Of a stretch of DNA of 64,000 nt, positions 1 through 64,000 are shown piece by piece. The notes below the pieces were generated by a model, which had not been told where the DNA came from, did no database searches, and saw only the letters and a program-made list of their open reading frames with translations. A program made the position numbers and the translations under genes. How positions within the stretch are numbered: the first letter of the stretch is position 1; each line of letters opens with the position of its first letter. The DNA is from Halopiger djelfimassiliensis (GTDB taxonomy: Archaea > Halobacteriota > Halobacteria > Halobacteriales > Natrialbaceae), in assembly GCF_000455365.1 (NCBI RefSeq), contig NZ_HG315687.1, forward strand, positions 62,001 through 126,000, written 5' to 3'.

Positions 1-1170
1 ATCGTCACCTGCCTCGGGATGGCGTGGGTCCTCGGAGCCAACAGCAACTCGCCGCCGTTTGCCCCGGCGATCGGCGCGAACGCGATTTCGACGATGCAGG
101 CGGCGTTCGTCGTCGGGGTACTCGCCGCCGCGGGCGCGCTCACACAGGGTGGCAGCATCTCGCGGACGATCGGTGCGGGACTGATCGACGGCGTCACGAT
201 CACGCCGCTTGCGGCCATCGCGGGACTGCTGACCGCCGCGACGTTCATGGGAATCGGGATCTACACCCGCTATCCGGTGCCGGCGGCGTTCGCGACGACG
301 GGAGCGATCGTCGGCGTCGGGCTCTCGCTGGGCGGCGATCCCGCGTTCGACACCTACCGGCGGCTCGGGACGTTCTGGGTGCTGGTCCCGATCATGTCCG
401 GCGGGCTCGCGTACCTCACGGCGACGATTCTCCGGCGGGACGACGTTCCCGAAACCGTCAGCGTCCCGCTGCTTGCGGGCGTCGTCGGCGTGATCGTCGC
501 GAACGTTCGGCTCGGCGTCATCCCCGATCCGGAGGCGACACAGGGGACGCTGGCGCGGTTTCTCGCCCGGCAGTTCGGCGGCGGGCCGGCACTCGTCGGC
601 GGCGTGGAGACCGGCGTGGTGGTCGTCACGGCCGGGTTCGGCGCGCTCTCGTACTACTGGATCCGCCGACGCGTCCGGGTCTCCGTCGAGAAGGGAATCC
701 GGTCGTTCGTGGTCGTTCTCGGTGGTATCGTCGCGTTTTCGTCGGGTGGGTCACAGGTCGGGCTCGCGACCGGACCGCTCGAGCACCTCTTCCGGGTCGA
801 GCTCGGGCTGCCGTCGATCGCCCTGTTGTCACTCGGCGCGACCGGAATCCTCGCGGGCGCGTGGATGGCCTCGCCGCGGCTCCTGCAGGCGACCTCCCGG
901 GAGTACGCCCAGCTCGGCGTGCGGCGTTCGATCGCGGCGCTCGTCCCGGGCTTTATCATCGCACAACTCGCGATCGCGCTGGGGATCCCGATCTCGGTCA
1001 ACAACATCATCCTCTCGGGGGTCATCGGCAGCGGCCTCGCGGCGGGGTCCGCCGGCGTCTCCAGACGGAAGATCGGAGTCACCGTCACCTTCTGGCTGTT
1101 GACGCTCGGGACGTCGACCCTCGTCGGCTTCGGACTCTACCGGCTGCTCGCGGCGACGATCGGCGGCTGA
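1..1170 (+). CDS. Inorganic phosphate transporter, PiT family (5' end outside window)
   Basis: The reading frame is open from the first base, so the true start lies upstream. The first in-frame ATG is at base 19. The protein is almost entirely hydrophobic with about ten membrane segments. Its first visible residues carry the PiT/Pho-4 signature (GANSNSPPFAPAIGANA), and a second PiT repeat half appears late (near ISVNNIILSGVIGSGLA). PiT permeases (PF01384) import phosphate with a cation across the cytoplasmic membrane. The visible length (389 aa) is close to full for haloarchaeal members, so only a short N-terminus is missing. It converges on the UspA gene; in haloarchaea PiT and Usp genes are often neighbours. 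Confidence 0.88.
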   Translation: MVTCLGMAWVLGANSNSPPFAPAIGANAISTMQAAFVVGVLAAAGALTQGGSISRTIGAGLIDGVTITPLAAIAGLLTAATFMGIGIYTRYPVPAAFATTGAIVGVGLSLGGDPAFDTYRRLGTFWVLVPIMSGGLAYLTATILRRDDVPETVSVPLLAGVVGVIVANVRLGVIPDPEATQGTLARFLARQFGGGPALVGGVETGVVVVTAGFGALSYYWIRRRVRVSVEKGIRSFVVVLGGIVAFSSGGSQVGLATGPLEHLFRVELGLPSIALLSLGATGILAGAWMASPRLLQATSREYAQLGVRRSIAALVPGFIIAQLAIALGIPISVNNIILSGVIGSGLAAGSAGVSRRKIGVTVTFWLLTLGTSTLVGFGLYRLLAATIGG

Positions 1171-1191
1171 GAGCCTACAGAACCCCGGTCG

Positions 1192-1629
1192 TCACTCGAG
1201 CACAGTCACCGGACCGGCGGTGCGTTCGACGACCGTCGCGGCGACGCTTCGGCCGAGAAATCGCCGTACGAGGCCCTTCGTGCTGGCGTCGTGACCGTAC
1301 ATGACGACGTGATCGATCCCCTCGTCGGTCGTATACCGCGGCACGACGGTCCCCGGTCGTCCCGCCACGGTCTCGATCCGAACCCGATCGGTCCCGCCGG
1401 CAGCGTCGACGGCCTCGAGCAAGTTCGTCGCCCGACGGCGCGCCTGTGTCGTTCGGTCCTCGCGCTCGAGCACGCCGCCCTCGCTGAGCGGCGCGTCCAG
1501 CGGCGTCACGACGGCCAGCAACGTAACTTCGGCGTCGGGAAACGTCTCGAGTGCGTATTCGAGCGCTCGGTCCTCGCTCGGGCGGCCGAGGGTCGGCACG
1601 AGGACGCGATCGGGGGCCGAAGCGACCAT
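1192..1629 (-). CDS. Universal stress protein (UspA family)
   Basis: 145 aa. The N-terminal strand RVLVPTLGRPSEDRALEYAL is the usual Usp start (hydrophobic strand, then Ser/Asp and a helix). The C-terminal part has the nucleotide-binding-like YGHDASTKGLVRRFLGRSVAATVV followed by PVTVLE, typical of this ATP-binding alpha/beta fold. The protein is cytosolic and probably dimeric. It faces the phosphate permease with 21 bp between stops. The molecular role of individual haloarchaeal Usp proteins is unknown. Confidence 0.88.
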   Translation of the reverse strand: MVASAPDRVLVPTLGRPSEDRALEYALETFPDAEVTLLAVVTPLDAPLSEGGVLEREDRTTQARRRATNLLEAVDAAGGTDRVRIETVAGRPGTVVPRYTTDEGIDHVVMYGHDASTKGLVRRFLGRSVAATVVERTAGPVTVLE

Positions 1630-2106
1630 ACGCGGACTTCGGCAGCCACCGGTATCGGTCTATCGCCCCGCAGGGGTCGGGAGACGACCGCGACCCGGCG
1701 GCGGTTGCGCCGTTGAAAGTGCTGGCGCTGGGCATCGCGGGCGTACGCGCCACGTCCCGTCCGCCGTTCGAGTACTCGGAGAACCGTGTTTGCTGCACAG
1801 CACCGTCATACCGCCGCTCGAGCCACGATCCCGAAACAGCAGCCGCGACACCGACCAGTCAGTATCCTAACGTTCTTTAGGATAGATTGCGTACCGCACG
1901 GATGCGCACGAAAGTGCGCATGAGCCGGAGTGCCTGGTTGGTGCCGCGCACTCCGGCTCGGACACACGCCCCCGCGGAGCGGGAGCAATCCACCATTGGC
2001 GTTGGCGAAATAAAGACCTGCCGACGTTCCGCCGCTCAGTCGCAACTGTCGCCGGTTCGTCGCTGGTTGCTCTCCGCCGTGTCGGGGCTTACAAACGGAG
2101 AGACAC
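1630..2106. other. Intergenic region without a convincing protein gene
   Basis: No frame here has the acidic composition of halophile proteins. The ORFs that exist are Arg/Cys-rich and overlap strong inverted repeats. The stretch holds the hairpin cluster at 1864-1985 and then the leader of the small zinc-ribbon gene. Confidence 0.6.
1864..1990 (+). ncRNA. Candidate structured RNA: four consecutive hairpins
   Basis: Four perfect stems follow each other: ATCCTAA/TTAGGAT (1864-1870 with 1877-1883); ATGCGCAC/GTGCGCAT closing a GAAA tetraloop (1902-1921); a 12-bp stem GAGCCGGAGTGC/GCACTCCGGCTC (1922-1933 with 1948-1959); and CCCGC/GCGGG (1971-1975 with 1979-1983). The GNRA-type GAAA loop exists only on the plus-strand transcript, which favours this strand. 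It could be a free small RNA or a leader structure of the zinc-ribbon gene at 2107. The first stem could instead be a protein-binding site. I do not recognise a known RNA family. Confidence 0.35.
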
Positions 2107-2280
2107 ATGGTTTCGAGCATCACACTTCACTGCGACTGTGGTACAGACGTCCGTGTCGCGACGACGGACAACACGGCAAGGTGTTCCGACTGCGGGACGA
2201 CGTTCGCGCTCTCGTTCGTCGAAGACCCCGACCATGCACCCAGCACTCGTCACGGCACTCGAACGAATCGCGGCCCGTGA
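2107..2280 (+). CDS. Small zinc-ribbon protein (57 aa)
   Basis: MVSSITLHCDCGTDVRVATT and then CSDCG give a CxC...CxxC knuckle arrangement of a one-zinc ribbon, as in many haloarchaeal micro-proteins. A GGAG Shine-Dalgarno lies about 6 nt before the ATG. The reading frame ends at TGA 2280, inside the next gene: the two genes overlap by 47 nt in different frames. The function is unknown. Co-transcription with the HalOD1 gene suggests a shared regulatory role (inference). Confidence 0.6.
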   Translation: MVSSITLHCDCGTDVRVATTDNTARCSDCGTTFALSFVEDPDHAPSTRHGTRTNRGP

Positions 2281-2452
2281 AGGCCGCGATCCGACGGCCC
2301 TGCCGCCGCTGTACGAGGCCGTCGATCCCGACGCAGTGACCGCCGTCCTCGAGTCGAACCCGGGGGTCACTGTCCGGTTCGCCTATGCCGGCTACCGCGT
2401 CGTGATCGGCCCCGGGCCTGACGAGATCGGAGTGATCGACGCGGGAGAGTGA
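2234..2452 (+). CDS. HalOD1 output-domain protein
   Basis: 72 aa starting MHPALVTALERIAAREGRDP. It has the HalOD1 pattern: an N-terminal helix, then PLYEAVDPDAVTAVLES, a central segment and a C-terminal beta hairpin (TVRFAYAGYRVVIG). HalOD1 domains are haloarchaeal output modules found alone or attached to response regulators; their target is not known. The frame opens further upstream, but that extension is Arg/Ser-rich and is the shadow of the zinc-ribbon gene, so ATG 2234 is chosen. Translation is probably coupled to the overlapping upstream gene. Confidence 0.75.
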   Translation: MHPALVTALERIAAREGRDPTALPPLYEAVDPDAVTAVLESNPGVTVRFAYAGYRVVIGPGPDEIGVIDAGE

Positions 2453-2469
2453 CGGGGCACTGATCGGCT

Positions 2470-2490
2470 ACCGCGGGGTTCCGCGGTTTT
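2470..2490 (+). terminator. Hairpin plus T-run after the HalOD1 gene
   Basis: The perfect 7-bp stem ACCGCGG/CCGCGGT with loop GGTT is followed directly by TTT, 18 nt after the HalOD1 stop codon. Archaeal termination depends mainly on the T-run, so the hairpin itself may be incidental. Confidence 0.4.
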
Positions 2491-2836
2491 GGTTCGGCCC
2501 CGCTACGCTCGCCGCGCTCGAGCGCGGCGCAGCCGTCGGCTCTCGAGTCCTGCGATCCTGATACCGGCCGCGTGGTGGCGTCGAGCACGTGCGACGCTAC
2601 CCGCAAACCGAGATCGGTCTCGAGGGACACTTCCGTTCCAAGCGTCGAACTGGGGCGCTGCTGTCCTGCCGTGTGCCGTGGCCCGACTCGTGAGCCGACA
2701 GCCGCTGCCCTTCCGGACGATCCGGATCGTCCGCTCCCGCGTTGAACGCCGTATCGTCGCCGCGGGTAACGGCGTTCGCGTCGATCGCGAGGCCACGCGA
2801 CTCGGAGCAGGGCCGAACGGAGGACGTGAGACGACA

Positions 2837-2842
2837 GTTTAA
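2837..2842 (+). promoter_or_regulatory. TATA box of hel308-cgi121
   Basis: TTTAAA lies 27-32 nt before the hel308 ATG. This is the distance expected for a leaderless haloarchaeal transcript and it supports the chosen start. Confidence 0.6.
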
Positions 2843-2868
2843 ACCGCAGGACGCGCCAACTGCGGGTA

Positions 2869-5208
2869 ATGAATATCGAGGAGCTGACGGGGCTCCCGCC
2901 CGGTGCCGCCGATCACTTCCGGAGCGAGGGCATCGAGGAACTGTACCCGCCACAGGCCGAGACGGTCGAGGCCGGCGCGACCGACGGCGAGAACCTCGTC
3001 GCCGCGGTGCCCACCGCAAGCGGGAAGACGATGATCGCCGCGCTCTCGATGCTGTCGGCGATCGAACGCGGCGGGAAGGCGCTGTACATCGTTCCCCTGC
3101 GAGCGCTCGCCAGCGAGAAAAAGGACGAGTTCGAGGCCTACGAGGAGTTCGGCGTCACGGTCGGCGTGACGACAGGCAACTACGAGAGCACGGACGACTG
3201 GCTCGCCACGAAAGACATCATCGTCGCCACCAGCGAGAAAGTCGACTCGCTCGTTCGCAACGGGGCCGACTGGCTCTCGGATCTCACCTGCGTCGTCAGC
3301 GACGAGGTTCACCTCATCGACGATCGGAACCGGGGACCCACGCTCGAGGTCACGCTCGCGAAGCTCCGCCAGCTCAACCCCAGCCTCCAGGTGGTCGCGC
3401 TCTCGGCGACGGTCGGCAACGCCGACGAAATCGCCGACTGGCTCGACGCCTCGCTCGTGGATACCGACTGGCGGCCGATCGACCTCCGAATGGGCGTCCA
3501 CTACGGCAACGCCTTGCACTTCGACGACGGCTCGACCAGCGAAGTGCCCGTGGAGGGCTCGGAGAAACAGGAGGCCGCGCTCGTTCGCGACATCCTTCAG
3601 GAAGGCGGGTCGTCGCTCGTGTTCGTCAACTCCCGGCGCAACGCCGAGGCCGCCGCCCGACGGCTGGGCGGGGTCTCGAGGCACGAACTCACCGCCGACG
3701 AACGCGCCGCGTTGGCGGACCTCGCCGCAGAGATCCGGGAGGTCAGCGACTCCGAGACGAGCGACGACCTCGCTGACTGCGTCGAACGGGGGGCGGCATT
3801 CCACCACGCGGGGCTGGCGAGCGAACACCGCTCGATCGTCGAGGACGCCTTCCGCGACCGGCTGCTGAAGGTGATTTCGGCGACGCCGACGCTGGCGGCC
3901 GGCGTGAACACCCCCGCCCGCCGCGTCATCGTTCGCGACTGGCGGCGGTTCGACCCCAGCGCGGGCGGGATGGCCCCGCTTGACGTTCTCGAGATACATC
4001 AGATGATGGGGCGTGCAGGTCGGCCGGGACTGGACCCCTACGGCGAGGCGGTCCTGCTCGCGAACAGTCACGACGAGCACGAAGAGCTGTTCGACCGGTA
4101 CGTCTGGGCCGATCCCGAACCGGTCCGCTCGAAGCTGGCGGCCGAACCCGCCCTCCGGACGCACGTGCTCGCGACGATCGCCTCCGGGTTCGCCCGTACC
4201 CGCGATGAACTGCTCGAGTTCCTCGCGGAAACGCTGTACGCGAGCCAGTCGACCGAGGCGGGCCGGCTCGAGGCCGTGACCGACGACGTGCTGTCGTACC
4301 TCGAGCGCAACGACTTCATCGAGCGTGACGGTGGCGGTGCCGACGACGCCGACGGGGCGTTCACCTCCGCGGCCGACCTCGCCGACGGCGGGCGGGACGA
4401 GGACCTCGCGGCGACCGATCTCGGCCACACCGTCTCGCGGCTCTACCTCGATCCGATGAGCGCCGCCGAGATCGTCCACGGGTTAGAAAGCGCCGACGAG
4501 CGGCCGACCCCGCTCGGCCTCTACCAGCTCGTCTCGCGGACGCCGGACATGTATGAACTCTACCTGCGCTCGGGCGAGGACGAGACGTTCGGCGAACTCT
4601 TCTTCGAACGCGAGGGGGAGCTGTTGGGCGACGCCCCGAGCGAGTTCGAGGAGAACCGGTTCGAGGACTGGCTGGCCGCCCTGAAGACGGGGAGACTGCT
4701 CGAGGACTGGGCCGAGGAAGACGACGAGGACACGATCACAGAGCGGTACAAGATCGGTCCCGGCGACCTCCGCGGGAAGGTCGACACCGCCGAGTGGCTG
4801 CTCGGCGCGGCCGAGTCGCTTGCCCACGAGATCGACAGCGAGTGGACCGTCGCGGTCCGGGAGGCTCGCGCCCGCGTCGAACACGGCGTGAGCGAGGAAC
4901 TGCTCGAACTCGTCTCGGTCGGCGGCGTCGGCCGCAAGCGCGCCCGCCGGCTCTACGAACGGGGGATCGAGTCGCCGGCCGATCTCCGGACCGCGGACAA
5001 GGCCGTCGTCCTCGACGCCCTGAAGGGGGCGAAGACGGCAGAGAACATCCTCGAGAACGCCGGCCGCGAGGATCCCTCGATGGACGGCGTCGATCCCGCC
5101 GGCGGAGACGGGACGGCGGACACGGAAACGGCAACGCCCGACACGGGACGGGACGACGGCGACGACGAAGCGACGGCCGACAGCCAGTCGAGTCTGGGTG
5201 ATTTCTAA
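2869..5208 (+). CDS. hel308: ATP-dependent DNA helicase Hel308
   Basis: 779 aa, superfamily 2, Ski2-like. Visible motifs: Q-motif region near LYPPQ, Walker A PTASGKT (48-54), DEVH box (145-148), SAT motif, and motif [11 protein letters not shown] (378-386). A winged-helix/ratchet region follows. A helix-hairpin-helix ([20 protein letters not shown]) lies near residues 680-705, and a low-complexity acidic tail after about 735. Hel308 unwinds lagging strands at stalled replication forks with 3'-5' polarity and interacts with recombination factors. Its TAA stop overlaps the ATG of cgi121 by one base, so the two are co-translated. Confidence 0.96.
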
Positions 5209-5717
5209 TGCAGGTGTTCGAGTGCCGACTCGCGGTCGACGACCTCGACGCGTTCGTCGCCGAGCTGGGCGAAATCGGGGACCGAACCGACACGACGATT
5301 CAGGCGTTCGACGCCCGCTACGTCGCCGATCGACGCCACCTCGAGCGGGCCGTCGAACTGGCCGATCGGGCCATCGAGCGCGGCGAAAACGTCGCTCGAG
5401 ACCGCGGCGTCGAGATCCTGCTGTACGCCGCCGGCCGGCGGCAGATCGACCGCGCCCTCGAGATGGGCGTCACCGAAGGCGAGACCCGGGCCGTTGTGCT
5501 GGTCGCCGCCGAGGGCGAAAGCGGCGACGAGCCTGCTGCTCTCGAGGCGCTCGCGGATCGTGACGCGGTCGTCGCGAGGGAACCGACCCTCGAATCCGTC
5601 GACGAGGAAACCCTGTGTGAGTTCTTCGAGATCACCGACGCGGAGCGAGCGGCGACCGACGCTCCCCTCGGGGCGCTGGTTCGCGAACGGGTCGCCCTGC
5701 TCGAGGTCGAGAAGTAA
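5208..5717 (+). CDS. cgi121: KEOPS complex subunit Cgi121
   Basis: 169 aa. It has the Cgi121/TPRKB pattern, with EILLYAAGRRQIDRALEMGV as the core helix that binds Bud32 and the tRNA CCA end. KEOPS makes the universal t6A modification at position 37 of ANN-decoding tRNAs; Cgi121 recruits the tRNA. It overlaps the end of hel308 by one base (TAATG), which implies coupled translation of a DNA-repair helicase and a tRNA-modification subunit. A short T-rich stretch follows the stop. Confidence 0.9.
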   Translation: MQVFECRLAVDDLDAFVAELGEIGDRTDTTIQAFDARYVADRRHLERAVELADRAIERGENVARDRGVEILLYAAGRRQIDRALEMGVTEGETRAVVLVAAEGESGDEPAALEALADRDAVVAREPTLESVDEETLCEFFEITDAERAATDAPLGALVRERVALLEVEK

Positions 5718-5829
5718 TCAATAACTCTGACATTTCACAGTCGTTTTGGTCGGCGTCGTTTAGTATTCTCGGGGAACACGCCCGTGAGACCGCATATCCG
5801 CATCGACGAATAGAATCGGAAGACAACAG

Positions 5830-5838
5830 CTATAGTAG
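5830..5838 (+). promoter_or_regulatory. TATA-like box deciding the start of the LEA-type gene
   Basis: CTATAGTAG abuts an ATG at 5839 but lies 25-33 nt before the next in-frame ATG (5863). A leaderless transcript would therefore start at about 5863, so I use the second ATG. Confidence 0.45.
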
Positions 5839-5862
5839 ATGTCGGCGACTGCACGCGAGTGT

Positions 5863-6978
5863 ATGTACAGGAAGGTGACGACGGTCTGCCTCGCGGTCGG
5901 CGTCGGACTCATCGTCACGGTCGGAGGACTCTTCGCGGTCGGCGTGCTCGGGATTCCCGACGCCGGACTCGAGGACAACTCGTGGGGAGCAGTCTCCGAC
6001 GAGGAGATCGAAGTGATCACGACGGTCTGGCTCGACAACCCGAATCCCGGACTCGAACCGGACGAGTTGACCGTCGAGTACGCGCTGGCGATGAACGGCG
6101 TCGACCTCGCCGATGGGTCGGCCGCCGACGTGGCGGTGCCGTCTGGGAACACTACGACCGAACTCCGGACCGACCTTCGCTACGATCGGCTGCCGGCGTG
6201 GTGGGTCTCGCACGTTCGGAACGGCGAAGTGAGCGACCTGCAGGTCGGCGTAACGGCTCACGCCGCCCTCGGGCCGCTCGAGGGATCGCCGTCGCACACC
6301 TATGAGGACGACAAACGGACCGAACTCGAGCCGATGATCGCGGACGCGGTTGCGGGACAGGAGGGCGAACACTCGCTCTCGCCGGTGAGCCTCGGCTCCG
6401 GGCCACAGCGCCAGCTGGTCGAGCCGACGGTCGAGATCCGTGAGACGGAAGCGGAGTGGGGGACGGTCACCGACGAGCGGACCGAACTCCACCTGAGCGT
6501 CGACGTTCATAATCCGAACGCGTATCCGTTGCCAACGCCGGCGCTGACCGGGGAGATGGAGTTCAACAACCGATCCGTCGCCGAGTGGAAAGCGACCGAG
6601 GTCGAACTGCTGGATGGCACTTACGACGAAACGATTCCGCCCCAGAGGAGCCGGGAGATCACGTTCGTCGTCGTCCTGGACAACGACGACGTCGTCGACT
6701 GGTTCGCGACGCACGTCGACAACGAGGAGGTGACCGACGCCGAAGTGCGTGCCCAGTTCGCGATGAACGTCAACGGCGAGACGGTGACGATCCCCGAAGA
6801 CGAGGCGGCGATCAACTGCGAGTACGATCTGCGGACCGACATCTTCGTCGACCAGTCGGCCGGGCTGGACCGAAACAGCTGTGAGATCGTTCCGTGGGCA
6901 AGTCCCGACGACGAGGCGTTCGAGGAACTCGGCGCAACGCTCGAGGTACCCGTCGACGATCCGCCGTCGATCGACTAG
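5863..6978 (+). CDS. Membrane-anchored protein with two LEA14/WHy-type domains
   Basis: 371 aa. An N-terminal hydrophobic anchor (about residues 3-25) is followed by two successive LEA type 2 / WHy-like beta-sandwich domains. Each is recognisable by an xxLDNPNPxxL or VDVHNPNAYPLP motif, about residues 45-175 and 195-360. Such domains occur in haloarchaeal extracytoplasmic proteins; a stress or cell-surface role is guessed, not shown. The start at 5863 is preferred over 5839 because of the TATA position and because it puts the anchor at the N-terminus. Confidence 0.75.
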   Translation: MYRKVTTVCLAVGVGLIVTVGGLFAVGVLGIPDAGLEDNSWGAVSDEEIEVITTVWLDNPNPGLEPDELTVEYALAMNGVDLADGSAADVAVPSGNTTTELRTDLRYDRLPAWWVSHVRNGEVSDLQVGVTAHAALGPLEGSPSHTYEDDKRTELEPMIADAVAGQEGEHSLSPVSLGSGPQRQLVEPTVEIRETEAEWGTVTDERTELHLSVDVHNPNAYPLPTPALTGEMEFNNRSVAEWKATEVELLDGTYDETIPPQRSREITFVVVLDNDDVVDWFATHVDNEEVTDAEVRAQFAMNVNGETVTIPEDEAAINCEYDLRTDIFVDQSAGLDRNSCEIVPWASPDDEAFEELGATLEVPVDDPPSID

Positions 6979-7036
6979 GGGACCGCCGGCTCCGGGTCGT
7001 CGCTACCCTCTTGTGTAGTTACGTGATAGCTCGCGT

Positions 7037-8425
7037 ATGGCCACGCTCGAGGACCCCATCGAGATCGGCGGCGTCACGGTTCCAAATCGGCTCTACCGCG
7101 CGCCGTTGCTCGAGTGTGCCGGCAACGGGCCGGGCGCGGTCGACACCCTGATCGACGACCTCGAACCGGCCGCGGAATCGGGCGTCGGCCTCGTCTGTCA
7201 GGGCGCGACGATCGTCCGCGGCGACGGCGGCTGTGCCGCGCCGGGGATGACCCGCGTCCACGACCCCGATTTCGTAGCGCGGCTGTCACGGCTGACCGAC
7301 CGGATTCACGACCACGGCAGCCGGATCTTCGTTCAGCTCGAGCACGGCGGGCTGCGGAGCATGGAAACCTGGCACGCCGAGTACCGGCGCGAGAACCCGG
7401 ATATCGAGCAACTCGCGGTGTCGACGCCGCCGTGGCAGTTGCGGCTGCTGGATCGACTGGGATTTCTCAAGTACGATCCGCACGTCCTTTCGACCGACGA
7501 GGTGTACGATCTGGCGGCCGATTTCGGCCGCGCCGCCGCCTCCGCGGTCGCGGCCGGCTACGACGGCATCCACCTTGCGGGGGCGAACATGGGGATCGTC
7601 CAGCAGTTTCTCTCACCGTTTTACAATCGGCGTGAGGACGAGTTCGGCGGCTCGCCCGAGGCCCGCCTCGAGTTTCTCGCCGTCGTCCACGACGAGATCC
7701 GCGACCGCGCCGGGGACGTTCCCTTGCTGACCAAAGTGCCGGCGGAGACGCCCGCGCCGCCGTCCCCGATCGTCCGGCGGAAGCTCTCGCTGGACGACGG
7801 CGTCGGGATCGCCTGTCGGCTCGAGAAAATCGGTTACGATGCGGTTGTCCCGGTTCGGACATCGGTCGTCTGGGATATGAGTATCGTCCGCGGTGAGTAC
7901 CCCCGGCGTGCGTGGGAGAACGAACGGTTGCGCGAGGAGTACGACGCGGCATTCGGCAGTCCGGTCAGGCGACGACTCGTCAGCCTGGCCAACCGCATCC
8001 AGTCGCTCCAGTACGACTTCGAGCCAGCATGGAACGCCGACTTCTGTCGGCGGGTCCGCGACCGGGTGTCGATCCCCGTCCTCGCGGAAGGCGGCATCCG
8101 CGAGCGAGCGCAGATGGATCGCCTGCTCGGCACGGACGACGGCGACTGCGACGGCGGTGCTGCCGACGCGGCCTGTGATATGGTCGGGCTGGCCAGACCC
8201 TTCTACGCCGAGCCGCGGCTAGGGGCGCGACTGCTCAAAGGAGAGAGTGCCGAAGTCGACGCTCGAGGTCGAGACGGGACGAATCCGAGCGTCCTCTGTG
8301 AGAGCTGTAACAACTGTACCGTTCCGCAGGTGACGGGCGCGCCCGGAATCTGTCGAACCCCCGACGTGCTTCGCGAGCGGGGCGAACTCGAGCGCAAGGG
8401 TGCATACGACCGGTCCGAATCGTAG
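7037..8425 (+). CDS. NADH:flavin oxidoreductase, old yellow enzyme family
   Basis: 462 aa. An FMN-binding TIM barrel begins at IGGVTVPNRLYRAPLL. Active-site-like segments include FVQLEHGGLRS, GYDGIHLAGANMGIVQQFLSP and PVLAEGGIRE. The C-terminus has a cysteine cluster C421-x2-C424-x2-C427-x11-C439, as in the 4Fe-4S 2,4-dienoyl-CoA reductase/trimethylamine dehydrogenase branch. The usual HGAH-type motif is replaced by GANMGI, and the C-terminal NAD(P)/FAD module of that branch is absent, so electrons must come from a partner. The substrate is unknown. Confidence 0.85.
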   Translation: MATLEDPIEIGGVTVPNRLYRAPLLECAGNGPGAVDTLIDDLEPAAESGVGLVCQGATIVRGDGGCAAPGMTRVHDPDFVARLSRLTDRIHDHGSRIFVQLEHGGLRSMETWHAEYRRENPDIEQLAVSTPPWQLRLLDRLGFLKYDPHVLSTDEVYDLAADFGRAAASAVAAGYDGIHLAGANMGIVQQFLSPFYNRREDEFGGSPEARLEFLAVVHDEIRDRAGDVPLLTKVPAETPAPPSPIVRRKLSLDDGVGIACRLEKIGYDAVVPVRTSVVWDMSIVRGEYPRRAWENERLREEYDAAFGSPVRRRLVSLANRIQSLQYDFEPAWNADFCRRVRDRVSIPVLAEGGIRERAQMDRLLGTDDGDCDGGAADAACDMVGLARPFYAEPRLGARLLKGESAEVDARGRDGTNPSVLCESCNNCTVPQVTGAPGICRTPDVLRERGELERKGAYDRSES

Positions 8426-8436
8426 CGGCAGCCGAT

Positions 8437-9138
8437 TCAACCGCTGACGGTTCCGTTGGTCAGTTCCTCGAGCGTGCCTTCGACCGTGTAATCGGGCGCT
8501 TCGACGCGGAACTGCGAGTCCGTCGACCCTGCATAGTGTAACTGGAGGGTGTACGAGCCGTCATCCTGAATCGGTGCCACTTCGACGCGGTTCTCCTCGA
8601 GTTGCTCGAGGAGGACCATCTCGCCGGCGTACTCGGAATCGGTCGTGCCGTCGATCTTGTACAGTTCCCATTCGGCGTCAATAGCCGAACCCTCGAGCGG
8701 GTAGCCCCCGTTGATCCATCCACCGAGGCCCTCATTGATCGCGTACGTGTGTTCGTATCCCGCATCGATCAGGGCGGCGGCGCGCTGAGACGACAGGTGA
8801 TGTGGACACCCGCAGTAGGTGACGATCCGGGTATCGGTCGACCACTCCTCGACCGGATCGTCGTCGACGCTGCCAGCGTCTTTCGCCGGCGAGAAGACAG
8901 CGCCTTCGATCCGCCGTTCCTGATACTGGGTCCGAGTGCGCGCGTCGGCGAACTTCGCCTCGTCGTTTTTGTACCACTCGTAGGCGTCATCGACCGGGAC
9001 GAGCGGAACGTCGGTCCCGTTGGTCGTCGTCGTCTCGTAGTCGAACTCGTTTGCGGGCGTGCCGTTGTCACCGAGACATCCGGCGACGGCTCCGAAGGCC
9101 GCCGCTCCCCCGACAGCAAGAACCGTCCGTCGATTCAT
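8437..9138 (-). CDS. Secreted rhodanese-like lipoprotein
   Basis: 233 aa. The N-terminus MNRRTVLAVGGAAAFGAVAG ends in a lipobox with Cys21 and has a twin-Arg start, so it is probably Tat-exported and lipid-anchored outside the membrane. Residues about 45-140 form a rhodanese domain (ADARTRTQYQERRIEGAVF, active-site loop YCGCPHHLSSQRA with Cys109 and Cys111). The C-terminal 90 residues form a beta-rich domain of unknown role. Sulfur transfer or single-domain redox activity is possible. Convergent with the upstream oxidoreductase gene (11 bp between stops). Confidence 0.85.
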   Translation of the reverse strand: MNRRTVLAVGGAAAFGAVAGCLGDNGTPANEFDYETTTTNGTDVPLVPVDDAYEWYKNDEAKFADARTRTQYQERRIEGAVFSPAKDAGSVDDDPVEEWSTDTRIVTYCGCPHHLSSQRAAALIDAGYEHTYAINEGLGGWINGGYPLEGSAIDAEWELYKIDGTTDSEYAGEMVLLEQLEENRVEVAPIQDDGSYTLQLHYAGSTDSQFRVEAPDYTVEGTLEELTNGTVSG

Positions 9139-9197
9139 ACCAGTCCTCTAGCAACGAGGGGGAGAAAGGGTTTCTGGTGACACCACCGTTACCGGTG

Positions 9198-9220
9198 ACC
9201 CCTTCGTTTCAACTGGAAAC
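9198..9220. repeat. Isolated ORB-like sequence far from the origin
   Basis: ACCCCTTCGTTTCAACTGGA followed by AAC. The first 20 bases are identical to the origin recognition box at 37790 in this window. It stands in the gap between the rhodanese gene and tRNA-Gln, about 28 kb from oriC. Confidence 0.65.
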
Positions 9221-9267
9221 CGGGAGACGACGCTGGCACGGTGCTCGAGTCGAAGGATCGAGAGAAG

Positions 9268-9340
9268 TAGTCCATCCTGGATTCGAACCAGGGTCGAAGC
9301 CCCCAGAAGGCTTCAGGATTGGCCGCTACCCCAATGGACT
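9268..9340 (-). tRNA. tRNA-Gln (anticodon CUG)
   Basis: The 73-nt minus-strand sequence folds as a cloverleaf. The 7-bp acceptor is AGTCCAT/ATGGACT with discriminator A, the anticodon stem is AAGCC/GGCTT with loop TTCTGGG (anticodon CTG), and the T stem is CCTGG/CCAGG with loop TTCGAAT. No CCA is encoded. A TATA-like TTTAT (9369-9373 on the plus strand) lies about 30 bp upstream. In archaea it is charged by GluRS plus the GatDE amidotransferase (established knowledge). Confidence 0.95.
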
Positions 9341-9546
9341 GTGCGCTCGATTGTATGTCTGGGGGTAGTTTATCGCTTTCGATTCGACGCTGCCGGTTTG
9401 GGAGTGAACATGGCCCACCGATTGCCGCCGAGGTGGCCCGCCGCGTCGATCCGCAGCCTCGCGTCGTGTCTCGACCCTCCGAGGGTTCCCGACCACGGCG
9501 ACCGGGAACCGACATCCCTTTTTCCCGGTCGAGCGCACGCTCGAGT

Positions 9547-10137
9547 ATGTACGTCGGACGATTCGTCGTCGTCGGTCCCGAGGTCGGCGCGTACCGCGTC
9601 TCCTCGCGATCGTTCCCGAACCGCGAGATCACCGCTCGAGACAGCGCGCTCACCGTCGGTCCCACGGCGGATGCACCGGAGACGGACAACCCATACGTCT
9701 CGTACAACTGCCTGCGGATCGTCGAGACGCCGGCGGGAGAGACGGCCGCGTTCGGAAACGGCTCCCACGTCGATCCGATCGCGGAGAAACTCGAACTCGG
9801 CTACCCCGCCCGCGACGCCGTCGCCGAGAGCCTGCTCGCGCTGGATTACGAGAAAGACGACTACGACACGCCCCGCATCGCGGCGACGCTCGACGACGAC
9901 GGCAAGGCGCTGATCGGCACCGTGCGCAAGGACGCGTTGGTGGTCGAAACCGTCGACGAACCGACGCTGGTCGCGACCTACGAGAAGAACGCGCCCGAAC
10001 CGATCGACTTCGAGGCCGACGGAGCCACGAACGCGGCGAAGACCGCCTACGACCTCGAGTTCGAACACGCCGTCTGTGCGGCCGGTCTCGTCCGCACCGA
10101 CGATGGTTTCGAGACGGCGATCGAGAACGGCGACTGA
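9547..10137 (+). CDS. purO: IMP cyclohydrolase, archaeal type
   Basis: 196 aa, the normal length of archaeal PurO. It closes the ring of FAICAR to IMP, the last step of purine synthesis, in archaea lacking PurH cyclohydrolase. Family features: the start [20 protein letters not shown], the segment YVSYNCLRI, and [20 protein letters not shown]. An upstream extension of the frame to 9319 has non-halophile composition and runs back through tRNA-Gln, so ATG 9547 is the start. Confidence 0.93.
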
Positions 10138-10190
10138 AGATCACCGCTCGAGTCGTCACGCCGGTTACGACCACACGGGTGCCGGCTAAC

Positions 10191-10198
10191 CTACAAAT
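10191..10198 (+). promoter_or_regulatory. TATA-like box of the phosphoesterase gene
   Basis: CTACAAAT lies 25-32 nt before the ATG at 10223, as expected for a leaderless transcript. Confidence 0.4.
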
Positions 10199-10222
10199 CC
10201 GTCGGGTCTGTTACTCTCGTGC

Positions 10223-10891
10223 ATGAAGGTCGGACTCATCTCGGACGTCCACAGCAATCGAGTCGCGCTCGAGACCGTCCTCGAAGACATGCCGCCGGTG
10301 GACGAACTGCTGTGTGCCGGCGACGTGGTCGGGTACAACCCGTGGCCGGCCGAGTGCGTCGATATCCTTCGCGAACGGGACGTTCCGACCGTCGTCGGCA
10401 ACCACGACGCCGCGGTCGTCGAGGGGACCGCGTTCAGGTTCAACGAGATGGCACAGGCGGGGCTCCGACACGCCCGCCGGCAACTCGACGACGAGCAACT
10501 CGAGTGGCTCGCCGAGTTACCAGCCGAACGGCGCGAGTGCGGCGGCCGGGTAAAGCTCGTCCACGGTCACCCGGACGATCCCAAGCGATACACGAGGTAC
10601 ACGTATCCGGGGGAGTTTTCGGCCGGCCTGCTCGACGACGAGGACGTCCTCGTACTCGGCCACACCCACGTGCAGGGCGTCGAGCAGTTCTCGGAGGGGA
10701 TCGTCATCAATCCCGGCAGCGTCGGCCAGCCACGGGACGGCGACCCGCGGGCGGGGTACGCGGTCGTCGACTTCGACGCGCTGACCGTCGAGACCCACCG
10801 CGTCGAGTACGACATCGAGACGGTCCGGGAGGCCGTACAGGCGGCCGGGCTTCCCGAGCGGACGGGCCGGCGGCTGGCTCGCGGGAAGTAA
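10223..10891 (+). CDS. Metallophosphoesterase (MJ0936/YfcE-like)
   Basis: 222 aa. All metal-binding motifs of the calcineurin-like fold are present in order: DVHSN (8-12), GDVVGY, GNHDAA, HGHPDD and GHTHVQG, followed by NPGSVGQPR. Members hydrolyse phosphodiesters with Mn or Ni. The cellular substrate is unknown; a cyclic-nucleotide or nucleotide phosphodiesterase is possible. It is a single gene with its own promoter. Confidence 0.88.
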   Translation: MKVGLISDVHSNRVALETVLEDMPPVDELLCAGDVVGYNPWPAECVDILRERDVPTVVGNHDAAVVEGTAFRFNEMAQAGLRHARRQLDDEQLEWLAELPAERRECGGRVKLVHGHPDDPKRYTRYTYPGEFSAGLLDDEDVLVLGHTHVQGVEQFSEGIVINPGSVGQPRDGDPRAGYAVVDFDALTVETHRVEYDIETVREAVQAAGLPERTGRRLARGK

Positions 10892-10965
10892 CCGATCGGT
10901 GCCGATATCGACCGGCCTCGAACGGTCCAGAGCCGGCCGCAAACTCGAGGAACGGAAACGAACCC

Positions 10966-10971
10966 TTTTAG
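10966..10971 (+). promoter_or_regulatory. TATA box upstream of cysE leader ORF
   Basis: TTTTAG lies 26-31 nt before the ATG at 10997. It therefore promotes a transcript that starts about 160 nt before cysE, at the start of the small leader ORF. Confidence 0.45.
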
Positions 10972-10996
10972 ATGCACAATCGGCGTAGTGTCGGGC

Positions 10997-11161
10997 ATGA
11001 GAGACACCGGCCACACCGGGCGCACCGTCGAGAACCGCTCCCGTCGCGCTGTGGCCCGGTGTTGTCGGGACGGCCGGGGTCACACCTCGACAGCGATGAC
11101 GGACGTGGCTCCGGTTTCGGGGACACACGACGGGACACCCTCGAGTCGGAGCGGAGCATGA
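10997..11161 (+). CDS. Possible cysE leader ORF (54 aa) with tandem Cys codons
   Basis: The ATG sits at the leaderless distance from a TATA box. The frame ends in TGA overlapping the cysE ATG (ATGA), so translation would be coupled. Residues 22-23 are both Cys (TGT TGT, 11060-11065), flanked by Arg codons. The peptide is Arg-rich and not acidic, unlike a normal halophile protein, so it may be a regulatory upstream ORF or simply a noncoding leader. Confidence 0.3.
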
Positions 11162-11667
11162 TCGGACGGATACGCGAAGACCTCCGGGCGATGTCCGAAC
11201 GCGATCCGGCGGCGACCGGCTGGCTCGAGGTTCTCCTCTGTTATCCGGGTCTGCACGCCGTCTGGGCGCACCTGCTTTTCCACCGGCTCTGGAACGCCGG
11301 CTTCGAACTGCCCGCCCGGCTGTGTTCCCACGTCGTGCGGCTGCTGACCGGGGTCGAGATCCACCCCGGCGCATCGATCGGTCGCCGGGTGACCATCGAC
11401 CACGGGATGGGGGTCGTCATCGGCGAGACGGCCGAAATCGGCGACGACGTCCACATGTATCACGGCGTCACGCTCGGCGGGAGCGTAAACGAACCAGTCA
11501 AACGCCATCCGACCGTCGAGGACGGCGTCCACATCGGCGCACACGCGACGCTGTTGGGCGATATCACCGTCGGTGCTGACGCGGCGGTCGGGGCCGGGTC
11601 GGTCGTCACGGACGACGTCGAACCGGGAACGACGGTTGCGGGAATCCCGGCGGAGCGCGTCGAGTAA
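11158..11667 (+). CDS. cysE: Serine O-acetyltransferase
   Basis: 169 aa. A left-handed beta-helix acetyltransferase: an N-terminal helical part ([35 protein letters not shown]) and hexapeptide repeats with [40 protein letters not shown] and [21 protein letters not shown]. It transfers acetyl from acetyl-CoA to serine, the first step to cysteine. This is the short EpsC-like form of the family. The frame is open upstream to 10972, but that part overlaps the promoter, so ATG 11158 is used. Confidence 0.92.
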
Positions 11668-11705
11668 CGCGGCCGCCTCGAACGGACCCTCACGGTCGGT
11701 CTCGG

Positions 11706-12074
11706 TTACTGCTGATCGTCTACCGCTCCGTCCGCTCCCGGCGGCTGGTCCGAGGCGGGCACGCCCTCCTCGGTTTCGGCCGCGCCGGCGGACTCGCCGA
11801 CGGCGTCGTCCGTCATCGTCGCCGACGGGTCGGAAGTGTAGCCGAGTTCGAACCAGAGCTTCGCGGTACACTCCATCGCCTCCTCGTCGAGTTCGGTCTC
11901 GTCCTCCTGCTGGTCGAGGTAGCCGTTACACCGGCCGTGTTTGACCACGTTCATCAGCGTCGCCGCCGAGCCACACTCCGGACAGTCGATGTAGTAGGTC
12001 CCCTCGTCGTTCTGGTGCCACGAGTCGGGTGTGAGTTCGGTGTACGCGGCGTCTTCGTGCTCGCGCTGGCTCAT
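11706..12074 (-). CDS. Haloarchaeal zinc-finger protein of unknown function
   Basis: 122 aa. It contains the single CPECG knuckle (residues about 32-36) with later CNGYLD and C in MECTAKLWFELGY, which may complete a zinc site. The C-terminal third is disordered and acidic. It seems to be a conserved haloarchaeal hypothetical, but I cannot name a family. The start at 12074 (MSQREHEDAAYTELTPDSWH) is preferred; longer frames upstream lose halophile composition. Confidence 0.7.
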   Translation of the reverse strand: MSQREHEDAAYTELTPDSWHQNDEGTYYIDCPECGSAATLMNVVKHGRCNGYLDQQEDETELDEEAMECTAKLWFELGYTSDPSATMTDDAVGESAGAAETEEGVPASDQPPGADGAVDDQQ

Positions 12075-12284
12075 GAGTGTACGGAACGGGCCGACGCGGG
12101 TAAAGAGGGTCCCGGAGAGCGCAACCCGGGAGTCGGGCCACGCGACCCGCCCCATTTACCTCCTCGAGACGATCGAAACAGCGATCGACGGTTCGGACGA
12201 AACGGGTCGGCAAGCGGCCACAGACGCAGTGGCCCGACTCGAGTGACGGAGCGCACCGGAGAGCCAACGGTTCTGGCAGCGATA

Positions 12285-13691
12285 TTACACCAGCGGTTCG
12301 ACGAGTTCCGCGCCGACAGCGAGCAACTCCTCGACCCGCGGTTCGTCCTCGGCCTCGGCGTAGACCCGGAGGACGGGTTCGGTGCCGCTGGGGCGGATCA
12401 ACAGCCACGAACCGTCGGCGAACTGGAGTTTGAATCCGTCGGCGGTGTTGACGCCCTCGACGTCGGTCCCCGCGACCGAGTCGGGGATTTCGGCTTCGAG
12501 GGCCTCGAGAACCCGGGACTTCTCGTCGTCCGGACAGGCGACGCTGCGTTTGTCCTGAACGACGGTGCCGTGGGTCTCGAGGAGGCGGTCGACCCGGTCG
12601 TCGAGCGGTTCGGCGGCGTGCATCGTGGCCGCGAGCAGCGCCATCAACACGCCGTCCTTCTCGCGGACGTGACCGCGAACGGTGAAGCCGCCGGATTCCT
12701 CGCCGCCGACGAGCGCGTCGTGGTCGGCCATCGCATCGGCCACCCACTTGAATCCGACCGGAACCTCGTGGACGTCCTCGCCGTATGCGTCGGCGATCCG
12801 ATCGATCAGGTACGTCGTCGAGACGGTCCGGACGACCGCCCCGGTGTCGTTTTCGAGCAGATAGTCGTAGAGGGCGGCGAAAAACAGGTTTTCGTCCAGA
12901 TAGCCGCGTTCGGGAGTGACGACGGCGAGTCGGTCCGCGTCGCCGTCGTTGGCGATGCCGAGATCCGCGTCGGTTTCGTCGTCGGTGACGCGTTCGATCA
13001 GCGTCTCGAGGTTCTCCGGGGCGGGTTCGGGAGCGCCGCCGCCGAACGCGGGATCGCGCTCACACCGCAGCCGCTCGACGGAAACGCCGGCTCGCTCGAG
13101 CAACGCGTCGGTCGTGTCCCGGCCGCTCCCGTATATCGCGTCGTAGGCGACGGTCAGATCCGCCGCGGAGAGATCGGCGCTGCCGGTGACGGCCGCGACC
13201 AGCTCGACTGCGGCGTCCGCGTGGGGACCGACGAGATCGACCTCCCGAACGGTACCGTGGTCGGCTTCGGGGAGCGGATCCGGCTCGGCGAGCCGGGCGG
13301 CGATGGCGTCGGTGACCGCGGGCAGCGCCGGTGCCCCGTCCCCCGGGATGAACTTCACGCCGTTGTACTCCGGCGGGTTGTGCGACGCGGTGACCGCGAG
13401 TCCACCCGGGAGGTCGCGATCGACGATAGCGTGGGCAACAAGCGGCGTCGGTCGATCCCGCGCGGGCATGATGACGTCGAAGCCGTTCGCACACAGGACG
13501 CGGGCGAGTTCTTCGGCGAACCCGCGGGACGTCTCGCGAGCGTCGTAGCCGATCACGACCGGTCCCTCGTCAGCGAGTCCGTCGTCTGCGAGATACGTGG
13601 CGACTGCTTGCCCGACCATCCGAACCCGCGGGGCCGTAAACTCCTCGAGGGTCGCCCGCCAGCCGTCGGTCCCGAAGCTAATCGTCTCCAT
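12285..13691 (-). CDS. Phosphohexomutase (phosphoglucomutase/phosphomannomutase family)
   Basis: 468 aa, alpha-D-phosphohexomutase superfamily. Motifs in order: active phosphoserine loop TASHNPPEYNGVKF (about 101-114), metal loop NDGDADR, sugar-binding GGEESGG, and phosphate-binding RPSGTEPVLRVYAE near the C-terminus. It interconverts 1- and 6-phosphates of glucose or mannose, supplying sugar nucleotides for glycosylation. Sequence alone does not decide the substrate. The start at 13691 (METISFGTDGWRAT) matches the family N-terminus; a long plus-strand ORF over the same bases is a shadow. Confidence 0.92.
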   Translation of the reverse strand: METISFGTDGWRATLEEFTAPRVRMVGQAVATYLADDGLADEGPVVIGYDARETSRGFAEELARVLCANGFDVIMPARDRPTPLVAHAIVDRDLPGGLAVTASHNPPEYNGVKFIPGDGAPALPAVTDAIAARLAEPDPLPEADHGTVREVDLVGPHADAAVELVAAVTGSADLSAADLTVAYDAIYGSGRDTTDALLERAGVSVERLRCERDPAFGGGAPEPAPENLETLIERVTDDETDADLGIANDGDADRLAVVTPERGYLDENLFFAALYDYLLENDTGAVVRTVSTTYLIDRIADAYGEDVHEVPVGFKWVADAMADHDALVGGEESGGFTVRGHVREKDGVLMALLAATMHAAEPLDDRVDRLLETHGTVVQDKRSVACPDDEKSRVLEALEAEIPDSVAGTDVEGVNTADGFKLQFADGSWLLIRPSGTEPVLRVYAEAEDEPRVEELLAVGAELVEPLV

Positions 13692-13783
13692 GACGCGTTC
13701 ATCAACAGCCGGGGCGAAAAAAGCGACGGGATCGGGGCAGATCGACCACACGGCGGTCGGCCGACTCCCGAGGCGCGGGGGAA

Positions 13784-14758
13784 TCAGACGTCAGTCAGCG
13801 GCTGTTCGAACAGTCGTTCGCCGGTCTCGTCGCAGGTCACGGCGAAGACCTCGTGTGAGCTACAGCAGGATTCGACGACCTCCTCGTCGATGCTGACGGA
13901 GCCGCCGTCGGTCGGACACGTCTCGAGGAACATCCGGAGGCTGTTGAGGATCTGTCCCTTCGCTTCGGGGTCGTAGGTATCCCAGTCGTCGACCCACTCC
14001 GCGAGGGTTCGACTCGCGGCGACATCGGCGACGAGGGCCGCACGGGACGGCCAGCGCCCGGCGACGGCGGAGTCGGATCTGAGCACGCGGACGTCGTCGC
14101 GGGCCCCGATGTCGAACGACTCGGGATCGGCGTCGAATCCGAACGCGTCGATCGCAGCCGCGGCGTCGACACCCGACTCCGCCAGCGGGTCGATCTCCTC
14201 GAGCCATGCGGTCTCGAACGACTCGGTGAGACAGAGGTCGTCCGACTCCTCGCAGGGCTCGAGCACGTCGTGCTCGAGGAAGTACGCCTCGAGATCGATC
14301 GCGTCCACGGATCCGGCGTTCGGATCGGGTTCGGTATCGGCGGAGGCTGCGGCGTCGTCAGTGGCGGTACCGTGACCGTCGGTGGCGGTCGGTTCGTCGA
14401 CGGTTACCGGCTCCGGAGCGTCGTCGGCCGAAGAGAGTCCGGCGGACGCGTCTGCGCTCGAGTCGACGGCACCGAGTCCGCTTGCGACGTCGGGTTCGGG
14501 CTCCTTGCCGAACCAGCGCAGGACCTCCGGCGGGAGATACCGCTTGGTCAACGTCGGTGTCCCGGGGACGAGATAGCCACGGAGGTAGATCAACGCGACC
14601 GAGAGCCCGACCGCGAGTACCCCGCCGAGTTTCGATTTCCGTGCGATAACGGAGCCAAGCACTGCCGCGATAACCAGGTTCAACACCGTACACGGAACAC
14701 ACCGATTTTCACCCGTGTATTCGGGTTGTTGCAGTTCGTCGACGATGTCGATATTCAT
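13784..14758 (-). CDS. Haloarchaeal membrane protein with Cys-rich ends, unknown function
   Basis: 324 aa. The N-terminus has RCVPCTVLN, two membrane segments (about residues 26-45 and 47-62), a disordered acidic linker (about 85-155), and then a soluble domain. That domain contains CEESDDLC and a C-terminal CCSSHEVFAVTCDETG. The paired cysteines could bind metal or form disulfides. No known family is recognised. The promoter region upstream (14760-14805) is AT-rich. Confidence 0.6.
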   Translation of the reverse strand: MNIDIVDELQQPEYTGENRCVPCTVLNLVIAAVLGSVIARKSKLGGVLAVGLSVALIYLRGYLVPGTPTLTKRYLPPEVLRWFGKEPEPDVASGLGAVDSSADASAGLSSADDAPEPVTVDEPTATDGHGTATDDAAASADTEPDPNAGSVDAIDLEAYFLEHDVLEPCEESDDLCLTESFETAWLEEIDPLAESGVDAAAAIDAFGFDADPESFDIGARDDVRVLRSDSAVAGRWPSRAALVADVAASRTLAEWVDDWDTYDPEAKGQILNSLRMFLETCPTDGGSVSIDEEVVESCCSSHEVFAVTCDETGERLFEQPLTDV

Positions 14759-14837
14759 TTCATAGCCATAAACGGTAGATGTTATTATCTATTTTTCGCC
14801 TCGGGGACCGCTGGCGGCGGCGTTCGACGGCGAACGG

Positions 14838-15092
14838 CTACGCGGAGTCGATCAACCGTTCCTTCTCGGGGCGACTCAACTGTTTGATCTCGTATTCGCG
14901 TGCCATCGCCGCCGACCGGGAGTCGAACCGTTCGTGATAGCGAAGGTCGACCGGCGTGCGGCCGCGCGTGTACTTCGCGCCCTCGCCGGCGTCGTGTTCC
15001 GCGATCCGTCGCTCGAGATCGGTCGTGTAGCCGGTATACAACGTTCCGTCCGCACACTCGAGGACGTAGACGACGTGATCGGCGTCGGTCAT
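14838..15092 (-). CDS. GIY-YIG nuclease-domain protein
   Basis: 84 aa. It is the YhbQ-like stand-alone GIY-YIG domain: [26 protein letters not shown] shows the paired Tyr/Gly strands (YVL...YTG), the conserved Arg (RRI) and a Glu in [11 protein letters not shown]. Single-domain proteins of this type are small structure-selective nucleases of unclear cellular role. Start [12 protein letters not shown]. Confidence 0.88.
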
Positions 15093-15202
15093 CGACGGTG
15101 GGATACGGGGGACACCACAAAAAGCATCTCGTCCGTGGGGCGTGTGTAGTTGCAGTCGCCGGTCGGCGAGCCGCTGTTTCCTGTCGCGGTTCGAAAGCGA
15201 AA

Positions 15203-15352
15203 TCAGGTGCCGCGGGCGCGTTTTCGCGCTACTTCCGCGATACCTGCGTTTGCCGAACAGTTGATGCAGGCGTGGATCTCGCCGTGCTCGTCGGCGAACA
15301 CGCGTGCAAAGCGCTCGGAGACGTGCGCATCGCAGTGGTTACACTTGGGCAT
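15203..15352 (-). CDS. Small zinc-ribbon protein (49 aa)
   Basis: [20 protein letters not shown] continues to [20 protein letters not shown], giving two CxxC knuckles for one zinc. It matches the pattern of the small haloarchaeal family annotated as DUF7563, recalled from memory. The function is unknown. It lies alone between the GIY-YIG gene and larB, all on the minus strand. Confidence 0.8.
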
Positions 15353-15473
15353 GGTCACACCGGCCGGAGCCGGTACTCGGTGATAGTCGTGATATCATTA
15401 AAAGTCCTTTCCCAAACGCCGTTTGGCTTTTCGGTACGGAAAGAATATTTTCCCATATCCCGGTGACGATCCC

Positions 15474-16232
15474 TCAGTGACGGGCCGCGTCGATCGCCCG
15501 GGCGATCAACGTTGCCTGCGCACCGGCAACGAAGCCCGCGTCGATGTTGACGACCGACATGACGGTACAGGACTGCAACATACCGGCGAGGGCCGCCTCG
15601 CCGGCGCCGGCGTGGCCGTATCCGCTTGCGACCGGGACGCCGATGACCGGCGTGTCGACCAGTCCGGCGATAACGGTCGGGAGCGCGCCCTCCCGCCCGG
15701 CAGCGACGATCAACACGTCCGCCTCGCGGAGCCGGTCGACCTGATCGAGCGTCCGGTCGAGCGCCGCGACGCCGATATCGTCGATCCGATCGACCGTTGC
15801 ACCGGCGTCCGTACAGACGACTTCCGCTTCGTCGGCGACCGGACCGTCGACGGTCCCCGCGGTGACGATGCCCACCGTCGCATCCAGCGACGGCGGATCG
15901 TACGTCGGCGTCGTGATCCGGACCGTCGAACTCCGACGCTCGAGCGTGGCGTCGGGAAACGACTCCTCGAGACACGACTCCAACGCGGCGACCTGTCGGT
16001 CGGAAACCCGAGTAAGCAGGGCACGGTCAGTCGTCTCGAGTGCGGTTTCGGCGAAAGCGACGACCTGTGCGGCGGACTTCCCGTCGGCGAAAATCGCCTC
16101 GGGGATACCCCGGCGCTGCTGGCGGGCCGCGTCGAACCGCCCCGCCTCGTCGGTCACGTACCCTTTGAGTTGTGCCTCCGCCTCCGCCGGCGACAGCGAC
16201 CCGTCGGCGACGGCTTCCAGGAGTTCGCGCAT
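15474..16232 (-). CDS. larB: Nickel-pincer cofactor carboxylase LarB-like (AIR carboxylase-related)
   Basis: 252 aa. An N-terminal helical part (MRELLEAVADGSLSPAEAEA) precedes a PurE-like domain: GIVTAGTVDGPVADEAEV, DVLIVAAGREGALPTVIAGL, PVIGVPVASGYG. LarB carboxylates and hydrolyses nicotinate adenine dinucleotide for the LarA lactate-racemase cofactor. No larC or larE is seen in this window, so the role in this organism is inferred. The start at 16232 is chosen because the upstream extension is Arg-rich. Confidence 0.85.
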   Translation of the reverse strand: MRELLEAVADGSLSPAEAEAQLKGYVTDEAGRFDAARQQRRGIPEAIFADGKSAAQVVAFAETALETTDRALLTRVSDRQVAALESCLEESFPDATLERRSSTVRITTPTYDPPSLDATVGIVTAGTVDGPVADEAEVVCTDAGATVDRIDDIGVAALDRTLDQVDRLREADVLIVAAGREGALPTVIAGLVDTPVIGVPVASGYGHAGAGEAALAGMLQSCTVMSVVNIDAGFVAGAQATLIARAIDAARH

Positions 16233-16448
16233 ACTGTGTCTGGGTAACGGACGTACTCGAATCCGTCGGCACGTGTCCGAAAGTGCGCGCGAGAACACTC
16301 GAGACCGCGCGCGAGCCGAATCGGGCCGCTCGAGCGGTGAAAAGCCGGTTTGAGAGATTCATAAGCCATATACTTTCCGGTGGTATCGGACGCCGAAACG
16401 GACGGAGCAACCGCTTCAACCACCGGATTCCGAAACATAACCACAACG

Positions 16449-16455
16449 TTTATAT
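16449..16455 (+). promoter_or_regulatory. TATA box of the DUF1931 gene
   Basis: TTTATAT in an AT-rich stretch, 27-33 nt before ATG 16482. This is the expected position for a strong leaderless promoter. Confidence 0.65.
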
Positions 16456-16481
16456 CATGGAAGGGGAAACCCGTACATCGT

Positions 16482-16649
16482 ATGGCAGACCTTATCGTCA
16501 AAGCTGCTGTGAAGGAAGCGCTCGATGACAAGAACGTCGCCTCGGACTTCTACGACGCGCTCGACGAGGAAGTCGACGAGTTGCTCGAAGACGCTGCCCG
16601 ACGCGCGGAAGCCAACGACCGGAAGACGGTCCAGCCCCGCGACCTGTAA
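16482..16649 (+). CDS. DUF1931-type histone-fold small protein
   Basis: 55 aa, MADLIVKAAVKEALDDKNVA continuing to NDRKTVQPRDL. The length, the helix-strand-helix layout and the ending T-V-x-P-R-D resemble the C-terminal half of an archaeal histone fold. Such proteins are annotated as DUF1931 and are very conserved in haloarchaea. A DNA-binding or chromatin-like role is plausible but not established. The strong TATA box suggests high expression. Confidence 0.85.
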   Translation: MADLIVKAAVKEALDDKNVASDFYDALDEEVDELLEDAARRAEANDRKTVQPRDL

Positions 16650-16732
16650 GGGACGCCACTCGAGTGATTTTTTAGTCGACCCGACATCCAATAGCTGCGG
16701 CAGTCGACAGGAGGAGCCGGCACCGAATGCGT

Positions 16733-17794
16733 TCAGCGACGGCGCTGCGTGACGTACTCGTTCGTCCGGCCCAGCAGGACGTACTCCGTCTCCCGCAGGT
16801 CCGCGATCGACGCCGCACCGGTGACGAACATCGCCGTCCGGAGTTCGAGCACGAGCGTCTCGATCAGGTCGATGACGGCGTCGGTCCCCGTTCCGGCCGG
16901 TCCGAGAAACGGCTTCGCGAGGCCGCCGGCTCGAGCGCCGAGGGCGATGGCCTTCGCGATGTCTAGGCCCGATCGAACCCCACCGCTTGCGATCACGCAG
17001 TCGTGGACGGCGGCGGCCTCGAGCGTGCTGACCGCCGTCGGGATTCCCCAGGCGCGAAACCGCTTGCCGATCCCGGCCTGTCGATCCGCGCCGACGGCCG
17101 CCGCCCGGTGTGACTCGATCCCCGACCACGTCGTTCCGCCCTGCCCGGCGACGTCAATGGCGTCGACGCCGGCTTCAGTGAGTCGGGTCGCCGTTTCCCG
17201 GGAAATGCCGTTCCCCGTCTCCTTGACGATGACCGGTACCGACAGCGCATCGGCGATCCGCTCGATCGCCGCGAGACAGCCGCGGGCGTCGACGTCGCCC
17301 TCGGGCTGGACGGCCTCCTGCATGAAGTTCAGGTGGATCGCCATCGCGTCGGCGTCGATCATCTCGACGGCCCGCTCGACGTCGTCGACGTCGTACTCGA
17401 GCAGTTGAGCCGCGCCGACGTTTCCATAGAGGAAGGCGTCGGGCGCGACGTCCCGAACGACAGTGTAGGACTCGAGCACGTCCTCGTCGTCGAACTCCAG
17501 CCCGGCCCGCTGGCTGCCGACGCCCATGGCGACGTTCGTTCGACCGGCAGCCGCCGCAAGCGCCCGATTTAGCTCCGTGGTATTGGGATGGCCGCCGGTC
17601 ATGCTCTCGATGACAAGCGGTGCCGCCAGTTCGTGGCCGAACAGCGTCGTCGACGTCTCGATCTCGTCGCGGTGTAGCTCAGGGAGCGCCTCGTGAACGA
17701 GTTCGACGTCGGCGAATCCGGCTCCCGAAGTCTCGACGTCCTCCTGCTCGATGATGCGAACGTGATCGTCTTTCCTGTCGGGTGTCTCGGGCAT
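16733..17794 (-). CDS. fni: Isopentenyl-diphosphate delta-isomerase, type 2 (FMN)
   Basis: 353 aa. Family motifs: RKDDHVRI near the N-terminus, [61 protein letters not shown] and SGGVRSGLD. This FMN and NADPH-dependent enzyme interconverts IPP and DMAPP for archaeal ether-lipid and carotenoid synthesis. It stands alone in this window. Confidence 0.95.
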
Positions 17795-17923
17795 CGAATC
17801 GTCTCCAGCGGACGGTCGGAGCCGGCGATAGAAAAGCTATCCATTCACGCGCCGGTCGCCGGACGCCGCAGCAGCTGAACGTCGCACTCGAGTTTTTTGA
17901 CGGACGACGGTGTGTGATCGGGT

Positions 17924-18346
17924 ATGTTGCGCAAACTGTTGATCGCCTTCGGGATCTTCGAAATCGCGAAGCCGGAGCCGGTCATCGACGCGTGCGAGCG
18001 AATCGGCCTCGAGAACCCGGCGGAGGCCGATCTCCGACCGTTGGCCCTCTGGGGTGCCCGGGCCGAGGGGTTCGTGTTCGTCTGGCTGCTCGCGCGCCGC
18101 GAGTCGGGATCGCCCCTGATCAACCGCCTGCTGGCCGCGGCCGGCATCGTCCTCGTCGTCCTCCCGCAACCGATCATCGAACTCAGCCAGCGGCTGGTCT
18201 ACGAGAACACCGACGACCTCGAGTTGAAACCGTGGGTGAAACCCGCGGCCCGGCTCCTCGGTGTGTTGTACCTGCTCGTGGTCGCCCTCTCGCGGACGGG
18301 ACGGACGGAGGGAACTGTCGAGGGCAGCCGTCCCCGATCGGGATGA
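17924..18346 (+). CDS. Membrane protein with internal repeat, first of a tandem pair
   Basis: 140 aa. It contains two similar halves. The first has ACERIGLENP followed by WGARAEGFVFVWLL (23-56). The second has SQRLVYENTDDLELKPWVKP followed by AARLLGVLYLLV (88-119). Each half pairs an amphipathic ER-x-ENP helix with a membrane-crossing ARxxG segment; a further hydrophobic segment lies between (67-86). Function unknown. Its stop overlaps the ATG of a paralogue (ATGA), so the pair is co-translated. Confidence 0.65.
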   Translation: MLRKLLIAFGIFEIAKPEPVIDACERIGLENPAEADLRPLALWGARAEGFVFVWLLARRESGSPLINRLLAAAGIVLVVLPQPIIELSQRLVYENTDDLELKPWVKPAARLLGVLYLLVVALSRTGRTEGTVEGSRPRSG

Positions 18347-18756
18347 AGCGGCTGCTGGCGTTCGGGAGCGGACTGCTCGTGGTCGTCCCCCGACGGATCA
18401 TCGCCCCCGCCGAGCGAATCGCGTTCGAGAACCCCGAGGACGGACGGCGTCGACGGTCGACGGTTCCGATCGCCCGGCTCAAGGGACTGGCGTTCGTCTG
18501 GGTTCTCGCCCGTGGTGCCGTCCGAGACAGCGACCGCCGGGCGGCGCTTGGACTCCTCGGAGTCGTCCTGGCACTGGTCCCGCGCTCTGCGCTCGAGAGT
18601 GGACTCGCCGTGGCCTACGAAAACCCCGACGAACTCGAGGTGAAACCGTGGGTGATCCCGGCAACGCGGCTGCTGGGGGCGTGCTATCTGGTCGCCGGGT
18701 TCGCCGCGGGACGGGCCGAGACGCCCCGCGGCGAACCGCCGGAGTCTCGTCAGTAA
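18343..18756 (+). CDS. Membrane protein with internal repeat, second of a tandem pair
   Basis: 137 aa, paralogue of the preceding protein. Aligned segments are PAERIAFENP with KGLAFVWVLARG, then SGLAVAYENPDELEVKPWVI with TRLLGACYLVAGF. The overlap of 4 nt with the upstream gene points to one operon and to a heteromeric or redundant pair. No enzyme motif is visible. A longer frame upstream is the shadow of the first gene. Confidence 0.65.
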   Translation: MKRLLAFGSGLLVVVPRRIIAPAERIAFENPEDGRRRRSTVPIARLKGLAFVWVLARGAVRDSDRRAALGLLGVVLALVPRSALESGLAVAYENPDELEVKPWVIPATRLLGACYLVAGFAAGRAETPRGEPPESRQ

Positions 18757-18771
18757 CGCCGTCGGGAGCGA

Positions 18772-19479
18772 TCAGTACGTCCGGCGTTCGACGCCGGAGT
18801 CGGTGCCGACGTAGGTCGCGTCGGCGAGGTCGACGAACAGGCCGTGTTCGACGACGCCGGGCAGCCGTGACAGCCACGCCGCGAGGTCGTCCGGGTTCGA
18901 GATCGGTCCGAACGCACAGTCGAGCACCAGATTCCCGTTGTCGGTGACGACCGGCCCGTCCTTGCGTTCGGCGTCGCGAAGCGTCGGCTCCCCGCCCCGC
19001 GTTCGAATCCGCTCGGCGACTACGGTATGGGCGTCCGGGAGGACTTCGACGGGAACCGACCGCTCGAGCCGATCGGTCAGCTTCGACGGATCGGCGACCA
19101 CGACGAACCGATCGGCCGTCGCGTCGACGAGTTTCTCGCGCGTATGCGCCGCACCGCCGCCCTTGATGAGTGCGCCGTTTGCGCTCGAGTCGGGGTCGTC
19201 GACGACCTGATCCGCGCCGTCGATCGCGAGGTCGACGCCGTCGACCGCATCGAGCGTCGTCAGCGGGATGTCCGCCTCGAGCGCGCGGCGACGGGACTGG
19301 AACGACGTCGGAACGCCCCGGATCTCGAGGCCGTCGGCGACGGCCTCGCCGATCGCGTCGATCGCGTACGCGGTCGTCGACCCGGTTCCGAGTCCGACGA
19401 CGAAGCCGTCTTCGACTTCCTCGGCGGCCCGTTCGCCGGCCCGCCGCTTCGCGTCCGCGGTACCGCCCTCGGTCTTCAT
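18772..19479 (-). CDS. rpiA: Ribose-5-phosphate isomerase A
   Basis: 235 aa. Motifs of RpiA are complete: phosphate loop VGLGTGSTTAYAI, catalytic DGVDLAIDGADQV, KGGGAAHTREK (catalytic Lys) and the C-terminal PGVVEHGLF. It interconverts ribose-5-P and ribulose-5-P for nucleotide and aromatic precursor supply. The start at 19479 is chosen; the upstream extension is non-halophile sequence. Confidence 0.94.
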   Translation of the reverse strand: MKTEGGTADAKRRAGERAAEEVEDGFVVGLGTGSTTAYAIDAIGEAVADGLEIRGVPTSFQSRRRALEADIPLTTLDAVDGVDLAIDGADQVVDDPDSSANGALIKGGGAAHTREKLVDATADRFVVVADPSKLTDRLERSVPVEVLPDAHTVVAERIRTRGGEPTLRDAERKDGPVVTDNGNLVLDCAFGPISNPDDLAAWLSRLPGVVEHGLFVDLADATYVGTDSGVERRTY

Positions 19480-19531
19480 AGGTGGGCAAGCGAGCGGCGG
19501 CGGGAAAAGCGTTACAGTTCGTTGTCGGGCG

Positions 19532-20374
19532 TCAGAGGTCGACGCGCTCGAACCGCCACAGGCCGACCGCGACGGGAACGACCGCCCAGCACGCAAGCAG
19601 GACGAACCCGAACCACGGTCTGGCGAGAAGCGGCGGCGACTCGAGGTCGTAGGCCTGCGCCATCTCGAACTGTGGCTCGCCGAGGACGGCGCTGATCGCC
19701 GAGCCGTAGGCGGCGTCCGGGGGAAGCGAGACGAACGCGAGATACCAGTCGGGAACCGGCATCACGAAGAGTTGGCCCTCGATGACGTAGAGCAGAATCT
19801 GGGCGGCCGTTCCCCAGACGACCCAAAACAGTACGATCAAGCCGAGCGCGGCGATCGCCGCCGTGGTTGTCGATCGGGCCGTCGCGGAGAGTCCCACGCC
19901 GAGACAGACGTAGACGAAACCGAACAGGATCGTCACCAGCGTAAAGCCCGCGTAGTCGACGGGCGAGACGTCACCGACGAACGCGAAGAGCCCGAGCAGG
20001 CCGACGGCGAACCCGATCAGGATCGAGACGGCGACCACGCCCGTTCGGCCGAGTACTTTCCCGAGGACGACGTCCCGGCGACGGTGGGGTAATCCGAGCA
20101 GAAACTGCAGGCTCCCGTCCGCTCGCTCGCCCGCGATCGAGCGGTAGCTGACGACCAGCGCGATAACGGGGACGAGAATCCCGGCGGGCGTCTGCAACGC
20201 GATCAACAGCTCCAGGGTCGATCCCGCGCCACCCTGTTCGAACAGCTCCGAGGCCCACGAGGCGAGGAACGCGCCACCGGTGGTAAACAGGGCGAACAGG
20301 ACCGTCAGTCCGAGCAACACGCGCGAGCGAACGGCGTCCCGGAAGTCCTTCTTGGCGACGGTGATCGCGCTCAT
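19532..20374 (-). CDS. ABC-2 type transporter permease
   Basis: 280 aa with six predicted membrane segments. It has the typical ABC-2 layout: an N-terminal cytoplasmic helix MSAITVAKKDFRDAVRSRVL, a first membrane span, then a large loop with QTPAGILVPVIALVVSYRSIAGERADGSLQFLLGLPHRR. It resembles the NosY/CcmB-like haloarchaeal permeases. Its start overlaps the ATPase stop by 4 nt, so the two form an exporter. The substrate is unknown. Confidence 0.88.
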   Translation of the reverse strand: MSAITVAKKDFRDAVRSRVLLGLTVLFALFTTGGAFLASWASELFEQGGAGSTLELLIALQTPAGILVPVIALVVSYRSIAGERADGSLQFLLGLPHRRRDVVLGKVLGRTGVVAVSILIGFAVGLLGLFAFVGDVSPVDYAGFTLVTILFGFVYVCLGVGLSATARSTTTAAIAALGLIVLFWVVWGTAAQILLYVIEGQLFVMPVPDWYLAFVSLPPDAAYGSAISAVLGEPQFEMAQAYDLESPPLLARPWFGFVLLACWAVVPVAVGLWRFERVDL

Positions 20375-21309
20375 CGTCCCACCTCCGCACTATCGGCGGA
20401 ATCGGTCGTATAGGCGGCGAACAGGTCCTCCAGCGAGGCGTCGTCGGTCTCGAAGTCCTCGACGGTTACGCCGAAGTCCTCGACCGTGTGCAGGACCGTC
20501 GTCTTCGCGTGGTTCTCGCAGGTGACCACGAGGGTCCGGTCGTCGGGGCTCACCGACGAGACCCCATCGATCGATTCGACCGCCTCGAGCGCGGCCGACG
20601 GATCGGTCGGGATTCGATCGAGGAAGACGCGAAGCCGGGTCCGGTTCGGGATGGAATCACGGAGTCCTGCGACGGTGTCCTCCGCGACCAACTCGCCGTC
20701 CCGGAGGATGCCGACGCGGTCACAGATCGCCTCGACCTGTCCGAGGACGTGCGAGGAGAAAACCACCGTCGCGCCGCGATCGTTCTCCTCGCGAACGATC
20801 TCGCGCATCTCGCGGGCACCGTTTGGGTCGAGACCGGTGGAGGGTTCGTCGAGGATCAGCAAATCGGGTTCGCCGACCAGCGTCGTCGCGAGCATGAGCC
20901 GCTGGGCCATCCCCTTCGAGTAGCCGCCGGCTTTTCTGTCGGCCGCATCGGCGAGACCGACTCGCTCTAGCAGGGCGTCGGGATCGTCGTCGACCCCCTT
21001 CGATTCGATCGCGAACGCGACGTGCTGGCGGCCGGTCAGCCGGGCGTACGGTTCGGCACCTTCCGGGAGGATGCCGGCCCGGGACCGGATCTCGAGGCTG
21101 GACGCTCGAGCGTCGAGGCCGAACACGCGTACGTCGCCAGTGGTCGGGCGGACGAAATCGAGCACGAGGTTGATCGTCGTGGATTTGCCCGCGCCGTTGG
21201 GGCCGAGAAACCCGTACACCTCACCTTCCTCGACGGTAAGCGTCAACCCGTCGAGGGCCGTTTCGGTGCCGTACCGCTTCGTCACATCGGAGATGTCGAT
21301 CGCGGACAC
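20371..21309 (-). CDS. ABC transporter ATP-binding protein
   Basis: 312 aa, CcmA/DrrA-type. It has Walker A GPNGAGKST, the Q-loop region, signature YSKGMAQR (in place of LSGGQ, usual in this subfamily), Walker B LLILDEPSTGLD and the switch His in VVFSSHVLGQ. The C-terminal 90 residues form the extra domain common to ABC-2 exporters. It is the first gene of a two-gene operon with the permease that follows. Confidence 0.92.
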   Translation of the reverse strand: MSAIDISDVTKRYGTETALDGLTLTVEEGEVYGFLGPNGAGKSTTINLVLDFVRPTTGDVRVFGLDARASSLEIRSRAGILPEGAEPYARLTGRQHVAFAIESKGVDDDPDALLERVGLADAADRKAGGYSKGMAQRLMLATTLVGEPDLLILDEPSTGLDPNGAREMREIVREENDRGATVVFSSHVLGQVEAICDRVGILRDGELVAEDTVAGLRDSIPNRTRLRVFLDRIPTDPSAALEAVESIDGVSSVSPDDRTLVVTCENHAKTTVLHTVEDFGVTVEDFETDDASLEDLFAAYTTDSADSAEVGR

Positions 21310-21484
21310 TGTTCAGTTCGGTAATCCACCAGCCCGGAAATAGCTTCCTTCATCTTTCGTCGGTGGAGAGACCGGCGTCTCGATCCATCGATCGCAGCGG
21401 CGAGGTCTCGGCGGATTCGGATCGGTGCTCGGGACCCGACGGGGACGTCTAATCTTTTTCGGCGGGGCTGTGGTTGACCACCCC

Positions 21485-22231
21485 ATGGCCACGTCCGGAA
21501 CCGGGAACGAGCCGGGAACCGACGGGGGGACGGCGGTGTCCCTCTCGAACGTCCGCAAGACCTACCGGGTCGGCGAACCCGTCCACGCGCTCGACGGGGT
21601 CTCGCTCGAGGTGCCACGAGGGTCCTATACCGCGATCATGGGACCGAGCGGCTCCGGGAAGTCGACGCTGATGAATCTCGTCGGCTGTCTGGACACGCCC
21701 ACGGCGGGCGAAGTCGTCGTCGGCGGGCGGGCGGTCGGATCGCTCGAGGATCGCGAACGGACACACCTCCGCGGGACCGAGGTGGGCTTCGTCTTCCAGA
21801 CGTTCAACCTCATGCCGCGGCTGAACGCCCTCGAGAACGTGGCGTTACCGCAGTTGTTCCGCGGCATCGACCGATCGACGCGGAGAGCGCGTGCGCGAGA
21901 CCTGCTCGAGCGCGTCGGTCTCGGCGACCGGGCGGACCACCTGCCGAACGAACTGTCGGGCGGCCAGCGCCAGCGAGTCGCGCTCGCGCGGGCGCTGGTC
22001 AACGATCCGGCGATCGTGCTGGCCGACGAGCCGTCGGGGAACCTCGATACGGACACCGAAGCCGAGATCCTGAATCTCTTCGACGAGTTCCACGGTGCCG
22101 GAACGACGCTTCTCGTGGTCTCCCACGAGCGCCACGTCGCCGAGCGCGCCGACCGGATCGTCCACCTGCTCGACGGGACCATCGAGCGGATCGAGGAACT
22201 CGACGGGACGAACCCGGGTTCGGAACAGTAA
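21485..22231 (+). CDS. ABC transporter ATP-binding protein (MacB/LolD type)
   Basis: 248 aa. Walker A GPSGSGKST, FVFQTFNLMPRLNALENV (Q-loop), signature LSGGQRQRVALARAL, Walker B VLADEPSGNLD and switch VVSHE. It belongs to the family that drives mechanotransmission or lipoprotein/peptide export rather than solute pumping. ATG 21485 is preferred; the longer frame adds a hydrophobic piece not seen in the family. One-base overlap (TAATG) with the permease gene. Confidence 0.93.
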   Translation: MATSGTGNEPGTDGGTAVSLSNVRKTYRVGEPVHALDGVSLEVPRGSYTAIMGPSGSGKSTLMNLVGCLDTPTAGEVVVGGRAVGSLEDRERTHLRGTEVGFVFQTFNLMPRLNALENVALPQLFRGIDRSTRRARARDLLERVGLGDRADHLPNELSGGQRQRVALARALVNDPAIVLADEPSGNLDTDTEAEILNLFDEFHGAGTTLLVVSHERHVAERADRIVHLLDGTIERIEELDGTNPGSEQ

Positions 22232-23517
22232 TGCGCCCCCTCGCGTTCCCGCGGCTGGCCTGGCGGTCGATCCGCGGGCACCCGCTTCGATCGGGGTTGA
22301 CGACGCTGGGTGTCGTGATCGGAATCGCGGCCGTGATCGCGTTCGTCACGCTGGGCGCGAGCCTCCAGGCGGGCATCGTCGGCGACATCAGTCCCGACGA
22401 CCGGCGCAACATCTACGGCTGGGCCGCCGATCCCGATGCCGAAGGCGGCCCGCTGGCGGGGGCCCAGCCGGTGTTCAGTCAGGACGACCTCAAGACGGTC
22501 GCCGGCCGCGGGGAAGTCGATGCGGCCTACGGCTACATGCCGCTGTCGACGCAAGCGCTCGTCTACGAGGGGGAAATCACACCCCAGAGCGACGCGCTGG
22601 TCGCCGCGGGGCCGCCGTACATCAGAACCGACACCCTCGCGGAGGGCCGGCAGTTCGAGATGGGCGAACGCGAAGCGGTGATCAATCCGGCCGTCGCGGG
22701 ACAGTTCGAGGAGAACGTCTCGGTCGGCGACGAGTTGACCGTCGTGTTACAGGGAGGTCGACAAACGAACGTCACCGTCGTCGGGATCACCGATACGTCC
22801 GAGGGGCTGAGCCCGTTCGAGGGGTTCGAACCCTCGCCGCGGATCTACGTCCCGACCGATCCGTACTACACCGAGGAAGCCGCCGCGTCGATTCCCGGCC
22901 CGGACGCCGACGGGGAAAACAGCAGCGACGCCGCCGGCGATGCGCGGTACATGGCGATCGTGATCGAAGCCCACTCGCCGGCCGACGAGGACATCGACGC
23001 CGCCCGCGACAGCGCGAGCGCCTACCTCGAGAGCGAGGCGTCCGACGCGGGCGAACTGCTCGGCGACGACCTCGCGCTTACCTTGCAGACGAGCGCCGAA
23101 CTGCTTCAGCAGCTACAGGACGTCCTCGACCTGCTCCGGAACTTCATCGTCGGTATCGCGGCGATCTCGCTCGTCGTCGGCTCGATCGGCATCGCCAACA
23201 TCATGCTGGTCTCGGTCACCGAGCGCACCCGCGAGATCGGCATCATGAAAGCCGTCGGAGCGCACAACCGCGACGTACTCGGCCTGTTTCTGACCGAGGC
23301 GGTGATCCTCGGCACGATCGGGGCAGTGCTTGGAACCGCGCTCGGACTCGCCGTCGGCTATCTGGGGGCGTGGTACATCGAGTTGCCGCTGGTCTACCCC
23401 TACGAGTACGTCGCCCTCGCGATCGCCGTCGGGATCCTCGTCGGCGTGCTCTCGGGGCTGTACCCGGCCTGGCGGGCGGCGCGAACGGACCCGATCGACG
23501 CGCTCAGGTACGAGTGA
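22231..23517 (+). CDS. ABC transporter permease (MacB/FtsX family)
   Basis: 428 aa. An N-terminal membrane segment (SGLTTLGVVIGIAAVIAFVTLG) is followed by a large extracytoplasmic MacB-like periplasmic-core domain (about residues 45-285). Three C-terminal membrane segments follow, with the FtsX signature around IVGIAAISLVVGSIGIANIM and VTERTREIGIMKAVGA. It pairs with the upstream ATPase. Substrate unknown. Confidence 0.92.
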   Translation: MRPLAFPRLAWRSIRGHPLRSGLTTLGVVIGIAAVIAFVTLGASLQAGIVGDISPDDRRNIYGWAADPDAEGGPLAGAQPVFSQDDLKTVAGRGEVDAAYGYMPLSTQALVYEGEITPQSDALVAAGPPYIRTDTLAEGRQFEMGEREAVINPAVAGQFEENVSVGDELTVVLQGGRQTNVTVVGITDTSEGLSPFEGFEPSPRIYVPTDPYYTEEAAASIPGPDADGENSSDAAGDARYMAIVIEAHSPADEDIDAARDSASAYLESEASDAGELLGDDLALTLQTSAELLQQLQDVLDLLRNFIVGIAAISLVVGSIGIANIMLVSVTERTREIGIMKAVGAHNRDVLGLFLTEAVILGTIGAVLGTALGLAVGYLGAWYIELPLVYPYEYVALAIAVGILVGVLSGLYPAWRAARTDPIDALRYE

Positions 23518-23529
23518 CGACCGCGGCGG

Positions 23530-24162
23530 CTACTCGTTGGGTTCGGACTCGCGGTTGCGTTCCCGGTCGCGTTCGGGAGCGGAGTCCGACTCGCGCTCTT
23601 CGTGCCACCGCGTCGGATCGAACCGCTCGGCTGCCGGCGCGTCCTGTCTGACCCCGTCGTGCTCGTCGCGATCCGATCCGAACGCGTCCGGTTCGTCCCG
23701 TTCTCGGGCTCTCTGGGGAGGCGCTTCCGGCCGCCGTCGGCCGGACGGGCGACCCGCTTCCATCCCGATCGAGCGACGCGTACTCGTTCGGTGTTCCGGA
23801 TACTCCCGCGCGAGGTACGCGCCGAGATAGCCGCCGACGAGCGACAGCCCGACGGTATAGAGCAGGACGGTCATCGAGAGCAGTGCGGTCACGAGCAACA
23901 CGAACGCGAACCCCTCGATCGGGACGGCGGTGACGCCCATCCCGAAGCCGACGATACCGAGCATGAACAACGCCATCGCGGCGAACGGAACGAACGTAAC
24001 CGCTCCCGCGAGCGCGCCGACGATAGCTCCGTTGCGACCGTTCGGTCCCTCGAGAAAGCCGGCCACTGCGCCCCCGATCACGGTCGAAAACGGGATAAAC
24101 GACAGGACGATCCCGACGACGGCACCGACGATCGCGTGGATGACGGTTCGGCCGCTCACCAT
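23530..24162 (-). CDS. DUF5518-type membrane protein
   Basis: 210 aa. About four hydrophobic segments fill residues 1-125 (Gly-rich IVGAVVGIVLSFIPFSTVIGG, FLEGPNGRNGAIVGALAGAV). This is the pattern of haloarchaeal DUF5518, in which small-residue-rich helices pack a compact membrane domain. The C-terminal 80 residues are charged and low in complexity. ATG 24162 is used because the frame upstream is Arg/Ser-rich. Function unknown. Confidence 0.7.
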   Translation of the reverse strand: MVSGRTVIHAIVGAVVGIVLSFIPFSTVIGGAVAGFLEGPNGRNGAIVGALAGAVTFVPFAAMALFMLGIVGFGMGVTAVPIEGFAFVLLVTALLSMTVLLYTVGLSLVGGYLGAYLAREYPEHRTSTRRSIGMEAGRPSGRRRPEAPPQRARERDEPDAFGSDRDEHDGVRQDAPAAERFDPTRWHEERESDSAPERDRERNRESEPNE

Positions 24163-24211
24163 ACTGTCCCGACGACGAGCAGACGGAAAAGCGTCGGTGC
24201 TCCCGTCGGAC

Positions 24212-25360
24212 TCAGTCGTCGGCGAGCTGTGAGTCCGGTTCCTCGGAGTGGGTGGTTTCGACTCCGGAACCGGCGTCGGACCCCGTCTCCTCCGGCGGCT
24301 CCTCGAGACTCGGATCGGCGAGCGTGACCTCGCCGTTGACCTCGTCGGCGAGCAGATCGACGGACTCGACGAAGACGGCCACGAGCAGCGGGCCGACGAC
24401 GATGCCGATCGCACCGAGCGTAAAGAGGCCGCCGGTGAAGCCGACGAAATAGAGGCTTCCGGGGAGGCCCGCGGATCGGCGGGCCAGCCGCGGCCGAACG
24501 GCGATATCGGGCAGCCAGGCGACGAAGACGATTCCGAGCACGCCGATCAGCGTCGCGGCGACGAGTTCGCCGGCAGCGACGTGATAGCCAGCGATCGGGA
24601 CGACGAGCAGACTCGGACCGATGATCGGGACGAACTGCAGGATAGCGCCGATGAGCGCGAGCATAAACGCCGCGTCGTAGCCGAGCAGCCAGAACAGCGG
24701 GTAGGCCACGAGAAACGTGGCGACCGACGTCGCGAGTTGCAAGACGTAGATCGCGTACAGCGTCTCGCGAGCACGCGTCGCCAGCGCGTACGCGACGTCC
24801 CGATACTCGTGGGGGATCGGTGCGATAGCGGCCCGACCGGCGGCGTCACCTTTGAGCAAGATTGCAAACAGCAGGATGACGAAAAGCGCGAACTTGATCG
24901 CGAGCACCGGAAGCTGCAGCGCAAACGAGCCCGCGACTCCGGTGAGGAAGTCGATCGCGAGCGCCTGTACCTGTGCGGCCTCGATCGTGTACGTGATCTC
25001 GAAGAGGGAAATCGCTAGCTCGTCGGGGAGTCCCTCGACGACGGCGATGATCTCGTCGAGGCGGAGATAGAGCGTCCCCAGGATCGGCGAGAAGACCGCC
25101 AGTGCACCCACGAATCCGAGCAGGGTCGCGGCGGCGGCGCCCGTCCACTCCGTGAGTCCGCGCCGGACGAGCCATCCCTGAACCGGCAACAGTACGTACG
25201 CAACCGTCAGCGCGAACAGGATCGTCCCGAGAACCTCGAGTAAAATGCCACCGGTAACGATTCCGAGCAACACAACGACACCCGCGAGGACGTACCGTCG
25301 AGTCCGATTCGATGGCGGGGTTTCCGTCTCCGCGTTCGCTGTCACATCCGTGACTCTCAC
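24212..25360 (-). CDS. AI-2E family transporter (PerM-like)
   Basis: 382 aa with about eight membrane segments. Diagnostic parts are the N-terminal pair of helices, the central FLTGVAGSFALQLPVLAIKFALFVILLFAILL, and the C-terminal QFVPIIGPSLLVVPIAGYHVAAG with GLFTLGAIGIVVGPLLVAV. The family (PF01594) includes TqsA and sodium/proton antiporters; the substrate here is unknown. An acidic disordered tail follows. Single gene. Confidence 0.88.
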   Translation of the reverse strand: MRVTDVTANAETETPPSNRTRRYVLAGVVVLLGIVTGGILLEVLGTILFALTVAYVLLPVQGWLVRRGLTEWTGAAAATLLGFVGALAVFSPILGTLYLRLDEIIAVVEGLPDELAISLFEITYTIEAAQVQALAIDFLTGVAGSFALQLPVLAIKFALFVILLFAILLKGDAAGRAAIAPIPHEYRDVAYALATRARETLYAIYVLQLATSVATFLVAYPLFWLLGYDAAFMLALIGAILQFVPIIGPSLLVVPIAGYHVAAGELVAATLIGVLGIVFVAWLPDIAVRPRLARRSAGLPGSLYFVGFTGGLFTLGAIGIVVGPLLVAVFVESVDLLADEVNGEVTLADPSLEEPPEETGSDAGSGVETTHSEEPDSQLADD

Positions 25361-25434
25361 CGAACCGATAAAATCCTTCGGACTGATCGAACCGGGGAAC
25401 GGTCCTTAAGCATGCCGAACGAAAGGGACGAACG

Positions 25435-26523
25435 ATGAGGCGACGGACGTTCGTCCGCGGCGTCGGCGGCGGATCGGTCGCGGGCATCGGCCTCGCCGGC
25501 TGTCTAACGCGGACCGGCGAGGACGAGGACCCGATCGACGAGGACGGGCCGTTGCGCGTCGCCAGCTACACCTCGATGGCCGCCGGGGGGCGCCCGGCCG
25601 GCCGCTGGCTCGGCGACGCGTTCGAGGACGCGACCGAGGACGCCACGGTCGAGTGGACGATCCCGGAATCGGGCATCGACCACTACATCCAGCGTGCCCG
25701 GTACGGCGCGGCGATCGATGCCGACGTCTACCTCGGTCTGACCGCCGGCGAACTCGCCATCGTCGACGACGCGCTCGCGCCCGGACAGCGGTTGTTCGAG
25801 AGCCTCGACCGGGAGCGCCTCGAGCACGACGGGCGAGTCCGCGACGACCTCGGGTTCGAGGAGCCACACGACAGGGTGGTGCCGTTCGATACGGGCTACG
25901 TGACCCTCGTCCGAGACGGCACCGCGATCGACCCCCCCGAGGCGTTCGACGAACTGCGCACGTCGGCGTACGACGCCTCGCTGCTCGTTCAGGATCCCCG
26001 CCGCTCGGATCCGGGCCGGGCGTTTCTGTGGTGGACCGTCGCCGCGTACGGCGACGACTACCTGTCGTTCTGGCGGGACCTTCGGGAGAACGACGTTCAC
26101 GTGCTCGAAAGCTGGACGGACGCGTACGACGCGTACGTCCGCCGAGAGCGACCGATGGTCGTCTCGTACTCGACCGACAGGGTCGGTGCGAACGCCGCCG
26201 ACAGGGACCTCCGCCGACACCGGATTACCCCCCTCGACGAGCGGGGCTACGAGAACACGGAAGGAGTCGCGGTCTTTTCGGAACGCCGGCGGCCCGACCT
26301 CGCCTACGAGTTCGTCGACTTCGTGCTCTCGAGTCGAGCACAGGCCGAAATCGCCGCGCGGAACGTCCAGTTCCCCGCGGTCGAACGCCAGTACGTCGAC
26401 CTCGAAGACGCGTTTCTGGATCACGCCCGGGAGCCACCGGAGACGGTAACGGCGACCTACGACGACCTCCGCGGCGAACTCCGGGGACGACTCGAGGACT
26501 GGAGCGCCGAAATGGACGGTTGA
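25435..26523 (+). CDS. Thiamine ABC transporter substrate-binding lipoprotein
   Basis: 362 aa. A Tat-type N-terminus (MRRRTFVRGVGGGSVAGIGL) ends in a lipobox AGC (Cys23). The remainder is a periplasmic-binding fold like TbpA/ThiB: RVASYTSMAAGG, PFDTGYVTLVRD, DPRRSDPGRAFLWWTVAAYG, VVSYSTD, VAVFSERRRPDLAYEFVDFVL. It would bind thiamine or a phosphate ester outside the membrane. No permease or ATPase gene adjoins it here, so the partner must be encoded elsewhere. Confidence 0.85.
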   Translation: MRRRTFVRGVGGGSVAGIGLAGCLTRTGEDEDPIDEDGPLRVASYTSMAAGGRPAGRWLGDAFEDATEDATVEWTIPESGIDHYIQRARYGAAIDADVYLGLTAGELAIVDDALAPGQRLFESLDRERLEHDGRVRDDLGFEEPHDRVVPFDTGYVTLVRDGTAIDPPEAFDELRTSAYDASLLVQDPRRSDPGRAFLWWTVAAYGDDYLSFWRDLRENDVHVLESWTDAYDAYVRRERPMVVSYSTDRVGANAADRDLRRHRITPLDERGYENTEGVAVFSERRRPDLAYEFVDFVLSSRAQAEIAARNVQFPAVERQYVDLEDAFLDHAREPPETVTATYDDLRGELRGRLEDWSAEMDG

Positions 26524-26586
26524 ACCGCCCGCCGACCCGGGGCTCCAGCGCAGTTTTATAACTGGGAACGTGGTACGTCGCTTCGC

Positions 26587-26949
26587 ATGGCGCTTCGACG
26601 GCTACTCAGCAGCGACCCATCGCGGAGTTCGAAGCTCTACCTCGGGATCGGCGTTCTCTCGCTCGTGAAAGCGATCGCGGTACGCGACGATCGAGAACGG
26701 TTCCGACGGGAACTGGCCGACGCCGCCCTGTTCCTCGGCGTCGGGCTCGTACTGCGACAGTACAGCCAACTCAAGGAAGAAAAGCGGACGGAGATCGAAT
26801 CACAGGTCCCCGACTGGGTGGCGGACATCGCGAGATCCGAACCGGCACGGCAAGGGGTCCGGAACCTCGCCAGACAGCGGTTCGGGGAGCAAGAGCCCGA
26901 ACCGACCCTGCGGGACCGCGCCCGCGGCGTGCTCTCGCTGTCCGAATAA
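26587..26949 (+). CDS. Haloarchaeal hypothetical protein (120 aa)
   Basis: The first 55 residues contain two hydrophobic stretches (KLYLGIGVLSLVKAIAV and ADAALFLGVGLVLRQY) split by charged residues. The rest is a charged helical segment. It may be a small membrane-associated protein. No family recognised. It follows the thiamine-binding gene by 63 bp in the same direction. Confidence 0.6.
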   Translation: MALRRLLSSDPSRSSKLYLGIGVLSLVKAIAVRDDRERFRRELADAALFLGVGLVLRQYSQLKEEKRTEIESQVPDWVADIARSEPARQGVRNLARQRFGEQEPEPTLRDRARGVLSLSE

Positions 26950-26997
26950 CGACGGGCGCTCGAGGCGATCGGTCACGTTCCCGAGCCGACGTGCTCC

Positions 26998-28356
26998 TCA
27001 GACCGAATCGGACAGCGGCTCGAGTTCGGCCGTGAAGTGACGGAGTTCTGGAGTTGCCGGATTGGCCGTGATCTCGAGTCCGGGGATCTCCTCGGGGGAT
27101 TCCAGGACGGACGCTGCGGTCTCGACGACGTGGTCGAAGTGTTCCCGGTGGTAGGTCCGGCGCGGCACCGCGAGCCGGACGAGTTCCGGGCGGTCGGTGT
27201 CGGGGAACGCGAAGCTCCCGAGTTCGACGCCTCGAACGCCGCCTTCGCGGTAGAGTTCACAGACCAGCGCCTGCCCGGGGAACGCCTCGTCCGGGAGGTG
27301 CGGGAGGGCCTCGCCGGCGTCGAGGTAGACCGCGTGGCCGCTGGTCGGCGTATAGACCGGGACGTCGGCCGCCGCGAGTTGAGCGCCGAACTCCCGGACC
27401 TGTTCGACGCGATCGGCGACGTACGCCTCCTCGACGGCTTCACGGAGGCCGACGGCCATCGCGGCGACGTCCCGGCCGGCCATCCCGCCGTAGGTCGGAA
27501 AGCCCTCGTAAAGGATCGCCCGTTGCTTGCACCGTTCGAACAGCGTTCGGTCGTCGGTGGCGACGAACCCGCCGACGTTCACCAGGCCGTCCTTCTTGCC
27601 GCTCATTACGATCGCGTCGGCGTAGCCGAGCTGTTCGCGGGTGACGTCGACGATGTCCGTCTCCGGGTCGGCGAACTCGTCTTCCCGCTGGGTGACGAAG
27701 TAGGCGTTCTCCGCGAACCGACAGGCGTCGATGACGAACGTCGCGTCGATTTCGTCCGCGAACTCCCGGACGCGGCGAGTGTTGTCGACGCTGACCGGCT
27801 GTCCGGCAGCGGAGTTGTTCGTGATCGTCTGGACGACAACCGGGACGTGCTCGGCCCCTACCTCGTCGACGACCGTCCGCGCTCGATCGATCGAGAAATT
27901 CCCCTTGAACGGGTCCTCCGAATCGGGGTCGTGTGCGGTCTCGACCGGACAGTCGACCGGGTCTGCCCCCTGATTTGCGACGTGGGCACGGGTGGTATCG
28001 AAGTGCGTGTTGTTGAGGACGACGTCGCCCTCCGAAAGGAGCGACCCGTACAGGACGTTCTCAGCGCCACGCCCCTGATGGGTCGGCACGATGTGGGAAA
28101 ACCCCATCACGTCCCGGACGGCCGACTCGAGCCGGTCGAAGCTCTTCGATCCCGCGTACGCTTCGTCGCCGCGGATCAGCGCGGCCCACTGGGCGTCGCT
28201 CATCGCTCCGGTCCCGCTGTCGGTCAACAGATCGATGAAGACCTCCTCGCTGTTCAGGTTGAAGACGTTGTACCCGGCGGCGTCGAGGTTGTGTTCCCGC
28301 TGTTCCCGCGAGGGGAGCCTGATCCGTTCGACCATCTTCGACTTGTACGCGACCAT
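26998..28356 (-). CDS. tnaA: Tryptophanase / tyrosine phenol-lyase family
   Basis: 452 aa, PLP fold type I. Conserved stretches: THQGRGAENVLYGSLL, TITNNSAAGQPVS, VIDACRFAENAYFV, VMSGKKDGLVNVGGF (Lys forms the internal aldimine) and the C-terminal RLAVPRRTYHREHFDHVVE. It degrades tryptophan to indole, pyruvate and ammonia, or tyrosine to phenol. Haloarchaeal members are annotated as tryptophanase. The start at 28356 (MVAYKSKMVERIRLPSREQR) fits the family; it is a single gene. Confidence 0.9.
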   Translation of the reverse strand: MVAYKSKMVERIRLPSREQREHNLDAAGYNVFNLNSEEVFIDLLTDSGTGAMSDAQWAALIRGDEAYAGSKSFDRLESAVRDVMGFSHIVPTHQGRGAENVLYGSLLSEGDVVLNNTHFDTTRAHVANQGADPVDCPVETAHDPDSEDPFKGNFSIDRARTVVDEVGAEHVPVVVQTITNNSAAGQPVSVDNTRRVREFADEIDATFVIDACRFAENAYFVTQREDEFADPETDIVDVTREQLGYADAIVMSGKKDGLVNVGGFVATDDRTLFERCKQRAILYEGFPTYGGMAGRDVAAMAVGLREAVEEAYVADRVEQVREFGAQLAAADVPVYTPTSGHAVYLDAGEALPHLPDEAFPGQALVCELYREGGVRGVELGSFAFPDTDRPELVRLAVPRRTYHREHFDHVVETAASVLESPEEIPGLEITANPATPELRHFTAELEPLSDSV

Positions 28357-28488
28357 ACGCCTCCTGTAACGTGGAGACAGTTCAATTCGATTGACGAAAC
28401 CTGCGGGCCGACGACCCGACTCGAGAAGCGGGGGACGAGTCCGTTCAGTGATGCGCAACTTCGAAACGCCGCTATCGGGACGACGGGT

Positions 28489-28992
28489 TCAGTCCCGGCT
28501 GTGGTCGTCCTCGGCCCAGCGGAAGTCGGTTCCGTCGTCGGTGTCGACCGCCCCGCCGAAGGCATCGTTTTCGATCCGCGTCGGCGTCGGATCGGGGCCG
28601 ACGAGTTCCGGCCCCGTCGTAGATTCGGAACGGGACCGACCGTCGGTCTCGAACGTGATCGCCTCGAGTGCAGGGTCGTCCGGACGGACCGTGACCGACG
28701 GCTCGGCGACGAACACCGTTTCGTCCGGCAGAGCGGGTCCGCCGTCGGCGGTTTCGCGCTCATCACCGATCGCGTCCGCCCGTTCGGCGTCGGGCGAGAG
28801 GGACGCGAGATCGGCGAACAGTTCCGCGGCAGTCAGGTCGTCCGCGTCGACGGCGGCGTCGGTTCCCGGATCGTGATCGCCGCCGGCAGCAACGAGGTCC
28901 GCCGGCGAATCGACATCGTGTGCGGCGAGAACGGCGTCGGGGTCGGCATCGACGTCCTCGAACACTTCCGTTACTGTCGGGTCCGTACTCAT
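28489..28992 (-). CDS. Acidic haloarchaeal hypothetical protein
   Basis: 167 aa, very rich in Asp and Ala with almost no Lys. It starts MSTDPTVTEVFEDVDADPDAVLAAHDVDSP, a pattern resembling helix-forming segments that begin some haloarchaeal orphan proteins. No motif or membrane segment is visible. The start at 28992 is chosen; longer frames lose the acidic bias. Function unknown. Confidence 0.55.
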   Translation of the reverse strand: MSTDPTVTEVFEDVDADPDAVLAAHDVDSPADLVAAGGDHDPGTDAAVDADDLTAAELFADLASLSPDAERADAIGDERETADGGPALPDETVFVAEPSVTVRPDDPALEAITFETDGRSRSESTTGPELVGPDPTPTRIENDAFGGAVDTDDGTDFRWAEDDHSRD

Positions 28993-29189
28993 ACGCCCGG
29001 CCTCCACGACGGAGCCTTTCGTTACGGGCCGATTACCCGCGAGTGCGACGCTGTATCCGGCCCCTGACAGACTACGGCTACGCACGACAACCCTACCGAT
29101 TCGAGTCAACGGCCGATTGACTGCGCATCGACGCGGCGCTGCTTGCTTGGCTTCGAACGCGGGACTCGAGACGACCGCCCGGTGGCGGG

Positions 29190-30368
29190 CTAGAAGAGGT
29201 CCTGTGTCAACTCGAGGGTCTTCTCGCGGTCATCCCACTCGACGAACAGCGCGACGCTGGTCGCGCTCGTGATGACGTCCTGCAGGTGGATCCGTTCCTC
29301 GGCCAGCGGCGTGACGATCTCGCTGATGATCCCCGGCTGGCTGGGGAGTTCGCCGCCAGTGACGCGGACGACGGCGACCGGGGAATCGACGGTGACACTC
29401 GAGAGTTCGTCGCGGGCGATGACCTCGCGGTGGAGGATGTTCTCGGCGCGTTCGGCCTCCTCCTCGTCGATGTAGAAGGTAACCGTATCCATCCCGCTGG
29501 CGACGGCGTCGATGTTGATGTCGCTCTCGGAAAGGGCCGCCGAGAGGTGATGGAAGATACCGGGCTGGTTGCGGATCGCGCGGCCGGCGACGGTCAGACA
29601 GGCGAGCGGGCGTTCGCGCAGATCCACGAGGTTCCTGAACTCGCCCTCGATGCTCGTCCCGCCCGAGAGGAGGTCACCGTGCTGGTAGTGGACGACTCGA
29701 ACGTCGAGGGTCCCGTCCTTGTACGACAGCGCGGAGGGAGCGACGACTTCGGCACCGCGAAACGAGAGGTTCCGGAGTTCGTCGACGGAGATCTTGCCGA
29801 CGTTGCGTGCGCCCTCGACGACGTGGGGATCGCCGGTCATGACGCCCTCGACGTCGGTGACGATGACGACCTCGTCGGCGTCCATGTACTTGCCCATCAT
29901 CACGGCGGTCGTATCGCTGCCCCCGCGACCGAGGGTCGTGATCGAACCGTCCGGCCCCTCCGCGAGGAACCCGGTGATGACCGGCACCGTCTCGTCTAGC
30001 TCCTCGGCGACCTCGAACGCGCGTTGCCGGGTCTCCTCGACGTTTACCTCGCCGTACTCGTCGGTGACGACCGGCCAGTCGTCGCTGCCGGGTTCGAGGA
30101 AGGTCGCGTCGATGTCGCGGGCAGACAGCGCCGCCTTGAGCATCCGCACCGACGTGCGCTCGCCCATGCTGACGATCTGGGCGCGGTCGGCCTCGTCGGT
30201 CTCGAACGTGATCTCCTCGAGCAGGTCGTCCGTCGTCGATCCCATCGCGCTGGCGACGACGGCGATCTCGTGGCCGTCCTCGACGGCGGCCGCGATCGAG
30301 TCCGCGGCGCGGTTGATCCGGTCCCCGCTGCCGAGACTCGTCCCGCCGAACTTGGCTACGACCCGCAT
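29190..30368 (-). CDS. lysC: Aspartate kinase
   Basis: 392 aa. It has the kinase start KFGGTSLGSGDRI, then SMGERTSVRMLKAAL, GFLAEGPDGSITTLGRGGSDTTA and VTDVEGVMTGDPHVVEGARN, followed by two ACT domains (about residues 250-392). It phosphorylates aspartate, the first step to threonine, methionine and diaminopimelate/lysine. The ACT pair suggests feedback inhibition by an amino acid. Single gene; the next aspartate-pathway genes are not in the window. Confidence 0.95.
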   Translation of the reverse strand: MRVVAKFGGTSLGSGDRINRAADSIAAAVEDGHEIAVVASAMGSTTDDLLEEITFETDEADRAQIVSMGERTSVRMLKAALSARDIDATFLEPGSDDWPVVTDEYGEVNVEETRQRAFEVAEELDETVPVITGFLAEGPDGSITTLGRGGSDTTAVMMGKYMDADEVVIVTDVEGVMTGDPHVVEGARNVGKISVDELRNLSFRGAEVVAPSALSYKDGTLDVRVVHYQHGDLLSGGTSIEGEFRNLVDLRERPLACLTVAGRAIRNQPGIFHHLSAALSESDINIDAVASGMDTVTFYIDEEEAERAENILHREVIARDELSSVTVDSPVAVVRVTGGELPSQPGIISEIVTPLAEERIHLQDVITSATSVALFVEWDDREKTLELTQDLF

Positions 30369-30584
30369 GCTGACACCTCACTAAACGTTCGCGTACTGGT
30401 GGCGTGGCTCATACTCCCTTCGTTACCAGAGCGAGCAGATAACTGTGTCCCATCGCTCGCATTTTTACCTGTGTTCCGACACCTTCGCTCGGGCGCTGGT
30501 CCACTGGAACGGCCGCCGCCGTCGGCGTCACCGGACGCTATCGCGGACTGGATTTATGGTCGTGCATAGCATTACCACACGCTA

Positions 30585-31025
30585 ATGAACGTACGGGACG
30601 CACTCGAGGCCGACGCCGACGCGCTGGCGGCGATCGCCGACTCGCCGACCGACGTGATGCGCAATCTCGTCCACGACCGGACGGTACGCGTCGCGGAGGA
30701 CGGGAGCCACGATCCCAACGCCGACGTCTCGAGTTCGCAGTACGACGGCTCCGATCCCGAGGACCTGCTCGGGTTCATCAGTTTCGACGCGCGGGAAGAC
30801 ACCGTTCACGTCACCCAACTTGACGGAACGCCGGAAGCCTGCAAGCGACTCCTCGCGGAACCGGTCCGGTTTGCCGAACGCGAGTCGATGTCCGTCGAAG
30901 TGCTGGTATCGCCAGAGACCGACGCAATCAAAGACGCCGCCGAAGAACTCGGCTTCGAACGGCAGGGGCAAGGGCCGCGGTTCAACGGCGCGCCGACGGT
31001 CCGGTTTCGACTCGAGCCGTCATAG
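30585..31025 (+). CDS. GNAT-type acetyltransferase-like protein
   Basis: 146 aa. It follows the GNAT layout: starts MNVRDALEADADALAAIAD, has strands DLLGFISFDARE and VHVTQLDG, and ends with the beta-hairpin SVEVLVSPETDAIKDAAEELGFERQGQGPRF. The acetyl-CoA pyrophosphate loop (Q/RxxGxG/A) is poorly conserved. It may be an inactive or atypical member. Substrate unknown. Confidence 0.7.
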   Translation: MNVRDALEADADALAAIADSPTDVMRNLVHDRTVRVAEDGSHDPNADVSSSQYDGSDPEDLLGFISFDAREDTVHVTQLDGTPEACKRLLAEPVRFAERESMSVEVLVSPETDAIKDAAEELGFERQGQGPRFNGAPTVRFRLEPS

Positions 31026-31108
31026 CCGCCGCTGGGTCCCGTCGGCGGTGGAAAGCTGGGACTCGAGCGGCAGTAGGCTCCGGAACAGGGTTGCCATCGC
31101 CCAGTCAC

Positions 31109-32740
31109 TCAACTGAACTTCTGGACGGTCACATCCAGCGTATCGAGGTCGACGATCGGCGCGTAGCCGGCGTCGGGGTCGATGTTGACGCTCTTCTGGA
31201 AATCGGTCTGGGCCTGCCAGCAGCCGGAGTTGATCGCGAGCACGCTGTGGTACTTCCCGAAGCCGAGTTTGTGGACGTGGCCAGTATGGAAGATGTCGGG
31301 GACCTCGTCGATCACGAGGTAGTCCTTCTCTTCGGGTGCAAGCCGGGTGTGGCCCCCGAACTGGGGCGCGACGTGGCGCTTTTTGAGCAACTGGTACATC
31401 GCCTTGTGCGGTTCGTCGTAGTTGGCCTTCTCCTCGGGCAGTTCCGCGATCACCTCGTCCAGCGAGACGCCGTGGTACATCAGCACGGACACGCCCTCGA
31501 TCGTCACCGTCGACGGGTTGCTCACGATCCGTGGATCGTGGGCGGACATGATCCCCCTGAGTTCCTCGTCGAACCCCGGCTGGGGTTCAGCGAGCCGGAC
31601 CGCGTCGTGGTTGCCGGGAATCATGACGATCTCGAGGTCGCCGGGGACCCGTTTTAAATGCTCGTTGAAGGCCCGGTACTGGTCGTAGATGTCGATGATG
31701 TCGAGTTCCTCGTCCTGATCGGGGTAGACGCCGACCCCCTCGACCATGTCGCCGCCGATCAGCAGGTACTCGACGTGCTGGGCCTCCTCGGTGTGGAGCC
31801 AGTCGGCAAACCGGTTCCAGGCGTCTTCCATGAACTCCTCGCTGCCGACGTGGACGTCGCTGATCAGCGCCGCCTGAACGTGACGATCCGCCGTCGACGG
31901 CTCGTGGGTCCGGGGAACGTCGGGGAAGTACATCGAGTCGACGAACGCGATCCCCGAATCGTCCGACAGCGTCCCCTCCATCGCCAGCACCTCGTCACAG
32001 AGCAACTCGTCGACCAGCTCGACGTACTCCCGATCCTTCATCACCAGCCACGGAAAGGTCCCCGTGGCGTCCTCGAGTTCGATCAGCCAGTGGCCGCTGG
32101 CCGTCGAACGAACGTCGTTGACGAGACCGACCATCGCGACCTCGCTTCCGCCCGGCATCGACTCGATCGATGTCGCCGGACGGTGATTGACCCGCCCCCG
32201 GAGTTTCGATCCGAGTCGCTCGAGTCGGTCGCGAAAGACCGAGACGAAGTCCTCGTACTCCCCCGTACCCGTACTCTGGCCGGTCATGTCGTTGGCGATC
32301 TCGAGATCTCGCTCCCCGAAACCACCAGTACGGTCGGAGGCCGACCCCTCCGTTTCAACTGGAGATCCCGAACTCGATTCGCCGGCCGTCGCCGTACCGG
32401 TTCCAGTTGAAACGGAGGGGTCTTCCTGCGAAGGGTTGGACTGAACGGCACGATCCGTGGAGGCGGCCGTCTCACCGCCCGTTTCGGGTCCAGTCCCACC
32501 GCCGGAATCGGCGGCCCGTTGCGCGCCGGGTCCGTTCGAACGCCCGGCGGCTTCCGTGAGGACCGCCTCGACGTGTGTCGGACGAACGACCAGCGCGTCC
32601 TCCGGCATTTCCTCGATGACGCGCTCGAGGACGGCGCGGGAGTCGTCTGACGACGCGATCTTCGTTACGGCCTCGCGCTCGGCGTTGTACCCGCGGCTGG
32701 TGAGTTCACTGACGATCCGGGCGGACCCCTCGAGTGGCAC
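31109..32740 (-). CDS. polB: DNA polymerase D small subunit (DP1, exonuclease)
   Basis: 543 aa from a GTG start at 32740 (PLEGSARIVSELTSRGYNAE, the family N-terminus). The ATG frame upstream adds residues not seen in the family. An N-terminal helical domain is followed by an acidic linker (about 68-170). Next come an OB fold (about 195-280) and a metallophosphoesterase domain with DVHVGS (near 293), GGDMVEGV, PGNHDAV, YHGVSLDE and HTGHVHKLG. DP1 is the 3'-5' proofreading subunit of PolD. The linker contains an inverted pair of ORB-like sequences. The DP2 large subunit gene is elsewhere. Confidence 0.94.
   Translation of the reverse strand: MPLEGSARIVSELTSRGYNAEREAVTKIASSDDSRAVLERVIEEMPEDALVVRPTHVEAVLTEAAGRSNGPGAQRAADSGGGTGPETGGETAASTDRAVQSNPSQEDPSVSTGTGTATAGESSSGSPVETEGSASDRTGGFGERDLEIANDMTGQSTGTGEYEDFVSVFRDRLERLGSKLRGRVNHRPATSIESMPGGSEVAMVGLVNDVRSTASGHWLIELEDATGTFPWLVMKDREYVELVDELLCDEVLAMEGTLSDDSGIAFVDSMYFPDVPRTHEPSTADRHVQAALISDVHVGSEEFMEDAWNRFADWLHTEEAQHVEYLLIGGDMVEGVGVYPDQDEELDIIDIYDQYRAFNEHLKRVPGDLEIVMIPGNHDAVRLAEPQPGFDEELRGIMSAHDPRIVSNPSTVTIEGVSVLMYHGVSLDEVIAELPEEKANYDEPHKAMYQLLKKRHVAPQFGGHTRLAPEEKDYLVIDEVPDIFHTGHVHKLGFGKYHSVLAINSGCWQAQTDFQKSVNIDPDAGYAPIVDLDTLDVTVQKFS
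32344..32421. repeat. Inverted pair of ORB-like sequences inside the DP1 gene
   Basis: ACCCCTCCGTTTCAACTGGA (32344-32363) and its inverted partner ending in GAAACGGAGGGGT (32401-32421) are separated by 37 bp. The G-rich ends point outward, the same arrangement as the two ORBs flanking the unwinding region at oriC. On the coding strand they are read as PSVSTG...SPVETEG in the disordered linker. Confidence 0.7.
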
Positions 32741-32882
32741 ACGACTCGCATTCGTGACCGGAGAGAAAAGGCTAGCGAAACCCACGTCGGCCGTTTCGCT
32801 GCACTGCTCGTTGCCAGCCGTCTACGTTTCAGCCGAGAACAAACATCATATTGATCACCGTCGCCGAGAAATCCTTCGACCG

Positions 32883-33791
32883 ATGGGGAGGTCCGACTCC
32901 GATTCCCGCGGGGCTTCCGCGGCCGACGATAGAGAGAACCGCTCCGATGCGGAGATCGATCCGCGGACCGAAACCGGTGACGGCCCGGCCACGTCCGACG
33001 CTTCCGGGCGCGGTTCGGCCTCGAGAAGCGAGACGACGGAAAACGGCGACAGGGAGACGGTCACGATCGAGGACGACGGTATCGTCCGCTGGTTCCTCCG
33101 GAGCGAAGACGACACCGTCGTCGTGGCCCGGGATGTCCTCAGCGGCGTCGCCCTCGTTGTAGTGCTCGGCCTCGTGCTCTTCGCCATCAGCGGCATCTGG
33201 CCGCCGCTGGTCGTCATCGAAAGCCCGAGTATGACACCGAATATGCAAACGGGCGACCTCGTCTTCGTCGTCGACGACGACCGGTTCGTCGGGGACGATC
33301 ACGTGGACGGAACGGGTATCGTCCCGCGCGAGAACGGCGTTGAGACCGGCCACGAGAAGTTCGGCGATCCTGGCGACGTCATCGTCTTCAAGCCCGACGG
33401 AAGCGAGTCCCGGACGCCGGTGATCCATCGGGCACACTTCTGGGTCGAGGAGGGCGAAAACTGGGTGGAAACCAAGGCCGATCCTGTCGCCGTCGACGGC
33501 CGTACCTGCGACGAACTGGCGGCGTGTCCGGCCCCTCACGACGGGTTCGTTACCAAAGGGGATGCCAACGGGGGCTACGATCAGCTTCCGAACCGCGGGG
33601 CGGAGACCACCGTCATCAAACCCGAGTGGGTGACGGGAAAAGCGATGGTCCGGGCACCGTGGATCGGCTACCTCCGCCTGACGGTCGAGTCGAAGTTGTC
33701 CGCGATGGGACCGTCCACGCCGGCGGCCGGCCCCCTCGAGACCGGACGCGTCACCGCATCGGGGCCCGGGATCGCTTCGACCGCGATGTAA
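32883..33791 (+). CDS. Type I signal peptidase (archaeal Sec11-like), copy 1
   Basis: 302 aa. Acidic disordered N-terminus (1-60), a membrane segment near residues 86-106 (SGVALVVVLGLVLFAISGIW), and then the catalytic domain. Ser116 lies in SPSM and His182 in PVIHRA, in place of the bacterial Lys; Asp227 (TKGDANGG) completes the archaeal Ser-His-Asp set. It cleaves Sec signal peptides outside the membrane. A hydrophobic C-terminal end is absent (unlike copy 2). It has an almost identical 95-bp tract in the next gene. Confidence 0.9.
   Translation: MGRSDSDSRGASAADDRENRSDAEIDPRTETGDGPATSDASGRGSASRSETTENGDRETVTIEDDGIVRWFLRSEDDTVVVARDVLSGVALVVVLGLVLFAISGIWPPLVVIESPSMTPNMQTGDLVFVVDDDRFVGDDHVDGTGIVPRENGVETGHEKFGDPGDVIVFKPDGSESRTPVIHRAHFWVEEGENWVETKADPVAVDGRTCDELAACPAPHDGFVTKGDANGGYDQLPNRGAETTVIKPEWVTGKAMVRAPWIGYLRLTVESKLSAMGPSTPAAGPLETGRVTASGPGIASTAM
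33372..33466 (+). repeat. 95-bp tract nearly identical between the two signal peptidase genes (copy 1)
   Basis: It matches 34303-34397 with only two differing bases (GAGTCC versus GAATAC). It spans the catalytic His. The surrounding coding sequences are much less alike, which suggests gene conversion or very strong constraint. Confidence 0.75.
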
Positions 33792-33846
33792 TCGCTTCCC
33801 CCCGAGAGCAGAAAGTTGATTTCCCGGCCTCGCAAAACGGGTGACG

Positions 33847-34812
33847 ATGAGCGGTTCCAATCCCGGTGATCCGGCTGATGATCCTGACGGCGGCGGACAC
33901 GGACGCGACGGCCGTGATCATCAGGAGCGGACCACCGGTAGCGAACGAAACCCACCCGAGCGGTCGACGGAGGCCGCCGAGTCGAGTACTGTGACGATCG
34001 AGGACGACGGGGTCGTCCGCTGGTTCCTGCGGACCGAGGACGACACCGTCGTCGTGGTCCGGGACGTCCTCAGCAGCGTCGCTCTCGTCGCGGTGCTCGG
34101 GCTCGTACTCTTTGCCGTCAGCGGCATCTGGCCGCCACTGGTCGCCGTCGAGAGCGGCAGCATGGAGCCCAACATGGAGCGTGGGGATCTCATTTTCGTC
34201 GTCGACAACGGTCGGTTCGTCGGGGACGGTCCCGTCGACGGGACGGGCATCGTTACCCGCGAAAGCGGCGCGGAGACCGGCCACGAGAAGTTCGGCAACC
34301 CGGGCGACGTCATCGTCTTCAAGCCCGACGGAAGCGAATACCGGACGCCGGTGATCCATCGGGCACACTTCTGGGTCGAGGAGGGCGAAAACTGGGTCGA
34401 CACGAAAGCCAACGAGGAGTACGTCGGCGGAGCCACCTGTACCGAGGTCCAAACCTGTCCCGCCGAGTACGACGGGTTCATCACGAAAGGGGACGACAAC
34501 CCGGGCTACGATCAGGTCAGGGGCGGTGCGAAAACCGACGTCGTGAAACCCGAGTGGATCACGGGGAAAGCGATGGTCCGGATCCCGTGGCTCGGCCACA
34601 TCCGGCTGACGTTCGACAAAGTCATCGGCGGCATGGTAGTCCCGACGCCATCTCCGACGCCGGGAATCGGCGGGGCGACTGCAGCCGGTTCGAGTCCGTC
34701 CGCCGGACCGACCGAGACCGCCGGCGTCTCCGGACTCACGGGAGTCGCCACGGGAGTAAGCGCAGGCCTCGGTGCCGGCGTCGCACTCACCGGCCGCCGA
34801 TACCGGAACTGA
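33847..34812 (+). CDS. Type I signal peptidase (archaeal Sec11-like), copy 2
   Basis: 321 aa, close paralogue of the preceding gene. Ser105 (SGSM), His171 (PVIHRA) and Asp216 (TKGDDNPG) are intact. The C-terminus is longer, with a Ser/Thr/Pro/Gly-rich segment and a Gly-rich stretch ending TGRRYRN. ATG 33847 is used; GTG at 33841 is an alternative. Tandem orientation with 55 bp between genes suggests recent duplication. Specialisation for different substrates is a guess. Confidence 0.9.
   Translation: MSGSNPGDPADDPDGGGHGRDGRDHQERTTGSERNPPERSTEAAESSTVTIEDDGVVRWFLRTEDDTVVVVRDVLSSVALVAVLGLVLFAVSGIWPPLVAVESGSMEPNMERGDLIFVVDNGRFVGDGPVDGTGIVTRESGAETGHEKFGNPGDVIVFKPDGSEYRTPVIHRAHFWVEEGENWVDTKANEEYVGGATCTEVQTCPAEYDGFITKGDDNPGYDQVRGGAKTDVVKPEWITGKAMVRIPWLGHIRLTFDKVIGGMVVPTPSPTPGIGGATAAGSSPSAGPTETAGVSGLTGVATGVSAGLGAGVALTGRRYRN
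34303..34397 (+). repeat. 95-bp tract nearly identical between the two signal peptidase genes (copy 2)
   Basis: Partner of 33372-33466; two differing bases in 95. It encodes the segment around His171 of the second signal peptidase. Confidence 0.75.
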
Positions 34813-35028
34813 GCGAGAGCCCGGCGCTCCGGCTTTGCTTTCGACCGTTGTCCGATCCCCGGTCGCACACGCATTCTTCGACCGCCGGGCCGACCGACGA
34901 CTCGAGGTGAAACGACGGGCCGAGAGTCGGGTCGAAACGCGGGACGATCTGCTTTCTCGACCGCGAGGGGTTGGCGAGCGAGGAAAGGGCGGTTGACGAT
35001 CGAGAGCGGCGACCGCCGAGTGACGGGA

Positions 35029-35469
35029 TCAGTCGCCGGTCGTGATCCGGAGGCGGAGTTCGTCGCCGTGTTCGGGGACGTACCCGTTCGGATCGACGGG
35101 ATCGCCGTCAACGGAGAAGATGATCTCCGTGTCGGAGTCGCGACCGTCGTAAACGGTGCCGTCGATGGTCACGACGTGGGCACCCGCTTGCTGTGTGTAC
35201 TCGAAGTGGGGCAACAGGTCAATTCCTTCGGCGAACGTCACGGGGTCTCCCTCCATGTACCAGTAGTCGTCGCGTTCATGGAGGTGAAACCGGATCGAGT
35301 CGTCGGCGGCGTTCTCGGACTGGTATCGGTCGGCGGAGAGATCGACCGCCGTTCCGTCGACGACGACCTCGATCTCGCCGCGTTCGTACTCGACTTTTCG
35401 GTCCGCGAACACACAGCCGGCGAGCGACGCGATACTCGCCGTCGCGCCGATGACGTCCCGTCGCTTCAT
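35029..35469 (-). CDS. Small secreted lipoprotein of unknown function
   Basis: 146 aa. The signal MKRRDVIGATASIASLAG ends in a lipobox with Cys19; the twin-Arg suggests Tat export. The mature part is beta-rich, with FHLHERDDYWYMEGDPV and IDLLPHFEYTQQAGAH. Segments like these are common in small haloarchaeal lipoproteins, but I recognise no family. It lies in the gap between the signal peptidases and the Orc1 gene, reading toward the peptidases. Confidence 0.7.
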   Translation of the reverse strand: MKRRDVIGATASIASLAGCVFADRKVEYERGEIEVVVDGTAVDLSADRYQSENAADDSIRFHLHERDDYWYMEGDPVTFAEGIDLLPHFEYTQQAGAHVVTIDGTVYDGRDSDTEIIFSVDGDPVDPNGYVPEHGDELRLRITTGD

Positions 35470-35562
35470 GTCGAAACGAATCCATCCCAGCTATATCGGT
35501 CCATCGAGTACGCCGGTTTTCCGCTCGTGTCTCCTACGGCGGACACGGATCGGTCTCGCACG

Positions 35563-37335
35563 TCAGTTCTCGAACCGTGCCTGTACGAACGGCTGGATGT
35601 CGTCGATGTCGCTCAGCCGGGAATCGGACAACAGGACCGCCTCGGTCTCCTCGAGCGGGACCGAGAGACTGATCTCCTTGGTACGGCCGTACCGCCCCTT
35701 CGAGACGACGACGGCGTTGACGATCCCGAGCATGTCCAGTTCGCTGATCAGGTCCGTGACCCGCCGCTGGGTCAGAACGTCCGCGTCGATCTCTTCACAG
35801 AGGCGCTTGTAGATGTTGAAGACCTCGCCCGTGTTGATGCTGTGAACCCCGTTTTTCTCGAGCAGGATGATCGCAAAGAGGACGAGTTTGCTCTGGGTGG
35901 GGAGCGTCCGGACGACCTCGACGACCCGGTCGAGTTCGATCTTGTCCTGGGCCTGCCGGACGTGTTCCTCGACGATCGTCTCGGACTGGGACCGCTCGGC
36001 CAGCTCGCCAGCGGTCCGAAGCAGATCGAGCGCACGGCGCGCATCCCCGTGTTCCTGTGCGGCGAACGCGGCACACAGCGGAATCACGTCGTCCGAGAGC
36101 GCGCCCTCCTTGAACGCGACCTCCGATCGATGTTTCAGGATGTCCCGGAGCTGGTTGGCGTCGTAGGGCGGGAAGACGATCTCCTCCTCGCCCAGCGAGG
36201 ATTTGACCCGGGGGTCGAGGAAGTCGGTGAATTTGAGGTCGTTCGAGATACCGATGATCGACACCCGCGAGTTCTCGAGTTCGGAGTTCATCCGCGAGAG
36301 ATTGTACAGGGTATCGTCGCCGCTTTTCTCGACGAGTTTGTCGATCTCGTCTAACATGATGACGACGACCCGTTCGTCGTAGTCGACCGCATCGAAGAAG
36401 ACGCTGTAGACTCGATCGGTCGGCCAGCCGGTCATCGGAACTTCCTCGAACGATTCCTTGTCCTCCTCGAGCGTCTCGATCCGTTCCTCGAGATCGCTGC
36501 GGGTCTCGAAGGGAGTCGACTCGAGCGGATGGTCCGGTGGAAGGGCGGTTTCGGCGGGGGACTCGGGGTCGGTTTCACCCGACCCGTCGACGCTCGAGTC
36601 CGAATCATCGGCCGACGAATACCCCTCCGTTTCGACTGGAGAACCGCCGTGCTGCGGACCGATTTCGTCTCCAGTTGAACCGGAGCCGTCGGCATCGGTT
36701 GGCTCATCGTCACCGGCCCCATCGAGGCCGTCCGAACCGGAAAGGTCGTCCTCGAGCGTCTCGAAGAGATCGGCCTCGTCCTCTCCGGTAGCGGCCGAGC
36801 CATCGGATGAATCCTCGTAGTCCTCGAGGGACGACAGGAGGTCCTCGAGCGTCTCGATCCGATCGTCGATCCGACTCTTGTTTTTCTCGATGAACTTGTT
36901 AGCGAGTTGCGCCAGAACGCGATACTGCGTGTCGGTCACCTCGCAGTTGATGTACTCGACGTCACAGGGGACGCTGTACTTCTGGGAGGTACTCTCGAGT
37001 TCCTTGCTGACGAACTTCGCGCTGGCCGTCTTTCCCGTCCCCGTTTTGCCGTAGATGAGGATGTTCGACGGCGTTTCACCGCGGAGCGCGGCGACGAGGA
37101 TCGTCGCCATCTTGTTGATCTGATCGCTCCGGTGTGGGAGTTCGTGTGGCGTATAGGACGGACGCAACACTTCCTTGTTCTCGAAGATCGGTTCCCCGCT
37201 GAGCAGATCGTCGAACAGTCCCTGATTTGACTCCTCGTCGCCGAGGTCGTCACTACCGAAGTCCGTCGAGAATCCGTGTGTTTCGTCTCCCCTGACGTCT
37301 TCCGAACCCGGGGGGTTCCCGTCGTCGTCTGACAT
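35563..37335 (-). CDS. orc1: Orc1/Cdc6 replication initiator next to oriC
   Basis: 590 aa, AAA+ plus winged helix. Walker A GKTGTGKT (96-103), Walker B MLDEID near 328-333 and sensor 1 around SIIGISND. The C-terminal winged-helix domain (about 500-590) reads ORBs. An acidic insertion of about 120 residues (165-285) separates the two parts of the AAA+ domain. It contains ORB-like DNA at 36621-36688. ATG 37335 (MSDDDG) is preferred; the frame also opens at 37350. Orc1 binds the ORBs and loads MCM. It is transcribed away from the origin, probably from a promoter inside it. Confidence 0.96.
   Translation of the reverse strand: MSDDDGNPPGSEDVRGDETHGFSTDFGSDDLGDEESNQGLFDDLLSGEPIFENKEVLRPSYTPHELPHRSDQINKMATILVAALRGETPSNILIYGKTGTGKTASAKFVSKELESTSQKYSVPCDVEYINCEVTDTQYRVLAQLANKFIEKNKSRIDDRIETLEDLLSSLEDYEDSSDGSAATGEDEADLFETLEDDLSGSDGLDGAGDDEPTDADGSGSTGDEIGPQHGGSPVETEGYSSADDSDSSVDGSGETDPESPAETALPPDHPLESTPFETRSDLEERIETLEEDKESFEEVPMTGWPTDRVYSVFFDAVDYDERVVVIMLDEIDKLVEKSGDDTLYNLSRMNSELENSRVSIIGISNDLKFTDFLDPRVKSSLGEEEIVFPPYDANQLRDILKHRSEVAFKEGALSDDVIPLCAAFAAQEHGDARRALDLLRTAGELAERSQSETIVEEHVRQAQDKIELDRVVEVVRTLPTQSKLVLFAIILLEKNGVHSINTGEVFNIYKRLCEEIDADVLTQRRVTDLISELDMLGIVNAVVVSKGRYGRTKEISLSVPLEETEAVLLSDSRLSDIDDIQPFVQARFEN
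36621..36688. repeat. Inverted pair of ORB-like sequences inside the orc1 gene
   Basis: ACCCCTCCGTTTCGACTGGA (36621-36640) and the degenerate partner CTCCAGTTGAACCGGAGCCG (36669-36688) are separated by 28 bp, G-rich ends outward. They encode STG...SPVETEG in the acidic insertion, the same peptide ends as the pair in DP1. Confidence 0.65.
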
Positions 37336-37348
37336 TCGTCGTACACGC

Positions 37349-37370
37349 ACCCCTTCGTTTCAGGTGGAAG
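37349..37370 (-). promoter_or_regulatory. Origin recognition box, variant, beside orc1 start
   Basis: ACCCCTTCGTTTCAGGTGGA plus AG. It differs from the other origin ORBs at two positions (GG for AC). It overlaps the likely orc1 promoter region, so it may also let Orc1 repress its own gene (inference). Confidence 0.75.
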
Positions 37371-37398
37371 TCGAACCCGAAAGCAGGAATATTGAACT

Positions 37399-37425
37399 GT
37401 AGACGAGCCAAACCGGCTCATCTAC
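37399..37425 (+). repeat. Hairpin inside oriC
   Basis: Inverted repeat of 11 nt: GTAGACGAGCC and GGCTCATCTAC around loop AAACC, with a single C-A mismatch. It lies in the orc1-proximal part of the origin. Role unknown. Confidence 0.5.
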
Positions 37426-37776
37426 GATCCCAGTATCCAGGTTCGAATCCAGTTGATGCAAACGAAGCAGAGGAAGACCACGGTATTAAATTCTTCCCTT
37501 CGATTTGTCGCTCTAGTATATTATTGATACGCGCGTAAGTGTTGGACGACTCGAGCAATCGGTCTTGACTCCGTTCCTGCAGTGGACGGTTCGGACCGGA
37601 TTGCGAATCGGGACGGGGTCTTGGACTGTGATCGAGAACCTTCCAACCGGGGGATAGCTCCGATCATATTATGTTGGGATGGTTCGGATTGGGCCGGCTG
37701 GTGACTCCTCGGAGAACGACACACCGTGGTACAGAGGGACAGTGGTGTATGCTACCAAAGGTAAGCGGAGATGAGG

Positions 37777-37840
37777 ACCCCCCTCCCCCACCCCTTCGTT
37801 TCAACTGGAACGGTCGAACGGATGGGGTGGGGGAGGGGGT
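37777..37840. promoter_or_regulatory. ORB within a G/C-rich inverted repeat
   Basis: The ORB ACCCCTTCGTTTCAACTGGA (37790-37809) begins inside the left arm (37777-37794, A-C6-T-C5-A-C4). A nearly perfect right arm (37824-37840, G4-T-G5-A-G5-T) follows 29 bp later. This gives the ORB G-strings on both sides and could form a cruciform or a G-quadruplex. Confidence 0.8.
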
Positions 37841-37854
37841 TCTCTAGAAGGGAG

Positions 37855-37980
37855 GGTTTTATGTTATTAGAGGAGAAACAGCATCCGCACTCCTAGCAAA
37901 AAGAAGATTTTACTAGACGGTATGGTTTTAGTTGCTAGTCTCAACTAGTATTTTCGATATTAGCCGCCCGAGTTACTAGA
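37855..37980. other. AT-rich segment, probable duplex-unwinding element
   Basis: The run from TTTTATGTTATTAGAGG to GTTACTAG is far more AT-rich than the rest of the window and contains repeated CTAG-type tetramers (TACTAGA, GCTAGT, ACTAGT). It sits between the two inverted ORBs. Confidence 0.7.
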
Positions 37981-38094
37981 ACAGTCGCTTTCCCGGAAAA
38001 TCCTCCGGAGCGGGGTGTCTTCCTGCTTTCGAGGAGAAATCAGGGGGCAACAGAAGTCGGAGCCATCCGATTTCCGTTCCCTCCATCACTCGTC

Positions 38095-38120
38095 TCCAGT
38101 TGAAACGAAGGGGTGGGGGG
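38095..38120 (+). promoter_or_regulatory. Origin recognition box with G-string
   Basis: TCCAGTTGAAACGAAGGGGT followed by six G (38115-38120). It is the inverted counterpart of the ORB at 37790, with its G-string pointing away from the AT-rich segment. Confidence 0.85.
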
Positions 38121-38406
38121 ATCCGTGGCCGGTTCGGAACGCCCATCTCGTCGGAGGGCTATGAAATGGTATTTAAACACATATGTATTCCTCTTGTCAT
38201 CGGGTGAGATTCACCCAAATTCGTCTCTGATCTCCCGTCCGGGGTCCAGTTACCTTGTTCGAGGATTTGATCGTTCGTACGAGCGTGGGTGTCTCATGCT
38301 ATCACAATTCTCTCGTGTTGGATAGTCAATGCGTTTGACGTAGGCTTAAGTGGGTCCAGTCAGTAGTACGGTCAGACGCACCCCGCGGTGCTGGAGGGCC
38401 CCAACG

Positions 38407-39045
38407 ATGGGACTGTTCACAGAACTCAAAGATAGTATCTCTCGGGTTACGGACCGCCTGTTCTCCGAGCAGGAACCCAAACGAATCGGTATCTACGGTC
38501 CGCCTAACGCAGGAAAGACTACGCTTGCAAACCGCATCGCTCGTGACTGGACCGGCGACGCTATCGGCACGGAGAGCCACGTCCCCCACGAGACGCGACG
38601 CGCGCGAAGAAAAGAAAACGTCGAGATCGAACGAAACGGGAAGACGGTGACGATCGACATCGTCGACACGCCCGGCGTGACGACGAAAGTCGATTACGAG
38701 GAGTTCACCGACGAGATGGACGAGGACGACGCGATCCGCCGGTCTCGCGAAGCGACCGAAGGCGTCGCCGAGGCGATGCACTGGCTTCGCGAGGACGTCG
38801 ACGGCGTCATCTACGTACTCGATAGCGCGGAAGATCCGATCACGCAGGTCAATACGATGTTGATCGGTATCATCGAATCCCGCGATCTCCCGGTGTTGAT
38901 CTTCGCGAACAAGATCGATCTGGACGAATCGAGCGTGAAACGAATCGAGGACGCCTTCCCACAGCACAAGACGATCCCTCTCTCGGCGAAGGAAGGCGAC
39001 AACATGGACGAAGTGTACGACTCGATCGCGGAATACTTCGGGTGA
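38407..39045 (+). CDS. oapA: Era-like GTPase, origin-associated protein A
   Basis: 212 aa. G1 loop GPPNAGKTT, G3 DTPGVTT, G4 NKID and G5 SAKEG are all visible. It is the first gene of the OapABC/ArvABC set that sits beside oriC in many archaea and is thought to act in genome maintenance (established from genome context; mechanism unclear). ATG 38407 (MGLFTELKDSISRVTDRLFS) is preferred to an upstream in-frame ATG at 38350 that has poor composition. Confidence 0.9.
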   Translation: MGLFTELKDSISRVTDRLFSEQEPKRIGIYGPPNAGKTTLANRIARDWTGDAIGTESHVPHETRRARRKENVEIERNGKTVTIDIVDTPGVTTKVDYEEFTDEMDEDDAIRRSREATEGVAEAMHWLREDVDGVIYVLDSAEDPITQVNTMLIGIIESRDLPVLIFANKIDLDESSVKRIEDAFPQHKTIPLSAKEGDNMDEVYDSIAEYFG

Positions 39046-39050
39046 TAACG

Positions 39051-39452
39051 ATGCCGAAAGCAACTAACGCGGAGGACTCGGACGGTCCGGATGGCGTCCA
39101 GATCGACCTCATCAGTGGCGAACGCATGGAAGACATGGCCACGATGGAGAAGATCCGGATGATCCTCGACGGCGTCCACGACGGCAACATCGTCATCCTC
39201 GAGGAGGGATTGACGCCGGACGAGGAGAGCCGGCTCATCGAGGTGACGATGGCCGAAATCAGCCCGGACGAGTTCAACGGGATCGAGATCGAGACGTATC
39301 CGAAATCGGAAACGGGCGACTCCTCGCTGCTCGGTCGACTCATGGGCAACGAGGAGTCGACGGCGAAGCTGACGGTGATCGGCCCGGCAAACCAGATCGA
39401 AACGCTACACAAGGACGAAACGCTCATCAGTGCGCTCGTGTCCCGAGACTAA
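39051..39452 (+). CDS. oapB: DUF2073 protein, origin-associated protein B
   Basis: 133 aa. The DUF2073 core runs VQIDLISGERMEDMATMEKI with DGNIVILEEGLTPDEESRLI and IEIETYP. It lies five bases after the GTPase stop, in the same operon. Its stop overlaps the next ATG (TAATG). GTG 39042 is a possible longer start. Confidence 0.9.
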   Translation: MPKATNAEDSDGPDGVQIDLISGERMEDMATMEKIRMILDGVHDGNIVILEEGLTPDEESRLIEVTMAEISPDEFNGIEIETYPKSETGDSSLLGRLMGNEESTAKLTVIGPANQIETLHKDETLISALVSRD

Positions 39453-40429
39453 TGCCACACGAATGTACGAACTGCGGTCGGACGTTCCCCGACGGCTCCA
39501 AGGAGATGCTGTCGGGGTGTCCCGACTGTGGCGGAAACAAGTTCCAGTTTGCCCCATCCGGTACCGGGACGACTGGATCGTCCGGGCCGTCCACGTCCGA
39601 GCAGTCCGGCGGGTCCGGAGCCACGGATCAGGCAGTCGAGTCGGGATCGGAACCCGATAGTATGACGACACGAGCCGCCGAAACCGTTCGTGACCTCATG
39701 TCCTCCGACTCGAGTTCTTCCGGGGACGCCGGGACGGAGAGTGATGCCCAGTCGTCGGGATCGAGCCCGCCGCCGAAATCCGACCCAGCGACCTCTTCGA
39801 ACGAGACGGCCAGTAACTCGTCGGAAGCCGACGGATTCGCGGAGTGGCCCGATACGGCCCGCCGACCCGAGGACCGATCGTCGGCCACGGACGACTCGGA
39901 CGAGAACGACGCCGGTGAATCCGCCCCTTCCGACGGAGCCGAGACGACCGAATCGTCGTGGACGGTCACGTCCGAGGAGTCGCCGAGTCAGGACGAGGGA
40001 ACCGGTCTCTCGACGCTTGCGGACAGCGAGAACTCGGCGCAGGCCGACGCCCGAAGCGAAGTCGTTTCGTCGACCGACCTGCCGTCCGCCGCCGACGAGA
40101 GCAAGTCGTCGTTCGACGCCGGAGGAGCCGCCGATGCCGATGCTGGTATCGATGCGGGCGACGCGGAGACACCGCCGGCCGACGACGGCGAGACGCCACC
40201 GTCGGATCGCGGCCGCGTCGTCAGCGAACCGTCGGGCGAGAGCCCGTCGATCGAGGAACTCCGGGCGGAACTCAACGAGCAGTTCGAGAGCATCAAAATC
40301 GTCCGTCCCGGGCAGTACGAACTCAACCTGATGGAACTCTACAACCGGGAGGAGTATATCATCTCGTTGCAGGAGGACGGCCGGTACGTCATCGACGTGC
40401 CCGACTCGTGGCGTGACGGCGAGGAGTGA
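39452..40429 (+). CDS. oapC: Zinc-ribbon protein, origin-associated protein C
   Basis: 325 aa. N-terminal zinc ribbon CTNCGRTFPDGSKEMLSGCPDCG (two CxxC pairs). A long Ser/Asp/Glu-rich disordered middle (about 40-260) follows. A conserved C-terminal domain runs IEELRAELNEQFESIKIVRP to DGRYVIDVPD. It is the last gene of the OapABC set. The ribbon may bind nucleic acid at the origin (inference). Confidence 0.88.
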   Translation: MPHECTNCGRTFPDGSKEMLSGCPDCGGNKFQFAPSGTGTTGSSGPSTSEQSGGSGATDQAVESGSEPDSMTTRAAETVRDLMSSDSSSSGDAGTESDAQSSGSSPPPKSDPATSSNETASNSSEADGFAEWPDTARRPEDRSSATDDSDENDAGESAPSDGAETTESSWTVTSEESPSQDEGTGLSTLADSENSAQADARSEVVSSTDLPSAADESKSSFDAGGAADADAGIDAGDAETPPADDGETPPSDRGRVVSEPSGESPSIEELRAELNEQFESIKIVRPGQYELNLMELYNREEYIISLQEDGRYVIDVPDSWRDGEE

Positions 40430-40516
40430 TCTCCCGGTCGCCGACGGCGACCCGTTTCCGAGCCCAGCCGCGACGAGACAGATGGTTTTAAGCGATGCGC
40501 GTGATAGCGTCCGGGT

Positions 40517-40609
40517 ATGAGCACTGCAACCAAGATCGTTCTCGCGACGGTCGCGGTCTCGGCGCTGTTGTCGATCCTGATCGTCTTCCAGCAGGTTTTC
40601 GCCGCCTGA
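40517..40609 (+). CDS. 30-residue single-pass membrane peptide
   Basis: MSTATKIVLATVAVSALLSI then LIVFQQVFAA: one membrane helix with almost no soluble part. The ATG has the normal start context, and the stop TGA overlaps the ATG of the next gene (TGATG). The coding identity rests on this coupling and on the clean hydrophobic helix. Function unknown. Confidence 0.6.
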   Translation: MSTATKIVLATVAVSALLSILIVFQQVFAA

Positions 40610-41391
40610 TGTTCGAGGCTCGCGACCTCTCGGACCCGCTCGACGACGTTCGGGACGAGCACGCGCCGGAGTCACTTGTCTTCGACTGCGAACGGGACTT
40701 CGAGACGCTGCCACCCGCGCTCGCCGAGGACCTCGGGTTGGTAGTTGAGACGCTCGAGCCGGCGAGCTATCCCGGCGCGTGGCTTCCCGACGACGCGCCG
40801 CGGCTGCTGGCCCGGTATGCGAGTTCGGACCTCACGATCGGGATGCCGGGCGACGGCAGCGTCGTCTGGACCCGACAGACCGACCCGCCGGTCGTGCTGG
40901 TCAAACCGCGGGTCGAGGGATCACCCGAGTCGTTCCTCGAGTTCCTGCTCGCGGAGGCGTTCGTCGAACTCGGCCTCGATGTCCCCGAACACTTTATCGG
41001 CTTTTTCGAGGACGAGTACCTCGAACTCGATCGAGCGATCGATCTCGATCCCAACAGCACCTATCAGATCGCCGCGGCGCTGTACGACGGCTGGATCGGG
41101 CTGCAAACGCGGACGATCTTCGCCGAGTGGCACGACGAGCGACCCGAACTCGCGGCGGCCTGGCAGGACGCCGGCGGTCGGCTCGAGGACCGCGTTGCCG
41201 GGCTTCCCCGGGCCGTCGCCCGCGGCGATACCGACTTCGCCGATGCGACGGAACTCGCCTGTGCGGCGATCAAACACGCGATCGAACTTCCAGCGCCGTT
41301 CGCAGCGCTCGATACCGACGCCTACCGGGATCACGGACCCGAGTTCGCGGTCAGGTGGGCCGAGAAGACGTTCGACGCGCTCGAGGAGTAG
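40609..41391 (+). CDS. Conserved haloarchaeal protein next to the Oap operon
   Basis: 260 aa, soluble and acidic. Distinct blocks: MFEARDLSDPLDDVRDEHAP, SLVFDCERDFETLPPALAEDL, WTRQTDPPVVLVKPRVEGSP, FIGFFEDEYLELDRAIDLDP and DGWIGLQTRTIFAEWHDERP. The even block pattern looks like a conserved orphan family, but I cannot name it or find catalytic motifs. Coupled to the upstream membrane peptide. Confidence 0.7.
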   Translation: MFEARDLSDPLDDVRDEHAPESLVFDCERDFETLPPALAEDLGLVVETLEPASYPGAWLPDDAPRLLARYASSDLTIGMPGDGSVVWTRQTDPPVVLVKPRVEGSPESFLEFLLAEAFVELGLDVPEHFIGFFEDEYLELDRAIDLDPNSTYQIAAALYDGWIGLQTRTIFAEWHDERPELAAAWQDAGGRLEDRVAGLPRAVARGDTDFADATELACAAIKHAIELPAPFAALDTDAYRDHGPEFAVRWAEKTFDALEE

Positions 41392-41455
41392 ATGCTCGAT
41401 ACGCTCGAAAAAGAGCCGTTCGACGCGTCCGAAAACGAGCTGACGGCCGGCTCCG

Positions 41456-41815
41456 CTATTCCGTTTTTTCCGCTGCTTCGGTCGGTTCGACGCGCTCGAG
41501 GACGAGACGCTCCTCGAACCCTCCCCGGTCCGACCGTTTCCTGTGACGGCGATCCTCGAGTTCGGACAGGGACGTTCCTCGTGCGTCGAGGATCGCGTGA
41601 ACGACCTCGAGCACATCGGCCAGTTCTTCGAACTGCCGGGACTCCTCGAACTCTTCGGCCTCTTCCGTAAGCTTCGCTGCGAGTCTGTCGGCGTACTCGT
41701 CGTCGTCGGCGACGTGAGTTACCGGCCGCTCGCCGGCTGACTCGATGCGTTCCGGGATTCGATCACGAACGAGCTTGTCGTATTCGGTGACGCGGTCGTC
41801 GGATTCGGACGGCAT
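41456..41815 (-). CDS. MazG-like NTP pyrophosphohydrolase
   Basis: 119 aa. The pattern TEYDKLVRDRIPERIESAGE, then LTEEAEEFEESRQFEELADVLEVVHAIL, is that of the phosphoribosyl-ATP pyrophosphohydrolase-like family (COG4997), with acidic ExxE and ExxD metal ligands. It probably hydrolyses non-canonical nucleoside triphosphates as a housecleaning enzyme. Single gene. Confidence 0.85.
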   Translation of the reverse strand: MPSESDDRVTEYDKLVRDRIPERIESAGERPVTHVADDDEYADRLAAKLTEEAEEFEESRQFEELADVLEVVHAILDARGTSLSELEDRRHRKRSDRGGFEERLVLERVEPTEAAEKTE

Positions 41816-41845
41816 ACGGTGAGTGGATGGCTAAACGAACGGTGT

Positions 41846-42424
41846 TTAGAATTCGGTTTCGACGGTTCCGTTTTCGTTCAGGTCGATCACGCCGTCGAAG
41901 CGTTCGCGGAAGTCGTCGACGAGCGACCCGTCGTGGGGTTCCTCGGAGAGATGAAAGAGACCGACGGCGTCGTGTTCTTCGAGGAGTTCGAGAATCCGTT
42001 CGACGGCCTCGAGTGCCGCGTCGTCGCCGGCGTAGTAGGCGAGTTCGGTCACGGAGTCGAAACTGAGCCGGAGCTTGCCGTCGTTGTCCGCCAGAAAGCC
42101 GTCGATATGGTCGACGATGCCGTCGACGTCGTCGGGTGCGGCGACGTAGTGGACGGTATCGCTCGAGCGTCGGGAGTAGCCCCGTTCGATGCTCAGCGTA
42201 TCGAGGATCTCGGCGCGCTCCTCGTCGACGTCGTAGTGTTCGAGTTTCTGTTTGACTTCACGAGCGGTCGTTCGGGTCGAGACGACGAGGAAATTGTCGG
42301 TGTCGGTCTTGAGAAAGTCGGTGTCGATGCGGTCGGTTTCCCCCGTGCTCGGATGAAGCAGGAGAATCCCCGTCCCACCGGGGACCGTCTCCGGCGTGTC
42401 GTCGATCTCGAGCCTGTAGTCCAT
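41846..42424 (-). CDS. Degenerate KaiC/RecA-like haloarchaeal protein
   Basis: 192 aa. It begins MDYRLEIDDTPETVPGGTGI, with a strand-loop like a KaiC start (PGGTGILLLHPSTGETDRID) but no Walker A lysine. The later segments NFLVVSTRTTAREVKQKLEHYDV and LRLSFDSVTELAYYAGDD resemble RecA-fold strands. This suggests an inactive RecA-fold protein of the DUF7090 type (family name recalled, not verified). Start 42424; the longer frame passes through repeats. Confidence 0.6.
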   Translation of the reverse strand: MDYRLEIDDTPETVPGGTGILLLHPSTGETDRIDTDFLKTDTDNFLVVSTRTTAREVKQKLEHYDVDEERAEILDTLSIERGYSRRSSDTVHYVAAPDDVDGIVDHIDGFLADNDGKLRLSFDSVTELAYYAGDDAALEAVERILELLEEHDAVGLFHLSEEPHDGSLVDDFRERFDGVIDLNENGTVETEF

Positions 42425-42566
42425 ATTGCCGTGAACAACTTCCGGCACTGACTTAATAGTGCGGATGTCGGTGAGTTCACGCCGGTCCGGGCGGCTCGGC
42501 TCACCGTCCGTCCCCTTCCTACGTCCCACTTCGGTTCCAGTCACCCACCCGGGATCGCGGGAACGA

Positions 42567-42589
42567 ACCCCTCCGGTTCCAGTGGAACC
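42567..42589. repeat. ORB-like sequence between two genes
   Basis: ACCCCTCCGGTTCCAGTGGA plus ACC, resembling the archaeal ORB (the GTTCCAGTGGAA form is near the general archaeal consensus). It is 4.5 kb right of the origin, with a weaker neighbour at about 42521-42543. Confidence 0.5.
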
Positions 42590-42727
42590 GATACCGATCG
42601 ATCCCGTCGCTCCGGAGGTGTCCGTTCGTCCGGAAGAGGCGACGAAAAAGGGAACAGCGGATGCTGTTCGCTCGGTCCGAATCCGATGCCCACGGATTTT
42701 CGGCCAACCTAAACCTCTTCGCTACAG

Positions 42728-42747
42728 TATTTTTAGGCCACCCTAAA
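42728..42747 (+). promoter_or_regulatory. DtxR/SirR-like operator over a TATA box
   Basis: The inverted repeat TTTAGG-CCAC-CCTAAA (42732-42747) overlaps the T-rich box TATTTTTA (42728-42735). Such TTAGG...CCTAA repeats are the binding sites of DtxR-family metal-dependent repressors (Idr/SirR) in haloarchaea. The downstream gene is the methyltransferase at 42862. Confidence 0.55.
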
Positions 42748-42861
42748 GAATCTGTCGGTCGAGCCGATCTCGGGTCCCCGATCGGAACCGCGCCGTTTCG
42801 GTGAACCGACCCATCGCCTCGAGTCGAACGCGTTTTGCGGCCGGGGGTCGATTCCTCGTGT

Positions 42862-43542
42862 ATGAGCGTACGCGAGGAGTTCGACGAGTGGGCTACGAGC
42901 GGTCGCGACAAAGGCATGGAAGAGCGCCACTGGCATACCGCCAAACACGCGCTTGCACGGCTCCCGGTCGAACCCGGCGACACCGTCCTCGATCTGGGCT
43001 GTGGCAGCGGGTATGCCGGCCGTGCACTCCGGGAGACGAAGGACGCGGGTCGCGTCTACGGCCTCGACGGCTCGCCCGAGATGGCTCGCAACGCCGCATC
43101 GTATACGGACGACGAACGGGTCGGGTACGTCGTCGGGGACTTCGGATCGCTCCCGTTTGCGACCGACTCGATCGATCACGTGTGGTCGATGGAAGCGTTC
43201 TACTACGCCGCCGATCCACACGAAACGCTCGAGGAGATCGCCCGCGTGCTCCGGCCGGGCGGGACCTTCTACTGTGCCGTCAACTACTACGAGGAGAACG
43301 TCCACTCCCACGAGTGGCAGGAGTTCATCGACATCGAGATGACCCGCTGGGATCGCAAGCAGTACCGCGAGGCCTTCCGCGACGCCGGACTGGCCGTCGC
43401 CGAACAGGACAACATCCCCGACCGCGAGATTACGATCCCCGCCGAAGCCGAGTTCCCCACCGAGGACTGGGAGACCCGCGAGGCGATGGTCGAACGCTAC
43501 CGCGAGTACGGGACGTTGCTGACCGTCGGCGTCGCCCCCTGA
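42862..43542 (+). CDS. Class I SAM-dependent methyltransferase
   Basis: 226 aa. SAM-binding motif VLDLGCGSGYAGRAL (acidic post-I residue in YGLDGSPEM), VVGDFGSLPFATDSIDHVWSMEAFYYA and a motif-III-like ARVLRPGGTFYCAVNYYEEN. It resembles UbiE/COQ5-type methyltransferases. The substrate is unknown. A possible metal-regulated operator lies about 115 bp upstream, which suggests that expression depends on iron or manganese (inference). Confidence 0.88.
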   Translation: MSVREEFDEWATSGRDKGMEERHWHTAKHALARLPVEPGDTVLDLGCGSGYAGRALRETKDAGRVYGLDGSPEMARNAASYTDDERVGYVVGDFGSLPFATDSIDHVWSMEAFYYAADPHETLEEIARVLRPGGTFYCAVNYYEENVHSHEWQEFIDIEMTRWDRKQYREAFRDAGLAVAEQDNIPDREITIPAEAEFPTEDWETREAMVERYREYGTLLTVGVAP

Positions 43543-43577
43543 GTTCGACTCGAACCATCGTTTTTCCTGAGCCACCA

Positions 43578-43634
43578 CACCTCCGTTTCGGTTCGAATTA
43601 TCCCGTTTCTAGAACCCCGTTGTTTCGACTCGAA
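43578..43634. repeat. Two degenerate ORB-like sequences between convergent genes
   Basis: CACCTCCGTTTCGGTTCGAA (43578-43597) and ACCCCGTTGTTTCGACTCGA plus A (43614-43634) share about 15 of 20 and 17 of 21 bases with the origin boxes. Both are in direct orientation. They may be relics or chance matches. Confidence 0.3.
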
Positions 43635-43701
43635 CCCGCTCCCCGTAGGGTGGTTTTCGCCGCGAGTCTCGAGCGGAAACGACCCTGATCGGTAGACGAC
43701 T

Positions 43702-44283
43702 TTACCCCATCCGTTCGCCCGCCGGAATCGCTACCTCGAGCCAGTTTTCTTCGGGCGGGAGCGGACAGTCGAAGGTGTCGCTGAACGCACAGAAGGGGTT
43801 GTATGCGAGATTGAAATCGAGAACGATCTCGTCGCCGTCCTCGAGATCCCGCTCCGGCGCGAGTTCCATGTACCGGCCGCCCTCGTAGGTTTGCTGGCCG
43901 GTCGTTTTGTCCCGGAAGGGAATGAACAACCCCTCCTCGTTCGGACGTTCGAGTCGGTAGGCCCCGAGTTCGTAGGTGCCGTTCTCGAGGTCCTCGTCGC
44001 CGCGATCGAGATCGAACTCGAGCGTCACGACGCGTAAATAGCGCATTTCCCGGCCGGCGGTCGTGTCCATCAGGACGACCGCCGGGTCGTCGTGGACCGT
44101 CGCCGTCGCGGTCACGCGGTAGTCGGGATCCGGTTCGAAGTAGTCCAGTCCGTCGAAGTCGTCCCGCTCTCCGGGCGGAATCGGCGACTGTTGATGGGTG
44201 GCGAAGAACTCGTCCTTTTCGGCGCGTTTGGCCTCGAGTTCCTCGCGCCAGCGGTCGACGTCGATGGCGTCGGCATCGCTCAT
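43702..44283 (-). CDS. DUF1684 family protein
   Basis: 193 aa. It has the DUF1684 layout: N-terminal RWREELEAKRAEKDEFFATH, then SPIPPGERDDFDGLDYFEPDPDY, a beta sheet with REMRYLRVVTLEFDL, FIPFRDKTTGQQTYEGGRYME and ending NLAYNPFCAFSDTFDCPLPP. The conserved GxYME and PFC segments are intact. Function unknown; predicted cytosolic. Confidence 0.88.
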   Translation of the reverse strand: MSDADAIDVDRWREELEAKRAEKDEFFATHQQSPIPPGERDDFDGLDYFEPDPDYRVTATATVHDDPAVVLMDTTAGREMRYLRVVTLEFDLDRGDEDLENGTYELGAYRLERPNEEGLFIPFRDKTTGQQTYEGGRYMELAPERDLEDGDEIVLDFNLAYNPFCAFSDTFDCPLPPEENWLEVAIPAGERMG

Positions 44284-44334
44284 ACCGGACCAAGCGCCGC
44301 GGGACGGGAATGGGTTGCGTTTCGCTCTCGTCGG

Positions 44335-44574
44335 CTAGTCTTCGATCGTAAGCACGCCGTTTCGCGCGATGACGTCGCTGGCCTCGGGCGGGAGTTCGAA
44401 CTCGAACTGCTCGCCGTCGGCGACGATGATCGCGGTCGAACCGACGACGTCCATTTCGATGTCCGCGGCGGAGTTCCCGAAGTCGACCGCGATGACGCTG
44501 CCGTCGTCGTACTCGAACGTGCGGACGACGGCGTCGTTTCGGCCGACCTTCTTCAACGAGTGGGGGACCTTCAT
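44335..44574 (-). CDS. Small Hsp20-like fold protein (DUF7127-like)
   Basis: 79 aa from ATG 44574 (MKVPHSLKKVGRNDAVVRTF). It is a compact beta protein with short strands YDDGSVIAVDFG, DIEMDVVGSTAIIVADG and QFEFELPP ending in NGVLTIED, as in a minimal alpha-crystallin-like sandwich. Haloarchaeal proteins of this type are annotated DUF7127; the role is unknown. Confidence 0.7.
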   Translation of the reverse strand: MKVPHSLKKVGRNDAVVRTFEYDDGSVIAVDFGNSAADIEMDVVGSTAIIVADGEQFEFELPPEASDVIARNGVLTIED

Positions 44575-44821
44575 ATGCGCGGATAGGGGTCGAGTCAGGT
44601 AAAGGAGCACGCCGGCAGCATCCGGTCGGAGAACGATAGAGACGACGGACCACACCCGCGAAGCGCCCGTATGGGACGATTCGGCGTCTCGGTCCACCGT
44701 CCGGCGCGGTTCGTGCCCGGATATGCAAGCGGACCGCCGCCTCGACCGCGGGTTTTTGTCCCATGGCGCGGCTAACGGAGTCCGTCAACGCTATGGACGA
44801 CCGTCCCCGAGTAGACGAGGA

Positions 44822-47203
44822 ATGACCGACTGGCGCTCGATCTTCGGCCACGAGCACCCCTACGACGAGCAGGTCGACGGCATCGAGACCGCCATCGACA
44901 CCGCTCGAGAGGGCGGCTACACCGTCATCGAGGGTGCCTGTGGCACCGGGAAGACGATGATCGCGCTCACCGCGGGGATCGACCTCGTACGCGATCCGGA
45001 CACCGACTACGAGCGCGTGTTCGTCCTCACGAGCGTCAAACAGCAACTGCGCCAGTTCGAGGCGGACCTCGAGACGATCAACGAGAACCTGCCCGCCGAC
45101 TCCCGTCCCGTCTCCGGACTCACGCTCGTCGGAAAGGCCGACGTCTGCCCGTACAACCGCGAAGGCGCGGGGGGGATCGACGACGGGAATGTCTACGACC
45201 GGTGTGACACGCTTCGGGACCGCACCCGCGACCTCACGGGCGAGGGAGGCGAGACGACCGCCGAGAACCTCGCTGCTCGCGCCCGCAGCCAGCAGATCGG
45301 GCTGGCCGACAGCGGCAGCCGGAACGACGGTCGCTTTCTCGAGACGGCGGGTGAGCCGACGCCGTACCCGCCGGCGCTTCCCGAGTACGGCGACGGCGGC
45401 CCGGTCGGTGCCGAAACCGAGTACTGTCCGTTCTACGCGCAGTACCTCGATGACCTGCCCGAGGAGGGAAGCGACGGCGACGCCGCCGAGGCGGTTCCAT
45501 ACGACTTCACCGACGCGGGGATGATCACGCCCGCGGATCTCGTCGCGCGCTCGGCGGCACACGGAACCTGCCCTCACTCGGTGATGGGGGCCGTGCTGGG
45601 TCACGTCGAGGTCGTCATCGGAAACTACTACCACGCGTTCGATCCCCGGACCACCGGCTCGTTTACCGGAGCCGTGCTGGACGAGTCGACGTTCGTCGTC
45701 TGCGACGAGGCTCACATGCTCGAGCCTCGCGTGCGTGATCTGGTCAGCGACGGCGTGGCGGACGCGACGCTGCGGGACGCCGAGACCGAACTCTCGCGGG
45801 TCATCCAGCCGATCAAGTTCGAGCGCGAGGGTCGCAACGCACAGGGCGGCTCCAAGACCGCCGACGCCGACCTCGTGCGCGCGGAACTCGACGATAGCGA
45901 CGTCACGTACGACGAACTCAACCGTACCCTCGAGTTCATCGGCGATCTGCGGAGCGAACTCGACCGCCGAATCACGGCGCATCTCGACCGGAAACACAGG
46001 GGGTGGCAGTCGAACCTGCCCGACCTCGAGGACGACGAGATTCCGCTGCGCGACCCGGGCGAACCGGGCGAGGACGAACTCACCGAGTGGGCTCGCGAAG
46101 CGGGATACGGCGACGCCGACTGGGTCCGTGCCGAGTCAGTCGGTGCGGTCGTCGCGCGGATCCTCAACGAGGCCGAGGACGAGGACCGCACTCGCGCAGC
46201 GCCCGCGGTCGGCCGCGTTCTCGGCGAGTGGTATCGGCGGGGCCACACGGACTACTTCCGGGAGATCGAACTCGAGCGAACCTGGAACGACACCGAACCC
46301 GGGGACTCCTGGCGACGGGCCTACACCGCACGTCTTGCCCTGCACAACTGCGTGCCGAGCGATGCCATCGGCGAGCGTCTCGGCACTTTCGGCGGCGGCA
46401 TCCTGATGAGCGCCACGCTCGAGCCGATGGACGCCTTCACCGAAGTCACGGGCTTGCAGTACCTCGAACGCGAGCACGACAGACCGGTCGTCAAGCGGCG
46501 CTACGGTCTGCACTTCCCCGAGGAACACCGCGAGAGCTTCGCGGTCGCCGCGCCGAAGTTCACCTACGACAACCGCGGCCGGCCGGGCGAGGAGAACCCG
46601 ACGAGAACCCACTACACCGACGCCATCACGAAGGTCGCCCGTCTGCCGGGCAACGTCCTCGTCGGGATGCCCAGTTACAGCGAGGCCGAATGGCTCGCGG
46701 GCGTCCTCGAGGACCGGGTTTCGAAACCGGTTTTGCTCGATGCCTCCAGCGACGACGAGGCGACGGAGTCGCTCAAAAGCGAGTTCTTCGCCGGCGACGG
46801 GAAGGTGCTCGTGACGAGTCTCCGCGGGACCTTGACCGAAGGGGTCGACTACAGCGGCGACCGGCTTTCGGCCGCCGTGGTCTGTGGGGTCCCGATCGTC
46901 AACACCTCGAGTCCGCGCACGACGGCGGTTCGTCGGGCCTACGACGACGAGTTCGGGGACGGCTTTACCTACGCGCTGACGATCCCCGCCGTCCGAAAGG
47001 CTCGGCAGGCGATCGGTCGCGTCATCCGTTCGCCCGAGGACGTCGGCGTTCGCGTCCTCCTCGACGAACGGTACGCCCGCGATAGCTGGGACTCCGTGCG
47101 ACCGTACCTGCCCGACGACGGCGAGTTCCAGCCCGTCAGCCCCGACATGCTCGAGGTCGGTCTCGAACGGTTCCGGTCGACGCTCGAGTCGGCGTCGAAC
47201 TGA
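44822..47203 (+). CDS. XPD/Rad3-like Fe-S DNA helicase (DinG family)
   Basis: 793 aa from ATG 44822. Walker A EGACGTGKT (37-45) and DEAH at 295-298. Four cysteines between them (109, 128, 202, 250) are the expected 4Fe-4S ligands. Later motifs are LMSATLEPMDAF, TSLRGTLTEGVDYSG and QAIGRVIRSPEDVGVRVLLDERY. It unwinds 5'-3' and acts in repair of bulky lesions. The frame upstream of 44822 does not have halophile composition. Confidence 0.94.
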   Translation: MTDWRSIFGHEHPYDEQVDGIETAIDTAREGGYTVIEGACGTGKTMIALTAGIDLVRDPDTDYERVFVLTSVKQQLRQFEADLETINENLPADSRPVSGLTLVGKADVCPYNREGAGGIDDGNVYDRCDTLRDRTRDLTGEGGETTAENLAARARSQQIGLADSGSRNDGRFLETAGEPTPYPPALPEYGDGGPVGAETEYCPFYAQYLDDLPEEGSDGDAAEAVPYDFTDAGMITPADLVARSAAHGTCPHSVMGAVLGHVEVVIGNYYHAFDPRTTGSFTGAVLDESTFVVCDEAHMLEPRVRDLVSDGVADATLRDAETELSRVIQPIKFEREGRNAQGGSKTADADLVRAELDDSDVTYDELNRTLEFIGDLRSELDRRITAHLDRKHRGWQSNLPDLEDDEIPLRDPGEPGEDELTEWAREAGYGDADWVRAESVGAVVARILNEAEDEDRTRAAPAVGRVLGEWYRRGHTDYFREIELERTWNDTEPGDSWRRAYTARLALHNCVPSDAIGERLGTFGGGILMSATLEPMDAFTEVTGLQYLEREHDRPVVKRRYGLHFPEEHRESFAVAAPKFTYDNRGRPGEENPTRTHYTDAITKVARLPGNVLVGMPSYSEAEWLAGVLEDRVSKPVLLDASSDDEATESLKSEFFAGDGKVLVTSLRGTLTEGVDYSGDRLSAAVVCGVPIVNTSSPRTTAVRRAYDDEFGDGFTYALTIPAVRKARQAIGRVIRSPEDVGVRVLLDERYARDSWDSVRPYLPDDGEFQPVSPDMLEVGLERFRSTLESASN

Positions 47204-47224
47204 GCGTCGGTTCCGCTTTGCGAG

Positions 47225-47710
47225 TTAGACGGCGTCGGGTGCCCGTCGGTCCCGAATCCGCCGTTTGATGTCGCTGCTCGAGAACAGCGCTTTCCCTGCC
47301 GGGTCGAGCGGGCTCGCCCGTTCGACCCGGCAGTCGATCTCCCAATCGGCGAGCATGGCCTCGACCTCGCGTTCGTCGTGGTGCTGGTCGTGTCCCAACA
47401 CGAGCACGTCGGGGTCGATCTCGCGGATCGGGACCGAGAAATCCTCGGGGTGGCCGACGCGAGCGTGGTCGACGGCCTCGAGCGCGGCGACGGTGTCGCG
47501 GCGCTGGTCGTCCGGAAGGACCGGCGGGGATTTGTGGGTGATCGACGCCGCCCGAGCGACGATGACGTACAGTTCATCGCCCATCGTGGCGGCTTCCTCG
47601 AGATAGTGAACGTGACCCGGGTGGAGCAGATCGAAGGTCCCCTGAGCGACGACGCGGGTCCGCGAATGTGACTCGGCTCTCGACCGCGACGTTCGCTCGT
47701 CGGCCGTCAT
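47225..47710 (-). CDS. ribL: FAD synthase, archaeal RibL-type cytidylyltransferase
   Basis: 161 aa. The nucleotidyltransferase HPGH motif in [21 protein letters not shown] and the C-terminal SSSDIKRRI. This family adenylates FMN to FAD in archaea; glycerol-3-phosphate cytidylyltransferase is the main alternative. Its start (47710) overlaps the stop of the preceding small membrane gene by 4 nt, so the two form a minus-strand operon. Confidence 0.88.
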
Positions 47711-48018
47711 CGAGACCCCCTCACGGTAACCGTCCGCGCCCCCGACGTTTCGGCGTACAGCGAGTACAGCAGGACCGCGAACCCGACCGCGGTGAAGGAA
47801 CTCCGGATCGCGATGCCGAGGACGACATCCCCGCCGAGCAGGTGTGCACCCCCACCCAGCACCGCGCCGGCGACGATACACCCGAAGCCAAGCGCTACCG
47901 CACGCAAGGCCGCCGATCCCGTTCGCCGAAAGGCCCGGTAGGAAAGCGCCGCGACGGCCCCGCCGGTAACGAGCGTCGCCGCGTTCGCGGCCGCGATGAA
48001 AAGCGTGTATTCGGTCAT
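47707..48018 (-). CDS. Small membrane protein upstream of ribL (DUF7521-like)
   Basis: 103 aa with three hydrophobic segments: [48 protein letters not shown] and [22 protein letters not shown]. This is the layout of haloarchaeal DUF7521. ATG 48018 ([10 protein letters not shown]) is preferred over the longer frame. It is translationally coupled to ribL. Function unknown. Confidence 0.7.
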
Positions 48019-48202
48019 TGGTTCGCGTCCCTCGGCGCTCGTCCGCCGGTCGACTCGCTCGAGCGCCCGGCTCCTGTCGGTACGTCCGCGGTTTAGCCAC
48101 TTCAGTGCAGTCGGTCTTCCCACTCGAGAGGAACACGCCGGAAGATGTTCGGGCGAGGTCGTCCCGCGGCGATCGTACTTGGCCGTCGCTCCTCGCCGAC
48201 GA

Positions 48203-48679
48203 TCACGCGCGTTCGCGCGCCACGGCGACGCCGCGGTGTCGCCGCTCGTCGATCGGATCGATCGAGAAGCCCAGTCGTTCGTAGAAGGGACGAACCCCGT
48301 CGTCGAACCGCGCCGTGAGCCGCCCTTCCCGCTCGAGGGCGCGTTCGATCAGTGCGCGGCCGATTCCCCGATCCCGATGGCGGCGGCGAACACCGATAGC
48401 CGAGACGTGAGCGCCGGGTTCCTCGTGGGGCTCGAGGACGAGTGCACCGAGATTTCGCTCCGGTGGGGCGGATTCGACGATCGGTGCGGTATCGCTCGCC
48501 GTGCTCGTGCCGCTCGGGCTGTCGGTTGCATCCGTTCCGGCTCGCCGATCGCCGGCGACGAACACGTCCCCCTCGGCGATTCGTTGTTCGACGTTACCCG
48601 GCTCGAGCATGGCGGCATCGAGGATTCGCCGGACGTCGAGGGCGTCGTCCGCGGAAGCGGTGTGAACGTATACGGCCAT
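48203..48679 (-). CDS. GNAT family N-acetyltransferase
   Basis: 158 aa. The acetyl-CoA loop VRRRHRDRGIGRALIERAL is typical (RGxGxAL), and the C-terminal DGVRPFYERLGFSID is the usual end of a GNAT domain. A Ser/Thr/Asp-rich insertion (about 46-70) sits between strands. Substrate unknown. Confidence 0.88.
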   Translation of the reverse strand: MAVYVHTASADDALDVRRILDAAMLEPGNVEQRIAEGDVFVAGDRRAGTDATDSPSGTSTASDTAPIVESAPPERNLGALVLEPHEEPGAHVSAIGVRRRHRDRGIGRALIERALEREGRLTARFDDGVRPFYERLGFSIDPIDERRHRGVAVARERA

Positions 48680-48860
48680 TGTCGTCAGGAGGGAGTGTAG
48701 TCGAGTGCTGGTCTGCCGTGTTGCGATTCGTCGGCGCTCACGGACCAGCTACGGGTCGGATCGTAAAAACGGTCGGGCTTTCAACGGTGTTCCCGGTGAA
48801 CTCCGTCGGGACCGATCGTTTTCTCGCCGGAATCGGTGTATTCGCCGGCCCGGCCTCACG

Positions 48861-48904
48861 TATATAGGGTCGTTCGGTGGACCACGCAAGGTCGAATTGC
48901 GTGG
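48861..48904 (+). promoter_or_regulatory. TATA box followed by a perfect hairpin
   Basis: TATATA (48861-48866), then CCACGCAA (48882-48889) and TTGCGTGG (48897-48904) with a 7-nt loop. The hairpin covers the expected transcription start, so it could be an operator or a stable 5' end. Confidence 0.4.
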
Positions 48905-49065
48905 GTGAACAAGAAAGTCGACAGCGGTGTTGGAATAGTACACCAAAAGTCCGCGCCGCACTCGTCACGGCCGGCGGGGCGATCGTCGCAAGCGGAAATC
49001 TACGAGGTTGGTGCCTGGTTCTGCTTGCGTTTGTCCCGGGTCGTGACGAGTCGGCCAACGACTAA
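48901..49065 (+). CDS. Possible 54-aa membrane protein with GTG start
   Basis: The C-terminal half KVRAALVTAGGAIVASGNLR continues to GWCLVLLAFVPGRDESAND, which looks like one membrane helix with an acidic tail. The first 16 residues are unconvincing. A TATA box lies 35-40 nt upstream. It may be a real small gene or the remains of one. Confidence 0.3.
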   Translation: MGEQESRQRCWNSTPKVRAALVTAGGAIVASGNLRGWCLVLLAFVPGRDESAND

Positions 49066-49506
49066 TGCTGGCTGGTCTCAGTCGTTGCTCTCCGATCGTT
49101 TCGATCCCGTCCCGCGGGACGGCCACTCTACGACGTGATCTGTGACCGATCCTCGGCCAACAACCGTCCATGCTCGAGCCTTCGAATCGACTCGCGAAAT
49201 CACAGCCGAATTCTGGTCGGTCAACGATCGAATTACCACATCGAGGTCTTGGTGACGCTCGAGGGCAGCGCCGTCGACGTCGCGACGACTCGGCTCGGGC
49301 ACTGTGCTTGCGGCGAGCTTGCGGAAGGGACAATTGTTGTTGTGTACAAACCAGTGTGCTCGCTCGGGAGGGCAGTTCTCCCCGTCCGACCGGCAGCGAC
49401 GGCGATTGACGGGCACCGGTTCGGCGGTTCCCGGCCGTTGATCCTACGGGCTTTAGGTGGTGGCGCTACTCAGTTCCCCGAACGGGAAGGGACGCTTTCA
49501 CCAGCA

Positions 49507-50733
49507 ATGACACACAACGCTATCGAGTTCGACGACATCGAAACCGCTCGCGAGCGACTCGACGACGAGTCGGTCGTCAAACACACCCCGGTCGAACGGA
49601 GCACGTCACTGGACGAACTGACCGGCGGCGAGGTCCACCTCAAGATGGAACACCTGCAGTGGACGGGTTCGTTCAAGACCCGCGGTGCGTACAACAAGAT
49701 CTCCAAGTGTGTCGCCGAGGACGACGTCGAACGGGTCGTCGCCGCAAGCGCCGGCAACCACGCCCAGGGGGTCGCCCTCGCCGCGACGAAACTGGGCGTT
49801 GATTCGACGATCGTCATGCCCCGGACCGCCCCGCAGGCCAAGGTCGATGCGACGAGAAACTACGGCGCGGACGTGGAACTCGTCGGGACCGACTTCCGGG
49901 AAGCGATGGCGCACGCTCGAGAGCTGGCCGACGACGAGACGGAGTTCGTCCACGCCTACGACGACCCGGCGATCGTCGCCGGACAGGGGACGCTCGGCCT
50001 CGAGATGTACGAGGATCTCCCCGAGGTGGACACGATCGTCGTCCCGATCGGCGGCGGCGGTCTCATTTCGGGTATCGCGACTGCCTTCGCCGAGCTGTCG
50101 CCGGAGACGCGGGTCGTCGGCGTTCAGGCGGCGGGCGCTGCGACGGTTCCCGACAGCCTTGACAAGGGGCTGCCGGTCTCGCTCGAGTCGGTCGATACGA
50201 TCGCCGACGGGATCGCGACCGGCGGCATCTCCGAGTTGACGCTCTCGCTCATCGAGGACCACGTCGACGAGGTCGTAACGGTCACCGACGGCGAGATCGC
50301 CCGGGCGATCCTGTTGTTGCTCGAGCGGGCAAAGCAGGTCGTCGAGGGCGCGGGGGCGGCGTCGGTCGCCGCGATCATCAGCGAGGAACTGGACGTCTCG
50401 GACGAGACCGTGATGCCGCTTTTGTGTGGGGGGAACCTCGATATGACGATGCTCCAGACGGTGCTCGTCCACGCCTTAAGCGATCGGGAACAGCTGCTCC
50501 GACTGCGCGTGCGCATCGACGACCGGTCGGGGAAAATGGAGGAGATCTCCGGACTCATCGCCAAACACAACGCCAACATCCAGAACGTCCGGCACGATCG
50601 ATCGGCCCCCGAACTCGACGTTGGCGAGGCGTATCTCCGCTTTCAGGTCGAGACCAGCGGGGCGGGACAGGCGCGAGCGATCATCCGTTCGATCCGCGAT
50701 CACGGCTACGAGGTCAAACACGTCAACGCCTGA
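49507..50733 (+). CDS. ilvA: Threonine ammonia-lyase with ACT domain
   Basis: 408 aa. PLP-binding SFKTRGAYNKI (catalytic Lys), ASAGNHAQGVALAA, and IVVPIGGGGLISGIA, followed by an ACT domain (about 325-408: LLRLRVRIDDRSGKMEEISG). It deaminates threonine to 2-oxobutyrate for isoleucine or propionyl-CoA routes. The ACT domain suggests allosteric control by amino acids. The start MTHNAIEFDDIETARERLDD is preferred over the extended frame. It meets the SAMP2 gene stop to stop with no spacer. Confidence 0.93.
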   Translation: MTHNAIEFDDIETARERLDDESVVKHTPVERSTSLDELTGGEVHLKMEHLQWTGSFKTRGAYNKISKCVAEDDVERVVAASAGNHAQGVALAATKLGVDSTIVMPRTAPQAKVDATRNYGADVELVGTDFREAMAHARELADDETEFVHAYDDPAIVAGQGTLGLEMYEDLPEVDTIVVPIGGGGLISGIATAFAELSPETRVVGVQAAGAATVPDSLDKGLPVSLESVDTIADGIATGGISELTLSLIEDHVDEVVTVTDGEIARAILLLLERAKQVVEGAGAASVAAIISEELDVSDETVMPLLCGGNLDMTMLQTVLVHALSDREQLLRLRVRIDDRSGKMEEISGLIAKHNANIQNVRHDRSAPELDVGEAYLRFQVETSGAGQARAIIRSIRDHGYEVKHVNA

Positions 50734-50958
50734 CTAGCCGCCTTTGATCAACCGCAACACGGTCACGTGCTCGCTTTCGACGGGCTGGTCCTCGGGGACG
50801 GGACGCCCGTCGACGAGGACACTCACCTCGTGAGGACTGAGATCGACCTCCCGGAGCACGTCGGCGTAGGTCGGTCGCGGCTCGCCCCCGCTCGTGCTCA
50901 ACTGCTCGAGATCGAGTTCGTGGGTGGCCTCGCCTTTGACGTCGACGGTGACGCGCAT
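50734..50958 (-). CDS. samp2: Ubiquitin-like small archaeal modifier protein SAMP2
   Basis: 74 aa, beta-grasp fold ending in the di-Gly tail LRLIKGG. The stretch SPHEVSVLVDGRPVPEDQPVE closely follows Haloferax SAMP2. SAMP2 is conjugated to protein lysines and also carries sulfur for tRNA thiolation, activated by UbaA. The mature C-terminal Gly is encoded directly. ATG 50958 (MRVTVDVKGEATHELDLEQL) is used. Its TAG stop is immediately next to the ilvA TGA stop. Confidence 0.9.
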   Translation of the reverse strand: MRVTVDVKGEATHELDLEQLSTSGGEPRPTYADVLREVDLSPHEVSVLVDGRPVPEDQPVESEHVTVLRLIKGG

Positions 50959-51028
50959 ACCACCAGTTACGAAGGGGGCGACTTGAGCGCGTCGCTCGCG
51001 GGGACGTCGAGCACGCCGCGTTGCGCCG

Positions 51029-52114
51029 TCAGTCGGTCGTCGGCTCGTCCGGTCCGATTCCGCCGCGAGATTCCCGGTCGCGCCGCCGGGTCGCCCGCCG
51101 GTGACCGTACAGTCCACGGGCGAGCGCGCCGAGTCCGAGCAGGAAGATCACGAAGTTGACGAGGCCGCCGGCGTACGGGACCTGCGCCAGCGCCGCGCCC
51201 CCGACCAGCCCGATCACCAGCGCGAACCACCGGCTCTCGAGGCCGACGAGCGACAGGAGCCACGCCGCGACCGCGTACCGTCCGTAGACGATCCCGACCC
51301 AGATCAGCAGGGCGAATCCGAACCATCCGACGAGCGAGAACGGGATCCCGACGACCGTGATCGCGATCGCGGTCAGCAGGATCGGGACGCCGACGAGCAC
51401 CCCCAGCCCGACCAGTCCGGAACGGCCCGGGGCGTTCGCGACGCCGTCCGCAACGCGGTCCGAAAACCGCGGGAACAGGGCCAACAGGATCGCCCCGAGC
51501 ACCAGGTTCAACGCGAGGACGTACAGTGCGAACAGCCACGAGGCGATCGGCTGGAGCGTCGGCGCGATGTCGACCCCGACCGACGAGTCCTGTTGAATCT
51601 CGCCCGCGACGGCGTCGGTGTTGCCCTCGAGCGCCCCGTTGTATCGGAGGTCGCCCTCGATGGCGGCGTCGTCGCCGAGTCGGATCGTCTCGGCACTGAT
51701 CACCGCGTCGCGTTCGACCGTCCCGTCGACCGTGACGCTGCCGGCACCGGCTTCGAGGGTGCCGCCGACGGTGCCGTCGTCGGTGATCTCGAGACCTCCC
51801 GTCGCGGCCTCGACGTTACCGTCGACGGTTCCGGCTATCGTGACGCTGCCGGCGGCCGCCTGGAGATCGCCGCCGACCTCGCCTTCGATCCGGACGTCGC
51901 CCGCGACGGCCTCGACGTCGCCGGTGACGGTTCCCTCGACGATGACCGTCCCCGCGAACGTCTGGAGTTCGTCGACGGTTTCGTCTTCTTCGACGATGAC
52001 CGTCCCACCGGACCGGGAGTCCGACTGGGCGACGACCGGCATCGTCATCGACCCGACGACGACGGCGAGCAGAACGACGAGCAGCCACGGTCGTACGCTG
52101 GGTTTCGATACCAT
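51029..52114 (-). CDS. Secreted polymer-forming (bactofilin-like) membrane protein
   Basis: 361 aa. An N-terminal signal/anchor (about 8-30). Then a repetitive beta-helix of about eight strands of the type GTVIVEGTVTGDVEAVAGDV, resembling polymer-forming cytoskeletal proteins, covers about residues 35-180. Four C-terminal membrane segments (about 195-340) follow. The beta-helix would face outside. Role unknown; a surface scaffold is a guess. ATG 52114 is used. Confidence 0.8.
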   Translation of the reverse strand: MVSKPSVRPWLLVVLLAVVVGSMTMPVVAQSDSRSGGTVIVEEDETVDELQTFAGTVIVEGTVTGDVEAVAGDVRIEGEVGGDLQAAAGSVTIAGTVDGNVEAATGGLEITDDGTVGGTLEAGAGSVTVDGTVERDAVISAETIRLGDDAAIEGDLRYNGALEGNTDAVAGEIQQDSSVGVDIAPTLQPIASWLFALYVLALNLVLGAILLALFPRFSDRVADGVANAPGRSGLVGLGVLVGVPILLTAIAITVVGIPFSLVGWFGFALLIWVGIVYGRYAVAAWLLSLVGLESRWFALVIGLVGGAALAQVPYAGGLVNFVIFLLGLGALARGLYGHRRATRRRDRESRGGIGPDEPTTD

Positions 52115-52278
52115 ACGCCGCGCTCCCACGAGTAGCGACAAAAAGTGTTCTCGTACTATCACTATTCGGTACCGTCATCGGCGCGAACCGGTCACGATCG
52201 GCACGCTCGTCGTCGTAAACGGTCTTTCGACATCCTGTCCGGCGAGCGACGCGTCCGCTCGACGGCGGCCTTCGGTCG

Positions 52279-52284
52279 TTTTAT
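52279..52284 (+). promoter_or_regulatory. TATA box of rfcS
   Basis: TTTTAT lies 25-30 nt before the rfcS ATG (52309), fitting a leaderless transcript. Confidence 0.55.
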
Positions 52285-52308
52285 CTTCGCCCCCACCCTT
52301 GCACCGGT

Positions 52309-53310
52309 ATGAGCGAGGCCGACGCCGAGGCGGCGGAGCCGACTCCCGGCAGGACCGAAGTCTGGATCGAGAAGTATCGGCCGGAACGGCTCGACGAGAT
52401 CAAGGGCCACGAGAACATCGTCCCGCGCCTCAAGCGTTACGTCGAGCAGGACGATCTCCCTCACCTCATGTTCGCGGGGCCGGCTGGAACCGGCAAAACG
52501 ACCGCTGCGCAAGCTATCGCCCGCGAAATATACGACGACGACTGGCGCGAGAACTTCCTCGAACTCAACGCTTCCGACCAGCGCGGGATCGACGTGGTCC
52601 GCGATCGGATCAAGGACTTCGCCCGCTCTTCGTTCGGCGGCTACGACCACCGTATCATCTTCCTCGACGAGGCCGACGCCCTCACGTCGGACGCCCAGTC
52701 GGCGCTGCGCCGGACGATGGAGCAGTTCTCGAGCAACACCCGCTTTATCCTCTCGTGTAACTACTCGAGTCAGATCATCGATCCCATCCAGTCACGGTGT
52801 GCGGTCTTTCGCTTTACCGAACTGACCGAGGACGCCATCGAGGCCCAGATCCGCGACATCGCGGACACCGAGGGTATCGAGGTCACCGACGACGGCGTCG
52901 ACGCGCTGGTCTACGCGGCTGACGGCGACATGCGCAAGGCGATCAACGCCCTGCAGGCGGCGGCCGTCATGGGCGAAACCGTCGACGAGGAGACGGTCTT
53001 TGCGATCACCGCTACTGCCCGTCCCGAGGAGGTCGAGGCGATGGTCGAACACGCCCTCGACGGCGATTTCACTGCCGCCCGCGCCGCGCTCGAGGACCTG
53101 CTGACCGATCGGGGGCTCGCCGGCGGCGACGTCATCGATCAACTCCACCGCTCGGCGTGGGAGTTCGACGTTCCCGAGCAGGCGACGGTACGGCTGCTCG
53201 AGCGCCTCGGCGAGGTCGACTACCGGATCACGGAGGGAGCGAACGAACGGCTACAACTCGAGGCGATGCTCGCGTCGCTGGCGCTCGAGGACTCGTCGCT
53301 CGACGCCTGA
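52309..53310 (+). CDS. rfcS: Replication factor C small subunit
   Basis: 333 aa, AAA+ clamp-loader subunit. Walker [10 protein letters not shown] (about 57-65), Walker B FLDEADAL, sensor 1 SCNYSS, the SRC motif QSRCAVFRF with the arginine finger, and the C-terminal collar domain. It assembles with the large subunit to load PCNA at primer ends. The proximity to other replication genes in this window suggests a replication neighbourhood, but the gene is separated from oriC by 14 kb. Confidence 0.96.
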
Positions 53311-53363
53311 CACGCCGCGCTCGGCGCTCGTCTCGCGGCGTCGGACGTTCGATACGTCGCCGT

Positions 53364-55445
53364 TTACTCCGAATCGATCGCGTCGACGCCCCGAAACGCG
53401 AACGCAGTGCCGTCCTCGTCCTTGGCGACGCCGACGTCCCAGCCGTGGGCGTCGGCGATCCGCTCGACGAGTTCGAACTGGAGCCCGCTGCCGTCGGCGG
53501 CGGTCAGCCGCCCGGGGGCTGGGGTTCCGTGCCGACCGTCGTCCTCATCCGTGGCGGGTCTGTCGCCGGCGACGTAGAACCCGTCGTCGGTTGCACCGAC
53601 GGTGACGGTCACCGGCGGCGCGTCGGCCCCGACATCGTCCGCTTCCGTCGCGTCGGCGTCTCCGGCGGCGACAGCCGCCTGTACCGTTGCCCCTTCGCTC
53701 TCGAGGACCGTCTGTAACACGTATTCGAACAGCTCTCGCAACCGCGTTCTGTCCGCCTCGAGAACGAGGTCGTTTTCGGTGACGAGTTTGGCGTCGCCCG
53801 TTTCGAGGGCGATCCAGGCGCGTCTCGCGGCGTCGCGGATAGCGATCGGCTCGACTTCGTCGAGCACGTCGTCACCGCGTGCGAGCCCCTGAAGGTCCTT
53901 GAGACGGTCGAGCAACTGCTCGTGGGCGTTCTCGATCACTTCGAAGTGCTCCCGGTCGCCGGTCTTCTCGGCGAGTTCGAGGTAGCCCCGCGCGACGTTC
54001 AGCGGGGTTCGGACCTCGTCGTCGACCAGCTCCACGATCGTCTCGAGGCGGTCGGTCGCGGTCGCGAGTTCGCGGTCGCGGCGTTTGGAGTCGGTCACGT
54101 CGCTGTAGATCAACAGCCCTTCGGGGTTAGTGGGGGTATCGTGTTCGGCGTCCCCGTCAGCGGCTCCCGTCGTCTCACACGGTACGAGCGTCAACACGAA
54201 GTCACGGACGCCGTCGCCGGTCTGGCGGCGAGTTTCGAACTGTCGCCGCTTGCCGGACCGGAGCGCGTCGGTCAGGGTCGCGGCCCGGTCCTCGAGTCCG
54301 GGCGGGACGGTGTACTCGTCGACCGCTTCCCCGACGGCCGTTTCGCAGTCGTCGCCGAAGACGGCCTCGAACCGGTCGTTGACGTCCCGGATGATCGGCT
54401 CGCCGTCCTCGATCTCGTACCGAATCGCAGGTTCCGGTACGTTGGCGAACAGATCGAGGAGGCGGTCGCGTTCGGCCCGTACGCGTTCGCGTTCGGTCTC
54501 CAGCCGATCGCGCTCGGCCGCGAGCTGCTCCCGTTCGCGTTGCAGGCGCTCGATGTCGTTGGTGAGCCCCGTTTCGCCGCGGTTTCGATCGAGTACGGCG
54601 GCGACGGTCTCGCAGAGGCCCGCGAGGAACTCGACGTCCGCCTCGTCGAACGCGTCCGGCGTGTCGGCGGCGATCTGCAGGACGCCGATGTCGCCGACGG
54701 GAACGCTACACAGGGCACGAGCGTCCTCGATCGGTCGTTCGATCGCGTCGCGATCGTCGAGGGCCGCGATATTCAGGGGCTCTCCCGTCCGGAACGCCTC
54801 GCCGAGCGGTCCCTCGAGCGGCACTGCGCTGATTTCTCCCTCGTCGATCTCCGGCGCGGTCGTCCGCGGGACCAGATCGCCGAAGTTGACCGTCGAAACC
54901 CAGCAGTGCTCGCGTCCGAGGGCGTCTGTCGCGGCCTCGACGAGCAGCGCAAAGAGGCGTTCGCGATCCCGACAGTCGGCGATGCTGGCCGTCGTCTCCG
55001 CGAGGGCGGCGAGCGTTCGGGACTCCGCCGTCCCGTCCGATCCCGGGGGTTCTTCCCCGTGACACACCCAGGCGATCTCGTCGACGAGATGCGAGACGGC
55101 GTCGTCGGTATCCTGTCTGACGTAGCCGTCGATCCCGTCGGTCGACTTCGCGGCCGTCGCCGCGTACGACGATTCGGTATAGAGAACGAGCGGCGTCGAC
55201 CCGCAGGCTTCGACCACCTCGAGAAGGTGTGCCCCCGCCGGGGTCGTCGGCGTTTCGGCGAAGACGACGCAGTCGACGTCGGACGCCCAGTTCCGGACGC
55301 GCTCGACCGACGTCGTCGGATGGACCGATCGGTCGGGACCCGCCGACGCGCGCTCGAGTGCCGCTGCTCCGTTTTGGGCCGCGGTTTCGTTTGCGGCCAC
55401 GTAGAGGATCGCTCGCGGTCCGTGACGCGGTGACGAGTGTTCCAT
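53364..55445 (-). CDS. GAF-PAS sensor protein with degenerate histidine-kinase core
   Basis: 693 aa. Domains in order: receiver-like domain (about 10-125), GAF (about 140-290), coiled coil (295-335), PAS (335-445), HisKA-like helix pair (455-520) and an HATPase-like end (545-690). The H-box that normally reads SHELRTPL is DDEVRTPL here (near residue 473), so the phosphorylated His is absent. The N-box Asn is not visible in RLRELFEYVLQTVLES. It is probably a signal-sensing pseudokinase. The ligand is unknown. Confidence 0.85.
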   Translation of the reverse strand: MEHSSPRHGPRAILYVAANETAAQNGAAALERASAGPDRSVHPTTSVERVRNWASDVDCVVFAETPTTPAGAHLLEVVEACGSTPLVLYTESSYAATAAKSTDGIDGYVRQDTDDAVSHLVDEIAWVCHGEEPPGSDGTAESRTLAALAETTASIADCRDRERLFALLVEAATDALGREHCWVSTVNFGDLVPRTTAPEIDEGEISAVPLEGPLGEAFRTGEPLNIAALDDRDAIERPIEDARALCSVPVGDIGVLQIAADTPDAFDEADVEFLAGLCETVAAVLDRNRGETGLTNDIERLQREREQLAAERDRLETERERVRAERDRLLDLFANVPEPAIRYEIEDGEPIIRDVNDRFEAVFGDDCETAVGEAVDEYTVPPGLEDRAATLTDALRSGKRRQFETRRQTGDGVRDFVLTLVPCETTGAADGDAEHDTPTNPEGLLIYSDVTDSKRRDRELATATDRLETIVELVDDEVRTPLNVARGYLELAEKTGDREHFEVIENAHEQLLDRLKDLQGLARGDDVLDEVEPIAIRDAARRAWIALETGDAKLVTENDLVLEADRTRLRELFEYVLQTVLESEGATVQAAVAAGDADATEADDVGADAPPVTVTVGATDDGFYVAGDRPATDEDDGRHGTPAPGRLTAADGSGLQFELVERIADAHGWDVGVAKDEDGTAFAFRGVDAIDSE

Positions 55446-55590
55446 CGGTAGCTTCGAACCCCTATTGGTCGTCTATATGTAGTGTCCGGAAGACCACGAT
55501 AAAGATTCTGCTGGACGTATCGATCGCTGAGCCGTTCCTGTCGAATCCCGGGTATTGAGGCGATGACAGTTGTGTTCGGCCATTCGCGGC

Positions 55591-56295
55591 TCACCCGTCG
55601 GTTCGTGGCGACGATCCGGCAGGCTGTCGCTCGGTTCGTTCGGCGACGGTCGTTGCCCAGAGATACCAGTAGACGGCGAGGATTCCGATCGCGACGGGCC
55701 AGCAAAGGCCCGCGGGGGCGTACCACTCGCGGATGTATTCGGGGGCGGCGACGACGAACCGGGCGACGCCGACGGCGGCGACGACCGTCGTCGCGGTGAC
55801 GAACAACAGGGCGTTCTCGTCGACGGGTTGCACTCTCCAGGGCCGGATCGAGCCCCGGCGACGGACGTCGGTCGCGAGCAATGCGAGCGCGCCCGCTGAC
55901 GCGCCGACGGTCAGCGCGATCGCCGTATCGAGGTCGAACACGTATCGCCCGGCGGCGACGTCGCCGAGAACTACCGGAAGCAGCGCCAGCGCAACCGACA
56001 TCGCCGGACCGCCGTTCCAGAGCGCATACCCCAGCGGAACGAACACCATCGTCGCCGTCGCGAGCGCGATAAGCAACGCGCTGAGCGAGTCGAACCGCGG
56101 CGTCAGCGGGTCGAGTTGCGTCGCGTCGATCGTGATCGCCGTCCCCGCGTAACTGGCGGTAAACAGTGCGATCAACGCGGCCACGTACGCGATCGTGATC
56201 GCCGTCCGCCGCCGTTTGACGCCGACGAGCGGTCCCTCGAGGACGGTTCCTGGATCGTCACGCCACGATCGGGACTGCCGTTCGTCGGAACTCAT
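55591..56295 (-). CDS. Haloarchaeal integral membrane protein
   Basis: 234 aa with six hydrophobic segments after a charged N-terminus (MSSDERQSRSWRDDPGTVLE). They include RTAITIAYVAALIALFTASY, GYALWNGGPAMSVALALLPV and CWPVAIGILAVYWYLWATT. No family recognised. Its ATG overlaps the stop of the upstream Tat-secreted protein by 4 nt, so it may be a partner of that protein. Confidence 0.65.
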   Translation of the reverse strand: MSSDERQSRSWRDDPGTVLEGPLVGVKRRRTAITIAYVAALIALFTASYAGTAITIDATQLDPLTPRFDSLSALLIALATATMVFVPLGYALWNGGPAMSVALALLPVVLGDVAAGRYVFDLDTAIALTVGASAGALALLATDVRRRGSIRPWRVQPVDENALLFVTATTVVAAVGVARFVVAAPEYIREWYAPAGLCWPVAIGILAVYWYLWATTVAERTERQPAGSSPRTDG

Positions 56296-56951
56296 CGTGG
56301 CTCCGTGATGACCGTCGCGAGGCCGTCGTGGTCCGGCTCCTTCTCGTTTTGCAGGTCGATCACACCCGGGGAGACGCTCCAGCCGGCGGCCGCATAGAGC
56401 CGCTCGATCGCCCGGCGGCCCCGCTCGTAGGAGGCGATCCCGTGTTTCGGCCTGACGCTCGTGTCCTCGTGTGCCTGCATCGAGACGAGCCCCTCGAACG
56501 ACCAGCACCTGACGTGATAGCGGCCGTTGGCACCGTAGTAGGTCTCGGCCGCCGTCGCCTGCTGGCGAACGTACTCCTCGGCCTCCCGATCCCACGCGTA
56601 TCGCGTGTACTCCTCGATGTCGCGCAGCCAGCCCGCGTCCTCGAGGACGGCCATCACCCGCTCGAGTCCGTCCTCGGTAACGAAGACGACGTTGATCGGT
56701 GCCGTTGCGGCGACGCCGTCGATGCCGTCGGCCTTCGGGTCGACTCGGTAGTGATAGCGCGCGATCGGGGCCTCCCCTTCGTCGGTGATGGCCCCGTCGG
56801 TCCACGGGGCAACGGCGGCGGGGGCTTTTGCGCCCTCGACCGTCCCCTCGCCCATCGCGGCGTCGGGCGGCGACGGTAACGCGGCGATCCCGGCGACGGT
56901 TCCGAATCCGGTGAGTCCGCCCTTTCGGAGCAGTGTCCGTCTCGTCGGCAT
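56292..56951 (-). CDS. Tat-exported protein of unknown function
   Basis: 219 aa. The signal MPTRRTLLRKGGLTGFGTVA has twin Arg and a following hydrophobic stretch, so it is exported folded by Tat. The mature domain has RYHYRVDPKADGIDGVAATAPINVVFV, GWLRDIEEYTRYAWDREAEEYV and GRYHVRCWSFEGLVSMQAHEDT. The last two resemble extracytoplasmic domains in haloarchaeal lipoprotein-like proteins, but no family is recognised. Overlaps the next membrane protein gene (ATGA). Confidence 0.65.
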   Translation of the reverse strand: MPTRRTLLRKGGLTGFGTVAGIAALPSPPDAAMGEGTVEGAKAPAAVAPWTDGAITDEGEAPIARYHYRVDPKADGIDGVAATAPINVVFVTEDGLERVMAVLEDAGWLRDIEEYTRYAWDREAEEYVRQQATAAETYYGANGRYHVRCWSFEGLVSMQAHEDTSVRPKHGIASYERGRRAIERLYAAAGWSVSPGVIDLQNEKEPDHDGLATVITEPR

Positions 56952-57172
56952 CGTCACGTGACCGTTCTTCGTCGTATCCAGACCGCCGGTACACCCTGTT
57001 CTCCGACTCGTTTTCGTTCGAACCCCACCATTACCCAACGCATCCGACCGCGGTGAGTTATTATTTACTAACTTCACCGGGCGGAACGAGTCTGGCAGTC
57101 ACTCGCCCGTTCCGTGCAACTGCCGTTCGGACGGCGACCGCCGATTCTCCGGCCATGAACGTTGCGGAACTG

Positions 57173-57178
57173 TTTTAG
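57173..57178 (+). promoter_or_regulatory. TATA box of alaS
   Basis: TTTTAG lies 26-31 nt before ATG 57204, consistent with a leaderless transcript and the chosen start. Confidence 0.5.
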
Positions 57179-57203
57179 GCGCTGGCTGGCCAACACATGT
57201 ACA

Positions 57204-59981
57204 ATGAGCGAACTGGCGGACGAGTACCGCCTCGAGTACTTCGAGGAGGAAGGATTCGTGCGAAAGGAGTGTCCCGAATGTGGGGCCCACTTCTGGACGC
57301 GCGACGAGGACCGGGTGACCTGTGGCGAGCCGCCGTGTGAGGAGTACGACTTCATCGACAACCCCGGTTTCGACGAGGAGTACAGCCTGGAGGAGATGCG
57401 CGAGGCGTTTCTCTCCTATTTCGAGGATCACGGTCACGAGCGGATCGATCCCTACCCCGTCGCCGCCAATCGCTGGCGAGACGACGTCTTGCTGACTCAG
57501 GCGTCGATCTACGACTTCCAGCCGCTTGTCACAAGCGGCGAGACGCCGCCGCCGGCAAACCCGCTGACTGTCTCCCAGCCCTGCATCCGGATGCAGGACA
57601 TCGACAACGTCGGCAAGACCGGACGACACACGATGGCCTTCGAGATGATGGCCCACCACGCGTTCAACGCCCGCGAAGACGCCGACGCGGAGTACGCCTA
57701 CGAGGGCGAGGTCTACTGGAAGGACCGGACCGTCGAACTCTGCGACGGACTCCTCGAGTCGATGGGGGCCGACATCGCCGAGATCACGTACATCGAGGAT
57801 CCGTGGGTCGGCGGCGGCAACGCCGGTCCCGCAATCGAGGTCATCTATCGCGGGCTCGAACTCGCCACCCTCGTTTTCATGTGTATGGAGCAAGACCCCG
57901 ACGGCGAGTACGAGCTCAAGGACGGCAACCGCTACTCGTACATGGACACCTACGTCGTCGACACGGGGTACGGGCTCGAGCGGTGGACCTGGATGAGCCA
58001 GGGGACGCCGACGGTCTATGAGGCGATCTACCCCGACATGATCGACTTCCTGAAGGACAACGCTGGCCTCTCCTACACCGACGAGGAAAGCGAGATCGTC
58101 GGCCGTGCGGCCCGCCTGTCGGGGAACCTCGACATCGACGACGTCGACGACGTCGAGGCCGCCCGCGGCGACATCGCCGATCGGATCGGCGTCTCGACGG
58201 AGCGACTGCGGGAACTGGTCGAACCGCTCGAGGACATCTACGCGATCGCCGACCACTGCCGGACGCTGGCGTACATGCTCGGCGACGGCATCGTCCCCTC
58301 GAACGTCGGGACCGGCTATCTCGCCCGGATGGTCCTTCGGCGGACGAAGCGGCTCTGTGACAACGCCGGGGTCGACGCGCCGCTGGACGAACTCGTCGAC
58401 ATGCAGGCCGACCGTCTCGACTACGAGAACCGCGATACGATCCGCGATATCGTCCGTACGGAGGTCGAGAAGTACCGCGAGACCCTAGAGCGGGGCGGCC
58501 GCCGGGTCGAATCGCTGGCCGAGGAGTACGCCGAGAAGGGCGAGCCGATCCCGACCGACGAACTGATCGAACTCTACGACTCCCACGGGATCCAGCCCGA
58601 TATGGTCGCGGACATCGCCGACGACGCCGGGGCCGAGGTCGACGTTCCGGACGACTTCTACAGTCTCGTCGCACAGCGTCACGACACGCCCGAGGCGCTC
58701 GGTGACGCGACCGAACAGGAGGAAGACGACCGGTTCGACGAGCTGCCGGAGACGGAGAAGCTCTACTACGACGACCAGCAACGGACCCAGTTCGAGGCCG
58801 TCGTGCTGGACGTCTTCGAGCGCGAGGACGGCTACGATGTCGTCCTCGATCAGACGATGTTCTATCCCGAGGGCGGCGGCCAGCCCGCCGACACGGGGAC
58901 GCTCTCGACCGACGACGCGACCGTCGAGGTCGAGGACGTCCAGATCGAGGACGGCGTTATTCTCCACCGGACCGACGAAAACCCGGGCAAAGGCGAGTTC
59001 GTCAACGGACAGGTCGACGGCTCCCGACGACGCCAACTCATGCGCCACCACACGGCGACCCACATCGTCATCCACTCGGCCCGGCAGGTGCTCGGCGAGC
59101 ACGTCCGTCAGGCCGGTGCCCAGAAGGGCGTCGACTCCTCGCGGATCGACCTGCGACACTACGACCGCATCGACCGCGAGGACGTCAAAGCGATCGAGTC
59201 GCTCGCCAACGAGATCGTGATGGAAAACACCGCGGTCACCCAGGAGTGGCCCGACCGCCACGAGGCCGAATCCGAACACGGGTTCGACCTCTACCAGGGC
59301 GGGATCCCGCCGGGCGAACAGATCCGGCTGATCCACGTCGACGAGGACGTTCAGGCCTGCGGTGGCACCCACGTCGCCCGAACCGGCGACATCGGCGCGA
59401 TCAAGATCCTCTCGACCGAGCGCGTCCAAGACGGCGTCGAACGCGTCACCTTCGCCGCCGGTGAGGCCGCACTCGAGGCCACCCAACGGAAAGAGGACGC
59501 ACTCTACGAGGCCGCCGAGGTGCTCGATGTCGTACCCGAGGAGGTCCCCGAAACCGCCGAACGGTTCTTCGAGGAGTGGAAGGCGCGAGGCAAGGAGATC
59601 GAGGACCTCAAAGAACAACTCGCCACAGCACGGGCTGGCGGCGGTGGCGACGCCGACGAGGTCGAAGTCGGCGAGACGACGGCGGTCGTCGACCGGCTCG
59701 ACGCCGACATGGACGAGCTGCGGGCGACCGCAAACGCCATCTCCGAGGAGGGCAAGATCGCCGTACTCGGCAGCGGCCAAAGCGGTGCCCAGTTCGTCGT
59801 CTCGGTCCCGGACGGCGTCGGCGTCAACGCGGGCGAAGTCGTCGGCGAACTCGCCGCGAAGGTCGGCGGCGGCGGCGGCGGTCCGCCGGACTTCGCGCAG
59901 GGGGGCGGCCCCAACGTCGAGGCGCTGGACGACGCGCTCGAGGACGCGCCGGACGTGTTGCGGCAGGTGCTGAACGCCTGA
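57204..59981 (+). CDS. alaS: Alanyl-tRNA synthetase, archaeal type
   Basis: 925 aa. N-terminal cysteine cluster [20 protein letters not shown] (plus CEEYD), then the class II catalytic core ([21 protein letters not shown] with [19 protein letters not shown]). The editing domain has HHTATH (HxxxH) and CGGTH. The C-terminal dimerisation domain follows. It charges tRNA-Ala and hydrolyses mischarged Ser/Gly. ATG 57204 is used; the extended frame is unusual. Confidence 0.95.
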
Positions 59982-60052
59982 TCGATCGACGTCCGTTCTT
60001 TCGAATTCCGATTTCACGGACCCGGGTATACGGCTGTTCGGAGGGACGCCGA

Positions 60053-61246
60053 TTACGCGCCCTCCGAAAGCGTGAGAAAGCCGAACGCGGAGACGCCGAG
60101 CATGAAGGCAGCGATACCGGCGATGAGGAGTGTGTTGGCGTAGCCGACGATCGAGGCGACAGCAACGAACACTGGCGGGCCGACAGTCGTTCCGAACTGA
60201 AGAACGCTCGTTCGGATACTCATAATTCCGCCACGGAACGCATCGGGCGCGAGCGTGTTCAGTGCTGTATCAGTAATCGGTTCCGCAAACCCCTGCCCAA
60301 TACCGAACAGGAACAGTGCGCCGGCAAGGACGACGATCGAGTGGGTGAGTGCAGCGAGTGTCATGCCGATACCGTAGGTCACAAAACCGAGCGTGATGAG
60401 CCGCTGGGGCGAGAGATGGCGAATGAGACGGGATGACTGTGAGGATGTCATTCCCATCGTCACTGCCGGGAGTCCGAGCAACAGCCCGATCGTTCCGGAC
60501 GAGAGCCCGTAGGATTCGTCGAGAACGAACGGGATGATCGTGAGCTGTGCGCCATAGAGAATAAGAAAAATGCCGAAAACAGCTGCATACAGTCCGACGG
60601 CCCTCCTCAGCGGGACCGCTTGTACCGCGTTAGCGACGTAGGAGAGTCCGGAGGAGGTTTCGCTACTCTCGGGTTCAGTAAGGACCGCAGAGCCGGCAAT
60701 AGCGACGACGATACCGAGCCCGAAGCAGACGAACGGGGCGGCCCACGAGAGCAGTGCAAGGCTACCGCCCAGTAAGGGGTAGCCAGCCGCGCCGATGGCG
60801 AGGATTGCCGCGTTCAGTCCAATGAGGCGGCTTCGTTGGGCTCCCGAAAACAGGTCCCCGAGCAACGTCACGGTGAGGCTCATAATGGCACTGCCGGCGA
60901 TTCCCTGGACGACGCGGAGACCGAGAATTGTCGTGAACCCGTCGACAAACACGACTGCAATGCCACTGACGCCGAACAAGCACAGCGAAGGGACGAGGAC
61001 GCGCTTGCGACCAACGCGGTCGGCGATGAGTCCGACGAACGGTGTGAGAACGACGCCAGGCAAGGTAAACGCCGAGATGAGCAGACTCGCTTGACTCGCT
61101 GAAATGTCCCATGCCGTCTGAATCGTCGGCAGTGCTGGGCTGATGAGGGAGACGCCCATGACGCTTACGAGCGTACTCGCAAAGATGATGAGGACCGTCC
61201 GTGATTGCTGCGTGTCCGTAAGCGGAATAGATAGATGTAATCTCAT
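60053..61246 (-). CDS. MFS transporter with atypical base composition
   Basis: 397 aa, twelve membrane segments in two halves. It has the MFS loop GLIADRVGRKRVLVPSLCLFG between helices 2 and 3. It resembles multidrug or sugar-type efflux proteins (DHA1-like). Codons are visibly less GC-rich than those of neighbours (for example many ATA, TTG and AGT), which suggests acquisition from elsewhere. Substrate unknown. It converges on alaS. Confidence 0.85.
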   Translation of the reverse strand: MRLHLSIPLTDTQQSRTVLIIFASTLVSVMGVSLISPALPTIQTAWDISASQASLLISAFTLPGVVLTPFVGLIADRVGRKRVLVPSLCLFGVSGIAVVFVDGFTTILGLRVVQGIAGSAIMSLTVTLLGDLFSGAQRSRLIGLNAAILAIGAAGYPLLGGSLALLSWAAPFVCFGLGIVVAIAGSAVLTEPESSETSSGLSYVANAVQAVPLRRAVGLYAAVFGIFLILYGAQLTIIPFVLDESYGLSSGTIGLLLGLPAVTMGMTSSQSSRLIRHLSPQRLITLGFVTYGIGMTLAALTHSIVVLAGALFLFGIGQGFAEPITDTALNTLAPDAFRGGIMSIRTSVLQFGTTVGPPVFVAVASIVGYANTLLIAGIAAFMLGVSAFGFLTLSEGA

Positions 61247-61555
61247 AGATACTGACGCTTGATACTTGTCCGCGAAAAATGCATCGAACAGTGGGTTCCA
61301 TAGTGGCCCTCACGCTTACACGTTCGCCTTCACAGTCGGGAAGCCATTCCCACGGACTCGTCTCCCGATGGCGTCCTCTTCCCCCGAGTGGCGGAATCCG
61401 ATCGATCTCGATATCGGTTAGATCGCTGAGTGTACAGGGTATCCGGTCGCCCGTGAGTCGCTTCCCTCGAGCCAACCCGTTGGTGACACTCCCAGTGACG
61501 CGGGTCGTCGATCGGAACCGAAACCGTCGCCTTGCTCCGCCCGGACAGTCTTTAT
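61247..61555. other. Intergenic region before the hydrolase gene
   Basis: 309 bp between divergent genes. A TATA-like TTTATA stands directly before the hydrolase ATG (61556), an unusual position. No supported gene or strong repeat. Confidence 0.5.
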
Positions 61556-62332
61556 ATGCCGACCGCATCGAACGGTAGCACCTCGCTGTACTACGACCGC
61601 GCCGGCGAGGGCGAACCCGTCGTCTTCGTCCCCGAGGCCGGCCTCGGCGGCTGGCTGTGGGGCTGGCAACACGCCGCGCTGGCCGGGCCTTACGAGGTGG
61701 TCGTCTGGGATCTCCGGGGGACCGGCCGCTCCGACGCCCCGCCCGGCCCCTACGCCCTCGAGACGCTCGTCGACGACCTCGAGACGGTCCTCGCCGAGTG
61801 TGGAATCCGCAACGCGCATCTCGGCGGCTGCGGGCTCGGCGGCGCGATCGCGCTCGAGGCCGCCCGAACCTCGAGCCGGGTCGAGACGCTGACGCTGTTC
61901 GGAACCGCCCCCCGAGGGGCGGCGTTCGACCTCGAGCCGCTGTTTGCGCCGCCGGACGATCGGGCCGCGATCCGGGAGTCGCTCGAGGCGGGGCTCTCGG
62001 TCGACTTCCTCGAGTCCCAGCCCGACGTTCGGGACGGGATCGTCGACTGGCGGGCCGACGGCGACGCCGATCGTGCCGGCTGGGAGGCCCAGATCGCGGC
62101 GCTCGAGGAGTTCGACGCGACCGACCGGCTGGTCGAGGTGACCCAACCCGCTCGAGTCGTCCACGGAACCGACGACGAACTCGTCCCGGTCGAGGCGGGC
62201 CGGGACCTCGCACGGGGGCTCCCTCGCGGCGAGTTCGTCGGACTCGAGGGGGCGGGACACCTCGCGTTCGTCGAGCGATCGCGCGAGGTGAACGACCGAC
62301 TGCTCGCCGCGCTCGAAGCCGAGGACGACTGA
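61556..62332 (+). CDS. Alpha/beta hydrolase
   Basis: 258 aa. Oxyanion-hole region PEAGLGGWLWGWQH, then VVVWDLRGTGRSDAP. The nucleophile elbow reads GGCGLGGAIA instead of GxSxG, i.e. Cys replaces the usual Ser. The acid and His are present as TDDELVPV and GAGHLAF. It is close to the MenH/pimeloyl-esterase-like family. The Cys in place of Ser may mean altered catalysis. Substrate unknown. Adjacent to an acyl-ligase-like gene. Confidence 0.85.
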   Translation: MPTASNGSTSLYYDRAGEGEPVVFVPEAGLGGWLWGWQHAALAGPYEVVVWDLRGTGRSDAPPGPYALETLVDDLETVLAECGIRNAHLGGCGLGGAIALEAARTSSRVETLTLFGTAPRGAAFDLEPLFAPPDDRAAIRESLEAGLSVDFLESQPDVRDGIVDWRADGDADRAGWEAQIAALEEFDATDRLVEVTQPARVVHGTDDELVPVEAGRDLARGLPRGEFVGLEGAGHLAFVERSREVNDRLLAALEAEDD

Positions 62333-62416
62333 GCCGCTCTCGAAACGACACTTGTCGGTTCGTGCTTGCGAATGACTCCCCGGTGTACTACGTGACCCGG
62401 TGTCGGAGGGGGACAC

Positions 62417-63697
62417 GTGACCCTCTCGCTTGCCCGCCGTGCCGAGCGCTTCCCCGATCGGCCGGCGGTCGTCGACGTCTCGGAGGAACGGCTGTACGCA
62501 CCCGCCGAGACGGTCCACGAGGATCGGGTCTCGTACGCGGAACTGTCGCGACTGGCCGCGGAGACGGCGGCCCGACTCTCGACGCTCGAGGTCGACGCCG
62601 GCGACACCGTCTGTCTCGTCACCAGAAACCGGGTCGCGTCGCTCGCGCTTCTGTTCGCCTGTCGCCGTCTCGGGGCGACGCTTGCGCCGATCTCGCACCT
62701 GTTGACGCCGGTGACCGTCGAGCGCCCGTTCGACGCCCTCGAGCCCGAATTCGTCGTTGCGGAGGCCGCCCAGCGCGATCTCGTGCGATCGATCCCGTTC
62801 GATCGATCGGTGACGCTCGAGGAACTGGCGGCCGTCGATCCGAACGACGACCCCGTGACCGACGCCGACGATGTGGCGGTCGGTGCTGGCTCCGACTCCG
62901 CAACCGGCGGCGCGGAACGGCCGCTGGTGTGTCTCCACGGCGAGGGCGGTCGGCCGGTCGTCGGCTACACTGCGCGCGCCCTCGAGTGGAACTGCATCAC
63001 GAGTCTCGTCGCGTGGGGCCTCTCTGGGACCGACGTCGGGACGCTCACCGCGCCGCTGTCGACGGTCGGCGGCCTCGTTCGGACCGCGTTCCCGTTGCTG
63101 TACGCGGGCGGTCGCCTCCTGTTAGACCGTGCGTTCGACCCCGGCGACGCGCTGGCCGCCATCGAAAACGAGCGGGCGACGGTTCTCGTGGGCCGGCGAT
63201 CGGCGCTTCGCGACCTCGCGGCCGAGTCGGGGTTCGACGACGCCGTCGACTCGCTCGAGCGGGTACTCGCGGACGCGTCGGTTCCGGACGACGTCATCGC
63301 GGCGTACCGTAAGCTGGACGTGCCCGTCGCACGGGTCTACGGCCGACTCGAGTGCCCGATCGCGCTTTGTGAACCCCTGAAGGCGTCGAGCGATGACGAG
63401 CGGACCGGCGAGGATACTCCGGTCGGGTACCCCGCTCCCGACTGTCGAGTGTGTCTCGTCGACGAGGCCGGCGACGTCCTCGAGGGTGCCGGAACGGGAC
63501 GGCTCCAGCTTGCGGGGCCGGTTCTGGCCGACGGATACGTGGACGCGCCCGTCGAGACCGGCGACCGGGACGCTCCCGACGATCGAACGGACGGGCGGTC
63601 GGACGAGACCGGCGACCGCGGCGACTTCGTCAACGGCTGGTTCGACACCGGCCGTTCGGTTCGGCGGGACGTGACCGGCACCTACTACGTCGACTGA
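62417..63697 (+). CDS. Acyl-CoA-ligase-like (AMP-binding) protein, truncated and degenerate
   Basis: 426 aa from a GTG start (MTLSLARRAERFPDRPAVVD). N-terminal AMP-binding fold: YAELSRLAAETAARL, VCLVTRNRVASLALLFACRRLGATLAPI. The P-loop that normally reads TSGTTGxPK is HGEGGRPV; the late YxTGD motif is WFDTGRS, lacking Asp. The protein ends there, so the C-terminal hinge/lid domain with its catalytic Lys is missing. The closest functional pattern is MenE-like O-succinylbenzoate-CoA ligase. Activity is doubtful. Confidence 0.8.
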   Translation: MTLSLARRAERFPDRPAVVDVSEERLYAPAETVHEDRVSYAELSRLAAETAARLSTLEVDAGDTVCLVTRNRVASLALLFACRRLGATLAPISHLLTPVTVERPFDALEPEFVVAEAAQRDLVRSIPFDRSVTLEELAAVDPNDDPVTDADDVAVGAGSDSATGGAERPLVCLHGEGGRPVVGYTARALEWNCITSLVAWGLSGTDVGTLTAPLSTVGGLVRTAFPLLYAGGRLLLDRAFDPGDALAAIENERATVLVGRRSALRDLAAESGFDDAVDSLERVLADASVPDDVIAAYRKLDVPVARVYGRLECPIALCEPLKASSDDERTGEDTPVGYPAPDCRVCLVDEAGDVLEGAGTGRLQLAGPVLADGYVDAPVETGDRDAPDDRTDGRSDETGDRGDFVNGWFDTGRSVRRDVTGTYYVD

Positions 63698-63826
63698 CGG
63701 CCGGCCGTTCCGGCGAGGGCTCCGACGCGCAGCCTCGAGAACGAGCACCCGGCCTGCCGTCGCCGATCGCGGCAACGACGGCGCGTGGCAGAAAGGCTAT
63801 CCGTACCGAGTATCGACTAGCGACCG

Positions 63827-64000
63827 ATGAGTCAGCTCCGTATTGCCGTCCTGAACGCGGCCCATCGGGACGAGAACACGACGCGGAACTTCCGGCGCGA
63901 ACTCGACGCCTCGCTCGCGGAGTTCGATGTCACCGACGGCGAGGTGCCGGCCGGCTTCGAGTTCGACGCAGCGGTCGTCACCGGCTCCCGGTCGTCGGTC
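63827..64000 (+). CDS. Class I glutamine amidotransferase (3' end outside window)
   Basis: The first 58 residues are visible. MSQLRIAVLNAAHRDENTTR with NFRRELDASLAEFDV, then FDAAVVTGSRSSV, follows the N-terminus of type 1 glutamine amidotransferase domains related to GMP synthase (GATase). The catalytic Cys lies beyond the window. The ORF continues through the last base. Confidence 0.6.
   Translation, partial: MSQLRIAVLNAAHRDENTTRNFRRELDASLAEFDVTDGEVPAGFEFDAAVVTGSRSSV

What the first reader, a model, noticed from the sequence alone, without database searches (positions are those of the whole stretch)
32344..32421. Inverted ORB-like pair buried in the PolD-DP1 coding sequence
Two nearly perfect origin boxes face each other with 37 bp between them inside the disordered linker of DP1, and the reading frame is kept. 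The arrangement copies the core of oriC. It may be an Orc1-binding decoy, a regulatory site for polB, or a mobile palindrome that tolerates translation (PSVSTG...SPVETEG).
Basis: partly seen in the sequence, partly recalled or inferred. Interest (0 to 1): 0.7.

Follow-up and report, generated by a model that had tools for sequence, protein, structure and literature searches.

The report
Initiator-binding site pair inside polymerase gene
Nearly all salt-loving archaea sampled hide one or two copies of their replication-initiator binding sequence, usually a precisely spaced mirror-image pair, inside the gene for a subunit of their replicative DNA polymerase near the replication origin; the pair is kept for its DNA rather than for the protein it encodes, which suggests an overlooked control site for starting DNA replication.

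Summary
Window 32344-32421 holds two identical 20-bp ORB-type boxes, inverted and 38 bp apart, in the variable linker of polD small subunit DP1. Each differs at one base from the two oriC1 ORBs 5 kb away. It is not a mobile element: 9 of 11 genome-wide matches cluster around oriC1, and the same pair lies at the same DP1 linker in 85 of 89 sampled loci (10 families), spaced 58 or 55 bp start to start (one 70). A strict pair pattern over 84,980 prokaryote species gave 64 hits, all haloarchaeal and all in DP1. Selection acts on DNA: third codon positions are the most conserved positions inside the boxes, while spacer and flanks are at chance; rare codons are fixed; synonymous resampling almost never reproduces the boxes. 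An RNA hairpin is rejected (no covariation). It lacks the AT-rich element of an origin. Best reading: a conserved intragenic Orc1-binding satellite of oriC1 that restrains or tunes initiation (titration or a datA/DARS-like complex). Orc1 binding and function are inferred, not shown. The mobile-palindrome idea is rejected, the Orc1-decoy idea is supported in kind, and DP1 regulation remains open.

The parts
32402..32421 (+). ORB-type box TCCAGTTGAAACGGAGGGGT; 5'-proximal box of the DP1 gene, where the coding strand reads its reverse complement (D-P-S-V-S-T-G)
   Evidence: DP1 homologues
32364..32401 (.). 38-bp GC-rich (68%) spacer; its sequence is not conserved but its length is (38 or 35 bp)
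32344..32363 (-). ORB-type box TCCAGTTGAAACGGAGGGGT read on the - strand; 3'-proximal box of the DP1 gene (encodes S-P-V-E-T-E-G)
   Evidence: DP1 homologues
31109..32785 (-). DP1, small (exonuclease) subunit of DNA polymerase D; probable true start GTG at 32740
   Evidence: NCBIfam NF003116 E 1.9e-293 and Pfam PF04042/PF00149; start judged from homologues with a stop just upstream of VPLE
35563..37350 (-). orc1, the initiator gene of oriC1
   Evidence: NF001625 / TIGR02928, Cdc6_C
36621..36640 (-). ORB TCCAGTCGAAACGGAGGGGT inside the Orc1 linker coding sequence (SPVETEG again)
   Evidence: conserved in most relatives of the same family
36670..36689 (+). degenerate inverted partner (3 mismatches) of the Orc1-linker box
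37349..37368 (-). ORB at the start of orc1
   Evidence: same place in many relatives
37790..37809 (-). oriC1 ORB, one arm of the inverted pair
38095..38114 (+). oriC1 ORB, other arm
9198..9217 (-). intergenic ORB identical to the oriC1 ORBs, next to tRNA-Gln
42567..42586 (-). weaker ORB (3 mismatches) just upstream of the gene at 41846-42544 (-)

Best explanation
The two boxes are Orc1 (Orc1/Cdc6) recognition sites of the oriC1 type, embedded in the coding sequence of the DP1 linker and kept there by selection on the DNA. They form an inverted pair at fixed distance. Two Orc1 monomers should bind with G-strings pointing outward, as at oriC1, but no unwinding element lies between them, so the site should not fire as an origin. 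Because DP1 usually lies 2-37 kb from orc1 and oriC1, the pair is duplicated soon after oriC1 fires. The most likely role is an initiator-control satellite of oriC1: it binds Orc1 and so limits (passive titration), or switches (a datA/DARS-like complex, which would explain the rigid spacing), the Orc1 available for re-initiation. Shown here: identity of the boxes with oriC1 ORBs, conservation, fixed geometry, DNA-level selection, uniqueness to DP1 in haloarchaea, usual proximity to oriC1. Inferred: Orc1 binding (about 0.85) and the titration/switch role (about 0.45-0.5).
For: Boxes match oriC1 ORBs of the same genome and show the same invariant and variable positions as 146 oriC1-region ORBs from 48 genomes (the oriC1 set was itself selected by consensus). 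Pair with <=8 of 40 mismatches in 85/89 DP1 loci from ten families, <=6 in 81; reversed-consensus control never below 11; start-to-start spacing 58 (74), 55 (10), 70 (1). Pattern search: one pair per genome in 101 of 194 genomes (one genome has its DP1 locus assembled twice), 0 in control; 64 of 64 strict hits among 84,980 species are haloarchaeal and in DP1. DNA-level selection: third codon positions 0.79/0.84 identical in the two boxes against 0.28-0.35 in spacer and flanks, and above first+second positions, the reverse of the folded domain; fixed rare codons, GC3 0.47 against 0.86, and 2.2 observed against 10.6 mismatches expected under synonymous resampling. Lys/Glu/Gly exchange at one position while the ORB is kept. 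ORBs cluster near oriC1. Precedent: the ORB-rich region oriC2D of Haloarcula hispanica has no origin activity and represses oriC2, likely by titrating Cdc6E (PMC3936714); E. coli has a conserved high-density DnaA-box region near oriC (PMC12371093).
Against: No binding, expression or replication data were available. Two sites are few for passive titration (oriC2D has 11), and titration alone would not need fixed spacing. The pair never appears elsewhere near oriC1, only in DP1, which a DP1-specific role would explain equally well. In one genome DP1 lies 194 kb from orc1 and the pair is still intact, so proximity to oriC1 is usual but not strict. Some lineages keep one box or none.
Confidence: 0.55

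Rival explanations
1. The pair regulates DP1 itself: bound Orc1 acts as a roadblock or internal operator about 200-400 nt into the gene, tying PolD small-subunit synthesis to free initiator.
For: The pair is only ever found in DP1 and stays with DP1 when the gene lies far from orc1.
Against: Distance from the gene start varies by nearly 200 nt while the mutual spacing is fixed. A single ORB also sits in the orc1 coding sequence in one family, which fits a general Orc1-site role. No promoter evidence was sought.
Confidence: 0.2
2. Architectural role: Orc1 bound at DP1 and at oriC1 bridges the two places (loop) or forms a second helicase-loading or pausing site.
For: Same box orientation as oriC1; DP1 usually within 2-37 kb of orc1.
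Against: No AT-rich unwinding element: 68% GC spacer. Distance to oriC1 varies widely and reaches 194 kb in one genome.
Confidence: 0.15
3. Mobile palindromic element that tolerates translation.
For: Perfect inverted repeat in a disordered linker, reading frame kept.
Against: One pair per genome, always in DP1, same position in ten families.
Confidence: 0.01
4. Protein-level motif: the linker peptides PSVSTG and SPVETEG are conserved for a protein function and the DNA likeness to ORBs is incidental.
For: The peptides are conserved in DP1 and one recurs in the Orc1 linker.
Against: Synonymous positions are the most conserved; rare codons fixed; E/K/G exchange tolerated.
Confidence: 0.02
5. RNA hairpin in the DP1 mRNA (20-bp stem, 38-nt loop).
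For: The two boxes are reverse complements in this genome.
Against: No covariation: 16.49 of 20 positions pair within genomes against 16.43 after shuffling between genomes. Several genomes keep only one intact box.
Confidence: 0.01
6. The boxes bind a different factor that shares the ORB motif.
For: No binding data exist here.
Against: The motif is the oriC1 ORB with its halophile-type G-string, and matches cluster around oriC1.
Confidence: 0.06

Closest known systems
oriC1 ORBs of haloarchaea (Orc1/Cdc6 sites with G-string; PMC3528665, PMC4010727)
   Same: Same 20-bp box, same inverted orientation with G-strings outward, same chromosomal neighbourhood (gbp - ORBs - cdc6 - sec - polymerase).
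   Different: Inside a coding sequence; 38 or 35 bp apart instead of roughly 170-330 bp at most oriC1 pairs seen here; no AT-rich unwinding element between. PMC3528665 states that only intergenic regions next to orc genes were searched.
oriC2D, the ORB-rich titration region downstream of cdc6E in Haloarcula hispanica (PMC3936714)
   Same: ORBs separate from the origin, on the far side of the initiator gene; that region has no origin activity of its own.
   Different: oriC2D has 11 ORBs in a 722-bp intergenic region for the oriC2/Cdc6E system. Here two ORBs of fixed geometry lie in a coding sequence for the oriC1 system and are conserved across the order.
E. coli datA / DARS / origin-proximal DnaA-box region (PMC12371093)
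   Same: Initiator sites outside the origin that tune initiator availability; conserved location.
   Different: Bacterial DnaA, a different initiator; datA and DARS are described as non-coding.
Rickettsia palindromic elements (from general knowledge, not looked up)
   Same: Palindromic sequence within coding regions, frame kept.
   Different: Those are dispersed multicopy insertions; this is a single-locus conserved site.

Membership tests
haloarchaeal oriC1-type ORB (Orc1 binding site) | ORB consensus (about TCCASNNGAAACNRAGGGGT) including G-string | tested here: met
   Both boxes fully match the consensus; 1 base from own oriC1 ORBs
haloarchaeal oriC1-type ORB (Orc1 binding site) | Located with the orc1/oriC1 locus | tested here: met
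   5 kb from oriC1 here; usually 2-37 kb in relatives, 194 kb in one
haloarchaeal oriC1-type ORB (Orc1 binding site) | Bound by Orc1 | not testable with these tools
   needs ChIP-seq, EMSA or footprinting
[quoted passage not shown]
   Inverted ORBs yes, but the 38-bp spacer is 68% GC; the oriC1 interval is 50% GC with a 32% GC stretch nearby
Functional archaeal replication origin | Autonomous replication activity | not testable with these tools
   needs plasmid ARS assay
Orc/Cdc6 titration locus (oriC2D type) | ORBs outside the origin, near the initiator gene, without an unwinding element | tested here: met
Orc/Cdc6 titration locus (oriC2D type) | High ORB number (11 in oriC2D) | tested here: not met
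   2 boxes in DP1, plus 1-2 in the Orc1 coding sequence in one family
Orc/Cdc6 titration locus (oriC2D type) | Represses its origin | not testable with these tools
   needs genetics
Mobile palindromic element | Multiple dispersed copies, presence/absence at a site | tested here: not met
   one pair per genome, same site across families
mRNA hairpin | Compensatory changes between arms | tested here: not met

The most novel reading that the evidence does not exclude
An order-wide regulatory element of archaeal replication hidden in a polymerase gene: two Orc1 molecules held at fixed geometry on an inverted intragenic ORB pair form a dedicated complex (datA/DARS-like in logic) that switches or sequesters the initiator after oriC1 fires, linking initiation control to the PolD gene. 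To my knowledge no intragenic initiator-control site of this kind has been described in Archaea.
Probability: 0.35. Interest if true: 0.85.

Novelty: new variant of a known kind. Interest (0 to 1): 0.72.

Why it matters
How archaea prevent re-initiation at their origins is poorly understood. A conserved two-site element that can be destroyed by synonymous mutations, without touching oriC1 or changing the DP1 protein, gives a clean handle on that question in genetically tractable haloarchaea. Published haloarchaeal origin surveys restricted to intergenic regions would have missed it. It is also a clear case of a protein linker whose sequence is dictated by an overlapping DNA site.

Tried and rejected
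Mobile or dispersed repeat: rejected by genome-wide counts. Peptide-level conservation: rejected by codon evidence. RNA hairpin: no covariation. Functional second origin: no AT-rich element. Viral carriers: 8 viral contigs hold the looser pair pattern, about the number I would expect by chance from an order-of-magnitude estimate; not followed. In-frame TGA flagged in some DP1 genes: in the four examined it lies upstream of the true start VPLE. My first count of pairs (77) was low because four coding sequences had been cut at that TGA; corrected. Outgroups: no pair in DP1 of 20 non-haloarchaeal Halobacteriota. ORB-like hits in mannose-1-phosphate guanylyltransferase (peptide AVETEG) show that a single box in a folded protein can arise from protein conservation, so single-box hits were not counted as evidence. 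Literature: in the open-access library I found no report of ORBs inside DP1/polD1; subscription papers were not searchable.

Full report
Observation. Window 32344-32363 (-) and 32402-32421 (+) are two identical copies of TCCAGTTGAAACGGAGGGGT, inverted, 38 bp apart, in the open frame of DP1. DP1 and Orc1 were confirmed by profile searches. The 64-kb window has nine matches with up to three mismatches (0.01 expected). The 3.78-Mb genome has eleven, nine of them within window 9198..42586 around oriC1, and none for the reversed pattern. The window is the main origin locus of a haloarchaeon: orc1 (35563-37350), an inverted ORB pair upstream of it (37790-, 38095+), and an era-like GTPase gene on the other side; this is the published oriC1 context gbp-ORBs-cdc6-sec-polymerase (PMC4010727).

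Conservation. A motif scan and a DP1 search over 194 genomes of the order showed the same inverted pair with the same 58-bp start-to-start spacing in DP1 of other families. I fetched DP1 loci from ten families. In 89 loci, a pair with at most 8 of 40 mismatches was found in 85 (81 at <=6); spacing was 58 in 74, 55 in 10, 70 in one; the reversed-consensus control never did better than 11 mismatches; 87 of 89 have at least one box with <=2 mismatches and the control has none. Codon phase was constant in the pairs examined. The distance from the start of the matched DP1 frame to the pair runs from 217 to 403 nt, so the linker length drifts while the pair geometry does not. Some lineages have lost one box or both; a further set of 21 loci, mostly chosen from divergent lineages, has the pair in nine. 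As a pattern, the pair occurs in 101 of 194 genomes, once per genome (twice where the DP1 locus is assembled twice), never in the reversed control, and inside DP1 in every listed case that I checked against known DP1 coordinates. Across 84,980 prokaryote species a stricter pattern gave 64 stretches, all haloarchaeal and all in DP1, with spacers of only 38 (54) or 35 (10) bp; one of the 64 (a MAG) has a stop codon between the pair and the matched DP1 region. DP1 of 20 other Halobacteriota has no such pair.

DNA, not protein. Under synonymous resampling with each gene's own codon usage the expected number of mismatches to the ORB consensus is 10.6 and the observed 2.2; in 76 of 77 genomes none of 2000 resamplings did as well. 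Proline is CCA in 67 of 67 (10% gene-wide), glutamate GAA in 77 of 77 (31%), valine GTT in 58 of 58 (9%), threonine ACT in 57 of 57 (9%), glycine GGA in 61 of 61 (12%). When the residue changes to alanine the codon keeps the same last base (GCA or GCT). GC3 is 0.47 in the boxes and 0.86 in the rest of the gene. Third codon positions are identical in 79% and 84% of genome pairs in the two boxes, more than first and second positions, while spacer and flanks are at 28-35%; the folded end of DP1 shows the usual opposite pattern (65% third, 89% first and second). The position that is Lys in 30, Glu in 28 and Gly in 13 genomes shows that the protein charge is free while the ORB is kept.

Rivals. An mRNA hairpin predicts covariation of the arms; pairing within genomes (16.49 of 20) equals pairing after shuffling between genomes (16.43). 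A mobile element predicts dispersal and presence/absence; neither is seen. A second origin is unlikely: the 38-bp spacer is 68% GC, whereas the oriC1 interval is 50% GC with a 32% GC stretch in the region.

Surroundings. ORBs recur in a fixed layout: inverted pair upstream of orc1, often a box at the orc1 start, in one family a box in the Orc1 coding linker (0.78 mismatches observed against 4.74 under synonymous resampling), then the DP1 pair. orc1 and DP1 are usually 2-5 kb apart but 14-37 kb in several genomes and 194 kb in one (G076), where the pair is still intact. The orc1-DP1 neighbourhood is also present in related methanogens, so the pair was probably gained inside an old neighbourhood.

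Function. Shown: identity, conservation, geometry and DNA-level selection. Inferred: Orc1 binding and role. Haloarcula hispanica offers the nearest tested precedent: an ORB-rich region downstream of cdc6E has no origin activity and represses oriC2, apparently by titrating Cdc6E (PMC3936714). In E. coli a conserved origin-proximal region rich in DnaA boxes is reported, with evidence for DnaA titration (PMC12371093). The DP1 pair fits such a satellite, and its rigid spacing suggests a defined Orc1 complex rather than a passive sink. The pair's exclusive residence in DP1 keeps a DP1-expression role open. Published surveys restricted to intergenic regions next to orc genes (PMC3528665) would not have seen it; I found no report of it in the held open-access library.

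Noticed in passing
window 36621-36640 (-) and 36670-36689 (+): A second coding-sequence ORB (with a degenerate inverted partner at 49 bp) in the Orc1 linker, encoding SPVETEG as in DP1; box present in most genomes of the same family and also under codon-level constraint.
   Followed up: partly
window about 37778-37794 and 37823-37839: G-rich inverted repeat flanking the oriC1 ORB at 37790; resembles the oriC1 replication enhancer described in Haloarcula hispanica (PMC3936714).
   Followed up: no
window 9198-9217 (-): ORB identical to the oriC1 ORBs in an intergenic region beside tRNA-Gln (9267-9340), 28 kb from oriC1.
   Followed up: partly
window 42567-42586 (-): Weaker ORB just upstream of the start of the gene at 41846-42544 (-); possible promoter site.
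   Followed up: partly
window 32883-33791 and 33841-34812 (+): Two tandem, similar signal-peptidase-like (S26) genes between DP1 and orc1.
   Followed up: no
L046, L048, L049, L050, L051 and similar (one genus of family f11): An additional strong ORB lies about 1.6-1.8 kb from the DP1 start, close to the end of the DP1 gene.
   Followed up: no
L184-L188: In another genus of f11 an ORB lies at the 3' end of a gene that in L184 is homologous to window 30585-31025 (next to DP1 here), about 50-66 kb from DP1.
   Followed up: partly
L258, L259 (G076): DP1 lies 194 kb from orc1, with the inverted pair intact while the ORBs upstream of orc1 look degraded; a sister species (L127) also lacks strong ORBs upstream of orc1.
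   Followed up: partly
L137, L139, L143: Three methanogens of one family carry a lone ORB-like box (TGCAGTGGAAATRGAGGGGG) at one position in DP1, apparently in the folded domain; perhaps protein-level conservation.
   Followed up: partly
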